The notes under the pieces are model-generated. The model was not told the DNA's origin. It did no database searches and worked only from the letters and a program-made list of their open reading frames with translations. A stretch of DNA of 64,000 nt from the NCBI GenBank assembly GCA_037893245.1, contig JBAIAA010000531.1, positions 1,798,001 to 1,862,000 of the forward strand, in the 5' to 3' direction. The position numbers and the translations under genes were made by a program. Of this stretch, positions 1 to 64,000 are shown piece after piece. Each line of letters opens with the position of its first letter. The first letter of the stretch is position 1. Source of the DNA: Crossaster papposus. Its lineage: Eukaryota; Echinodermata; Asteroidea; Velatida; Solasteridae.

Positions 1-360
1 GGAGCTATACTGCTCGATTTATTTTATTATAAACACATCCAAAATCACACACAATATGTGTGAACAAATTCAATTAATTAGTTGATTGATTACTTAAAAA
101 ACAAAAGGAATACTGCACAACATTAAAAACAAACAGGAAATACAAATACAGCATATTACATGTGTTTACAATTTGGTCACTAAAATGTAAATTTAAGTTC
201 TTCCTAATGTAGGTAACAAAGTGCACGATTTTGTGTATAAATTATCCGAAACAGGTTAGTTTCCAGCCTAAATTGTTCTATTCTTATAAATCTTTTGAGA
301 GAGGCCTTACATTCACGAAGAATGCTTACTTTACATGGGCTATCTAGCTAAACATATTTA
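1..360. other. AT-rich non-coding stretch
   Basis: No coding potential or clear repeat structure is visible. It lies on the 3' side of the minus-strand LINE fragment that follows and may be that element's 3' untranslated tail, but no poly(A) or microsatellite tail was recognised. Confidence 0.4.
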
Positions 361-1075
361 CATCGAATTTTTTTAACAATTCCATGAAGGCGCCCAATTA
401 AATTTAAACAGTGCTATCTTTGATGTCCACTCCTAAAATGTTAGCATCTGATAATGAGAGTGTCGACTGCTTAGTGAATTTTCTGATTATATTTTCTACA
501 AAACTCCAAGCATCAATGTGCGACTTACATCCAATAAATAAATGCTCTAAAGTATATTTTTACATTACATAGTATACATACATCATTATTGCAGATACCC
601 CATATTCCTTTAAGTTATCTTTGGTGGGGAGAATTTTATGTTTCAGTTTAAACCAAATATCTCTATCATAAGCCTCCATATATTTGTATTTTTTACCCGA
701 CCAAAAATGATTCCAATTATTAGCATTGGTCTTGAAATATTCACTCTAGAATTGCTTTACTTTAGGAGCAATAAACATAATGGAAATTAAATATCTGTAA
801 ACGATTTTAACATTAATACTAGACAGATCTAAAGTTGTATCCTCGTCCTCTTTTAAAATGACCGTATTTAGAAAATGGTTAGGAGGGCCTTCTCTCGTTT
901 CTTTTATGTATTCAGGTTGTACTAACCTATTCAACAACATTATCACCAAACTACCTACCCTATTGGCCTGCTTTGCCAAATAGCCTCTCTCGGTTTTCTT
1001 TTACAAATTCAACAAGCTCCGTTATTTCCATTGTCTGCCATTTTCTCGCCCGAGACTTTTTCCCCTTTACCTCGT
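360..1075 (-). mobile_element. L1/Tx1-like LINE, ORF2 C-terminal fragment
   Basis: Read on the minus strand, the stretch from about 980 down to 420 contains peptide blocks typical of the C-terminal region of L1/Tx1-like ORF2 proteins, downstream of the reverse transcriptase. One block is KHKILPTKDNLKEYGV. It is followed about 30 residues later by LEHLFIGCKSHIDAW, which looks like the C..C..H..C zinc-knuckle region found there. The frame is broken by stops and at least one frameshift, so this is a dead 5'-truncated copy. The upstream half from about 746 to 979 reads as one 77-residue stretch. The same clade occurs on the same strand at 14990-23300, but this piece is the far C-terminus, which is not well preserved there. 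Confidence 0.55.
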
Positions 1076-1079
1076 TGCT

Positions 1080-1823
1080 CTGTTAAATAAAAATAAAGTA
1101 CAAAACATTAATGTTAATGTTACATTGCATTGAACACAATTCCACCTAGACTGATTCCCTGCCAGTGCTATGTACCGGTATGTATAACAGCATGTTTCAG
1201 CATTGTTCGTCGCAGAATTTTAAGAATCGCATAGGCCTACAACACAATTAAGTGTTTTGCACAATTTCAAAAACGTTTTTCATCATGAATTGACATGCAT
1301 GTATTTACAGAAAGACAACAATTTGTTTCTAATAATTTTGTGTTGGAAATGAAGGGTCTAATTATATCCATCTATAAAACGTCCATTTGCCACATTTTCC
1401 CCCACTAAAAGTTGTATTAGTGATTTTTTTCGCTATCAGTTGTACACTGTCTCTAAGATAATGCAAAAGACACATTGCTGCAACTTACAATTTTTCACAC
1501 CTCTGTAACCTGTTGATAGAAAGAAATAAATAATTGTGTAAATTAACAGTCCAAGTTCAAAAAAAGGAAAGGCATACTTGCAACCTGGGCTGAAGGACAC
1601 AATGCATGAGTTGTAATAATACGATTGAAATGTACCCTGTTCAGATCATGAATGTTGCTGTTAGACCCCGAGACCTTCGGCGTGGAAGTCATGCATTTAT
1701 TTTAATCTAAACCATTGCCAGGCCCAAGGAAATAAACAAATTTACAATCAAGTCAGTTAAGCCAGGCCCAATGGCAGGCCCCCGCCTAGAATATAATCAA
1801 AATAACAAATAACATGTATGCCC
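1080..1823. other. Non-coding, no recognised feature
   Basis: AT-rich single-copy-looking sequence. I see no gene, RNA or clear repeat before the minisatellite begins. Confidence 0.5.
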
Positions 1824-2192
1824 TGTATGTACATGTACATGTACATACATGTACATGTACATACATGTACATGTACATACATGTACATGTACATACATGT
1901 ACATGTACATACATGTACATGTACATACATGTACATGTACATACATGTACATGTACATACATGTACATGTACATACATGTACATGTACATACATGTACAT
2001 GTACATACATGTACATGTACATACATGTACATGTACATACATGTACATGTACATACATGTACATGTACATACATGTACATGTACATACATGTACATGTAC
2101 ATACATGTACATGTACATACATGTACATGTACATACATGTACATGTACATACATGTACATGTACATACATGTACATGTACATACATGTACAT
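1824..2192. repeat. 16-bp minisatellite (ATGTACATGTACATAC)n
   Basis: About 23 nearly perfect copies of a 16-bp unit made of ATGTAC steps with a periodic ATAC phase shift. Because the unit is almost self-complementary and lacks stop codons in several frames, long artificial open frames of H/V/T/C/M/Y appear on both strands. None is a gene. Confidence 0.97.
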
Positions 2193-2364
2193 CCCTCACG
2201 AAAATGTCCTGTGGTATTTAATACCACAGGATATTTACCACATAGATTCCTGGGTTTTTTTGGGACATTTACCACAGGGCCTGTGGTAATGTCCCAAAAA
2301 ACCACAGGAATCTGTGTGGTAAATATCCTGTGGTATTAAATACCACAGGACATTTTCGTAAGGG
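2193..2364. mobile_element. Foldback (palindromic) MITE-like element inside the minisatellite
   Basis: The 172-bp insert begins CCCTCACGAAAATGTCC and ends GGACATTTTCGTAAGGG. Its two halves, meeting near 2278, are almost perfect reverse complements. Each arm itself contains a smaller near-palindrome built on CCTGTGGTATT. The ATGTACAT array continues on both sides, so it inserted into the pre-existing array. The flanking AT on each side fits a 2-bp target duplication, but the repetitive target makes that ambiguous. No coding capacity. Confidence 0.85.
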
Positions 2365-2608
2365 ATACATGTACATGTACATACATGTACATACATGTAC
2401 ATACATACATGTACATGTACATACATGTAGGCCTACATGTACATACTTGTACATACATGTACATGTACATACATGTACATGTACATACATGTACATACAT
2501 GTACATGTACATACATGTACATACATGTACATGTACATACACCCCCATGTACATGTACATGTACATACATGTACATGTATGTACATGTACATATATGTAC
2601 ATGTACAT
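2365..2608. repeat. Degenerate ATGTACAT minisatellite, right part
   Basis: Continuation of the ATGTAC array on the right of the foldback insert. The phase is less regular and there are interruptions, for example GTAGGCCTAC near 2428 and ACCCCC near 2541. The right side is visibly more degenerate than the left. Confidence 0.93.
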
Positions 2609-2699
2609 TTAACAGTCAGCAGCCTAGCCTAGGCTTAAAAACACAGACACAGTGCGTGGTCATCAGGACTAAGCCAAGGCATGGGCAAGGCTAGCCCAG

Positions 2700-2962
2700 G
2701 TGAAATCCAATCCTGACAGCGGTGAATTCCAAGATGGCTGCCAGTGTTGCCGCGACGCCTTGTCGGAAATGAACGCCAAGTTGGACACAATCCTCCTTTC
2801 ACTCGACACCATGGGAACAAGGATAACTGACCTGGAATCATCTGTTCGACAGACTAACACCCGTGTCGATGTGCAACAACAAGGATATAGATGACCTAAA
2901 GACATCGGTGGAAATGGTCGACAACAGATGTAAGTCACTAAAAGGTTTGTTGACAACAGACT
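2700..2962 (+). pseudogene. LINE ORF1, N-terminal coiled-coil part (split copy)
   Basis: The frame from 2700 encodes heptad-like sequence (SEMNAKLDTILLSLDTMGTR), then a frameshift near 2870, then IDDLKTSVEMVDNRCKSLKG. This is the coiled-coil style of LINE ORF1 nucleic-acid-binding proteins of the L1/Tx1 type. The sequence breaks off at 2962 where a 42-bp inverted repeat starts. The matching downstream part of such a protein resumes at 8577 in the same orientation. I read the two as one ORF1 split by an insertion. That is inference from protein style and order, not from an aligned intact copy. Confidence 0.5.
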
Positions 2963-3424
2963 CCATCATTACCAACACACTCTCGTAAAAGTTGGTACCT
3001 TAATCCTGTCTTAACTTTTTCTTCATATTGGGGCTTGTGGTTTACAGACTGGCAGTTTTATGTGCGGTCAGGGAATTTCAGTCTTTCAACAGTAGCTGGG
3101 TCAGTGGAGGGTCAACTTCATGGTCAACCCCCTGGAGAAAGGACCAGGTCAACCTCATTATAGCTAGCATAGGGAACTGTACATGTACATACGCTACACT
3201 ACACACTCACTCTGGACTTTGGCACAGAACAAAATAATGACTGAACTATAAGATTTTATACTGAAAGCAAGATTCTAATAATAGGAACCAAAGAGTGGTA
3301 ATACCAGAGAAATGGATCGAACAAATATCATTGACCCAGCTAAGTCAAATTAAATAAACTTTTGTATAATACATTTGCATACTCAAATTAAGTAAATCAA
3401 TCTTAATTCTCCAATTAATTCTCG

Positions 3425-5666
3425 CAATGTATATGCACTTAAAACTCGCATCCCTTTTTTATAAATCTCGCATCCCTTTTTTTACCTAGTCCTACCGGGC
3501 TCTACCGTGCCTATTCACAATGTATATGCATTTAAAACTTGCATCCCTTTTTTATAAATCTCGCATCCTTTTTTTGGCCTGATCCTACCGGGCTCTACCG
3601 TGCCTATACACAATGTATACGCACTTAAAACTCGCATCCCTTTTTTATAAATCTCGCATCCCTTTTTTTGGCCTGGTCCTACTGGGCCCTACCGTGCCTA
3701 TACACAATGTATATGCACTTAAAACCCGCATCCCTTTTTTATAAATCTCGCATCCCATTTTTTACCTAGTCCTACCGGGCTCTACTGTGCCTATTCACAA
3801 TGTATATGCACTTAAAACTCGCATCCCTTTTTTATAAATCTCGCATCCCTTTTTTGGCCTGGTCCTACCGGGCTATACCGTGCCTATACACAATGTATAC
3901 GCACTTAAAACTCGCATCCCTTTTTTATAAATCTCGCATCCCTTTTTTTGGCCTGGTCCTACTGGGCCCTACCGTGGCTACACACAATGTATATGCACTT
4001 AAAACTCGCATCCCTTTTTTATAAATCTCGCATCCCTTTTTTTGGCCTGGTCCTACTGGGCCCTACCGTGTATGCACTTAAAACTCGCATCCCTTTTTTT
4101 ATAAATCTCGCATCCCTTTTTTGGCCTGGTCCTACCGGGCTCCACCGTGCCTATACACAATGTATACGCACTTAAAACTCGCATCCCTTTTTTATAAATC
4201 TCGCATCCCTTTTTTTGGCCTGGTCCTACCGGGCTCTACCGTGCCTATACACAATGTATACGCACTTAAAACTCGCATCCCTTTTTTATAAATCTCGCAT
4301 CCCTTTTTTTGGCCTGGTCCTACTGGGCCCTACCGTGCCTATACACAATGTATATGCACTTAAAACCCGCATCCCTTTTTTATAAATCTCGCATCCCATT
4401 TTTTTCCTAGTCCTACCGGGCTCTACCGTGCCTATTCACAATGTATATGCACTTAAAACTCGCATCCCTTTTTTATAAATCTCGCATCCCTTTTTTGGCC
4501 TGGTCCTACCGGGTTATACCGTGCCTATACACAATGTATAGGCCTGGTCCTACCGGGCTATACCGTGCCTATACACAACGTATACGCACTTAAAACTTGC
4601 ATCCCTTTTTTATAAATCTCGCATCCCTTTTTTGGCCTGGTCCTATCGGGCTCTACCGTGCCTATACACAATGTATACGCACTTAAAACTCGCATCCCTT
4701 TTTTATAAATCTCGCATCCCTTTTTTTGGCCTGGTCCTACTGGGCCCTACCGTGGCTACACACAATGTATATGCACTTAAAACTCGCATCCCTTTTTTAT
4801 AAATCTCGCATCCCTTTTTTGTCCTGGTCCTACTGGGCTCTACCGTGCCTATACACAATGTATACGCACTTAAAACTCGCATCCCTTTTGTATAAATCTC
4901 GCATCCCTTTTTTGGCCTGGTCCTACCGGGCTCTACCGTGCCTATACACAATGTATACGCACTTAAAACTCGCATCCCTTTTTTATAAATCTCGCATCCC
5001 TTTTTTTGGCCTGGTCCTACTGGGCCCTACCGTGGCTACACACAATGTATATGCACTTAAAACTCGCATCCCTTTTTTATAAATCTCGCATCCCTTTTTT
5101 TGGCCTGGTCCTACTGGGCCCTACCGTGGCTACACACAATGTATATGCACTTAAAACTCGCATCCCTTTTTTATAAATCTCGCATCGCTTTTTTGTCCTG
5201 GTCCTACTGGGCTCTACCGTGCCTATACACAATGTATACGCACTTAAAACTCGCATCCCTTTTTTATAAATCTCGCATCCCTTTTTTTGGCCTGGTCCTA
5301 CTGGGCCCTACCGTGCCTATACACAATGTATATGCACTTAAAACCCGCATCCCTTTTTTATAAATCTCGCATCCCATTTTTTACCTAGTCCTACCGGGCT
5401 CTACCGTGCCTATTCACAATGTATATGCACTTCAAACCCGCATCCCTTTTTTATAAATCTCGCATCCCTTTTTTGGCCTGGTCTTACCGGGCTATACCGT
5501 GCCTATACACAATGTATAGGCCTGGTCCTACCGGGCTATACCGTGCCTATACACAATGTATACGCACTTAAAACTCGCATCCCTTTTTTATAAATCTCGC
5601 ATCCCTTTTTTGGCCTGGTCCTACCGGGCTCTACCGTGCCTATACACAATGTATACGCACTTAAAA
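3425..5666. repeat. 93-bp satellite, about 24 units
   Basis: Tandem units of 93-94 bp step from 3425 to 3518, 3611 and 3705 and onward. Each unit contains CAATGTATAYGCACTTAAAA, an internal doublet of CTCGCATCCCTTTTTT, a GGCCTGGTCCTAC block and CTACCGTGCCTA. A variant with ACCTAGTCC recurs near 3484, 3764, 4404 and 5383. A shortened unit recurs near 4540 and 5515, which suggests a higher-order repeat of about 0.98 kb. Long open frames here on either strand are satellite by-products. Confidence 0.95.
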
Positions 5667-8495
5667 TTACATGTGTATACCTAATTTAATTAAGGTTTAG
5701 TCAATTTATTTTGCATTATTCCATGCATGTGCATGTACACTCAACTCATCACAAAAGGTATCGCGACACTTACAAATTAGCCAATAATTAACGGTTCAAA
5801 ATGGTATGGATTAACAAAGCAAAAAAACAATGCATAATTTTGTTCTGCGTATTCTGACACCTCGATTGTTGAGATACGATGTTGGGGAGCGGAGTTATTG
5901 TCATTTAAATAGTCGTATAGGTCTAGTTTCAAAAGTGACAATCATCCCTATAGAAACAGATCAGCCAATAAGATAAGACATTTTATCATTAAGTGATCAA
6001 ATGCTTTATTCTCAGTATTTCTCTGTTGGTGATTTTATTTAATGTGTGAAATAACTCCTCGGAAATTGTCACAGAATCACACTTGAAATATATCACAAAT
6101 CAAATTAATTAACTGCGTTGGATAAAGTTCGCCATAAGAAATTATCTGTGATACCCGGTACATACAATTTGTTTGGATCGTCACTGTTAAAGTCCCATTG
6201 TAGAATTATGCTATTTACACACTGTGCATGCATGAATTCCTATGTATCCATGTGAAAGAATTACTGCACAAAATGCCATTGCAAACTTTGTGGCAACACA
6301 GGATCCTGTGCTGACCATGAGCAGCCAATCAGCTGCGGGGTTGGCAAACTTTCTAATGAATATGCATTACCAGATGGTAGTATTATGTAGGCTTGTGTGT
6401 GTGGTACTTTACAAAAGGACATTGCACTGTATTACATAGAAACCCACTGTATGTTTATTGTGTGAATGTAGCCTTACTAAAAATTCAATAATTCGGAAGC
6501 AGTACACTATGAAGGTCTGAGTGTGTACATAAGTAAGGGCTTCTCTTGTACCAATGGCATTAGAAATTGGGGGGAAATTGATGATTCTGCACAGCATCAG
6601 CTTCTTAGGTGGGAAACTTGTTCATGGCTATACAGAGCTCTTTAACAGCTTTCTGGCCATGCATATATATCAACATTTTTGTTAGGATTTCTTGACAAAA
6701 ATTGCATTTTACTTTTTGTAAAAAACACAAGATTCTAAATAAGATACAGTGATATTACACTATATATGCAGGTTGTTAATTAGCCAATCAGATTAGAGGG
6801 TTTGGACCAATGAGAGCTTATGTTACACCAAACTTTCAGCCAATGGGGCGACATCTTAGTCTGCTAGCTAGTTTTAGTGGAAAAATGTGTGCAATGTTTA
6901 AGCTCACTTTGTCACAGTCCTTTGTGCAAAGCACAACAATAACAATTAACTGTAAAATTACCCACCTCCACCCCGTCACCTCCGTGCAACTTTGCATGGG
7001 GACAAATTATTTACCGGACTGTTTTTGCATTGTGAAATAAATTTACGTTTTATGTCCTACTTAATCACATTGGTTTCCTGGATGTTCACCAAGAGCCATA
7101 TTATTCCTTCTGTTGGTTTAGACAGAGGATAATTCTACTGTAATGTTAACTACATTAATTCTAATGCCAATTATCTAACAAAGATTGACTTGGATGTTCT
7201 TTTGTACAATGAGGCATTTTTGGTCGGGAATTTGACAGACACAGGTTAAAAGATTTTCATGGCGCTATCGTAACAGCCAATAAGTCTATTCCAGTTAATA
7301 TTAATTGCCATCATACAATGTACATAATATGACAGTATTTTCAATTTGTTGTGACAGGCACTGTAATGGCTCCCTGGAAGTTCACCAGGGGTCATTCCTC
7401 CCGTAGCTCCTTGCGTTAAGCGGGGGAACATCCGGTGCCTGGATGGTTTACTAGTTCAATTTTGATATTTTCATTCAAGAGTTTCTTAACCGGTGTTGAA
7501 ATGCCTTTTCGTCTTGGATATTTTGTATGGCCTGGTGTTGCCATTTTGTTATGGTTATTGTGTCACATCCATTATGTAACTGGGTCGGGCGTGCCCTCGT
7601 TATCAGGGTCTGGTGTGCCCTAGGTATCAGGGTCTGGTTGTGACAGGGTCTGGTGTGCCCTAATTTTCATGGTCTGGTTATAATGGTGGGCCTGGTGTGC
7701 CCTATTCATGGCTGGGTTGGTAAACCCAGGGGGTCCGGTGTGCCCCACTCTAATTCATTTGTTTGCCAGTTTGCCCATAGCAATGGTATCTGGCAATATT
7801 GTGTTTCAGAATAAAAATAGAGCTGTGGCATAATTCCATTCAAACAAGTTTATGGTGTGTTGCTTATTTCATCAGTCTGAGAATAATCTCTGTATGCCCG
7901 CCTTTTCTTTTAAATTTAAATCGCTGTTTGTTGCATGTTGGATCGATCGAGATGACCATCGGCGTATCCTCATCAGGAAGTGGCAACAAACAGACGAGCG
8001 CCGTATAGCTTCTAAACATGTTTACAAACTGATAGCAATTAAGAAAAGTAATGTTTACTCGCTAAAAACAGTTGTTATATATTATATTAATTCCAACAAG
8101 GATTTAAAAAAAAACTTGTTAAGTGTTTCTTGAACATTTGAAGCTTTACTGTTCACCTTGTCTCAGTTTGTTGTTTGCACGAATCAACATTCATCGATGG
8201 ATGATTAAAAGTGTATACACAAACAATGCATTATGCTTGTATGAACAATATACTTCACGGGTGGAAGAAGTCTCAATTGCCTGAAGCTTGACAAAGTAAA
8301 ATCTTGCATGTGTGCATAGTTTCTACAGCCGCATGTAAATTGTACATGTACATAGAAATTGTACACCATAAGTATATGCACTTATAAGACTGCGGTCAGC
8401 AGTCCAAGCCCGAAAAAAGGTCATCTCCCAGGCTTGCGGCTTGGCCGCTGTCATGGGGGTCGTAAATAACCGTCTGATCCAGCTGGTAAGGTTTG
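5667..8495. other. Non-coding interior of the candidate TIR element
   Basis: No credible gene. Noted structure: several CCAAT-type motifs (5778, 5965, 6325, 6787, 6808, 6838), and six or so imperfect copies of a GGGTCTGGTGTGCCCT motif between about 7583 and 7745. Small open frames of 60-90 codons have no recognisable domain. Confidence 0.5.
7583..7745. repeat. Imperfect short tandem repeat, GGTCTGGTGTGCCCT
   Basis: About six degenerate copies of a roughly 16-bp GGGTCTGGTGTGCCCT motif are spaced 20-40 bp apart, with CAGGGTCTGG junctions. No coding role is evident. Confidence 0.6.
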
Positions 8496-8529
8496 TACAC
8501 AAAACCCCCGGTGTCGGGGGTTTTGTGTA
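8496..8529. repeat. Perfect GC-rich hairpin
   Basis: TACACAAAACCCCCG, loop GTGT, then its exact complement. The stem is 15 bp. It lies 6 bp inside the right terminal inverted repeat of the candidate element. No run of T follows it, and a terminator role is not implied in this eukaryotic setting. Confidence 0.85.
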
Positions 8530-8576
8530 GAAGTATTAAGGTACCAACTTTCACGACAACGTGCTGGTAATGATGG

Positions 8577-8858
8577 TAACCACCTGGAAATCAACAAACT
8601 CGATGACCAGATCGACGATCTGCAGAATCGGAACCGCAGGAACAACATCGTAATCCATGGTATTCCTGAGGGTTCCGAGAAAGACCAGTCCTGCGAGGAA
8701 TTCATCGCCGATCTTTTGACTGGCCACATGAAGCTAGAAGGAGTGTCTGATATTGAAATCGAGCGAGCCCACCGTACCCCTGGACGCCGACCACCTAGCA
8801 CCGGGACCGGTAACCAACGCCCGCGGCTCATACACTGCAAACTACAAATTGTAAATAC
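8577..8858 (+). pseudogene. LINE ORF1, RNA-binding core part (split copy)
   Basis: Translation includes LDDQIDDLQNRNRRNNIVI, then HGIPEGSEKDQSCEEF, then IEIERAHRTPGRRP. These are the characteristic end of the coiled coil and start of the RRM-like core of L1-type ORF1 (transposase-22 family). The ERAHR box is especially typical. It breaks off near 8850, before the protein would normally end, where AT-rich unrelated sequence begins. The N-terminal part appears at 2700-2962. Confidence 0.65.
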
Positions 8859-9130
8859 CAATTTACACACTTTAAGTTATAACCAAGTAACAAAATTAAT
8901 ACTGGAATGCAGTCTACTAAATTTGTATGTTATATTTCTGGAAAACAAATGCCCATCAACTCATTATGCATGTATACATCTGCGTACATTATTATTTTGT
9001 ACCTGTACCATTTCATGCCTCAAATTAATCCACTTAAACTTAAGCCAAAGATTAAGCACGCGACACGGGTCTATTTGCTACCATTGGGATTCTTCACCAT
9101 TTTAAAACATCTTTGCTCTAATTTAGTCTA
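8859..9130. other. Non-coding junction between two LINE fragments
   Basis: Short AT-rich spacer. It may be the 5' leader of the LINE that follows. No independent feature seen. Confidence 0.4.
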
Positions 9131-9132
9131 CC

Positions 9133-10440
9133 ATGTCATGCATCCAGTTCGACAGCGTTCGACATACAATGAGTGACAACGATACTTCAAGTGATGACAA
9201 TAGTATTGACGCAGTGAATGGCAGCACTTTTCGCTTCACTGACTGTGTCAATAATACAAATACTTTCAATCTAACAGACCCCACTGGCTCTTTATATAAC
9301 ACATGTGGAACCAAGTACCTGTCGGAAATGCAATTAAGAACAAAATCTGAAGGAATGGAAAGGGAATCTTTTTCAGTATTTCATAGCAACATCAGAAGCA
9401 TTCAAAAAAACTTTGACGACCTAATACTAAGTTTAGAAGTTATACAGCACAAGTTTCATATCATTGGTTTAACTGAAACGTGGTTAAAAACCAGCCCTGA
9501 CCCAATGCTTTGTATCCCAGGTTATTCATATGAGTACAACAATAGACAAGGACAAACCGGTGGAGGCGTATTGTTATATGTGAAAGAATCTTTGTCGTAG
9601 GCCTATATTGTAAGACCAGACTTAGGTAATGTTTCACAATGTTTTGAATCTATTTTTATCGAAATAGACATCTGTAAGAAGAAAAACATAATTATAGGCT
9701 TGATCTACAGACCGTACAAAAAGTTTAAATATAACAAAACGATTTGCAATCCCTGGCTTACGAAGGGTCTTTTAAAATCAGTCAGACGGAAAAACAGGCT
9801 GTATAAGCGCTATCTTAATAACCCGAACGAATGTAATGAAACAAAATATGATAAGTATAGTAACAAGTTAACAAGTCTTATACGAGCTGCAAAACAACAT
9901 TACTTCTCTGCTGCTTTTGAGAAGGAAAAAAGCAACATAAAAAATACATGGAAAATAATAAATGATGTCCTAAATAAAAATAAAAAAAAATCACCTGGAC
10001 CGGATTCATTCAAAGTAAATAACACAATCTTAGATAATCCACAGCTCATTGCTGACAACTTTAACGACTTCTTTACAAATATTGGTCCAGATCTTGCGTC
10101 TAAGATCACACAAGTCCACTCCAACCCTTCAGATTATATAGTTGGTGATTTTAATCATTCATTTTTTATGAATCAGATATCTGAAAATGAACTTCTGAAA
10201 TGTATTGATAAATTACCCTCTAGAAAAAGCCCAGGCCATGACCACTTAGGCGCATTCCTTGTTAAGAAAATTGGACCCGTAATTATAGGTCCCCTGTTTA
10301 ATATTTTTTACTTTTCGTTGTCATCTGGAATGGTGCCATGTGACTTCAAGATCGCTAAAGTAATTCCTGTATTTAAAAACGGTGATCCACAACTTACATG
10401 TAACTATCGTCCCATTTCTATATTACCATGTCATTCTAAA
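9133..10440 (+). pseudogene. LINE ORF2: AP endonuclease and start of reverse transcriptase
   Basis: The frame opens with an Asp/Ser/Asn/Thr-rich leader. SVFHSNIRSIQKNFDDL and FHIIGLTETWLK then give the N-terminal motifs of an APE-type endonuclease, including the catalytic ET. A single in-frame TAG at 9598 interrupts, after which the same frame continues through IIIGLIYRPY. The usual GDFN and SDH endonuclease motifs are absent: sequence jumps directly to NPWLTKGLLKSVRRKN, so several hundred bases were deleted. The thumb-side linker (KSPGPDSF, SRKSPGHDHL) and first RT blocks (FKIAKVIPVFKNGD, NYRPISILP) follow. The frame ends where the transposon sits. Confidence 0.8.
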
Positions 10441-10596
10441 TAGTCCTGCAGATTACTACAATAATATTGCATTTAGTGATACAAGCACCAAAATTGGCAC
10501 ACATGCTCATTTTGGGTCACCTTACACAAAAACCCCGTTAGCCAAGTTAAAATCCAAGATGGCCGCCATTTTTGAAGATGGCCGCCAATAAAGGCC

Positions 10597-11080
10597 AAAT
10601 ATCACCGAAATATTGATGTACGGATGGATAGAATGGCAATACAAGCACAAAACTTGGCATTTAACATCCGTTGGGTCTCCCTGTTGTTGGCATATCCAAA
10701 ACAGTATATTAGGCACTTGAAAATCCAAGATGGCCGCCATTTTTTATGATGGCCGCCAATGAAGGCCAAATATCACCGAAATATTGATGTACGGATGGAT
10801 AGAATGGCAATACAAGCACAAAACTTGGCATTTAACATCCGTTTGGTCTCCCTGTTGTTGGCATATCCAAAACAGTATATTAGGCACTTGAAAATTCAAG
10901 ATGGCCGCCATTTTCCAAAATGGTCGCAACTGAATAGCTAGTAGTAGTGTTAGCAAGGATCAAACAGTAATACAAGGACCAAAATGGGCATTTAATCTCC
11001 ATTTGAATCCAATATTATGCTAAAATTGTCAACCACTTGGTAATTCAAGATGGCTACCATTTTTAAAGATGGCCGCCACA
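10597..11080. repeat. 171-bp tandem repeats carrying ATGGCCGCCAT motifs
   Basis: Units starting AAATATCACCGAAATATTG recur at 10597 and 10768 (171 bp apart), with a decayed third unit to about 11080. Each ends in paired GATGGCCGCCAT motifs. The same motif occurs in inverted orientation in the right half of the element (12370-12720). Confidence 0.8.
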
Positions 11081-11159
11081 AGATGACTCAGCCTATATGT
11101 TACAAAAAGTGACACATAAATCGTAACATATCTGGTACAAAGACATACAACACACTCTA

Positions 11160-12130
11160 AAAACAGATTGGTTGAAAATAACCAATATATTGGTCGATTT
11201 TAACCAATCCAGTTGGTAGATATATGGTAACCGAAATATTGGTTAAAATAACCAATCTGATATTGGTTACCTAGTCAATCCATATTGGTTATAACACCAA
11301 CCAATGCAATGTTGGTTAATTTAACCAACCCACAATGGACTCCAACCAATTTGTATTGGTAATTGTTATTGGTTATAGCACTAACCAATACATAATAGTA
11401 GGGCTGCATATTCATATTGGTTAACACGCAACAATTTGCATAACACCAACCAAACAATTTGCATAACACCAACCAATACAATATTTAATTCAAAGGTTCC
11501 CACGCAACCAATTACATAACGTGGACAAATTACGTAATGAAATAATACCAATGAAATTAACATTGCAATTATGCATACATACAATAATAACATATTCCTA
11601 TTAGATATTAGCTACTGATCACTTACTACACACTTAGCTACTGCCGTTGTTAGTTTTATAGTTCGCTTTTTTGTACACGACGAAGTCACAGCTATTTTTT
11701 TATGAAAACATTTCAACAGTTGAATACGGATAAAATTTATTGTCAATTTGTCACTATGTTTGCACAAACATCTAAATTCGATCATGGAATCGTTTGAATA
11801 ATTACATATTATGGTCAAAAAAAGTGCATTTTGGACTAAATACCACAATTTAACATCGACTATTGTCAAAACAAATGTTCTCACTGATTGGTCAGTTGCT
11901 GTAGGTACATTTCCTACATTATGAATAACCAATAGATTGGTTAATACCTTGGTTACAAGCTCAACCAATATAACTGGTTGAAGGACAACCAACATATTGG
12001 TTATGAATAACCATTAGATTGGTTAATACCTTGGTTACAAGCTCAACCAATATGACTGGTTGAAGGACAACCAATATATTGGTTATGAATAACCAATAGA
12101 TTGGTTAATACCTTGGTTACAAGCTCAACC
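11160..12130. repeat. TTGGTT/AACCAA-rich repeat block
   Basis: Dense inverted pairs of AACCAA and TTGGTT at both ends of this block flank a less repetitive middle. The right part (about 11921-12130) is a clear 82-bp tandem repeat, with ATGAATAACC at 11921, 12003 and 12085. The block may be a separate element nested in the 10441-12847 transposon, since it begins after a CACTCTAAAAAC sequence. Exact ends are not clear. Confidence 0.6.
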
Positions 12131-12847
12131 AGGACTGATGAGATTGATTTGCTCTATGCATGGCATGTTAAAACACAGACTGTAAGCATCAAAGGTACGC
12201 TAAATATGCCTTCAAATGTTCAGTAACGCAAATACAAAATAAAGAGTTAATCTTGGAAAGCAATTACAACAGTAATGGTAAGAATCTCAAGTCAGGTCGC
12301 AATTCTTGTAATCATTTTCTTCTCTACTGACACCCGCTATTGTTATAAATAGGTATTGTACGTACGTGTTGGCCGCCATTTTGAAAAATGGCGGCCATCT
12401 TTGATTTCCAGTGATTTATGATTTGTTAATTATAAATGACCAACGAGAGGTAAATTGCAGCTTTATTGTATGACCATTTGGTTTCTTTTGTAAAATAACC
12501 AATGTATGTCATTCAATGAAAGCAATCTTGAAAAACATGGCCGCCATCTTGAAAAAATGGCCGCCATCTTGAATGTTTAAGTTGTTTCTATTTTTGAATT
12601 GATAAGGGGTACATTTGGTGGATAGTTGCAACTGTTGGTGCTTGTATGACCAATTAATCCAATGTAACATTAAGTGTTACCATTTAGTGGCGGCCATCTT
12701 GAAAAAAATGGCCGCCATATTGGATTTTTATTTGGCTAACGGGGTTTTTGTGTACAGTGACCCCAAAAGAGTAGTTATGCCAATTTTGGTGCTTGTATCA
12801 TCAAATGCAATATTGTGGTGAAAAAAAGTTATTAATCTGCAGGACTA

Positions 12848-14103
12848 AAAGTCCTAGAACGATTGGTAGCAAATCGTCTTAATTCATTTTTAAAGAAGTA
12901 GGATATATTATCCAACTCTCAGTATGGATTTCGAGAGAATTACTCGACCCAAATGGCTCTAGTCGACCTTATTGATAAAATTAGTTCATGTCTTGATAAA
13001 TCTTATCATACCATTGCGTTGTTCCTGGACCTTTCCAAGGCCTTCGATACAATTGACCATGACATCTTGCTTTTAAAACTGAACAGATATGGCATTAGAG
13101 GAGTTGCCTTGGATTGGTTTAGGAATTATCTCTCTGATCGAAAACAGTTTGTCCAATGGAAACAATGCACATCGACCCTTAAGCCTATCAAATGTGGTGT
13201 TCTGCAAGGCTCTATTTTAGGTCCTTTACTTTTTCTTATTTATAATAATGATATTTGTAACTCTTCTAGTTTACTATCTTTCATTTTATTTGCGGATGAT
13301 ACCAATATCTTATACAGTCACGATAATTTAAAAGAGGCAGTCGATACGATCAATAAAGAATTACGTCACATATCGTCTTGGTTCCAATGTAATCGGCTTT
13401 CTATAAATGAAAAAAAAACATGTTTCATGCTGTTCTCAAACACGGAGAGGAATAGTAATATCAACGTATACATAAATAATTCAAAAATAAATCAAATAAG
13501 TTCATTTAAATTTCTTGGTGTTAATATTGATAAAGGTCTTACCTGGAAATTACATTGCCAGCAGGTCCATACATCTGTCTCACGTATTTTAGGAATTTTG
13601 CGCAGGCTAAGATGTATAATGCCAACAAATATTGTATTTTCTATCTACAATACTCTGGCTCTGCCCCATCTTCAGTATGGATTGTTAGTCTGGGGTAATT
13701 CTCAGATAACTCCAATGAATAAATACTGCAAAACAAATCGCTACGAGTAATCACGAAGTCCGGCTCTAGAGATCACTCCGGACCCCTCTTTAAAAAACTC
13801 AATACGCTCTCGATTTCTAATTTGTATAAATATCATCTGGGTATGGTTGTGTATCAATTTGAGCACAATCTTCTGCCCCTTGAAATCAAATCATTGTTTC
13901 AGAGGAATACCGATGTCCACCTACACAATACTAGATCAGCAGATAAGCTCCACATCGGGAAGGCAAAAACTACTTTATTTATTAAAACAGTTAGACATCA
14001 AGGCCCACTGCTCTGGAATAGAATCACCCCAGTACCTTACTTTAGATATATAAACGGTTATAAAAAGTTCCTTAAAAATATTCTTATTTCCTGTGAAATA
14101 TAA
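12848..14103 (+). pseudogene. LINE ORF2: reverse transcriptase core and C-terminus
   Basis: Continues the frame that stops at 10440. VLERLVANRL and SQYGFRENYSTQMAL precede the palm motif FLDLSKAFDTIDH. GVLQGSILGPLLFLIY and the catalytic FADDTNILY (near 13290) follow, then SFKFLGVNID. This is a complete order of RT blocks. One in-frame TAG lies near 12899 and a frameshift near 13735. After it the C-terminal tail LPLEIKSLFQRN and WNRITPV runs to a stop at 14101-14103. Length and motif order match CR1/Jockey-group ORF2. Confidence 0.85.
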
Positions 14104-14432
14104 TTTATTTATCCCGTAGCACGTAGTACATATATTTCATGTCTATTATATTTGTACGTATTGCATTTGTACGTATTTTAAACATTTTTTTAATTTTTTA
14201 TCTGGACTTCAGCTGTACTTTTAGCCAGTTATTTGTTTCATATATTTTTTTCTTTCTTGTAACAATAGTTGTACATGTATATTAATGCGTTAACTAAGGA
14301 ACCAGGCCACGTACAAGCTTTTGCTTTTTGCCTGGTTTCCCCCATCCATCACCCTCTGTGCATTGTATAAATAACTGTGTGACATTATTTATTGTGATGT
14401 ATGAAAATAAAACAATACCAATACCAATACCA

Positions 14433-14985
14433 GGTTGGACGAAGTTCTTTATTGCATTACGACTGACGTACACAACGGAGGAGTCCAACCTGGGCTAGGG
14501 CAAGGCAAGCCAAGGTAAGGCCAATAATCTTTTCACAGGAATTTTCACTAGGTTTACAGACTGTACTTGAAATTATTATTTCAATCTGACAAAGCTTTTA
14601 AAATACTAAATAAACTGCTACCCACCAACACACATAAATAGGCCTGCTAACTAAAAGTTGAAACTTACAAATGTTTGTCCTGTTTGTGCTGTGGTGGTAG
14701 GAAAAAATGGCCGCCGGTAAAACTTTTCAGTTTTACTTAAACAAGGTCATAGGGTCATCCTCTTTCACAAATATTGAATTGTGTAATTACAATTAAAATC
14801 AATCTTATGCTAAGATTGATTTTATGAAACACATTTTTAAGATTAATTGTTAGGTAAAATTAATCTTAAAAATATCAGACTTAAAACTACACATAAGATC
14901 AATTGTATCTTATTTATATGAAACACCCCCCAGCATTTACAGGAAGGATATTATACATTCTAACCAATCTATGAAAAGACACAAT
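14433..14985. other. Non-coding spacer between LINEs
   Basis: No gene seen. CAGGTTGGAC near 14431 and GTCCAACCTG near 14490 form an imperfect inverted pair about 50 bp apart. Further right are AT-rich imperfect palindromes built on TTAAGATTAAT. Confidence 0.4.
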
Positions 14986-14989
14986 ATTA

Positions 14990-16085
14990 CCATTGTCGAC
15001 TATTTGACCAAGCTGACTAAGCCCGTAAGCTTCGAGATTAATACGTCCGGTAACAATGGCGTTTTTCCAAAGCGGTAAACCGCTGTTTCATTAATACAAC
15101 TATAACAAGTATTGATATACTGGCTCGTACACTACTGAAAGCAGAAATACAATCTTTGTAATACGGATTAGAACCTCGCTCCACAGCTTTAGGGTTAACG
15201 GAAATATACCACCCCAAATTAGAGTCGCCACTATTGTTAGATAAACAATAACCGAAAAGAGGATTTCATTTCCCGGAACTTTCTCGATACCTTCTCAAAA
15301 CATTAAATTTCAAAGCATTAAGTTTACATTTGATATCAACCACGTTTACAAAGTACCTCCTTTTTCGGGAGGCCCCCAGATAGTATTTTTCTTAATTTTA
15401 TCCGGTTTATCATTCCAATAAAAAGACCACTTCATTCTCTTTTTTAATGCAAGTCTCGGGACAGTGAAGCACCAAACCAAAATAAGCAAGACCTGATCCA
15501 ATAAAACTTGATAACAATAGCTTTGCCTTTTAAAGTAAGATTCCTATTTTTCCATTTGTTAAAAACAGACTTTATTATACCGTTTTTTGGATCCCAATTC
15601 CTGTCAGTGTTGTCATTATTACCCACATAAATACCGAGGATCTTAATTGTGATCGTTGACCCAAGAAAACCCTACAGGCTTATCCTATTTTTCCATTTCC
15701 CAAGCCACAAACCACAAGATTGTTGAGCATTGATTCTAGAGCCAAAACCTCTACGGTATATTTTAAAGTTTTGTTCAAGTTCACCAAGATCACATTCGTC
15801 AGAAATGAAAACCGTTGTGTCATCTGCACGCTGAATTAATTTAATGGTCTGATTACTATCAGGGATAGGAATACCTCTCACAATGTTATTGTTTCTTATT
15901 TGACAAGCTAGACCTTCGGCACAAATCGAATAAAGCAAAGGAGACATCGGACACCCTTGGCGAATACCCCTAGTTACACTGAAAGGTTCGGCTATGTAGT
16001 TGCTAATGGGACTATACATAATTGTAACCTACTTGATCAAATTGTTAGGAATACCCATTTTACTCATAACACCAAACATATGGTA
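14990..16085 (-). mobile_element. L1/Tx1-like LINE, downstream half of ORF2 (split copy)
   Basis: On the minus strand, SVTRGIRQGCPMSPLLYSIC and then IQRADDTTVF (an F-to-R variant of the FADD box) are RT blocks of the L1/Tx1 type. Further down, NRNLTLKGKAIVIKF is the typical post-RT block. A short piece reading MFGVMSKMGIPNNLIK at about 16030-16079 should directly follow the EAFNKIEWRYFF block at about 20088. I therefore treat this and the 20085-23300 region as one LINE split by 4 kb of inserted DNA. Multiple stops and frameshifts make it dead. Confidence 0.7.
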
Positions 16086-16228
16086 TGGTAGGGTAAGGTG
16101 GGGTAAATGGAACGGCGGGGTAAATGGAACACTCATGCTATTTCGTTACTGTGTTGCTTTTTTTTATTAAAACAATGATTACTGCTTTGAGTGATGTTTT
16201 GCAAACAAGCAAATGTCTTTTCCAAATT

Positions 16229-16392
16229 CAGCGGCGGATCCAGGATTTTCCAAACGGGGGGGCGTGAAAATTTACCAAGCAACAAAATTTGTTTTCCCTT
16301 TTTTTTTTGTTTTTTTCGTGTTTTTTTCTTTTTTTCTCAAGCAAAAGGGGGGGGGGCGTGCGCCCCCCACGCCCCCCCTGTATCCGCCTCTG
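16229..16392. mobile_element. Small MITE nested in the pogo-like element
   Basis: Ends CAGCGGCGGATCCAGG and CCGCCTCTG form imperfect inverted repeats of the CAGNGGCGGATNCAGG kind. AAATT lies directly on each side (16224-16228, 16393-16397), suggesting a 5-bp target duplication. The interior is a T-rich stretch followed by a G-run and C-runs. The inverted-repeat sequence resembles hAT-type ends, but hAT target duplications are normally 8 bp, so the superfamily is left open. Confidence 0.65.
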
Positions 16393-16734
16393 AAATTGGT
16401 GGATAGTTTTCAACTACAAAGCAATTCCTTCATGTGAAAAATCGTCTTCAATCGTACGCATCACGCAGTCATCCTGCCTTTGTTTTAGTAATTAGTATTT
16501 TGCGCAATCCCAGGAAAATAGTAGTGCAGTTTTTGGGGTGATTTTGTCATAAAATCGTGTATTTTGAAGCTGATTTTGAGTGCGAACTTCGGGGAAACAT
16601 TCACCATTCGGGTAAGTCTGATGTTTTGCTATATTAGTTCGTTCATATTCCAGAATGGTGTACATTGTGTCTGGATGATACCCAGGTGCTATGTAATGTT
16701 TATAAAAACAAAGGAATGTTGTTTCTTGTAGATC

Positions 16735-17976
16735 ATGCAGTCCACAGTAGTGGGGTCCTCAAAACAGGAAACTTTTAAAGCAAAATTCTTTATTAATGCC
16801 GAATTGTTCGAGACATGGTTTAGTGGGATGCTCATAGCTTCGTTGCCACCTTCACGACCTGTACTGCTCATCTTGGATGGCCACTCCTCGCACATCACAA
16901 TATCAACCCTTAAACTAGCCCGGAATAATTCCATCCATATATACTGCCTGCCACCGCATACCACCAACCATACCCAACCTCTGGATAAGTCAGTTTTCAG
17001 ATCTGTCAAGAGTGCGTACAATCAGATATGTGAGCGCTTCATGCGAGAGAATCCCCAGCAACTCATTACCCGCTATGACTTCTGTGGCATTTTCAGGGAT
17101 GTGTATCACAGTGCCTTGACCGGGTTCAAGTCCACCGGGGTGAACCCCTTCAACCCACAGGCAATAACAATTTAACACATGCAATTTTCGGCAGTTGACA
17201 CTGAGCTTGAATTTGTAGAGCCAGCACAAGGCGAAGTTGCTTTGGCAGCCGACAAATCATCCGTCACCACAATACCAGTGGTTCTGAATGCTGGTAGTGC
17301 TGGGATAGGCCTATCTGTAGATCTACCTACAATTGATGCTGCCGCATCAGTAGCTTAACATGTAGCCGAAGATGTCCCCATAGAGGTGGACACAAATAGC
17401 CAGTCACCAGACCAGAGCATGGCCGTAGAAGAGGTACTAGAAGAGATACCCCATTCGTCCACACAAGCACCAAGATTTGCGACAGTCTTTCGAAAACCTC
17501 TCGTAAAGAAAGTCGTGAATCGTGGAAATGCGAAACGTGTGACACAAGCCCGATGTTTAACATCTGATGAGATTTTTGAGGCCGAGGTCCAAAAACAGGA
17601 AAAGAAGAAGAGAGAACAAGATGAAAAAGAGGCAAGAAAAGTGGAGAGAGAAAGAAAGAGGCAAGAAAAGGAGAAGACAAAGCAAGAAAAACAAGTCCAG
17701 AAACTGCTAAAGGAAAAGGAAAAACAAAAACAAAAACTTAAGAAGGACAGCAAAAATGGTGCAAGAGGACGAAAGCTCGGTATACTCGCGGACTATGACC
17801 AAGATGACATGAACAATTATTGTGCACATTGTGAAGGATTCTATGGGGATGATGACGACCAGGAGGAGTGGTTTCAATGTACCGAATGCAAAAACTGGTT
17901 TCATGAAGCATGCACTGGACTGTTCGGTCGTTTGACTCAATTACAGTCATTTGTGTGCTCTAAATGTGTGAATTAG
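16735..17976 (+). pseudogene. Partial pogo-like transposase with C-terminal PHD finger
   Basis: One reading frame of 414 codons holds two in-frame stops (17173 and about 17356). The first part has the C-terminal half of a DDE_1 catalytic domain: LLILDGHSSH with the second catalytic Asp, then YCLPPHTTNHTQPLDKSVF with the third, and GFKSTGVNPFNP. The N-terminal helix-turn-helix and first catalytic Asp are missing, so the copy is internally deleted. The middle is a long Lys/Glu-rich coiled-coil region (about 17580-17750). The end is a C4HC3 PHD finger: CAHC, FQCTEC, WFHEAC, CSKC. A GTAAGT at about 16610 and a TTTCTTGTAG before 16731 could mark a transposase intron. Confidence 0.85.
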
Positions 17977-18434
17977 GTATATATTTCCTCAGACATCTCA
18001 CAATTCTCATAATTTGTTGTCGTGTTTTTGTATCGACTGTATGTAAACCCGACCAACCTTGAATATTGATAAAGAAAAAGCATAAACAATTCTGCATTCA
18101 CTCTCAGAATACAAAAACTCCTGGAAAACAACATACTAATTGTTCTTTGTTATAAAAAGAACTAGTTTGGTTGTTATTTTCATAGTATGCATGGTATCTG
18201 TGCATATTTTTGTATGTTCCATTTAACCCATTCGTTTGGGGTAAATGGAACACTGAGACCACAAACAATTTTTGGATCTCCCATTAAGTTTAGAATGATA
18301 ATTTGTGTTAAATCTTGAAGAAAATATTCAAAAATGACTGTTTTCCACAAAGAAATAAAATGTTCCTGAAAAAAACTTATTGTTAAATAATTAAAAGCAT
18401 AATTTTGCTTAAGTGTTCCATTTACCCCACCTTA

Positions 18435-18789
18435 TATATTCACATTATCACATTATAACCCAAAGGCCAAATTGCATGATAATTTACAATATTAAAAACA
18501 TCAAAATCACACTAAACATAAATTAACCAAATTAAGAAAAAAACATATGGGCTGGTTAGGAATCTAGAACAAACAAAAAATTAGTACTTTGCACATACTT
18601 GTAGATTTGTCTGTCTCAAATCATTGACAAATAAATAAAAACAAGCTGCTCACAGAAAATACTTATTTAGATAACTGGTAAAAAGTTAACACGGGATGTT
18701 TGTTATTAATCAAAAATGCGAGTAATAATCTTGCACAGATTTTGTGGTGGCTCTAATTATAAACAGTTTATTAAAAACTGTTCACAGAG
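18435..18789. other. AT-rich non-coding stretch
   Basis: No gene. On the minus strand it lies 3' of the LINE fragment that follows and may be its 3' UTR. Confidence 0.4.
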
Positions 18790-19860
18790 CAAATTATTCT
18801 ACTTGTTCAGCAAGCTGATGAAATAGGGTATTGGGCTGTTTTTGAATCGTGATGTCCTTGTGCGTAATTGGAAATAATGATGTGCATTACGCAGGTTGCG
18901 GGCATGAGACTCCCGTCTGGAAGGAGGGAGAAGATCATTAGTACGTTCTGATTTGACAAGTCCTTCGGCAAAGCTGAGACAATGATTCTCCCTCCTATCA
19001 GCAAGAGACTCAAGCCCGCAAAGCTGCATTGCATCCGCATACGAAGTTTAGCGCTGTGCCAAAATGGTTCTGCATGCACGTTTATGCAGGTGCTCCAGAG
19101 TATTCTTCTGGGCAGCAGTAATTGAGGAAGACCAAGTAACATCAGCATATTCAACAGCAGGCCTCACATAACTGTTATAAATTGATATGAGCTCATCATC
19201 ATTTAATCCAAACCTCTTAAGCAGGCGGAGCATATACAGTTTGCCTTTCTTAGAAATTTCATTGATATTTTCTTCCCATCGGAAATAATTCTGTAGCCAG
19301 ACTCCAAGGACCTTTGCCTCGGGTACAAAGTTCAGAGGGACTCCCGCAATGCTCAACTCGGCATGTGGTGGGGGTTTAGTTTTGAAACATGTTTAGATGG
19401 CCTGACACTTGGAGGAATTCAGTCTGAGTTTGTTGGTGTTGGTCCACTCAGTAAATTCATCAAGAACTACTTGCAGCCCACTAGGTTAGAAGCAGGAACG
19501 ATTTTCAACAAGTGTCAAATCATCAAAATATTTCTAGCACTTAATCTGTTCAACCAAATCACGAGCCGCCTCGTTAATAACGACCTGAAAACCTATAGGG
19601 AGGAGTTTAGTTTCTCGGGGGAGTGCTCCACTGAGAACCTTGTCCTCTGAGAGTGCTTGGTTGAATGTACACATTGGGCGTGGTTGCTGATAAAGTCACA
19701 CAACCAAGGAACGATGAATCTACGGACTCCCAAGCGGATAAAGTTCTCAATCAGGATGGTATGATCAATCATATCGAACGCCTTGAAGAAATCCGTCAGA
19801 ACCACCGTCCCAATGTTGCCGACCTCGTCAGCACCCTAATGGAGTGAATGGAGGAGACTA
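18790..19860 (-). mobile_element. CR1/Jockey-group LINE fragment, RT and C-terminus
   Basis: On the minus strand, an RT block FFKAFDMIDHTILIENF (about 19795) is followed by AKVLGVWLQNYFRWEENI, then SYVRPAVEYADVTW and HLHKRACRTILAQR, then LCGLESLADRRENHCLSFAE. This is the usual order for the end of a CR1/Jockey-group ORF2. The FADD region between about 19360 and 19600 is degraded. Reading needs several frames, so it is dead. It is a different clade from the L1/Tx1-like LINE around it. Confidence 0.75.
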
Positions 19861-20084
19861 ACTACATAATAGGAGGTCGAAATGCCTTTGGCATTGCCAA
19901 ATTGCTATGGGTTAATTTTGTCTTGAATATCCTCCAAAAACCCAGTTTGTTACAAAACCCTCCCCTATCTTTGCAAAGCAGTCAATCAAACTCACTAACA
20001 GCAAAACTGAGACAATCTAACGGAAAAACAGCAGAGCAGAGAAACATTATGATGCAGCCTCATGAAGGGCGCCCTTAAAAAAAA

Positions 20085-21815
20085 TAACGCCACTCTATCT
20101 TATTGAAAGCTTTCTCTTGGTCAATTCTTAACAATGCACCTTGTTTGTCTTCATTATTTACACCAAAAACAATGTCTCTAAGAGTCATCAAGTTATCTTG
20201 AACATTTCTTCCCGCCACGCCACAAGACTGATCATCTCCAATGATAATGGGCATAATTTGTTTTAGTCGATTACATATCTCTTTAAACATTATTTTATAA
20301 TCTATATTAAAAAGTCTGATAGGTCTCCAATTTTTTTAATTGTACCTTTCTCCTCTATTTTTTTTTAAGTAAACGGATCAAGGCTATATTCAGGAAGACA
20401 TCCTGTGCGGTTACATTCATTAACTACTTATTTAAAATCACCCTTAATAAGCAACCAATATTTTTGATCCAATTCAGCTGTCAGACCATCCAGTCTCGCA
20501 GGTTTATCTTTGTTTAATTGATTAACAGCCGAAGTTATTTATTCCTCGTCAAAAACACTCTCAAGATCCTCAATAAGATTTTCACTTAACACGGTACTTT
20601 CAATTGAATTAAGAACGCTATTAAAATCATCATTCAAAATGTCCTCACTGGAGTACAAGTTTTGATAACAGGAATTAACACATCTACAAATCGCATGGAA
20701 ATCATTGTGATAGGAGCCGTCTTTATCAATTAAACAGGACAAACGATTGTGATGGTTCCGGACTTTTTCAGCTTGAAAATAGTATTTGGACGGTTTTTCA
20801 TCCGCCATTTTATGAAAGTGCATCCTATCCCTGGATTTTTCTAAATCCTTAAATTCGAATATTTTGATCGCTGATAACATCCGGATTTGGCTTGGTTTCA
20901 TTCAGATATTTCGTACGATTTTTTTGAAGTAAAGTTTTATATTTATTCTCCTTGCTTTATTTCTCAAAACAGTAATCCCTAATAATATCTTGAATTTTTC
21001 TTTTCCCACTATCCCACCACTCAAAAACATTACGCCCACCCTTTTTATTTTTCCGAAATCCCCCAAAAGCGCGAATGCGCTCAGCACACCGACCGTCGTT
21101 TAATAAAGTGTTATCACTATATCTGGACCTAGACAAATTTTACTTTTTTTCAAGCCGGCAATTAACTGCAAAATGACCAGATAGCCCCAAGGAACTAACA
21201 TTGGCACTACTAACATGACAAGATATTTCACGAGAAATTAGAACATAGTCTAATCTACTGCTTTTTTGAGACCACGATGGTAAAAAGTATACCCCTGATC
21301 GTGTGGATAGAGAGATATCCATACATCTAACATGTCATGCTCATTAATAACATTTCTAAAATCCTTAGCACTTTTTGGCAATATCCAAATCAATTTGACA
21401 GTTAAAATCACCTGCGACAACCCATTTGTTTCCTTGGTGTAAATAATTGTTCAGATTGTTTTCTTTTGGTACATTGAATTTGGTAAATAAATACACATAA
21501 CACTTAGGTTTATCTCCATCAAAAAAAATGCCGCACGTAACGATTCTACCATTATTATCAACATCGGGATTTTCAAGTTTAATCCCACTTTTGCTCGATG
21601 CCAGAATAACACCCCTCTCGAATTGCTCTCGCCATGGCTACAAATAATGTCCCCTCCCTGTTCTTTCTGCCCAAAACCTTCGCCCCCCCTGATAGAATGA
21701 GTTTCTTGAAGCCAAATAATGTCATATTTTTCCCTGTTTAAATTATTGAATAACATTTCCCGTTTTTGTTGATTTCTGAGCCCGTTTGCATTAATGGTGA
21801 CTATTCTAAGCATCG
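20085..21815 (-). mobile_element. L1/Tx1-like LINE, ORF2 endonuclease and start of RT (split copy)
   Basis: On the minus strand from 21815: MLRIVTINANGLRNQQKR and YDIIWLQETHS are the APE endonuclease start. SSRLDYVLISREI and LGLSGHFAVNC are its C-terminal motifs (D.VL and S.H). A linker with RDRMHFHKMADEKPSKYYF follows, then the RT fingers and palm IIGDDQSCGVAGRNVQDNL and LRIDQEKAFNKIEW. It stops at about 20088, next to unrelated sequence. The next RT block is at 16079 and below. Frameshifts and stops are frequent. Confidence 0.8.
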
Positions 21816-21867
21816 CGCAAAGTAGGATAACATATATCATGACGTATTAAAAATGAGTTAGACAATT

Positions 21868-23268
21868 TCATACCAACAGTTTTGTCGGAGCTCCTTTTCC
21901 TCGTCTTTTCCCTCTGTGGCTCGGATGACTTGTCTTGCTCGGCTTTCTTGATTGGCTTGGCTGGCTCGGCTGACTCGGCAGGCTTAACTGACTCGGTTGA
22001 CTTGGATGTTGGCTCGGCTGACTCGGTTGGCTCGGCTGACTCGGTTGGCTCGGCTGACTCGGTTGGCTCGGCTGACTCGATTGACACGGCTGACTCGGTT
22101 GGTTCGGCTGACTCGGTTGGCTCGGCTGACTCGGTTGGCTCGGCTGACTCGGTTGGCTCGGCTGACTCGGTTGGCTCGGCTGACTCGGTTGGCTCGGCTG
22201 ACTCGGTTGGCTCGGCTGACTCGACTGACTCGGTTGTTTTGTCCTGGTTCTTTGGACCCCACCACGCATGTAAGTAACATAGTATTCGTCAGAGTTTCTG
22301 GTGTCCGCATCCTTCGTTTCGTGTTCGCGTTCATTCGGCTTTGTTTTAACCTCCAGGTCGGCATTCTGTTCTTCTGTCTTGTGTCCGTCTTCTTTGGCCA
22401 ACTTTTTTACTTCTTTATTTTCTTTTTCTTTTCTTTTTCCTCTCGTTTCCTGGTGTCTGTTGCATCCCGGGCTTTATCCCAGACACCTACCACCTTTTTT
22501 TGGAATAATCTTTTGCCAGGAAGACGGCGGTCGTTCTGCTTCAACTGCTTGCAATTTCGGTTCTATGTTGTCTTTTCTGGTCACTTGTCCTCGCCTTGCT
22601 TGTCCTCCTCATCGTCTTGCTCGTCTTCCTCTTCATCTTGTTCGACCTCTTAAAAAGCACCTTCGTCGCTTGACTCTCCGAGGTTTTCACTCTGTTGGGG
22701 ATCTTTAATGACGTTGTCGTTCCATTCTTTTTGAAAATCGTGGCAAGCTGCACGGTGTTCAAGGCTTCCGCACACGAAACACCGTTTCCGTGACGGGCAA
22801 TCTCTGGCAAAATGCCCTGGCTGGTTACATATTTTGCACGTTTTCACTTGTGATGTTCCTGATCAGGAGGCTACGAACTCCCGTTTCTACTTGTTCATCG
22901 AAGTCATGCACTTGTCGTCTCTGATTGACCACTGTTCCATACTCAGTTCGAGCGTTACAAACCACTCCGTCTGCCATCTCGTACGGTGCTTTGACATAGA
23001 GTACTGCAGAGTTCAGAATGTTTGTGTGTTCACAATGTACTTTATGAAGGACCAACCCGTGTAAAGTAATTCTTTCGAATTCCTTTTCACTTTTGAATGA
23101 CACGTTGTACCAACCACTGTCTGAGGCGGCAATGCACTTCACTGATTCCACTGTTCCCAGTACTTTGTACACTTCATTGGGCGTAGCGTCTTGTAGACCA
23201 CGCACGTCGAAACGTATTGTGTTTGTTCGTTTTAGCAAAGCTCCTTCTCTTTGTCCATATCGGGCCAC
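21868..23268 (-). mobile_element. L1/Tx1-like LINE, ORF1 (RNA-binding, CCHC)
   Basis: The minus-strand frame from 23268 starts MARYGQREGALLKRTNTIRF and encodes an RRM-like domain (SVKCIAASDSGWYNVSF). After a frameshift near 22840 come two zinc knuckles, CKICNQPGHFARDC and CFVCGSLEHRAAC. An acidic Glu/Asp-rich and then Lys-rich tail follows, then a proline/serine-rich region encoded by an 18-bp minisatellite. RRM plus CCHC is the usual ORF1 layout of Tx1-type LINEs. The gene lies directly upstream of the endonuclease start at 21815. It is broken by several frameshifts. Confidence 0.8.
22007..22236. repeat. 18-bp minisatellite in LINE ORF1
   Basis: About 12 copies of CTCGGCTGACTCGGTTGG (18 bp) with a few variant units. 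Since 18 is a multiple of three, each frame is open and gives a simple repeat: Glu-Ser-Ala-Glu-Pro-Thr or Pro-Ser-Gln on the minus strand, Leu-Thr-Arg-Leu-Ala-Arg on the plus strand. Only the minus strand belongs to the LINE ORF1. Confidence 0.95.
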
Positions 23269-23377
23269 CGTACGATAAAAATATGGAAAATCTGGAAAGA
23301 TTGTGGTTAACAGATATGCTCAAGTTGCTCAAAAAAAGTAAACTTTGGCAAAAGTCCGAGAGCATCGATAGGCACGT
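23269..23377. other. LINE 5' flank next to the satellite
   Basis: Short A-rich stretch upstream of ORF1 on the minus strand. It may be 5' UTR of the LINE. It joins the satellite at CCTGCCCA. Confidence 0.5.
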
Positions 23378-24799
23378 CCTGCCCAGTGCATATACGCCAA
23401 TTGACCGCCCTCGCTCGGTTTTAGTTCAGTTGGCTTGACTCTTCCGGTCGCTTACGTGAGAAACTTGGCAATTGTTATTTATAGGTTTGGAGGTAGCATG
23501 TGTCGCCTCACTCTGCAACAATTGTGACGTTCGCAGGTTAGATATAACAGGAGAAAATGTTACTCATTCGCATCATGTTATTATTTTTCTGTGTTGAATT
23601 CTTGCCCTGTGCATAAAGGCCCATTGACCACCCCCGCTCGGCTCTAGTTCAGTGGTCTTGACTTGCTGAAACTCGAAGTTCTGGTCGCTTCCGTGAGAAA
23701 CTTAGCAATTGTTATTGATGAATTTGGAGGTGGTATGTGTCGCCTCACTCTGCAACAATTTTCACGTTCGCAGGTTAGATATTACAGGAAAATATGTTAC
23801 TAATTCGCATCATGTTATTATTTGTCTGTGTTGAATTCTGGCCCATTGCATATACGCCCATCGACTGCTCTCGCTCGGCTCTAGTCCAGTGGCCTTGACT
23901 TACTGAATCTCGAAGTTCCAGTCGCTTCCATGAGAAACTTGGCAATTGTTATTTATGGATTTGGAGGTGGTATGTGTCGCCTCACTCTGCAAAAGTTTTG
24001 ACATTCGCAGGTTAGATATGACAGGAGAAAACGTTACTTATTCGCGTCATGTTATTATTTTTCTGTGTTGCATTCCTCCCCAGTGCATATACGTCCATTG
24101 ACCGCCCTCGTTCGGCTCTAGTCCAGTGGTCTTGACTTGCTGAATCTCGAAGTTCCGGTTGCTTCCGTGAGAAACTTGGCAATTTGTATTCATCAATTTG
24201 GAGCTGGTATGTGTCGCCTCACTCTGCAACAAGTTTGACGTTCGCAGGTTAGATACAACAGGAAAATATTATACTCATTCGCATCATGTTATTATTTGTC
24301 TGTGTTTAATTCTTGCCCAGTGCATATACGCCCATTGACTGCCTTCGCTCGGCTCTAGTCCAGTGGTGTTGACTTGCTGAATCTCGAAGTTCCGGTCGCT
24401 TCCGTGAGGAACGTGCCAATTGTTATTCATGAATTTGGAGATGGTATGTGTCGCCTCATTCTACAACATGTGTGACGTTCGCAGGTTAGATATACCAGGA
24501 GAAAATGTTACTCAATCGCATCATTTTATTATTGTTCTGTGTTTAATTCTTGCCCATTGCATATTGGCCCATCGACCGCCCTCGCTCGGTTCTAGTCCAG
24601 TGGTCTTGACTTGGTGAATCTCGGAGTTCCGGTCTCCTCCGTGAGAAACCCTGGCAATTTAAATTCATGGATTTGGAGGTGGGATGTGTCGCCTCACTCT
24701 GCAAAAATGTTGACGTTCGCAGGTTAGATATAACTTGAGAAAATGTTACTCATTCGCATCATATTATTATTTGTCTGTGTTGAATTTTTGCCCAGTGCA

Positions 24800-27700
24800 A
24801 ATACGCCTATTGACTGCCTTCGCTCGGCTCTAGTCCAGTGGTCTTGACTTGGTAAATCTCGAAGTTCCGGTCGCTTCCGTGAGAAACTTGGCAATTGTTA
24901 TTTATGGATTTGGATGTGGTATGTGTCGCCTCACTCTGCAAAGGTTTTGACGTTCGCAGGTTAGATATGACAGGAGAAAACGTTACTCATTCGCGTCATG
25001 TTATTATTTTTCTGTGTTGCATTCCTGCCCAGTGCATATACGCCCATCGACCGCCCTCGCTCGGTTCTAGTCCAGTGGTCTTGACTTGGTTAATCTCGGA
25101 GTTCCGGTCGCCTCCGTGAGAAACGTGGCAATTTGTATTCATGGATTTGGAGGTGGTATGTATCGCCTCACTCTGCACAAATGTTGACGTTCGCAGGTTA
25201 GATATGACAGGAGAAAACGTTACTCATTCGCGTCATGTTATTATTTGTCTGTGTTGCATTCCTGCCCAGTGCATATACGTCCATTCTCGGAGCTCGTTCG
25301 GGTCTAGTTCAGTGACCTTGACTTGCTGAATCTCGAAGTTCTGGTCGCTTCCGTGAGAAACTTGGCAATTTGTATTCATGGATTTGGAGCTGGTATATGT
25401 CGCCTCACTCTGCAAGAAGTTTGACGTTCGCAGGTTAGATATAAGAGGAAAATATTGTACTCGTGCTCATCATGTTATTATTTGTCTGTGTTTAATTCTT
25501 GCCCAGTGCATATACGCCCATTGACTGCCTTCGCTCGGCTCTAGTCCAGTGGTCTTGACTTGGTAAATCTCGAAGTTCCGGTCGCCTCCGTGAGAAACTT
25601 GGCAATTTGTATTCATGAATTTGGAGATGGTATGTGTCGCCTCACTCTACAACATGTTTGACGTTCGCAGGTTGAATATAACAGGAGAAAATGTTACTCA
25701 TTCGCGTCATGTTATTATTTGTCTGTGACTCTGTGTTTAATGCTTGCCCAGTGCACATACGCCCATTGACTGCCTTCGCTTGGCTCTAGTCCAGTTGTTT
25801 TGACTTGCTGAATCTCGAAGTTCCGGTCGCTTCCGTGAGAAACTTGGCAATTGTTATTTTTGGATTTGGAGGTGGTATGTGTCGCCTCACTCTGCATAAA
25901 TGTTGACGTTCGCAAGTTAGATATAACAGGAGAAAACGTTACTCATTCGCGTCATGTTATTATTTGTCTGTGTTGCATTCCTGCCCAGTGCATATACGTC
26001 CATTCTCGGAGCTCGTTTGGGTCTAGTTCAGTGACCTTGACTTGCTGAATCTCGAAGTTCTGGTCGCTTCCGTGAGAAACTTGGCAATTTGTATTCATGG
26101 ATTTGGAGCTGGTATATGTCGCCTCACTCTGCAAGAAGTTTGACGTTCGCAGGTTAGATATAAGAGGAAAATATTGTACTCGTGCTCATCATGTTATTAT
26201 TTGTCTGTGTTTAATTCTTGCCCAGTGCATATACGCCCATTGACTGCCTTCGCTCGGCTCTAGTCCAGTGGTCTTGACTTGGTAAATCTCGAAGTTCCGG
26301 TCGCTTCCGTGAGAAACTTGGCAATTGTTATTGAGGAATTTGGATGTGGTATGTGTCGCCTCACTCTGCAAAGGTTTTGACGTTCACAGGTTATATATGA
26401 CAGGAGAAAACATTACTCATTCGCGTCATGTTATTATTGTTCTGTGTTGCATTCCTGCCCAGTGTATATACGCCCATCGACCGCCCTCGCTCGGTTCTAG
26501 TCCAGTGGTCTTGACTTGGTTAATCTCGGAGTTCCGGTCGCCTCCGTGAGAAACTTGGCAATTTGTATTCATGGATTTGGAGCTGGTATGTGTCGCCTCA
26601 CTCTACAGTATGTTTGACGTTCGCAGGTTAGATATAACAGGAGACAATGTTACCCATTCGCATCATGTTATTATTTGTCTGTGTTTAATGCTTGCCCAGT
26701 GCACATACGCCCATTGACTGCCTTCGCTTGGCTCTAGTCCAGTTGTTTTGACTTGCTGAATCTCGAAGTTCCGGTCGCTTCCGTGAGAAACTTGGCAATT
26801 GTTATTTTTGGATTTGGAGGTGGTATGTGTCGCCTCACTCTGCATAAACTTTGACTTTCGCAGGTTAGATATGACAGGAAAAAACTTTACTCATTCGCGT
26901 CATGTTATTATTTGTCTGTGTTGCATTCCAGTCCAGTGCATATACGTCCATTCTCGGCGCTCGTTCGGGTCTACTCAAGTGGCCTTGACTTGCTGAATCT
27001 CGAAGTTCCGGTCGCCTCCGTGAGAAACTTGGAAATTTGTATTCATGGATTTGGAGGTGGTATGTGTCGCCTCACTCTACAACATGTTTGACGTTTACAG
27101 GTTAGATATAACTTGAGAAAATGTTACTCATTCGCATCATATTATTATTTGTCTGTGTTGAATTCTTGCCCAGTGCAAATACGCCTATTGACTGCCTTCG
27201 CTCGGTTCTAGTCCAGTGGTCTTGACTTGGTTAATCTCGGAGTTCCGGTCGCCTCCGTGAGAAACTTGGCAATTGTTATTTATGTATTTGGATGTGGTAT
27301 GTGTCGCCTCACTCTGCATAGGTTTTGACGTTCACAGGTTAGATATGACAGGAGAAAACGTTACTCATTCGCGTCATGTTATTATTTGTCTGTGACTCTG
27401 TGTTTAATGCTTGCCCAGTGCACATACGCCCATTGACTGCCTTCGCTTGGCTCTAGTCCAGTTGTTTTGACTTGCTGAATCTCGAAGTTCCGGTCGCTTC
27501 CGTGAGAAACTTGGCAATTGTTATTTTTGGATTTGGAGGTGGTATGTGTCGCCTCACTCTGCATAAATGTTGACGTTCGCAAGTTAGATATAACAGGAGA
27601 AAACGTTACTCATTCGCGTCATGTTATTATTTGTCTGTGTTGCATTCCTGCCCAGTGCATATACGTCCATTCTCGGAGCTCGTTTGGGTCTAGTTCAGTG

Positions 27701-30700
27701 ACCTTGACTTGCTGAATCTCGAAGTTCTGGTCGCTTCCGTGAGAAACTTGGCAATTTGTATTCATGGATTTGGAGCTGATATGTCGCCTCACTCTGCAAG
27801 AAGTTTGACGTTCGCAGGTTAGATATAACAGGAAAATATTGTACTCGTGCTCATCATGTTATTATTTGTCTGTGTTTAATTCTTGCCCAGTGCATATACG
27901 CCCATTGACTGCCTTCGCTCGGCTCTAGTCCAGTGGTCTTGACTTGGTAAATCTCGAAGTTCCGGTCGCTTCCGTGAGAAACTTGGCAATTGTTATTGAG
28001 GAATTTGGATGTGGTATGTGTCGCCTCACTCTGCAAAGGTTTTGACGTTCACAGGTTATATATGACAGGAGAAAACATTACTCATTCGCGTCATGTTATT
28101 ATTGTTCTGTGTTGCATTCCTGCCCAGTGTATATACGCCCATCGACCGCCCTCGCTCGGTTCTAGTCCAGTGGTCTTGACTTGGTTAATCTCGGAGTTCC
28201 GGTCGCCTCCGTGAGAAACTTGGCAATTTGTATTCATGGATTTGGAGCTGGTATGTGTCGCCTCACTCTACAGTATGTTTGACGTTTGCAGGTTAGATAT
28301 AACAGGAGACAATGTTACCCATTCGCATCATGTTATTATTTGTCTGTGTTTAATGCTTGCCCAGTGCACATACGCCCATTGACTGCCTTCGCTTGGCTCT
28401 AGTCCAGTTGTTTTGACTTGCTGAATCTCGAAGTTCCGGTCGCTTCCGTGAGAAACTTGGCAATTGTTATTTTTAGATTTGGAGGTGGTATGTGTCGCCT
28501 CACTCTGCATAAACTTTGACTTTCGCAGGTTAGATATGACAGGAAAAAACTTTACTCATTCGCGTCATGTTATTATTTGTCTGTGTTGCATTCCAGTCCA
28601 GTGCATATACGTCCATTCTCGGCGCTCGTTCGGGTCTACTCAAGTGGCCTTGACTTGCTGAATCTCGAAGTTCCGGTCGCCTCCGTGAGAAACTTGGAAA
28701 TTTGTATTCATGGATTTGGAGGTGGTATGTGTCGCCTCACTCTACAACATGTTTGACGTTTACAGGTTAGATATAACTTGAGAAAATGTTACTCATTCGC
28801 ATCATATTATTATTTGTCTGTGTTGAATTCTTGCCCAGTGCAAATACGCCTATTGACTGCCTTCGCTCGGTTCTAGTCCAGTGGTCTTGACTTGGTTAAT
28901 CTCGGAGTTCCGGTCGCCTCCGTGAGAAACTTGGCAATTGTTATTTATGTATTTGGATGTGGTATGTGTCGCCTCACTCTGCATAGGTTTTGACGTTCAC
29001 AGGTTAGATATGACAGGAGAAAACGTTACTCATTCGCGTCATGTTATTATTGTTCTGTGTTGCATTCCTGCCCAGTGTATATACGCCCATCGACCGCCCT
29101 CGCTCGGTTCTAGTCCAGTGGTCTTGACTTGGTTAATCTCGGAGTTCCGGTCGCCTCCGTAAGAAACTTGGCAATTTGTATTCATGGATTTGGAGGTGGA
29201 ATGTGTCGCCTCACTCTGCAAAAATGTTGACGTTCGCAGGTTAGATATGACATGAAAATATTGTACTCATTCTCATCATGTTATTATTTGTCTGTGTTTA
29301 ATTCTTGCCCAGTGCATATACGCCCATTGACTGCCTTCGCTCGGCTCTAGTCCAGTGGTCTTGACTTGGTAAATCTCGAAGTTCCGGTCGCTTCCGTGAG
29401 AAACTTGGCAATTGTTATTTATGGATTTGGAGGTGGTATGTGTCGCCTCACTCTGCAAAGGTTTTGACGTTCGCAGGTTAGATATGACAGGAGAAAACGT
29501 TACTCATTCGCGTCATGTTATTATTTTTCTGTGTTGCATTCCTGCCCAGTGCATATACGCCCATCGACCGCCCTCGCTCGGTTCTAGTCCAGTGGTCTTG
29601 ACTTGGTTAATCTCGGAGTTCCGGTCGCCTCCGTGAGAAACGTGGCAATTTGTATTCATGGATTTGGAGGTGGTATGTATCGCCTCACTCTGCACAAATG
29701 TTGACGTTCGCAGGTTAGATATGACAGGAGAAAACGTTACTCATTCGCGTCATGTTATTATTTGTCTGTGTTGCATTCCTGCCCAGTGCATATACGTCCA
29801 TTCTCGGAGCTCGTTCGGGTCTAGTTCAGTGACCTTGACTTGCTGAATCTCGAAGTTCTGGTCGCTTCCGTGAGAAACTTGGCAATTTGTATTCATGGAT
29901 TTGGAGCTGGTATATGTCGCCTCACTCTGCAAGAAGTTTGACGTTCGCAGGTTAGATATAACAGGAAAATATTGTACTCGTGCTCATCATGTTATTATTT
30001 GTCTGTGTTTAATTCTTGCCCAGTGCATATACGCCCATTGACTGCCTTCGCTCGGCTCTAGTCCAGTGGTCTTGACTTGGTAAATCTCGAAGTTCCGGTC
30101 GCCTCCGTGAGAAACTTGGCAATTTGTATTCATGAATTTGGAGATGGTATGTGTCGCCTCACTCTACAACATGTTTGACGTTCGCAGGTTGAATATAACA
30201 GGAGAAAATGTTACTCATTCGCGTCATGTTATTATTTGTCTGTGACTCTGTGTTTAATGCTTGCCCAGTGCACATACGCCCATTGACTGCCTTCGCTTGG
30301 CTCTAGTCCAGTTGTTTTGACTTGCTGAATCTCGAAGTTCCGGTCGCTTCCGTGAGAAACTTGGCAATTGTTATTTTTGGATTTGGAGGTGGTATGTGTC
30401 GCCTCACTCTGCATAAATGTTGACGTTCGCAAGTTAGATATAACAGGAGAAAACGTTACTCATTCGTGTCATGTTATTATTTGTCTGTGTTGCATTCCTG
30501 CCCAGTGCATATACGTCCATTCTCGGAGCTCGTTTGGGTCTAGTTCAGTGACCTTGACTTGCTGAATCTCGAAGTTCTGGTCGCTTCCGTGAGAAACTTG
30601 GCAATTTGTATTCATGGATTTGGAGCTGGTATATGTCGCCTCACTCTGCAAGAAGTTTGACGTTCGCAGGTTAGATATAACAGGAAAATATTGTACTCGT

Positions 30701-33700
30701 GCTCATCATGTTATTATTTGTCTGTGTTTAATTCTTGCCCAGTGCATATACGCCCATTGACTGCCTTCGCTCGGCTCTAGTCCAGTGGTCTTGACTTGGT
30801 AAATCTCGAAGTTCCGGTCGCTTCCGTGAGAAACTTGGCAATTGTTATTGAGGAATTTGGATGTGGTATGTGTCGCCTCACTCTGCAAAGGTTTTGACGT
30901 TCACAGGTTATATATGACAGGAGAAAACATTACTCATTCGCGTCATGTTATTATTGTTCTGTGTTGCATTCCTGCCCAGTGTATATACGCCCATCGACCG
31001 CCCTCGCTCGGTTCTAGTCCAGTGGTCTTGACTTGGTTAATCTCGGAGTTCCGGTCGCCTCCGTGAGAAACTTGGCAATTTGTATTCATGGATTTGGAGC
31101 TGGTATGTGTCGCCTCACTCTACAGTATGTTTGACGTTCGCAGGTTAGATATAACAGGAGACAATGTTACCCATTCGCATCATGTTATTATTTGTCTGTG
31201 TTTAATGCTTGCCCAGTGCACATACGTCCATTGACTGCCTTCGCTTGGCTCTAGTCCAGTTGTTTTGACTTGCTGAATCTCGAAGTTCCGGTCGCTTCCG
31301 TGAGAAACTTGGCAATTGTTATTTTTGGATTTGGAGGTGGTATGTGTCGCCTCACTCTGCATAAACTTTGACTTTCGCAGGTTAGATATGACAGGAAAAA
31401 ACTTTACTCATTCGCGTCATGTTATTATTTGTCTGTGTTGCATTCCTGCCCAGTGTATATACGCCCATCGACCGCCCTCGCTCGGTTCTAGTCAAGTGGC
31501 CTTGACTTGCTGAATCTCGAAGTTCCGGTCGCCTCCGTGAGAAACTTGGAAATTTGTATTCATGGATTTGGAGGTGGTATGTGTCGCCTCACTCTACAAC
31601 ATGTTTGACGTTTACAGGTTAGATATAACTTGAGAAAATGTTACTCATTCGCATCATGTTATTATTTGTCTGTGTTTAATGCTTGCCCAGTGCATATACG
31701 CCCATTGACTGCCTTCGCTCGGTTCTAGTCCAGTGGTCTTGACTTGGTAAATCTCGAAGTTCCGGTCGCTTCCGTAAGAAACTTGGCAATTGTTATTTAT
31801 GGATTTGGATGTGGTATGTGTCGCCTCACTCTACAACATGTTTGACGTTCGCAGGTTGAATATAACAGGAGAAAATGTTACTCATTCGCGTCATGTTAGT
31901 ATTTGTCTGTGACTCTGTGTTTAATGCTTGCCCAGTGCACATACGCCCATTGACTGCCTTCGCTTGGCTCTAGTCCAGTTGTTTTGACTTGCTGAATCTC
32001 GAAGTTCCGGTCGCTTCCGTGAGAAACTTGGCAATTGTTATTTTTGGATTTGGAGGTGGTATGTGTCGCCTCACTCTGCATAAATGTTGACGTTCGCAAG
32101 TTAGATATAACAGGAGAAAACGTTACTCATTCGCGTCATGTTATTATTTGTCTGTGTTGCATTCCTGCCCAGTGCATATACGTCCATTCTCGGAGCTCGT
32201 TTGGGTCTAGTTCAGTGACCTTGACTTGCTGAATCTCGAAGTTCTGGTCGCTTCCGTGAGAAACTTGGCAATTTGTATTCATGGATTTGGAGCTGATATG
32301 TCGCCTCACTCTGCAAGAAGTTTGACGTTCGCAGGTTAGATATAACAGGAAAATATTGTACTCGTGCTCATCATGTTATTATTTGTCTGTGTTTAATTCT
32401 TGCCCAGTGCATATACGCCCATTGACTGCCTTCGCTCGGCTCTAGTCCAGTGGTCTTGACTTGGTAAATCTCGAAGTTCCGGTCGCTTCCGTGAGAAACT
32501 TGGCAATTGTTATTGAGGAATTTGGATGTGGTATGTGTCGCCTCACTCTGCAAAGGTTTTGACGTTCACAGGTTATATATGACAGGAGAAAACATTACTC
32601 ATTCGCGTCATGTTATTATTGTTCTGTGTTGCATTCCTGCCCAGTGTATATACGCCCATCGACCGCCCTCGCTCGGTTCTAGTCCAGTGGTCTTGACTTG
32701 GTTAATCTCGGAGTTCCGGTCGCCTCCGTGAGAAACTTGGCAATTTGTATTCATGGATTTGGAGCTGGTATGTGTCGCCTCACTCTACAGTATGTTTGAC
32801 GTTTGCAGGTTAGATATAACAGGAGACAATGTTACCCATTCGCATCATGTTATTATTTGTCTGTGTTTAATGCTTGCCCAGTGCACATACGCCCATTGAC
32901 TGCCTTCGCTTGGCTCTAGTCCAGTTGTTTTGACTTGCTGAATCTCGAAGTTCCGGTCGCTTCCGTGAGAAACTTGGCAATTGTTATTTTTAGATTTGGA
33001 GGTGGTATGTGTCGCCTCACTCTGCATAAACTTTGACTTTCGCAGGTTAGATATGACAGGAAAAAACTTTACTCATTCGCGTCATGTTATTATTTGTCTG
33101 TGTTGCATTCCAGTCCAGTGCATATACGTCCATTCTCGGCGCTCGTTCGGGTCTACTCAAGTGGCCTTGACTTGCTGAATCTCGAAGTTCCGGTCGCCTC
33201 CGTGAGAAACTTGGAAATTTGTATTCATGGATTTGGAGGTGGTATGTGTCGCCTCACTCTACAACATGTTTGACGTTTACAGGTTAGATATAACTTGAGA
33301 AAATGTTACTCATTCGCATCATATTATTATTTGTCTGTGTTGAATTCTTGCCCAGTGCAAATACGCCTATTGACTGCCTTCGCTCGGTTCTAGTCCAGTG
33401 GTCTTGACTTGGTTAATCTCGGAGTTCCGGTCGCCTCCGTGAGAAACTTGGCAATTGTTATTTATGTATTTGGATGTGGTATGTGTCGCCTCACTCTGCA
33501 TAGGTTTTGACGTTCACAGGTTAGATATGACAGGAGAAAACGTTACTCATTCGCGTCATGTTATTATTGTTCTGTGTTGCATTCCTGCCCAGTGTATATA
33601 CGCCCATCGACCGCCCTCGCTCGGTTCTAGTCCAGTGGTCTTGACTTGGTTAATCTCGGAGTTCCGGTCGCCTCCGTAAGAAACTTGGCAATTTGTATTC

Positions 33701-36050
33701 ATGGATTTGGAGGTGGAATGTGTCGCCTCACTCTGCAAAAATGTTGACGTTCGCAGGTTAGATATGACATGAAAATATTGTACTCATTCTCATCATGTTA
33801 TTATTTGTCTGTGTTTAATTCTTGCCCAGTGCATATACGCCCATTGACTGCCTTCGCTCGGCTCTAGTCCAGTGGTCTTGACTTGGTAAATCTCGAAGTT
33901 CCGGTCGCTTCCGTGAGAAACTTGGCAATTGTTATTTATGGATTTGGAGGTGGTATGTGTCGCCTCACTCTGCAAAGGTTTTGACGTTCGCAGGTTAGAT
34001 ATGACAGGAGAAAACGTTACTCATTCGCGTCATGTTATTATTTTTCTGTGTTGCATTCCTGCCCAGTGCATATACGCCCATCGACCGCCCTCGCTCGGTT
34101 CTAGTCCAGTGGTCTTGACTTGGTTAATCTCGGAGTTCCGGTCGCCTCCGTGAGAAACGTGGCAATTTGTATTCATGGATTTGGAGGTGGTATGTATCGC
34201 CTCACTCTGCACAAATGTTGACGTTCGCAGGTTAGATATGACAGGAGAAAACGTTACTCATTCGCGTCATGTTATTATTTGTCTGTGTTGCATTCCTGCC
34301 CAGTGCATATACGTCCATTCTCGGAGCTCGTTCGGGTCTAGTTCAGTGACCTTGACTTGCTGAATCTCGAAGTTCTGGTCGCTTCCGTGAGAAACTTGGC
34401 AATTTGTATTCATGGATTTGGAGCTGGTATATGTCGCCTCACTCTGCAAGAAGTTTGACGTTCGCAGGTTAGATATAACAGGAAAATATTGTACTCGTGC
34501 TCATCATGTTATTATTTGTCTGTGTTTAATTCTTGCCCAGTGCATATACGCCCATTGACTGCCTTCGCTCGGCTCTAGTCCAGTGGTCTTGACTTGGTAA
34601 ATCTCGAAGTTCCGGTCGCCTCCGTGAGAAACTTGGCAATTTGTATTCATGAATTTGGAGATGGTATGTGTCGCCTCACTCTACAACATGTTTGACGTTC
34701 GCAGGTTGAATATAACAGGAGAAAATGTTACTCATTCGCGTCATGTTATTATTTGTCTGTGACTCTGTGTTTAATGCTTGCCCAGTGCACATACGCCCAT
34801 TGACTGCCTTCGCTTGGCTCTAGTCCAGTTGTTTTGACTTGCTGAATCTCGAAGTTCCGGTCGCTTCCGTGAGAAACTTGGCAATTGTTATTTTTGGATT
34901 TGGAGGTGGTATGTGTCGCCTCACTCTGCATAAATGTTGACGTTCGCAAGTTAGATATAACAGGAGAAAACGTTACTCATTCGTGTCATGTTATTATTTG
35001 TCTGTGTTGCATTCCTGCCCAGTGCATATACGTCCATTCTCGGAGCTCGTTTGGGTCTAGTTCAGTGACCTTGACTTGCTGAATCTCGAAGTTCTGGTCG
35101 CTTCCGTGAGAAACTTGGCAATTTGTATTCATGGATTTGGAGCTGGTATATGTCGCCTCACTCTGCAAGAAGTTTGACGTTCGCAGGTTAGATATAACAG
35201 GAAAATATTGTACTCGTGCTCATCATGTTATTATTTGTCTGTGTTTAATTCTTGCCCAGTGCATATACGCCCATTGACTGCCTTCGCTCGGCTCTAGTCC
35301 AGTGGTCTTGACTTGGTAAATCTCGAAGTTCCGGTCGCTTCCGTGAGAAACTTGGCAATTGTTATTGAGGAATTTGGATGTGGTATGTGTCGCCTCACTC
35401 TGCAAAGGTTTTGACGTTCACAGGTTATATATGACAGGAGAAAACATTACTCATTCGCGTCATGTTATTATTGTTCTGTGTTGCATTCCTGCCCAGTGTA
35501 TATACGCCCATCGACCGCCCTCGCTCGGTTCTAGTCCAGTGGTCTTGACTTGGTTAATCTCGGAGTTCCGGTCGCCTCCGTGAGAAACTTGGCAATTTGT
35601 ATTCATGGATTTGGAGCTGGTATGTGTCGCCTCACTCTACAGTATGTTTGACGTTCGCAGGTTAGATATAACAGGAGACAATGTTACCCATTCGCATCAT
35701 GTTATTATTTGTCTGTGTTTAATGCTTGCCCAGTGCACATACGCCCATTGACTGCCTTCGCTTGGCTCTAGTCCAGTTGTTTTGACTTGCTGAATCTCGA
35801 AGTTCCGGTCGCTTCCGTGAGAAACTTGGCAATTGTTATTTTTGGATTTGGAGGTGGTATGTGTCGCCTCACTCTGCATAAACTTTGACTTTCGCAGGTT
35901 AGATATGACAGGAAAAAACTTTACTCATTCGCGTCATGTTATTATTTGTCTGTGTTGCATTCCTGCCCAGTGTATATACGCCCATCGACCGCCCTCGCTC
36001 GGTTCTAGTCCAGTGGTCTTGACTTGGTTAATCTCGGAGTTCAGGTCGCC
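24800..36050. repeat. Higher-order repeat of 19 monomers (4517 bp), about 2.5 copies
   Basis: Monomer variants recur at exact 4517-bp offsets, for example 24895/29412/33929, 25141/29658/34175, 25715/30232/34749 and 26799/31316/35833. Within each 4.5-kb block a 7-monomer segment is itself duplicated at about 1665-bp spacing (26189/27854, 26325/27990, 26799/28464, and again 30706/32371). Copies are nearly identical, so amplification is recent. A few positions differ between blocks in a patchy way (31316 against 26799), which suggests exchange between units. Confidence 0.92.
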
Positions 36051-36499
36051 TCCGTGAGAAACTTGGCAATTTGTATTTATGGATTTGGAGCTGGTATGTG
36101 TCGCCTCACTCTACAGTATGTTTGACGTTCGCAGGTTAGATATAACAGGAGACAATGTTACCCATTCGCATCATGTTATTATTTGTCTGTGTTTAATGCT
36201 TGCCCAGTGCATATACGCCCATTGACTGCCTTCGCTCGGTTCTAGTCCAGTGGTCTTGACTTGGTAAATCTCGAAGTTCCGGTCGCTTCCGTAAGAAACT
36301 TGGCAATTGTTATTTATGGATTTGGATGTGGTATGTGTCGCCTCACTCTACAACATGTTTGACGTTCGCAGGTTGAATATAACAGGAGAAAATGTTACTC
36401 ATTCGCGTCATGTTAGTATTTGTCTGTGACTCTGTGTTTAATGCTTGCCCAGTGCACATACGCCCATTGACTGCCTTCGCTTGGCTCTAGTCCAGTTGT

Positions 36500-39400
36500 T
36501 TTGACTTGCTGAATCTCGAAGTTCCGGTCGCTTCCGTGAGAAACTTGGCAATTGTTATTTTTGGATTTGGAGGTGGTATGTGTCGCCTCACTCTGAATAA
36601 ATTTTGACTTTCGCAGGTTAGATATGACAGGAGAAAACGTTACTCATTCGCGTCATGTTATTATTTTTCTGTGTTGCATTCCTGCCCAGTGCATATACGT
36701 CCATTCTCGGCGCTCGTTCGGGTCTACTCAAGTGGCCTTGACTTGCTGAATCTCGAAGTTCCGGTCGCCTCCGTGAGAAACTTGGCAATTTGTATTCATG
36801 GATTTGGAGGTGGTATGTGTCGCCTCACTCTACAACATGTTTGACGTTTACAGGTTAGATATATGAGAAAATGTTACTCATTCGCATCATATTATTATTT
36901 GTCTGTGTTGAATTCTTGCCCAGTGCATATACGCCCATTGACTGCCTTCGCTCGGCTCTAGTCCAGTGGTCTTGACTTGGTAAATCTCGAAGTTCCGGTC
37001 GCTTCCGTGAGAAACTTGGCAATTGTTATTTATGGATTTGGATGTGGTATGTGTCGGCTCACTCTGCAAAAGTTTTGACGTTTGCAGGTTAGATATGACA
37101 GGAGAAAACGTTACTCATTCGCGTCATGTTATTATTTTTCTGTGTTGCATTCCTGCCCAGTGCATATACGCCCATCGACCACCCTCGCTCGGTTCTAGTC
37201 CAGTGGTCTTGACTTGGTTAATCTCGGAGTTCCGGTCGCCTCCGTGAGAAACTTGGCAATTTGTAATCATGGATTTGGAGGTGGTATGTATCGCCTCACT
37301 CTGCAAAAATGTTGACGTTCGCAGGTTAGATATGACAGGAGAAAACGTTACTCATTCGCGTCATGTTATTATTTGTCTGTGTTGCATTCCTGCCCAGTGC
37401 ATATACGTCCATTCTCGGAGCTCGTTCGGGTCTAGTTCAGTGGCCTTGACTTGCTGAATCTCGAATTTCTGGTCGCTTCCGGGAGAAACTTGGCAATTTG
37501 TATTCATGGATTTGGAGCTGGTATATGTCGCCTCACTCTGCAAGAAGTTTGACGTTTGCAGGTTAGATATAACAGGAAAATATTGTACTCGTTCTCATCA
37601 TGTTATTATTTGTCTGTGTTTAATGCTTGCCCAGTGCACATACGCCCATTGACTGCCTTCACTTGGCTCTAGTCCAGTTGTTTTGACTTGCTGAATCTCG
37701 AAGTTCCGGTCGCTTCCGTGAGAAACTTGGCAATTGTTATTTTTGGATTTGGAGGTGGTATGTGTCGCCTCACTCTGAATAAATTTTGACTTTCGCAGGT
37801 TAGATATGACAGGAGAAAACGTTACTCATTCGCGTCATGTTATTATTTTTCTGTGTTGCATTCCTGCCCAGTGCATATACGTCCATTCTCGGCGCTCGTT
37901 CGGGTCTACTCAAGTGGCCTTGACTTGCTGAATCTCGAAGTTCCGGTCGCCTCCGTGAGAAACTTGGCAATTTGTATTCATGGATTTGGAGGTGGTATGT
38001 GTCGCCTCACTCTACAACATGTTTGACGTTTACAGGTTAGATATATGAGAAAATGTTACTCATTCGCATCATATTATTATTTGTCTGTGTTGAATTCTTG
38101 CCCAGTGCATATACGCCCATTGACTGCCTTCGCTCGGCTCTAGTCCAGTGGTCTTGACTTGGTAAATCTCGAAGTTCCGGTCGCTTCCGTGAGAAACTTG
38201 GCAATTGTTATTTATGGATTTGGATGTGGTATGTGTCGGCTCACTCTGCAAAAGTTTTGACGTTTGCAGGTTAGATATGACAGGAGAAAACGTTACTCAT
38301 TCGCGTCATGTTATTATTTTTCTGTGTTGCATTCCTGCCCAGTGCATATACGCCCATCGACCACCCTCGCTCGGTTCTAGTCCAGTGGTCTTGACTTGGT
38401 TAATCTCGGAGTTCCGGTCGCCTCCGTGAGAAACTTGGCAATTTGTAATCATGGATTTGGAGGTGGTATGTATCGCCTCACTCTGCAAAAATGTTGACGT
38501 TCGCAGGTTAGATATGACAGGAGAAAACGTTACTCATTCGCGTCATGTTATTATTTGTCTGTGTTGCATTCCTGCCCAGTGCATATACGTCCATTCTCGG
38601 AGCTCGTTCGGGTCTAGTTCAGTGGCCTTGACTTGCTGAATCTCGAATTTCTGGTCGCTTCCGGGAGAAACTTGGCAATTTGTATTCATGGATTTGGAGC
38701 TGGTATATGTCGCCTCACTCTGCAAGAAGTTTGACGTTTGCAGGTTAGATATAACAGGAAAATATTGTACTCGTTCTCATCATGTTATTATTTGTCTGTG
38801 TTTAATGCTTGCCCAGTGCACATACGCCCATTGACTGCCTTCGCTTGGCTCTAGTCCAGTTGTTTTGACTTGCTGAATCTCGAAGTTCCGGTCGCTTCCG
38901 TGAGAAACTTGGCAATTGTTATTTTTGGATTTGGAGGTGGTATGTGTCGCCTCACTCTGAATAAATTTTGACTTTCGCAGGTTAGATATGACAGGAGAAA
39001 ACGTTACTCATTCGCGTCATGTTATTATTTTTCTGTGTTGCATTCCTGCCCAGTGCATATACGTCCATTCTCGGCGCTCGTTCGGGTCTACTCAAGTGGC
39101 CTTGACTTGCTGAATCTCGAAGTTCCGGTCGCCTCCGTGAGAAACTTGGCAATTTGTATTTATGGATTTGGAGGTGGTATGTGTCGCCTCACTCTACAAC
39201 ATGTTTGACGTTTACAGGTTAGATATATGAGAAAATGTTACTCATTCGCATCATATTATTATTTGTCTGTGTTGAATTCTTGCCCAGTGCATATACGCCC
39301 ATTGACTGCCTTCGCTCGGCTCTAGTCCAGTGGTCTTGACTTGGTAAATCTCGAAGTTCCTGTCGCTTCCGTGAGAAACTTGGCAATTGTTATTTATGGA

Positions 39401-40050
39401 TTTGGATGTGGTATGTGTCGGCTCACTCTGCAAAAGTTTTGACGTTTGCAGGTTAGATATGACAGGAGAAAACGTTACTCATTCGCGTCATGTTATTATT
39501 TTTCTGTGTTGCATTCCTGCCCAGTGCATATACGCCCATCGACCACCCTCGCTCGGTTCTAGTCCAGTGGTCTTGACTTGGTTAATCTCGGAGTTCCGGT
39601 CGCCTCCGTGAGAAACTTGGCAATTTGTAATCATGGATTTGGAGGTGGTATGTATCGCCTCACTCTGCAAAAATGTTGACGTTCGCAGGTTAGATATGAC
39701 AGGAGAAAACTTTACTCATTCGCGTCATGTTATTATTTGTCTGTGTTGCATTCCTGCCCAGTGCATATACGTCCATTCTCGGAGCTCGTTCGGGTCTAGT
39801 TCAGTGGCCTTGACTTGCTGAATCTCGAATTTCTGGTCGCTTCCGGGAGAAACTTGGCAATTTGTATTCATGGATTTGGAGCTGGTATATGTCGCCTCAC
39901 TCTGCAAGAAGTTTGACGTTCGCAGGTTAGATATAACAGGAAAATATTGTACTCGTTCTCATCATGTTATTATTTGTCTGTGTTTAATGCTTGCCCAGTG
40001 CACATACGCCCATTGACTGCCTTCGCTTGGCTCTAGTCCAGTTGTTTTGA
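36500..40050. repeat. Higher-order repeat of 5 monomers (1182 bp), about 3 copies
   Basis: Variants recur at 1182-bp offsets: 36887/38069/39251, 37023/38205/39387, 37269/38451/39633. The copies are nearly identical. This is a separate local amplification, next to the 19-monomer block. Confidence 0.92.
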
Positions 40051-42829
40051 CTTGCTGAATCTCGAAGTTCCGGTCGCTTCCGTGAGAAACTTGACAATTG
40101 TTATGTTTGGATTTGGAGGTGGTATGTGTCGCCTCACTCTGCCAAAGTTTTGACTTTCGCAGGTTAGATATGACAGGAGAAAACGTTACTCATTCGCGTC
40201 ATGTTATTATTTGTCTGTGTTGCATTCCTGCCCAGTGCATATACGTCCATCGACCGCCCTCGATCGGTTCTAGTCCAGTGGTCTTGACTTGGTTAATCTC
40301 GAACTTCCGGTCGCCTCCGTGAGAAACTTGGCAATTTGTATTCATGAATTTGGAGATGGTATGTGTCGCCTCACTCTACAACATGTTTGACGTTCGCAGG
40401 TTGAATATAACAGGAGAAAATGTTACTCATTCGCGTCATGTTATTATTTGTCTGTGACTCTGTGTTTAATGCTTGCCCAGTGCACATACGCCCATTGACT
40501 GCCTTCGCTTGGCTCTAGTCCAGTTGTTTTGACTTGCTGAATCTCGAAGTTCCGGTCGCTTCCGTGAGAAGCTTGGCAATTGTTATTTTTGGATTTGGAG
40601 GTGTATGTGTCGCCTCACTCTGCATACATTTTGACTTTCGCAGGTTAGATATGACAGGAGAAAATGTTACTCATTCGCATCATGTTATTATTGTTCTGTG
40701 TTTAATTCTTGCCCAGTGCATATACGTCCACCGACCGCCCTCGCTCGGTTCTAGTCCAGTGGTCTTGACTTGGTTAATCTCAGAGTTCCGGTCGCCTCCG
40801 TGAGAAACTTGGCAATTGTTATTTATGGATTTGGATGTGGTATGTGTCGCCTCACTCTGCAAAAGTTTTGACGTTTGCAGGTTAGATATGACAGGAGAAA
40901 ACGTTACTCATTCGCGTCATGTTATTATTTTTCTGTGTTGCATTCCTGCCCAGTGCATATACGCCCATCGACCGCCCTCGCTCGGTTCTAGTCCAGTGGT
41001 CTTGACTTGGTGAATCTCGGAGTTCCGGTCGCCTCCGTGAGAAACTTGGCAATTTGTATTCATGGATTTGGAGCTGGTCTGTGTCGCCTCACTCTACAAT
41101 ATGTTTGAGGTTCGCAGGTTAGATATAACAGGAGAAATTGTTACCCATTCGCATCATGTTATTATTTGTCTGTGTTTAATTCTTGCCCAGTGCACATACG
41201 CCAATTGACTGCCTTCGCTTGGCTCTAGTCCAGTGGTCTTGACTTGCTGAATCTCGAAGTTCCGGTCCCTTCCGTGAGAAACTTGGCAATTGTTATTTAT
41301 GGATTTGGAGGTGGTATGTGTCGCCTCACTCTGCAAAAATGTTGACAGGAGAAAACGTTACTCATTCGCGTCATGTTATTATTTTTCTGTGTTGCATTCC
41401 TGCCCAGTGCATATACGTCCATTGACCGCCCTCACTCGGCTCTAGTCCAGTGGCCTTGACTTGCTGAATCACGAAGTTGCGATCGCTTCCGTGAGAAACT
41501 TGGCAATTTGTATTCATGGATTTGGAGCTGGTATGTGTCGCCTCACTCTACAACATGTTTGACGTTCGCAGGTTAGATATAACAGGAGACAATGTTACTC
41601 ATTCGCATCATGTTATTATTTGTCTGTGTTTAATTCTTGCCCAGGGCATATACGTCCATTGACTGCCTTCGCTCGGCTGTAGTCCAGTGGCCTTGACTTG
41701 CTGAATCTCAAAGTTCCGGTCGCCTCCATGAGAAACTTGGCAATTTGTATTCATGGATTTGGAGCTGGTCTGTGTCGCCTTACTCTACAATATGTTTGAC
41801 GTTCGCAGGTTGAATAGAACAGGAGAAAATGTTACTCATTCGCGTCATGTTATTATTTGTTTGTGTTGCATTCCTACCCAGTGCATATACGTCCATTCTC
41901 GGCGCTCGTCCGGGTCTAGTCCAGTAGCCTTGACTTGCTGAATCTCTATGTTCCGGTCGCTTACGTGAGAAACTTGGCAATTTGTATTCATGAATTTGGA
42001 AATGGTATGTGTCGCCTCTCTCTACAACATGTGTGACGTTCGCAGGTTAGATATAACAGGAGAAAACGTTACTCAGTCGCGTCATGTTTTTATTTTTCTG
42101 TGTTGCATTCTTGCCCAGTGCATATACGTCCATTGACCGCCCTCGCTGGGCTCTAGTCCAGTGGCCTTGACTTGCTGAATCTCGAAGTTCCAGGCGCTTC
42201 CGTGAGAAACTTGGCAATTTGTATTCATGAATTTGGAGATGGTATGTGTCGCCTCACTCTACAACATGTTTGACGTTCGCAGGTTGAATAGAACAGGAGA
42301 AAATGTTACTCATTCGCGTCATGTTATTATTTGTCTGTGTTTAATTCTTGCCCATTGCATATTATGCCCATCGACCGCCCTCGCTCGGTTCTAGTCCAGT
42401 GGTCTTGACTTGGTAAATCTCGAAGTTTCGGTCACCTCCGTGAGAAACTCGGCAATTTGTATTCATGGATTTGGAGGTGGTATGTGTCGCCCCACTCTTC
42501 AAAATTTTGACGTTCGCAGGTTAGATATGACAGGAGAAAACGTTACTCATTCGCGTCATGTTAATATTTTGCTGTGTTGCATTCCTGCCCAGTGCATATA
42601 CGCCCATCGACCGCCCATGCTCGGTTCTAGTCCAGTGGTCTTGACTTGCTGAATCTCGAAGTTTCGGTCACCTCCGTGAGAAACTCGGCAATTTATATTC
42701 ATGGATTTGGAGGTGGTATGTGTCGCCTCACTCTTCAAACATTTTCACGTTCGCAGGTTAGATATGACAGGAGAAAACGTTACTCATTCGCGTCATGTTA
42801 TTATTTTTCTGTGTTGCATTCCTGCCCAT

Positions 42830-45011
42830 TTAGACCATGGGACGAAGTCACAAAATCCTTTCAGAAAGACATTTTCGTGATCCCCAACTTGGTACATGAT
42901 AAAACTTTCACAAATTGATCTTTAAGGCATACCTAACAACATTTGGGGTGTTCATTTTTGCAAAAGTGGCACTTTGGAGAGTTATTTCACGTAAAATAAT
43001 TTATGGGGCGAAAATAACATGGGGCGAGTTGGGTTTTTCGCCTAGTTTTCATAACAAATTCGCCCCAAAGCCAGTTCGCCCCATACTTTTGTTAACCTAA
43101 TATTGTATTGACTCAAGCCAACTCGCCTCATATTGCATGTACATGACAGGAAAAAGTTGCCAGTGACAAACATGAACTATTACCACCGTTTAAATGTAAA
43201 TCACTCTTGATGGGTTCCCAGGTGGATCCATTTAAGTGTGTTAATTTGTTTTTGTGTTTTTGATTTTGAAACATTAACGGGGTTTTGGGGTTGGTTCATT
43301 GTAATGGTTCATTGTAAAGAAAACAACATTTGAACAGGGCGTTTTTTTAGATTGCATGCCCAAATTGAAAAAATGCCTGCCTAATCATACACTTTAAATA
43401 CCGAATATACATGTATTAATTGTACGTCTCGAAAAAGCTCATGTAAATGTTAATGCTGTTTTGTTGAATTGTTAAATTGAACGGTTATTTTGTAAAATAT
43501 AATGACGCAACGGCACTTTTGACTATAGTCATAAAACAAAATCGAATTACCATTTTCAGCAGCATTCGATTTTGCGCGACAGAATAGGGCGCCGAAGTTA
43601 AATTCGAAAACCTCAACGACATACAGTAATGGATAATTAAATAGAAATGTCATATAGCAGACTTAGGCGGGGACTGACGCGTGACGGGAGCAACGTACAA
43701 TTTTAGTCGAAATTACTCTAAAATAATGATAAACGCAACTTTATATTTATGTGGCCTAAATAATGGTTTTCGTGTTGCAGTGGAGAAACAAAATTGTATT
43801 TTCTTGGGGCGGCCACGCCCAAACATTTGTCAAACCATTGGACCATTTATAATGGTGTGATCTGCGTTAGTTGTCATTGTTAGCACTTTATAATTTGCAT
43901 AGATTTGAATAATGACTATTTATTTTGTAATTTGAAGGTACATACCAACATTTTTTCAACCGTTGTATGCGGTATTGCTAGGATGTTTCTTTGGGGTTTA
44001 CAAGAAAACGAATTGAGAACGCTAGAGGCATATGTCGTTGAGATTCCGAGGAGAGAGCAACAGCTAGCCTCGATGATGACTTGTATTTTACCTAGCTATT
44101 GAGAGCTTAACATTATACAAACTTGAGGCGTGGTGAGTTACTGAGAACTCGCTGAAGTTACTGTGCGCCGTTACCCGTGGTACTAGTAAGCCAGGAATCA
44201 TCCATATCCTGGTTCAAGGGTTGAGCTTACACTTGACCAGTAGACGGTATGGCCGGACCGCAGCGGCGGACCTGAGGACCTGACAGCGTCACTGGCCTAA
44301 GGGACTGATGAGCCATCAACACTACCGAGCCACATTTGAGTTTTGATTTTTATTGTATAATTTCTGTCAATAATTAGCGTTGTGAATTGAAAATTGGATA
44401 TAGGAAGACGTCCTGAATGTTAATTGGAATTCTTGTAAATAAATTATAAATATTGTACAACCCGCCTCGACCAAAAACAACTTTTTTTCTGATTGTCGGT
44501 GTTAACAGGACTACTGAAGGTCAATCTCCCGGGTGGAGCTACCCCGGGGATGTGACAGTCAGATTAGCCGCTACTGGACCAGCCTTCTAAGATCAGAATC
44601 GTCCACTATTTGCGAAGGGGTAAGGTGAACCCATCATGAGAACGTGACGAGGTGAACATCCCGCATACTGTTATATTTCGAACAGAAAGGTTCGTTCAGT
44701 CACGACCACATTTTTGCTAGCAAAAACTAAGAGATTTTGGTTTGTACAATAAGTTCAACCCGCCCCTAACAGCTATTACGGATTTTTAGTTGTCCACTAT
44801 TGAGGCGTCAAGAAAAGTCGTCTAAGTAAAACCCAAATTTTTGCTAGCAACATTTTTAATTTTTATTTACAACGTGTAGGCCTATTGCTTCTTCTAAAAT
44901 CTAAATTTCTGCTAGTAGAAAACTGGGAAAATACAGTTGTCCACTTTTGGAGCATCATATTATTTGCTAGTAAGAATCCAAAATGTGTAGTTATATTTCG
45001 CCAATTCCGTC
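42830..45011. other. Non-coding region right of the satellite
   Basis: No supported gene. 42990-43140 contains several GGGGCGA/TCGCCCC motifs in both orientations. From about 44617 to 45000 a loose repeat appears several times, combining TGTCCACTATT with GAGGCGTCA and TTTGCTAGCA. Related copies occur at 49235-49400 on the other side of the DIRS-like element. Confidence 0.45.
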
Positions 45012-45145
45012 GAGACTCACCGAGTATAGTTTTGTTGTATTGCGATCTAGACCACCCTTAGAAGCTAATGGAACGTCCCTCATTAGCATAAGAAAAGGTT
45101 TCTTACCAAAGGTAGTGGTGTGATGCTGCGTTCTCCTAAGGAATC
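45012..45145 (+). repeat. Left inverted terminal repeat of the DIRS-like fossil
   Basis: Starts GAGACTCACCGAGTATAG and ends TCTCCTAAGGAATC. It is matched in reverse complement at 49035-49168 with only a few differences. Confidence 0.9.
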
Positions 45146-48100
45146 TGTGTCTTTGTTTTTTGTGTCGCGGTCACGTTCTTCACTTCTACCCGGGATTTTA
45201 GCGTTACATTAGCCATATCACTCAGCATGTCGAAGTCTCGACAAAGTTTTTCGTCAGCCCCATGCACGGTTTCTCGAGCCCCTGATGAGAAACCCTCCTC
45301 GCCTCCAGCGGATATTTTAGCCATGGCGGCTAAAGAGATAGCCCCGTCTGGGGTAAAATTTTGTGGACCAAGCCCAAGCTCCTCCGTGGGCTGACGGCTT
45401 GATGGGCAGTGGGCTTTCATGCCCCAAGCCCCTCTCTACTGATCTGCCTAGGCAGCCTTCACCGGCCCCAGCTTCGTCTGGTACCGGTGCGCCACGCCCA
45501 TCGGCTCACCATCAGCCGCAATTTGCACCCAGTATGCAACCGTTTCCTGCTCAGTCAGGGTACTACTGGTATCTTCAACCACCGACAGCTCCCTGGGGTG
45601 CTCCCCCGGGTGGTCCAGTGGCATCTACAACCTGGCGCATTCAATCAATGGGGCATTCCTATGCAGTATTTTTCCCAGCAATTTTTGCACGGCGATTTTT
45701 CGGACCAGCCTTCAACTACTTTCGGAAATGTTCGTCAACGACACGCCCCGCCCATCCCTCCGGCCCCAGTACTTGCAAAGCACCCTCCATCTGATGACGG
45801 CAGCCATCTTGATATTGCCGCCGTTAGTGACGACGAATTCTCCACTTCAACCGTTCAAACGGCTGGAACCGGAAGAGAGCCTTTTCGTCTTCCACACAAG
45901 AAAGAGACAGGTAACCCGATCTCCGAGAAGGTGACCCAGTGGTGGGAAGAACTGGGAACTCACAAGTTGTCCTCTGAGGATTACAAAAAGGAGATTTCAC
46001 CGTATAACGTGCCTGTGGACCAGGCGAAATTATTCTCGGCCCCGGAACTTCCTCCCGGTTTGAAGAAGGTTTTCAAACAGGTAAATTCGTCAACCATTAT
46101 TTGTGACGAGAAGTTAAAAGCCTCTCATAATTACATTCTTGATGCTGTCAAACCATTGCTTTGCCTTTTTGACGCAGTTACTGATGCCGAATGCCCCAAT
46201 GAAGTTCCTAAAGATCTGGTTAAGGATCATCTTTCCTCGGCCATTATTTTACTAGGCTCTTGGCAGTCAGGGTTTGGCCTTAGCTAGACAACATGCGTCT
46301 AGATGCTCAGTCTTGTTTGACTAACGTACGTGCCAATCCAGCATTTTCTGTACCCCTAGCAGGTCGTGTAAGATTTTTTTCTCATTTTTGGTTAAAATTA
46401 ACTCGCGATCCCTGGATCATTCAGACCTTAAATGGTTACTGTTTAAGCTTCAATTCTACTCCGTTTCAGTCTTTCGTTCCTGTAACCCACGCTCCATCTA
46501 AAAAACACGCTTCGATGTTTAACCTAGAGATACAGAAAATGCTTGATAAAGGTGCCGTTACCATTTAACAGCCTGTACAAATACAGTTTATTTCTACTCT
46601 GTTCATGGTCCCAAAATCTTTCGGGGATCTTCGTCCAGTAGTTAATTTACGTCCACTAAATTAATTTATTGTGCACCAACACTTCAAGATGGAGAACATT
46701 TCTTCAGTGAGAGATCTTTGGCACACGGAGATTGGATGTGTAAAATAGACCTGAAGGATGCTTATTTTTCAGTTCCTATTGATTTTAGTCCGAGAAGATT
46801 TCTTCGTTTTATCTGGAATGAGGTCATTACAATTTACTTGTCTTCCTTTCGGTTTGTCAAGCGCCCCCCCGCACTTTTACTAAGATTCTTAAACCAGTAG
46901 CTTTCCACCTCAGAGAATGTGGTATTCGCTGTATATTTTACCTGGTTGACATTCTGGTCCTTGGATCATCCTTCCATGGATGTATGACAAACACTCAGTT
47001 GACGACCAATCTTCTTCGTAATTTGGGTTTCATCATCAACGAAGAAAAATCTAGTATCGTCCCTAGTCAAGATATTACATACCTCGGCTTTGTTATCAAC
47101 TCCTTGGATATGACTCTCTCTTTTAACCATGAAAAGATCCAGCAAGTCATCAGTCACTGCCAGAAGATTTTGGAAACAGAACAAGTCACTGTTTGTCAAC
47201 TTTCCAGCCTATTAGGCAGGTTATCTTTACCAATCCTTGCAGTACTTCAGTCTCGGGTTTTTTACCGCAGTCTTCAGGAAGACAAAATCTCCGCTCTCGG
47301 GAGGGAGAACAGTTACGAGTCCACAGTAACTCTTTCGCAGAATTCTCGAGAGGAGCTGAGAACATGGATTCGTTGCCTTCATGCCTGGAACGGTCGGCTA
47401 TTTCTTCATCTGACACCAGATGTGACCCTTCAAACAGATGCGTCAATGTTGGGATGGGGTGCTTGTCTTTAATCCAAGATAGGAGGCCGTTGGACGTCGC
47501 AAGAACAACTCCATCATATCAATTATCTCGAGCTGCTTGCAGTTTGGTACGCCATCCAATCTTTCTTCAAAGAACGGCGGAACCTTTATGTTCTCCTTCA
47601 GATGGACAACTCCACGGCCATTGCTTATATCAATCACCAAGGGGGAACTCATTCGGTTCCACTGTCGCAACTCGCTGTCAATATCTGGGTTTGGTGTTTG
47701 GAGAGGAACATCACTCTAGTAGCACAACACATACCAGGGTCTCAACATATCACGGCAGACATGATGTCACGGGTTTTCGACGATCGCACAGAATGGCAGC
47801 TTCTCCCAGAAAATATTCAACAAGATTTCCAGTGCCCTGGATTTCATCCCATCAGTAGACCTCTTCGCGTCTCGTTTAAACACGCAGCTGGAGACCTTTG
47901 TGTCATGGCAACCAGACCCCATGGCCTGGAGAGTCGACGCTCTTTTTCTCAGTTGGAAGAACATAAACGGTTATGTTTTCCCTCCGTTTTCGCTTCTTCT
48001 GAAGATTATTCGAAAGATCAGCGAGGAGGAAGCTACAGTGATTCTTGTCGCTCCGGTGTGGAATTCCTAGGCCTGGTACCCCAGACTGTTAGAGCTTGCA

Positions 48101-49034
48101 GTAGAAATGCCTCTACTCCTTCACAGGAGAAGGGATCTCCTTCAGCTTCCCCACGATCGGTCTCAAGTACATCCACTGATATGCAGCCTCCAACTGGCCG
48201 CATGGAAGTTATCAGGGCGAATCTCTCTTCAGAGGGGTTTTCACACAAGGTGTCAACCACTGTCCTTGCTTCATGGAGACCACAGTCTAATAAGCAATAT
48301 AATTCATCCTGGAAAAGATGGGCAAGCTGGTGTTTACAAAGGAAATTTGATCCCGTTCAAACTTCTATAGCAAATTGTTTAGATTTTCTTCAGCAGCTGT
48401 TTGATGAGGGCCTATGCTACTGGACGATAAATGTTTATTGTTCTGCAATCTCATCGGCTCACTCTTTTATTGATGGTTTTCCTATTGGTTAGCATCATTT
48501 AGTGTGAAGATTCCTTAAAGGTATTTTCGGGCTTCGCTTACCTAGACCGAAGTACAACTTGACATGGGATGTCGGAAAGGTCCTTAACTTTGTTAAGTCT
48601 CTTCCTGACAATCGTCGTTTGTCATTAAGGCAGTTAACTCTCAAGTTAGCTATGCTTCTTGCACTTGTAACCGCCAGTCGCCGATCTTCCCTAACGGCTA
48701 TTGACATCGATCACATGACTCGATCCACTGATGGGAAATACAGTTTCCTGCTTGTTAAGCCGTCAAAATGTGCTTCAGTCAATTCAATTCAATTCAATTC
48801 AATTTACTTTATTATCCACAAACAAATGAGAAATTCATTCTCGACGGAATTGGCGAAATATAATTCCCCAATTACATAAAGGTACTTCCTGCAATATAAT
48901 TGGAATTATATAAGACAATGGAGGAGAGACTCAACCTCCCTCCCTAATTTTCTCTTCAGTTTCTTTCTGCAGATAACCCGCCCGAGTTATTCTAGTTGGT
49001 TGCCAATGATTACCGCTAGCTTCAAAAAGACCGT

Positions 49035-49168
49035 GATTCCTTAGGAGAACGCAGCATCACACCACTACCTTTGGTAAGAAACCTTTTCTTATGCTAATGA
49101 GGGACGTTCCATTAGCTTTTAAGGGTGGTCTAGATCGCAATACAACAAAACTATACTCGGTGAGTCTC
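49035..49168 (-). repeat. Right inverted terminal repeat of the DIRS-like fossil
   Basis: Reverse complement of 45012-45145. It starts GATTCCTTAGGAGAAC and ends GTATAGTTT-complement through GTGAGTCTC. Confidence 0.9.
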
Positions 49169-49729
49169 TCCTCTATTGTCTTATATAATTCCAATTATCT
49201 TGCAGGTAAGTACCTTTATGTAATTGGGGAATTTTGAGGCATCAAAATAGTAGTCAAAGTAAAATCCTAATTTCTGTTAGCAGGTAAGTCAGTTTGTTTA
49301 AAACAGGTGTCGCAATTCCTAAGACATAAAATTCTACTACAGCATGTAGTAACAAATCAGACAATACGGTTGTCCACTGTTGGCGATCCATACAGTTGGT
49401 GAAAGGGTGCTGCGCTATACGTATACGTGCGTAGTTAGCTGTACTTCGACGTTTACATTGTTTATAGTTAATGTTGGGCCGACTTTCTTCATGCAATGTT
49501 GCCAAACTTCTTTGTTGACAAACTGCAAATTCATAAAAAATATTTACTGTAGGCCTTTAGCATTCAAATGGCATTCAAATATGGCAAGAAAGCTTCAGTT
49601 CAGTGCCACTGAAAAAAAAAAAATAGGCTCTAATTAGTTAAAATGTTGGGCAGGAAAGTCAATTTATAGTTTTATAATTGGCCACTCCAAAATTTCCCCG
49701 CACTTCACTACTATCTGTTTTCCTTTATT

Positions 49730-49905
49730 TACGCGAGAGCTCGGAAGCCATTGGCAAAATTTCAGCAAAACGCCCTCTTCGGTTGATTTTCGTCAAGGCG
49801 CGGCGGCCATGACCTAAATCGCCATTATTTTATTGCGAACAGCAAATGTGTAGCGCTCGAAGTACTGCTGGTGGAATTTCTTGGTTTTTCAGGTAAAGAA
49901 TTGAT
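49730..49905 (+). promoter_or_regulatory. Possible TMBIM4 promoter and non-coding first exon
   Basis: This is the most GC-rich unique segment upstream of the gene. It has an inverted CCAAT (CCATTGGC near 49748), GGCGGCCATGACC and a TTTTTCAGGTAAAG that could serve as a 5' splice site. The assignment is inference. No TATA box or initiator decides it. Confidence 0.22.
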
Positions 49906-51156
49906 CGTGAGTACCCCCGAAGCCCCGGAAAGTTGATCTGGGACACATACATGTACATGTATATATGAAAGGCTATGAGGCGATTTTGTTATGTGTTTTT
50001 GTAGATTTGGGCGGCATTTTGAACCACAATTTTATTTTACTATACAAAATTTGCTTAGCATGAAAATGTGTCCTTGGTAAAAACAAGGTTACAGACCAAA
50101 TTTTCACGTAATCTTTATTGTTTTTGATTGATAATCGGCTGTTTTTTTGCTTAGCATAAAAAACACATAGAATTTTGGCTGATAAATTGTTTTTAATGAG
50201 CAAGATGTTTTTGTGCTAAGCAAATTTTTGTGCTTAGCAGCTCCGTGAAATTGGCCCCTGATCGTGTGCCAGCGCAGCCATCAGCCCGGTTCATTTTCAA
50301 TACGAATTTGCATTATTTTGTACAAGTACCTCTACGCGCGCACATGCATGCGCGCTATACAGTGCAGCGATGCAAGCCTGCGCTCTTGCACCATAAAACA
50401 GTCATTGGTGGTCGCTCGAAAAGCCATTGTCGTGTCCCCCGTCTTCGCATAGTGTGCTCTTTACGTGAGTCGGGTGCTGTCGGGACGTCTATGTAGTTTA
50501 TATAGACCGCGACGTTATAGGCATCATTGTTTTTAAAAGCTGGTCAAAATTGCTCGGATTTGCAACCCCAAATAACCGTGAGTACCAATAAAGCCATAAT
50601 AGTTCTTCTTTAACATGTATAAAAGCCAGTGTGCGCTTTCCAATATACATTGTCAGGTATTTGGCATGTTTTTGTCAACTTTTGTGGTCACAACTGGATT
50701 TTTAATTGGCACCATGCTTTACAACGGTTGGGGCGTAGAACGACAGACAAAATCCAAAATTCGAAAAAGGAGTGAAAACGCCCCAATTATTGGGTCTACA
50801 GAAACGTTTATTTTTTTTTACTGCTTTTTTCATTTTCAATACAATTGTTGTCATTGGATGATAACAATTAAGGTAAATAACAACCTTTTTTCAACTACAA
50901 AAGTCAAAAGACAAAATGTTAAGATTGGATGGCAAAAACTCTTAATTTATCACGTGAGAAAATTATTCCCCTCTATTTTGAGAATGGACAGTACCACAGC
51001 GTTTCGCAATCACAGCCTCAAGTTTTTATTCATCCATGTTTTATCTCAGTCTTGTCAATAATATTATTTTACCAAAGGAAATTCATATTTCAAAAGATTA
51101 TTCATAATGGATTGCTATTGTGGAGTTGCAGAGGCGAGGAGCAAAACAGCCTTTCA

Positions 51157-51177
51157 CCCCCCCCCCCCCCCCCCCCC
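51157..51177. repeat. Poly(C) run, 21 bases
   Basis: Uninterrupted C homopolymer 118 bp upstream of the TMBIM4 ATG exon. Its length may be unreliable in the assembly. Confidence 0.9.
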
Positions 51178-51294
51178 AATTTGTATTCTTTTGTTCTTTC
51201 TTGTAAATTCCTCTTTTTGTTTATTGCAGTGCAGAGAAAAAAAGGTTTAGTAACTTCTATCTGTTGCAGTATTTCAAAAAACGTCGCTCACAAG

Positions 51295-51391
51295 ATGACG
51301 TCCAAGACTAAAGCACATGATATTGAGAGCATTGTGGACGACTTCCGTTACGGAACCAATGTGGCTACAGCCCACGTCTCTATTCGTTTAG
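51295..51391 (+). CDS. TMBIM4: TMBIM4 coding exon 1
   Basis: Starts at an ATG preceded by CTCACAAG. It encodes residues 1-32 plus the first base of codon 33 and ends TTTAG before GTAAGG (phase 1). It could be joined to an upstream non-coding exon by the TTGCAG at 51264-51269. Confidence 0.9.
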
Positions 51392-54300
51392 GTAAGGTGA
51401 AATGGCATCTACTATCTAGTCAAGTCTATCACAAGTCTGGTTGCAAGTGGGTGGTGTACATGTACATGTACATGTTTACTTATTCACGTTTTTGTATCAC
51501 TGTGGAGACATGGCTTTGTTCTCGTGTACAAAATGGTGTACAAAACTTCAAAATGCTCCCATTTTAACCACAATTATTTTCCTGGGTTGAAATTTCGACC
51601 CAATATACCCTATACATGTATTATACCCTAACCCAAGCACTAACCCTAATCCACATCTTAACCATAGTTTTTAAGTAATTTAAGTAAAATCTAAAAATCT
51701 AATTCGTGAATTCCTATTTATCCATAGAAATTACCCTTTGGAGACCTTTTCACTCGCATTGTCCCCATTGTGTTCACGTCTCCAGAGGGTACCATATTTC
51801 GCACCATGTACATGTAATTTAGAAGTGTGTAAAGTACATGTACCCATAAATTGTCAAGCAGGTAAGTGCGCGTATGGGTACTTACTTGTGATCAGTACAG
51901 TACAGTACAGTACAGTACAGTACAGTACAGTACAGTACAGTACAGTACATGTACTTGTCTATCACCAGTTTGGTCCAGTTTCAATTTCCAAAATCGGGAA
52001 TAAGTCAGAAAATGACTTGTTGGTATTGTACCGGTATGTAAGATTGGAAATTCCATATAAGCTTTCTAATGATATCCATCGCAATCCTGTAGCTCAGGAG
52101 TTATTGGCTATGATATATTGTACAGGCTTGTGATGGGTTATCATTAGAAAGCTTATAGAAATTCCCATCTTACTTTGTACAAAAGTCATTTTCCAACTTT
52201 TTTTTCTGATTTTGATGTGCTGGGTCACATAATGTGACCTATTCTGCAAATGAGTCTGATGTCGCATAATACATTTCACGTAAAGGGCTGTTTATTGTCT
52301 AGGAGGAGGTTATTTTTCTTTCAACAAATCAAGTTTTGTTTTTAAGGAATTTTGGTTTCTCCGGCACTTTTTTTCTCAGAACTGATCGACTGAAAAGGTT
52401 GTTTTGATTCCTAAAGTAGATTTTATCGAGACTTTTGTCATCCTCTTTTCTAACATAGCATTTGATGAAGCACTAAATTGTTTAAAGGTAGGATGTACAC
52501 CAATGGTACAGTAATTGCTTGAATTATCATGAATGGGTGGATTTGGGCGGTTGTATTTTATACTAAATATCATTTAACTGACCTGTCCGAAATTTTACAA
52601 TAATGGATGCCGAGAAAAGCATGAAAAACAGCTTTTGTTTTCAACCGGCGTCGGGCAGTTATTCTTATGTTATTCTTGGTTTTTTTTGCGATCGCCGTTA
52701 TAAAATTATATTTTTCGCAATAATTACAGGATATCCAGCAAAATCATTTTGCTGGATGCCTAGAATCATTATTTACTTTCAAATAAGTAGGATATTTCTT
52801 AATAAGGCCACATAAAAAAAATTACTTGTTTAGCGTCCGGCCACTTCAAATTTTTAGGGTCGGGAGGGAGGTTTTTTTTTTTTTTTTTTTTTTAGAAAGC
52901 TGCACGATCGTCTCCCTCCAAGGGAACATGGTCAAATTTTCCATCAACGAAATCGCGATAAAGATCGGCCACCGTATAGTCCACCATGTCCACATTCAAA
53001 CCAAACCAGTCTTTCAATGCCGTGGCGGGTCCTGTCCTCGCCACACAACACACAAGAAAAACCATTGTACCGACGAACGTTTGAATAGCCATCAATTCAA
53101 AGCGACACGATTTCCATTGTCCATGTTGTCAGAATTGGATCAATAAAATGGCGTCCTTGGTTTATTATGCGCACGCGCAGCAGAGTTCAAGTTGTTTAAG
53201 TTTCTGCCGATAGATCGGGGTGGACATACGTCACAGGTCAGCGCGCCGATGAAAACAATACGCGCTGACACTGCACTGTAGCATACAAGACTGCGCGCGC
53301 GATCATACGTATTATGACGCGTTTTTATGACAGTTCCCGGATGTCCGCCCCGATCTATAGGTGCGCTGGCACCGGAAACTTCTGAAATTTTCAGACAGTT
53401 GTCCGCGATCATAATGCATTTTGCAAAAAATGTAAGCGCACAGTGAGCTCCGTCACAGTAGAGTGTGACAGGCCTTGAGGGAAATGACATTCTTTTATTT
53501 TAATCGTAAAATGGCAGTATGCCAGAAGGAATAATTTCACATGGAGTTTAGTGTCAATAACACAAGTACATGTAAGTTTTTTAAACAGTATTTTGGATAG
53601 CTGCAAAAGGATCATTTACCCGGTACACTATAGCTTTAAACTTGAACATTCACTCTGTACTTGTACGTGTACATTTCACTGCAGGTTTCCTGCGGAAGGT
53701 TTTTGGGATTCTCAGCACACAGCTCTTAGTGACGACTGTGGTGTGTGCAATCTTTATGTACACAGATGGAGTTAAGGCTTACGTTCAGAAAAGGTAAGTG
53801 TACGTGGGCATCGCAGGAAATACTAATAATTCTTTACGACAAACTAGTGAATGTTTGCAGTATTAAAAACATGATGAAGTGTAGATTCTCCTTTGGGAAA
53901 TTGTAGGGTTCTGAAATCTGTCCGAAAAGAACCGGTGTTTTTTTTGCAAGATGTTCTGTTCAACAAAACTGCACAACTTGTGTAACAGGGCTTAAATTAA
54001 TCTGCCTTGGCTTATACAATATAAATGTTATGAAGCGTACACCTCTTAAACAGTAAATACAATTATAATCCATCCTTGTAAATAAACACAAAAGAAGGCA
54101 GGGTGATGAAACACTTAAGAGGAGGGGTAATTAAATATGCACAAATTAGTTCTCACGAGGTGTACCTCCAACTAGTTCAGCTCATTGGCAGTAGCTTAAA
54201 GTATTATTCGCAGGTTCTACAATAACCCTCACTGTTGTTGCAAGTAGCCTAAGATGCAATTAAATCAATACGGGTCGAACTACATGTACCAAAGAATTAT

Positions 54301-57300
54301 AGTAAACCTCAATAGGGACAAAACTCCGATTATTGTTAGGGCTGCACTCGACCGTCGCCGAACCGTAAGAGGCAACTAATACCCCAACAAATCCAGCTTC
54401 ACTGACTCCCCAATCAAAGGTTACCTCCTTATCTCATCTAGGTCTCACAACAATCTAGACCCAACTCGCTATCTACTTAAACTCATCTATCGTTAAGTTT
54501 CACTTTCTTGATCACCCCTTTTCTCTATTTCTCTCTCTCTCTGCAGTCAAGGGATGCTAGTCATGGCTTACGTGTCTTCCCTATTTCTCTTGGTGGCGTT
54601 ATTCATCAAACGCAGAGATTCACCAATCAACATGATCCTTCTTGGTCTGTTCGTAAGTACAGTAGTACTGTCTCAGCAGGGCATATTATGACCCTCTTGA
54701 CCCCAGTCTGAATGTACTGGATCCCAGTGTGACGTAATGGCAACATTTGTCGGACTTTCCAGTTATATCCCTAACCCTCCAGGGTATACATGTACTGTAT
54801 AATGGCTAGAAACCCTGCCAGACGCAGCAACATGCACCATTTGTCCAAATGACTAACCTGCCCAGTGCAGCAAGATCAATCGGGTCAAAAATCTTGATGT
54901 TGAACTGCCTCAAATTCTGTGGTAACCCAACACAGCAGGATATATGTACATCTCTGGCATTGTTACATGAGGACTAGCTCTCAATAGTCTAGGACTTAGC
55001 CATTCATGCACTGGTGTTGACTGCTAAATGCATTAACCAGGCCTCAACCTTAAGCTTCAGAGGGTCAAGGCCACTTGGCCTCAAAGGCTCCAAAAATGAA
55101 AGGGGCACCAAGGCCAACCTAAAGGGCACCAAGGCCATTTTAAAACTGTTATTTGTTCATCCCCGGATCACCACCGTCCCAACTCTCCGAGTCAACCCCC
55201 CCCTTCCAAAAAAAACCTCAACAAAATCCGCTGTTTCAGAAAATTCAACCTTGAAGTTGAATATAAAATTCTTTAAAAAAGATATTCTTAGAAATAAATA
55301 TGATTATACACATTTTTAAAGACCCCCCCCCCCCCAAAAAAAAAAAAGCCAAATAATTGGCCTATATAAACGAAAATATGATTATGAAAATTGAAAATGA
55401 ATCCTCTTAACGCCATATCATTCGCCTATGTAAACGTGCATGTTTATGCCTAGCCCTAGTCTATGGCCGGCCGGCCCCGCGTCCATCAGTGCAAAAAAAC
55501 CAAAACAATTTCATGGAAATCATTCGGTCTCAAACTCGACATGCAGGTTCATTTATTATAGCGCATCGATATTTCGCCATAATTAGGACTTTTCCGTGGT
55601 TCCGTCTGGTGTAATTTGTCTCTAAATCTGCGTAAACAAAAATAAAAAATGTTCGCGATAAACGCAAAACATCATGGCGGAACAAGTCTGCGTAGGCGTG
55701 CACAGCTCGTCGCACCGAACAACAGAGGGCGCTCTGCTAGTGCCCTATGTTGTTCGGTGCGACGAGCTTTGCACGCCGCGCCTGTGCAGACTTGGTCCGC
55801 CATATTGTTTTGCGTTAATCGCGAATTATTTTTGGCCAGTCTATACATGAGTAGTCTGGTACCGTGTTTTTAGTAGTAAACAACTCAACTACGTTTGATA
55901 TGGTTGCCATGCCACGTTCTCCTCTGCAAACTTGCGCGATGCATGGCGCAAGCAGCATTTATGAAAACTAGTGCGCGGGAGAGCGTACGCTACATACATG
56001 TACGTCAAAACAATTTGATCTTCGTAATGGGTCACAACGTTAACATAATTTTTAATAACACTTTCGACTACATAATATAATGGAATCAATGAAAAGGGGC
56101 ACGACGGCCAAGTGGCCGTAAGGTACGTGTTTTTTATAAGGGGCTTCACGGCAATTCGCTGGGGCATCGCGGCAATGGCCGCTGGCGGCCGCTGTAGAGG
56201 TTGAGGCCTGCATTAACCCTAACCCTACCTAATGCTACTTTTTACTACTAGTAGTAAAAAGTAGTATGCAGTACTCTCACTGACTTGTGTGCAATGCCTG
56301 TAGTAATTTTTAGTATTTGGTACTTCACCCCTAATTGCACTGGTAGTACTTTTTAGCATTGGGTCCCTCTGCTTGCTGAGTGTGCATGGCCCATGTATGC
56401 TGTGTAGGGTGTTCTAAACTCTACAGCAATGGGACACAGCAATGGGTCAAGGCTGGACTACTGCATTTTTTGCCAGGTAAGTATTATTGACCTGTATTGC
56501 CACTATTAGTATTTTGTAGTTGGCAGTATCTGTACTCTGTCATCAGTACACACCCAATCATCAGTCACGGAGAGACCCAGTGCTACAAAATACTAAGTAG
56601 TATTCTGTAGTATGCAGTTCTTTAGCCGAAAGTAAGGCCTAGGGGGTTAGGGTTAAAGTGTACATGTACATGTAACAGACTTTTCCCTCCTGATGCATTG
56701 TGCTGTGAATTGTTGGTACATTCAGTGAACCTTATAACCATGCTCTGGCTCTAAAATCCAAATAATACAGGGTGTTTTTCAAAGAAACCAGTGTCATCCA
56801 GTACTTGGAAATATGGTTGGGCATTTCTGTGGGAGACCTTGTAGAGTTAAATTGTGCACAGAGGTGACAGCATTGTTAAGCACTGTGTGGGGCCACGAGC
56901 AATGAAAATCTTATTTTGCGGCATTATTTTGGGAAATTTCTCCCTCCGTCTGATTTGTTCATTTTGTTTGTCTTTGGATGCAGACTTTTGTAGAAGCCTA
57001 CAGCGTTGGAACCATCGTGACCTTTTACAACAAAGCTGTGGTGCTGCAGGCATTCTCCCTGACCATGGTGGTTACACTCGGCCTAACTGCCTACACTATG
57101 CAGAGCAAGAGAGACTTCAGCTCTTGGGGTGCAGGGTAGGTGCATGATAAGAGGACCCACATTGCCATGAAACAACACTCTTAGGCTGCAGTGGGTTTAG
57201 ACGTTGGGTCAAGTCGCTGTTGTAGATACGCGATAACCCACCGTCTGGGGCTGTGCATCGGAAACCGGGTGCTCGAGTACCCGTACGTTGAGGTCCGGAA

Positions 57301-60300
57301 CCGATTCCCGATTATAAATTTAAGTACCTGTAGCCATTTTTGAATTTTACAAACTACATACTATAGTATTGTAGAGCATCAGCTCTTCAGAGTACGGCCA
57401 AGAGGCGCGAGAATACTTTGTACGAAGTGGAGAAGGGGAATTTCAGATAATGTCACGAAGACAGACACTGTTCAGACAAATTTTCTTTGCAACGTCTGAC
57501 GTTAAACTTGATTAAACTGCTCCCAATCGTACCCTGTTCCACCATCAAATTTAAACTGCTTTTATCTCTCGATTCGAACAAAAAGGTAAACCTTCAGCAT
57601 TATTCAAATTTTCTTCCACGCACTATATAATCTGTACTATAGATATAATCATAGTTAATTTTCACATCACTACAGTAACTTTTCAGACGATGAAACCAAA
57701 AGGTTTTGAATGTCATTTTCTTTTTTTAATTTTGAAAATGAAACCAGGCTGCTTAGAAAAACAAAATCGATTTCAAATTGATGCTTGTTACCTTGCACAC
57801 CTTAACACTGATGTGGCAGTATTAAAGTGCAGATCTTTAGGAACAAGTTGAAACTTCTGAGAATACAATTTTGGGGTAGGTTTTTTGTTTAACAGGTACC
57901 AGTGTTTTTTGTGATTGGGTATAGCATTGGGTATCCGGTTCCCAAACTACCTGTAAATGCCCGCGAACAGGCCTTATCTCAACAAAGTTCCTTTGCACGA
58001 GTTCCTCCTCATCCAATCTGTTACTGGGTCAATATGCCAATCAATCGCTCCTTGTCCTCCCTGTAGGTTGTACTGAGCCCTTCTGATACTCAGTAGCCTC
58101 CTTTACATCTTCCTAGCCCTTACCAAAATGACCAATTCATTCCAATTGAAAAGCCAATTGGAATGAATTGGGTTCAATTGGTATTGAGTTGGTTTAAGTT
58201 GGTTTGAATTGGTATGCTCTATTCCAATTGGAAAAAAAGTCACCGACCAATTGGAAAACCAACTGATGTACCATACTCTTAATTGGTATTTAATTGGTTC
58301 GAGTTGGAAACTATTGGAATTGGGTTTTTCCAATTGGGATCCTATCTACTTATTTCATTCCCAATTGGAATCCCTTCTGAACGTTTCATTTCCAATTGGA
58401 ATCCCATCTCTCATTTCATTCCCAATTGGAATCCCGTCTATCATTTCATTCCCAATTGGAATCCTATCTATCAATTATTTTCCAATTGGAATCTCTTCTG
58501 AACGTTTCATTTCCAATTGGAATCCCGTCTCTCATTTCATTCCCAATTGGAATCCCGTCTATCATTTCATTCCCAATTGGAATCCTATCTATCAATTATT
58601 TTCCAATTGGAATCTCTTCTGAACGTTTCATTTCCAATTGGAATCCCGTCTATCATTTCATTCCCAATTGGAATTCCTTCTGAACGTTTCATTTCCAATT
58701 GGAATCCTATCTATCTATTCTTTTCCAATTGGAATCCCTTCTGAACATTTCATTTCCAATTGGAATCCCGTCTATCATTTCATTCCCAATTGGAATCCCT
58801 TCTGAACGTTTCATTTCCAATTGGAATCCTATCTATCAATTCTTTTCCAATTGGAATCTCTTCTGAACGTTTCATTTCCAATTGGAATCCCGTCTATCAT
58901 TTCATTCCCAATTGGAATCCCTTCTGAACGTTTCATTTCCAATTGGAATCCTATCTATCTTCTTTTCCAATTGGAATCCTTTCTAAACATTTCATTTCCA
59001 ATTTGAAACCCATCTATCAATTCTTTTCCAATTGGAATCCCTTCTGAACGTTTCATTTCCAATTGGAATTCAATCATTTCATTTCCAATTGGAAACCTGC
59101 CTGGGGATGGTATATTATAACAATATTCGCATAAATCTCTTGTCCTCCCATGGAAAATAAGTATTCAAAAGGACAAACAAAAAGACATTAAGTGCTTTTT
59201 AAAATACTTTAATACATTTATGAATGAAGTAAGTCAATGAACCAGACTACCAAAACAACAATGTTCTTGGTTTTTCCAGGTCTGCATCACAATATTTACT
59301 TTATGAACCCCTAAAGCCATCCATTGATGGTTGTAATGGTCAATGTTTGTTTTGATTCCTCCCACGATATTACCACTTGGTGGCGCTATTTCCTTCAACC
59401 CCAGCTCCTGAGGGCGCCGTCTCACTTTTACAGTGCACTCAAGGTCAAATAGCAGGCCGCTTGTATTCCCGACACTTCGTCCACGAGACAGATGCTCCTG
59501 ATAACCAGTTTTCTAATCGGTGTTTTCGATAGTTTTATGTGATTCACACATTGATTTTTGGTAGTTAGAGCCAAGATAGATTTTCCTGACATGTTGTTCC
59601 GAGTTGACCCCACAAGAACCACAGTCAAGTAAGTGGTTTTTTAAGTGACTTTCTGAGCCTAAAAACGTGTGCTTCTTGTTTACAAGTTCATGTTATTTTC
59701 CTCTACATGCACTGAAGTATTTTTAACATGCTGACTGTTTGCTGACCCCTATATGGTCTCAGTGTTATTGTAGGCATCCAGAACCGTTGTTCTAATTATT
59801 AGGTGATTAGTTTCTTCTGATATTCGACATTATCAAGATTATTTCCTCACAGTTCTTGATCACTTCGATAGTGCTTTAGATAATTACCGATTACTATATT
59901 TAGGTGTGATTGTCACAGACTGCTCATTCATAATATAGTAAATAGTTTGTACTTTGTCTGTATTTCTTAAATAGACTTATTAACCAGATTTATTGTTAGT
60001 AGAGATTGTATTCACCATTTCCTCCTGAAGATTGTTCATGTTTTAGAACTTTGCTAGTTTTTGAGTAGTTTTGTATTTCTTATTTTGTTAACAGTTCACC
60101 GCGCATTAAAGACAGACAGTGGAATCTGAAGTCCTGACCTTTGGCCGCTTATTTGTCTAAGATCGTGGTTGACACTAGCTGGTGAAAGATTACTCTTGAC
60201 GTTATCACAGAAACCAGTACAGTGAATTGACTGTGCCACAGAACCGAATGCTGTGGACCCCGAACCATCCATCATGTCAGAAAGTAGTAGGACAGGGCTG

Positions 60301-62141
60301 TTCCTGAACCAGATCGAACCGGAGCTAAAGGGCAATGACGACTCCGATGGAACTGCTCGTTCCAGGGACCCCCCTGATGAAACCACTCCCCCTGAAGACC
60401 TCTCGGGTTGACCACAGAGAGAAAGACACCCCACCCACAAGGCCCTTGCCAACGAAATTGAGACGAAAACCAAGAATTTCTACGCAGAGTGGCGAAATTA
60501 AGACCAAACAAGCCCTGGAAAAGCTGCAACACGCCCCCGATGAAGGAAAAACCCTTGACACAGATTTGAGCAACGCCCGTCGTTCACTCAAATCTTACAA
60601 CAAGGTGTGGTCGGAACTTAAGAATACCTACGCTCAAGACAAAACAGACACATTCAAGGAGGATGGCCTACACATCTACAGCATTTTCCTCGACAACTGT
60701 AACTTTGCAAACGGTGTCATCGCTCACGCGATGGACCGAATCCACTCCTTGGCCCTTGAAGTACGCTCAAACATCAGCAGAGGTTATCTTCATCGGCCCT
60801 TAGTGTCCGAGCACAAGCTTTGGCCGACGCTGCTGCCGCAGACCAGGAAGCGGCCAATGAGGAAGCCATAGCTAGACGGACGGCCAAACTAAGAACTGAT
60901 CAAGCTGCCGAAGCGGCCGTGAGAGCAAACATGGAAGCAAAACAGGTAGCCAAACAAGCCACGGCCGAGGCAGACCTGCAGATACTTCGGGTTCGACAGA
61001 CTGCCGCTATGAAGAGGGCCAGATCAAAGGCCATAATACAGGCTGAACTCGAAGAAAAGGGGGGCGTTCCCCTCACCTTACCCGAACAGTCGTCGAATGA
61101 CCACGCCGGAAACTTCTAGGGAAATTGAATCTGGGGAAATTACTTTGCATTTATATATGTCATCCGGCGCGAACTGGTTAAAGAAGACAAAAGGGCATAA
61201 AAGATAAACTTCACTGGCACGTAATTAAAGCTTGAAATGGTGCTCAATAAATTTACAATAAATTTTGTAACGTAAACTTCTGTGTGATTTTCAACAACGT
61301 ACTGCAGACTGTTGTGGCGATAAAAAAATATAGTCCGAATTCAAAATCAGATTAATCCTATTGATTGTGAGTTATTTGTGTGACAACTTTAATGTAGCTT
61401 TTAAGACATGCAATATAAATACCAATTGGTATTGGGAAAAAACCAATCGGATAAAGAATCTAAAGAATTGCCAATTGGTTTTTTTTCTTTCCAATTGGTT
61501 TTTTTCCTTTCCAATTGGTTTTTTTTCTTTCCAATTGGAAAAACACCAATTGGAAAAACACCAATTGGAAAAACACCAATTGGAAAAACACCAATTGGAA
61601 AAACACCAATTGGAAAAACACCAATTGGAAAAACACCAATTGGAAAAACACCAATTGGAAAAACACCAATTGGAAAAACACCAATTGGAGAAAATAATGT
61701 CCAATTGGTTCCAACTAAAAAGTGCCAATACTCAATTGGTAAATATTCCAATTGGTTCCAATTTGAATTTTCAATTGGTAATGAATTGGAATTTTTGGTA
61801 AGGGCTGACTCAAAGTGACGCCGTGTAGTTCCTCTTCATTTAATTTGTGACTTGATCAATCGATTTCTTCTTGTCCTTCCTTTAGGTTGTACTCGGCTCT
61901 CCTGATCCTGATACTCGGCGGCCTCCTTCACATCTTCCTGCCTCAGAGCAATGCCGTGGAGTTCCTCCTCGCCATCTTTGGAGCCATCCTCTTCTGCGCC
62001 TTCATCGTCTTCGACGTCCACATGATGATGCACAAGCTGTCGCCGGAGGAGTACATCTTGGCCTCCATCAACCTATATCTGGACATCTTGAATCTGTTCC
62101 TGCACATATTACGCATTCTCGGGGAGGCACAGAAGAAGTAG
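51295..62141 (+). CDS. TMBIM4: TMBIM4 (Lifeguard 4 / GAAP), five coding exons
   Basis: Coding exons 51295-51391, 53685-53793, 54547-54652, 56984-57135 and 61886-62141 total 720 nt and give 239 residues plus stop. Human TMBIM4 is 238 residues. All introns are GT-AG with phases 1, 2, 0, 2. The N-terminus has IESIVDDFRYGTNVA, matching the family's IEDDFNYG.SVA. Hydrophobic segments then make the usual seven-helix BI-1/LFG fold: exon 2 GILSTQLLVTTVVCAIF, exon 3 MAYVSSLFLLVALF, exon 4 TFVEAYSVGTIVTFY and AFSLTMVVTLGLTAYTMQSK. Exon 5 has FCAFIVFDVH, MHKLSPEEYILASINLYLD and ILNLFLHILRIL. The conserved acidic pair of the family's Ca2+-leak/pH-sensing site corresponds to D198 and D221. Known members sit in the Golgi/ER membrane, lower luminal Ca2+ and oppose apoptosis. 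Function here is by homology. Confidence 0.95.
51893..51949. repeat. (TACAG)n microsatellite
   Basis: Eleven perfect TACAG units in TMBIM4 intron 1. Confidence 0.97.
51988..52217. repeat. Foldback repeat in TMBIM4 intron 1
   Basis: Two arms of about 90 bp in inverted orientation (about 51988-52080 and 52130-52217). They share AAAATGACTT, AAGATTGG/CCCATCTT, ATAAGCTTTCTAATGAT and CCATC. The arms are diverged by roughly 15-20 percent. MITE-like, no coding capacity. Confidence 0.75.
52715..52800 (+). repeat. Dispersed repeat, copy 1
   Basis: Shares GCTGGATGCCTAGAATCATTA and the following TTTACTTTC-type sequence with the minus strand of 63845-63920. It contains a perfect 21-bp palindrome at 52735-52755 (CCAGCAAAAT, C, and its complement). 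Confidence 0.6.
52871..53110 (-). pseudogene. Possible retrocopy: small secreted-like ORF with poly(A)
   Basis: The minus-strand frame 53095-52892 encodes 67 residues: a hydrophobic N-terminus like a signal peptide (GTMVFLVCCVARTGPATA), then KDWFGLNVDMVDYTVADLYRD and a short acidic end. I do not recognise the family. A run of about 21 A on that strand follows the stop directly, as expected for a retroposed mRNA, although a 3' UTR would normally intervene. It could equally be a chance frame or a first exon of an unknown antisense gene in TMBIM4 intron 1. Confidence 0.25.
53209..53360. repeat. Inverted repeat, CpG-rich, intron 1
   Basis: GATAGATCGGGGTGGACAT (53209-53227) is matched in reverse complement at 53341-53360 with one or two differences. 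The interior is rich in GCGC/CGCG, unlike the AT-rich surroundings. MITE-like. Confidence 0.65.
53685..53793 (+). CDS. TMBIM4: TMBIM4 coding exon 2
   Basis: Follows TTTCACTGCAG and ends AAAAG before GTAAGTG (phase 2). It encodes FLRKVFGILSTQLLV and the first transmembrane helix, matching human FLRKVYSILSLQVLL. Confidence 0.95.
54547..54652 (+). CDS. TMBIM4: TMBIM4 coding exon 3
   Basis: Preceded by a long CT tract and CTGCAG. It ends GGTCTGTTC before GTAAGTAC (phase 0). It encodes the second helix, the charged loop IKRRDSPINM and the start of the third helix. Confidence 0.95.
55039..56209. mobile_element. 1.17-kb TIR element in TMBIM4 intron 3
   Basis: Ends AGGCCTCAACCT and AGGTTGAGGCCT are perfect 12-bp inverted repeats. 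The 9-bp sequence GCATTAACC occurs on both sides (55030-55038 and 56210-56218) as a perfect target duplication. Both ends carry GGGGCAC-type subterminal motifs and GGCCAC/GTGGCC. A 9-bp duplication fits Mutator-like elements. If the end is taken as CAGGCC, the duplication is 7 bp, closer to hAT. No transposase is visible. A foldback repeat lies within it. Confidence 0.8.
55652..55825. repeat. 174-bp foldback nested in the 55-56 kb element
   Basis: Arms of about 82 bp meet around 55738. They share TTCGCGAT/ATCGCGAA ends, ACGCAAAACA, ATGGCGGA, AGTCTGC, GCTCGTCGCACCGAACAACA and GGGC. The match is about 90 percent and weaker pairing extends some 9 bp further out. It could fold into a long hairpin if transcribed in the intron. 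Confidence 0.85.
56213..56656. mobile_element. piggyBac-like MITE with TTAA ends
   Basis: TTAA stands at both ends (56213-56216, 56653-56656), next to CCCTAACCC and GGGTTAGGG, which is the usual arrangement for piggyBac-type insertions. The 436-bp interior has repeated TAGTATTTTGTAG-like motifs and a perfect 30-bp palindrome at 56235-56264. There is no coding capacity. Its left TTAA lies within the target duplication of the neighbouring element, so that element inserted at its edge. Confidence 0.6.
56984..57135 (+). CDS. TMBIM4: TMBIM4 coding exon 4
   Basis: Follows TTTGGATGCAG and ends GGTGCAGG before GTAGGT (phase 2). It encodes helices 3-5, with VTFYNKAVVLQAFSLT and YTMQSKRDFSSWGAG matching human VTFYDVYIILQAFILT and YTLQSKKDFSKFGAG. 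Confidence 0.95.
57977..58114 (+). pseudogene. Dead duplicate of TMBIM4 intron-4 end and exon-5 start
   Basis: Aligns to 61807-61939 over about 135 bp. It shares AGTTCCTCYTCAT, TCAATCG, CTTGTCCTYCCT, TAGGTTGTACT, CTGATACTC, GCCTCCTT and ACATCTTCCT, with small gaps. The copy keeps a recognisable 3' splice site (CCCTGTAG), but the exon frame meets a TGA at the fourth codon. It ends exactly where the terminal inverted repeat begins at 58115. It is not expected to be used in the mRNA. Confidence 0.85.
58140..59097. repeat. CCAATTGG palindrome array, left
   Basis: About 30 CCAATTGG sites occur, mostly as TTYCCAATTGGAATCC units with a spacing near 30 bp. They are organised in larger repeats that alternate CTTCTGAACGTTTCA, CCGTCTATCATTTCA and CCTATCTATCAATT linkers. 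Open frames with repeating FPIGI or SNWNP are by-products. Confidence 0.95.
60270..61120 (+). mobile_element. gag-like fossil fragment, possibly BEL/Pao type
   Basis: Two overlapping open stretches encode a charged leader-type protein followed by an Ala/Glu/Arg-rich coiled-coil region (for example QAAEAAVRANMEAKQVA at about 60900). This is reminiscent of the N-terminal gag region of BEL/Pao elements. The fragment is broken and no protease, polymerase or clear LTR pair was found around it. Its divergence cannot be judged without relatives. It lies inside the 58115-61806 element. Whether it was inserted there or is part of that element is unclear. Confidence 0.35.
61420..61800. repeat. CCAATTGG palindrome array, right
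   Basis: The core (61531-61690) is about 11 perfect copies of the 15-bp unit CCAATTGGAAAAACA. It is flanked by CCAATTGGTTTTTTTC units in the opposite orientation on the left and looser CAATTGG sites on the right. It is much more regular than the left array. Confidence 0.95.
61807..61939 (+). repeat. Functional copy of the duplicated exon-5 boundary segment
   Basis: Right-hand member of the 135-bp flanking duplication (other member 57977-58114). It begins directly after the terminal inverted repeat and includes the pyrimidine tract, TTTAG and the first 54 bases of exon 5. Confidence 0.85.
61886..62141 (+). CDS. TMBIM4: TMBIM4 coding exon 5 with stop
   Basis: Follows TGTCCTTCCTTTAG. The first base completes a Gly codon. 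It encodes residues 155-239, with both conserved acidic residues, and ends in TAG. A diverged, non-functional copy of its first 50 bases and 3' splice site lies at about 58030-58114. Confidence 0.97.
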
Positions 62142-63300
62142 AAGACCACAATGTTTTGGATTTCGTTTTCCTCGTGGGTTATTCCGTGTCAATTCAACAC
62201 GCTTTTGGACCCGATGTTTGTTGTTATGATTGACCTATTTTTTGGTAATTTGGCTCTTGTTTTTGAGATACTTTGAGTGAACTTTGTACTAATTAGCATG
62301 AGCTCCAAACTTTATATACCTATATCTCTAAAAATTATTGCCTAGTTCCGTCTCAATTTGCCAGAACGTCTCACATTTAGGCCAATCATAACACTAAATA
62401 TTTTTTCAATCTGTGAGGGTCAGGTCCCAAAGTGTGTTAAATTGACACGTGATTACCCTCATACAAACACGCCGGCGATCTGCTCACAGGGAAATGGAAT
62501 CCAGGTCCTGTATCTAACTATAAATCTAGGAATCTCTTTCTGTCTATGAAGTTGAAATGTTGATCAGGACCCACAAATGTGCAGTGTTAAGTTTAAAGTT
62601 GTTTGGATGAGTGGTTCTAAAAAAATCAACCAATAGAGTGTATTCATATAGAATAGCAACAGTGCTGGGCATACGGTCGTGTATAATTCATAACGACAGA
62701 GGATTCCCTATTGTGTTTCCCATTGTTCCTGTACTGTAACCTAACCCAATTCACTTATCGTACACTAGAGGACAAAAGACGAACGTCCGAGGACTGAAAG
62801 GATCTCTTGTGCTTCTGTCCTCGAGGGTTAGGTACATGTAGTACACGTACATCTATACCGCCACGTTGGGTGTGTACATGTTATGGGTCAATGTTATTTC
62901 TGGAACAGTTTTTAGGACTCGTACAAAGATAGGTTATATCGTTTGAGGGCGCGCTGTCCTTTCCACATGTACAAACATGTAGTATCAAACTTCTGAACAG
63001 GCATGACATTTTTTTACGACATCAGACTTTCTCCCCGAAAGACATTTTTACTGTAAAAAGATAGGCAACTTTCGGACATCATCAATTTTTAATTCACAAT
63101 CTCATCTCTGATTTCGAATGGGCGTTGAGTACTCAACAACTAACCTGCCGTAAAATTGTGAGAAAACAATATTCTAAGATCTCGATTTCAAACGAAAGTT
63201 TTCGGAAATTCTCAAATATGTGTCACTGCGACGCATCTTTGGAAATAACCTTCCTTTGTTTTTTCTCAAAATGATAGCATGCCAAAAGGGAACATATGAA
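62142..63300 (+). other. TMBIM4: TMBIM4 3' UTR and downstream
   Basis: No gene other than the presumed 3' UTR. I found no canonical AATAAA on the plus strand between 62142 and the end of the window, so the transcript end is not defined here. Confidence 0.4.
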
Positions 63301-63470
63301 GCGCGATATGTGGCAGAGAAAACCCCCCCTCTTTTGTGTTGACCATTGTGTTCCCGGAATCTCAGGAATTCCTTTTAGGTTTCAAGGGGGGATGGGTTAG
63401 GTTACAATAGTGTTGAGTGCGTATAAAGTATAGGGATACGAGGGGGGTACCCCTCTGCCACATATCGTGC
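63301..63470. mobile_element. MITE-like inverted repeat
   Basis: GCGCGATATGTGGCAGAG (63301) and CTCTGCCACATATCGTGC (63453-63470) are near-perfect inverted ends. CCCCCC and GGGGGG tracts just inside extend the pairing. No coding capacity and no certain target duplication. Confidence 0.7.
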
Positions 63471-63844
63471 TGGGTATAAAAGGGAAAATCTGTTTGTTTT
63501 GTCAATCAGTTTACACCGTGTACATGTATTTCTTCAGGGTGAACTTTATATGCACTATTTTGTCCCACATACCGGTACAACAGTCAATTAATTTTGTATA
63601 AACCCCCAATCATGTACTTTGGTTTTGAAAGCTTTCAATTCTGTGTTCTTCACGCCTCTTTAATATTTCATTTAACCCTAATGTCGTAGGCATTACTTTG
63701 TCTAAAGATCCGAGTACTACAAAATACCACTTAGTATTTTGTGTGTAGTGAAAGCATAGATACGAACTACCAGTACTACTTGTGCGTAATGGTGGTAAAA
63801 TATAGGTAAGATATATCGAACAATTTTACAACCAAATTACTTGG

Positions 63845-63920
63845 AAATATTTTATTTTTTAAAAGTAAATAATGATTGTAGGCATCCAGCAAAAGGATTG
63901 CGCTAGATATCAAGTAATTA
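63845..63920 (-). repeat. Dispersed repeat, copy 2
   Basis: Reverse complement shares TTTTGCTGGATGCCTA and ATCATTATTTACTTTT with 52715-52800. The remaining sequence to 64000 holds no recognised gene. Confidence 0.55.
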
Positions 63921-64000
63921 ACAAAATCACGATTGCCGTACAAACCAAAATAACAACTGCCCAACACCAGTTGAAAACGAACGCCATTTTTTCTGGCTTT

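Follow-up and report, generated by a model that had tools for sequence, protein, structure and literature searches.

Diverged repeats of a TMBIM exon start on either side of a young EnSpm/CACTA-like transposon in Crossaster papposus

The window (the whole stretch of DNA analyzed here, 64,000 nucleotides of Crossaster papposus contig JBAIAA010000531.1) contains a transposon in intron 4 of a Bax1-I (TMBIM) gene, and this transposon is bordered by two diverged direct repeats of host DNA, each made up of the end of the intron and the start of exon 5. The arrangement raises the question of whether the insertion itself made the host duplication or whether the element entered a duplication that was already present. 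The original prediction had named both possibilities, as a very long staggered repair and as an insertion between the units of an earlier tandem duplication. We conclude that the locus very probably reflects an old duplication, the decay of its left copy, and a much later entry of an EnSpm/CACTA-like element that was not the maker of the duplication. Positions are counted from the first letter of the window, and all features described for the gene and the element are on the plus strand.

The exon 4 splice donor lies at 57136 to 57142 (...GGTGCAGG followed by GTAGGTG, the last exon base being 57135), and the coding part of exon 5, placed by Pfam matches and the spliced reading, is open from 61886 to the stop at 62141. 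The Bax1-I (PF01027) matches of the gene cover exon 5 and the exon 4 region, with the exon 4 match beginning 18 bases ahead of the open stretch and crossing one TGA there. The gene had been provisionally named TMBIM4, which would agree with the human protein of that name. The left host segment, B1 (57983 to 58114, although the left limit of homology is possibly a few base pairs earlier, near 57977), is a decayed copy that holds the intron 4 end and reaches 48 bp into exon 5, and the right segment, B2 (61811 to 61939), is an intact copy that holds the intron 4 end and reaches 54 bp into exon 5. Both have an AG acceptor and then the exon start (58065 to 58066 in B1 and 61884 to 61885 in B2). When the exon 4 donor at 57135/57136 is spliced to B2, the frame continues as GLYSALLILILGG...EAQKK to the stop codon, whereas splicing to B1 gives GLY and then a stop, as the exon-like stretch there has an in-frame TGA (58074 to 58076) for its third complete codon. 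As had been predicted, then, only the right copy is open, and the proposal that the gene kept its function through one intact splice site fits the open B2 exon.

The presence of host repeats at the two sides of the element was confirmed by alignment. Comparing 57801 to 58116 with 61805 to 62000 gave a single block in which 99 of 120 aligned bases were identical, with 21 mismatches and 21 gap columns (58 of 72 identical in the intron 4 end and 41 of 48 in the exon 5 start). The score of 327 exceeded the maximum of 216 from 500 shuffles; when the flanks were lengthened to 500 bp at unchanged gap costs, it was again 327 and did not exceed the shuffles (maximum 371, n = 30). Under such permissive gap costs random scores grow with flank length, and reliance was placed instead on the shorter-window alignment and on blastn, which matched B1 to B2 in 600-bp flanks with an E value of 2.8e-13. 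In a whole-genome DNA search that omits very common words (query, 57977 to 58240), the sole non-self match to the body of B1 was B2 (71%, E = 5.9e-9), and the remaining matches fell in the element, intruding no more than 14 bases into B1. Beyond these two segments, the genome DNA searches detected neither a third copy nor a second haplotype, and a coarse scan of the window with the exon 5 region found no remnant of a larger duplication. The differences between the copies (14 transitions, 7 transversions, and gaps) look like ordinary old mutation. A recent allelic origin of the two copies was set aside, as 17.5% substitutions was judged excessive for ordinary alleles.

The element itself spans 58117 to 61804 (3,688 bp), its ends being set by comparison with sister copies; it begins with CCCTTACC and finishes with ...GGTAAGGG. 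A 3.7-kb element with terminal inverted repeats is thus present as described, with its ends inside the 58115 and 61806 first proposed, since the bases AG and CT lie outside it. The terminal repeats occupy 58117 to 58152 (CCCTTACCAAAA...) and 61769 to 61804 (...GGTAAGGG), and the pair is 79% complementary over 38 nt when AG and CT are counted. The host homology had been said to meet the element exactly at these ends; it comes close, stopping 2 bp short on the left and, on the right, 6 bp short in the gapped alignment and 22 bp short by blastn. Motifs of 27 and 28 bases at the ends are identical across the 20 copies compared, the window copy included. The left end has matches of at least 81 bp at 97 to 100% identity in at least 22 places in the genome, one of them in the window, and at least 23 near-full matches to the right end (93 to 100%) were found. 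Inside the ends lie subterminal repeat arrays, with periods of 30, 61, and 122 on the left (58327 to 59094) and of 20 and 15 on the right (61471 to 61693), as is typical of EnSpm/CACTA (CMC) elements.

Two open reading frames of the window copy (180 and 119 amino acids) matched no Pfam family at E values up to 0.01. The evidence on family comes from a 16.5-kb relative (C263:1590848-1607369) that shares its two ends and parts of its interior with the window element and that carries, between the shared ends, a 637-amino-acid open reading frame matching the tnp2-type Transposase_21 (PF02992; E = 1.6e-7; 31.2 bits against a cut-off of 28.6). This frame probably belongs to the relative, rather than to a nested foreign element, and its product may be what moves the window copy. 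Because of it, the family looks EnSpm/CACTA-like, and the terminal inverted repeats, the subterminal arrays, and the 2- to 3-bp target duplications of the sister copies are all points of likeness; target duplications of 2 to 5 bp are given for the group in the relevant part of PMC12730594. The likeness is incomplete in that the window copy has no target duplication and neither tested frame is a recognized transposase. The termini also differ: the same part of that source gives CAC...GTG for EnSpm and CA...TG "in most cases" for the wider clade, whereas those of this family are CCC...GGG, and we therefore call it EnSpm/CACTA-like instead of a proven member.

Target duplications bear directly on the idea of a very long staggered repair. 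Of the 19 sister copies fetched at both ends, 18 show an exact duplication of 2 bp and one (C259) shows a 3-bp duplication, TAT/TAT; with the TG/TG of the 16.5-kb relative, short target duplications were found in 20 of 20 sister copies (2 bp in 19 and 3 bp in one). This scoring covered copies with two readable ends, leaving out C549 (left end only), C31 and C53 (right end only), and the diverged right ends of C168 and C232. The window copy, with AG at 58115 to 58116, between the B1 homology and the element, and CT at 61805 to 61806, where a target duplication would read AG, is the sole copy of the 21 read that has none. Homologous flanks of the kind seen here were also confined to the window copy. 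In a self-comparison of 600-bp flanks of 20 copies, the window among them, four passed the threshold of E < 0.01 (window, C640, C630, and C794), and in the latter three the matches lie at least 12 bases off on at least one side (in C630 the match touches the left end and is 215 bases off at the right). These three look like local repeats; 16 matches between flanks of different copies passed the same threshold, and weak self-matches therefore mean little. The expectation that other copies would show long flanking duplications thus found no support, since none of the 19 has homologous flanks meeting both element ends.

The relative ages of the element and the duplication are what resolve the striking picture of a transposon between long host repeats, as the repeats predate the element. 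Over a 2,331-bp interior segment (59110 to 61440), the window copy differs from C382, the closest of the 12 aligned copies (0.48%), at 5 sites and by two 2-bp gaps, and it carries 4 substitutions that are private against all six close sisters. Along the full length of the element, the window copy stands apart from every one of the 12 other aligned copies at five sites when only columns lettered in all are counted, and the left terminal 244 bp shows 0 to 3 substitutions to each of the 12. The dating alignment was made without C918 and C316, whose fetched loci did not each contain the two ends, and without further shorter copies. The per-lineage divergence of B1 and B2 (21/120) is about 51-fold higher than that of the element (Fisher p = 5.6e-25 on raw counts), a ratio that is rough, as the repeat arrays were excluded and the B2 exon is presumably under selection; the age gap far exceeds the effects of both. 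That the host copies are some 50 times more diverged than the element argues that the duplication predates the insertion, and it would be much the older of the two, assuming that the element as a whole was not refreshed by gene conversion. A staggered repair of great length is contradicted by this divergence of the flanking copies as well as by the short target duplications of the sister copies. Insertion between earlier tandem units fares better: the older duplication is borne out, and the missing target duplication (1 of 21 copies) is left unaccounted for.

We propose that a small part of the TMBIM (Bax1-I) gene, the intron 4 end and the exon 5 start, was duplicated long ago, that one duplicate, B1, would then have decayed, and that an EnSpm/CACTA-like transposon would have entered the duplicated region much later. 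The present join most likely arose in a rearrangement involving the young element, either through recombination between two nearby copies of it or through aberrant rejoining of the end of one copy, and what remained of the first duplicate would have been deleted together with the beginning of the second. If the first duplicate had an insertion point p and the second an insertion point q, and the two were joined in this way, the stretch q-p would necessarily meet both ends of the element, and the target bases would not need to match. Homology that comes close to both ends, together with the unmatched AG and CT, therefore favors two joined insertion points. We put the chances of an originally larger duplication and of a join made by transposon-mediated deletion at roughly even, and we favor this route, as a matter of judgment, over a plain insertion near the junction. 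Unmatched target bases are the expectation of ectopic recombination between two copies, and they are what is observed here; mismatched target bases at element ends are also a point of likeness to the Galileo breakpoints, where, in the portion of PMC2775673 that describes them, target duplications were exchanged by ectopic recombination and no longer match. A second precedent is provided by maize duplications in PMC3744419, which are short, bounded by transposons, and nonmatching at one end. The Galileo cases set out there differ in being inversions with two chimeric copies, whereas one join is present here and chimerism is not clear. The portions of PMC4168063 and PMC1852546 that concern target site duplications take differing duplications as signs of independent insertions and have no direct bearing here.

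Several observations count against the rearrangement. The coarse scan of the window turned up no remnant of a larger duplication, no close second copy of the exon was found in the genome, and loss of the target duplication by a small deletion could be a simple alternative. The element is also not a clear chimera. The nearest copy does change along its length: in the interior it is C382; in the left array (58361 to 59109), where repeats exchange easily, C382 differs at 10 of 630 positions and C441 at 8 of 749, and at the right end C164 differs at 0 of 298 and C382 at 1 of 363, with two gaps each.

The account that best survives beside it is a plain insertion, in which B1 and B2 formed a compact tandem, the element by chance entered within a few base pairs of their junction, and the 2-bp target duplication was lost or never made. 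We regard this as a real, if lesser, possibility. It has the merit that a single insertion suffices, and the age order agrees with it. Weakly in its favor, the bases AG plus CTGA agree with GCCTCA of B2 at 3 of 6 positions and are maybe further exon bases, a reading that would place the insertion a few base pairs inside the first unit. Against it stand the two coincidences that it needs, a hit within a few base pairs of the junction and the absence of a target duplication, the latter seen in 0 of 20 sister copies. The core account of an old duplication and a later element holds under either the transposon-mediated join or the plain insertion.

Less can be said for a history in which an old element of the family made or entered the duplication and a young copy later replaced its sequence through gene conversion. 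Old flanks, a young interior, and a mutated target duplication would all be accounted for, and the window copy and C382 have 6-mers in common in both flanks, CTTCCT on the left and TGACTC on the right near the element ends. This is the best of 190 pairs, and random site pairs from the window reach such a match at a rate of 0.00046 per pair. By eye, no further alignment was found in 40 bases on each side of these two copies, and templated copying from the C382 locus was rejected on the adjacent bases, which disagree (T/TTT versus AG/CT). The conversion would need to span all 3.7 kb to both ends of the element, including the left terminal 244 bp with its 0 to 3 substitutions to each of the 12 aligned copies, and we consider it unlikely. 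We give just as little credence to a misassembly at the 3.7-kb repeat or a joining of two haplotypes: near-identical ends of the family do occur in at least 22 places in the genome, but the contigs are long (2.4 Mb here), the frame is maintained between exons 4 and 5 across the join, and the genome searches yielded no additional copy of either host segment.

Least probable of all is that the insertion itself created the duplication, whether by a very long stagger, by gap repair, or by a hybrid-element or reversed-ends event as in P elements and Ac, since the flanks should then be as alike as the element is young and are about 50 times more different, and since the sister copies have short target duplications. 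Hybrid element insertion of P elements, as reportedly described by Preston et al. in 1996, yields host duplications that meet the element ends, and fresh duplicates made in this way would be identical, unlike those in the window. The position of the host copies close to the two element ends and the lack of a target duplication do match such events as far as they are set out in the pertinent part of PMC3744419. That part reports reversed-ends transposition of maize Ac/hAT elements with host duplications of 147/148, 1262/1257, and 116/118 bp meeting the transposon ends, two of the cases having nonmatching target sequence at one end, with duplicates 93 to 99% identical, elements 95 to 96% alike, and two elements present. 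The short direct host repeats at the element ends and the unmatched target bases are shared with those cases; the present locus differs from them in having one element and duplicates far older than it. A recent hybrid-element or reversed-ends duplication was rejected on the age of B1 and B2 relative to the element.

If the transposon-mediated join is correct, the event would have eliminated the greater part of a competing exon that was already dead and left the AG at 58065 to 58066 behind as a decoy acceptor. From its sequence this acceptor is a possible decoy, its use in splicing being predicted at most; were it spliced, the TMBIM protein would end two residues past the glycine whose codon lies where exons 4 and 5 meet, and the element would shape the splicing of the gene. 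Confirmation of this route would provide a natural case in which an EnSpm-like element cut back an old duplication of an exon and left the gene unbroken. That an animal EnSpm-like element acted here in full, with a natural transposase-mediated deletion or copy-to-copy recombination in an old tandem exon duplication and an effect on splicing, strikes us as doubtful. The events invoked are of known and ordinary kinds in a neat combination.

No close second copy of exon 5 was found genome-wide, and the other Bax1-I matches in the genome (C188, twice, C742, C682, and C8) are all distant. A fusion of two TMBIM paralogues, considered as a source of the two exon starts, is at most weakly possible given that no close second copy was found, and it is further disfavored by the stop in B1 beside an exon 4 that is open. 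Contig C8, which is over 5 Mb long, has uninterrupted full-length matches to both Bax1-I and COX1, and it appears to be of bacterial origin, from either a contaminant or a symbiont. Mitochondrial COX1 is found on C1841, a contig of 16,330 bp, where TGA reads as Trp, AAA apparently as Asn, and ATA as Ile; of codes 2, 5, and 9, table 9 places the residues that are conserved in the protein, which would suggest an animal of echinoderm-like or hemichordate-like kind.

Two further features were recorded in the window. A 237-bp unit is repeated in tandem about 82 times (85% matches) from 23442 to 42828, an array that takes up 19 kb of the sequence upstream of the gene. A retroelement at about 44990 to 49240 has a reverse transcriptase match (PF00078) in 46822 to 47472, and the peptide FLRRTQHHTTTFGKKPFLMLMRDVPLA is encoded on the minus strand in 44991 to 45170 and on the plus strand in 49037 to 49237, which suggests inverted terminal repeats, presumably as in DIRS elements.
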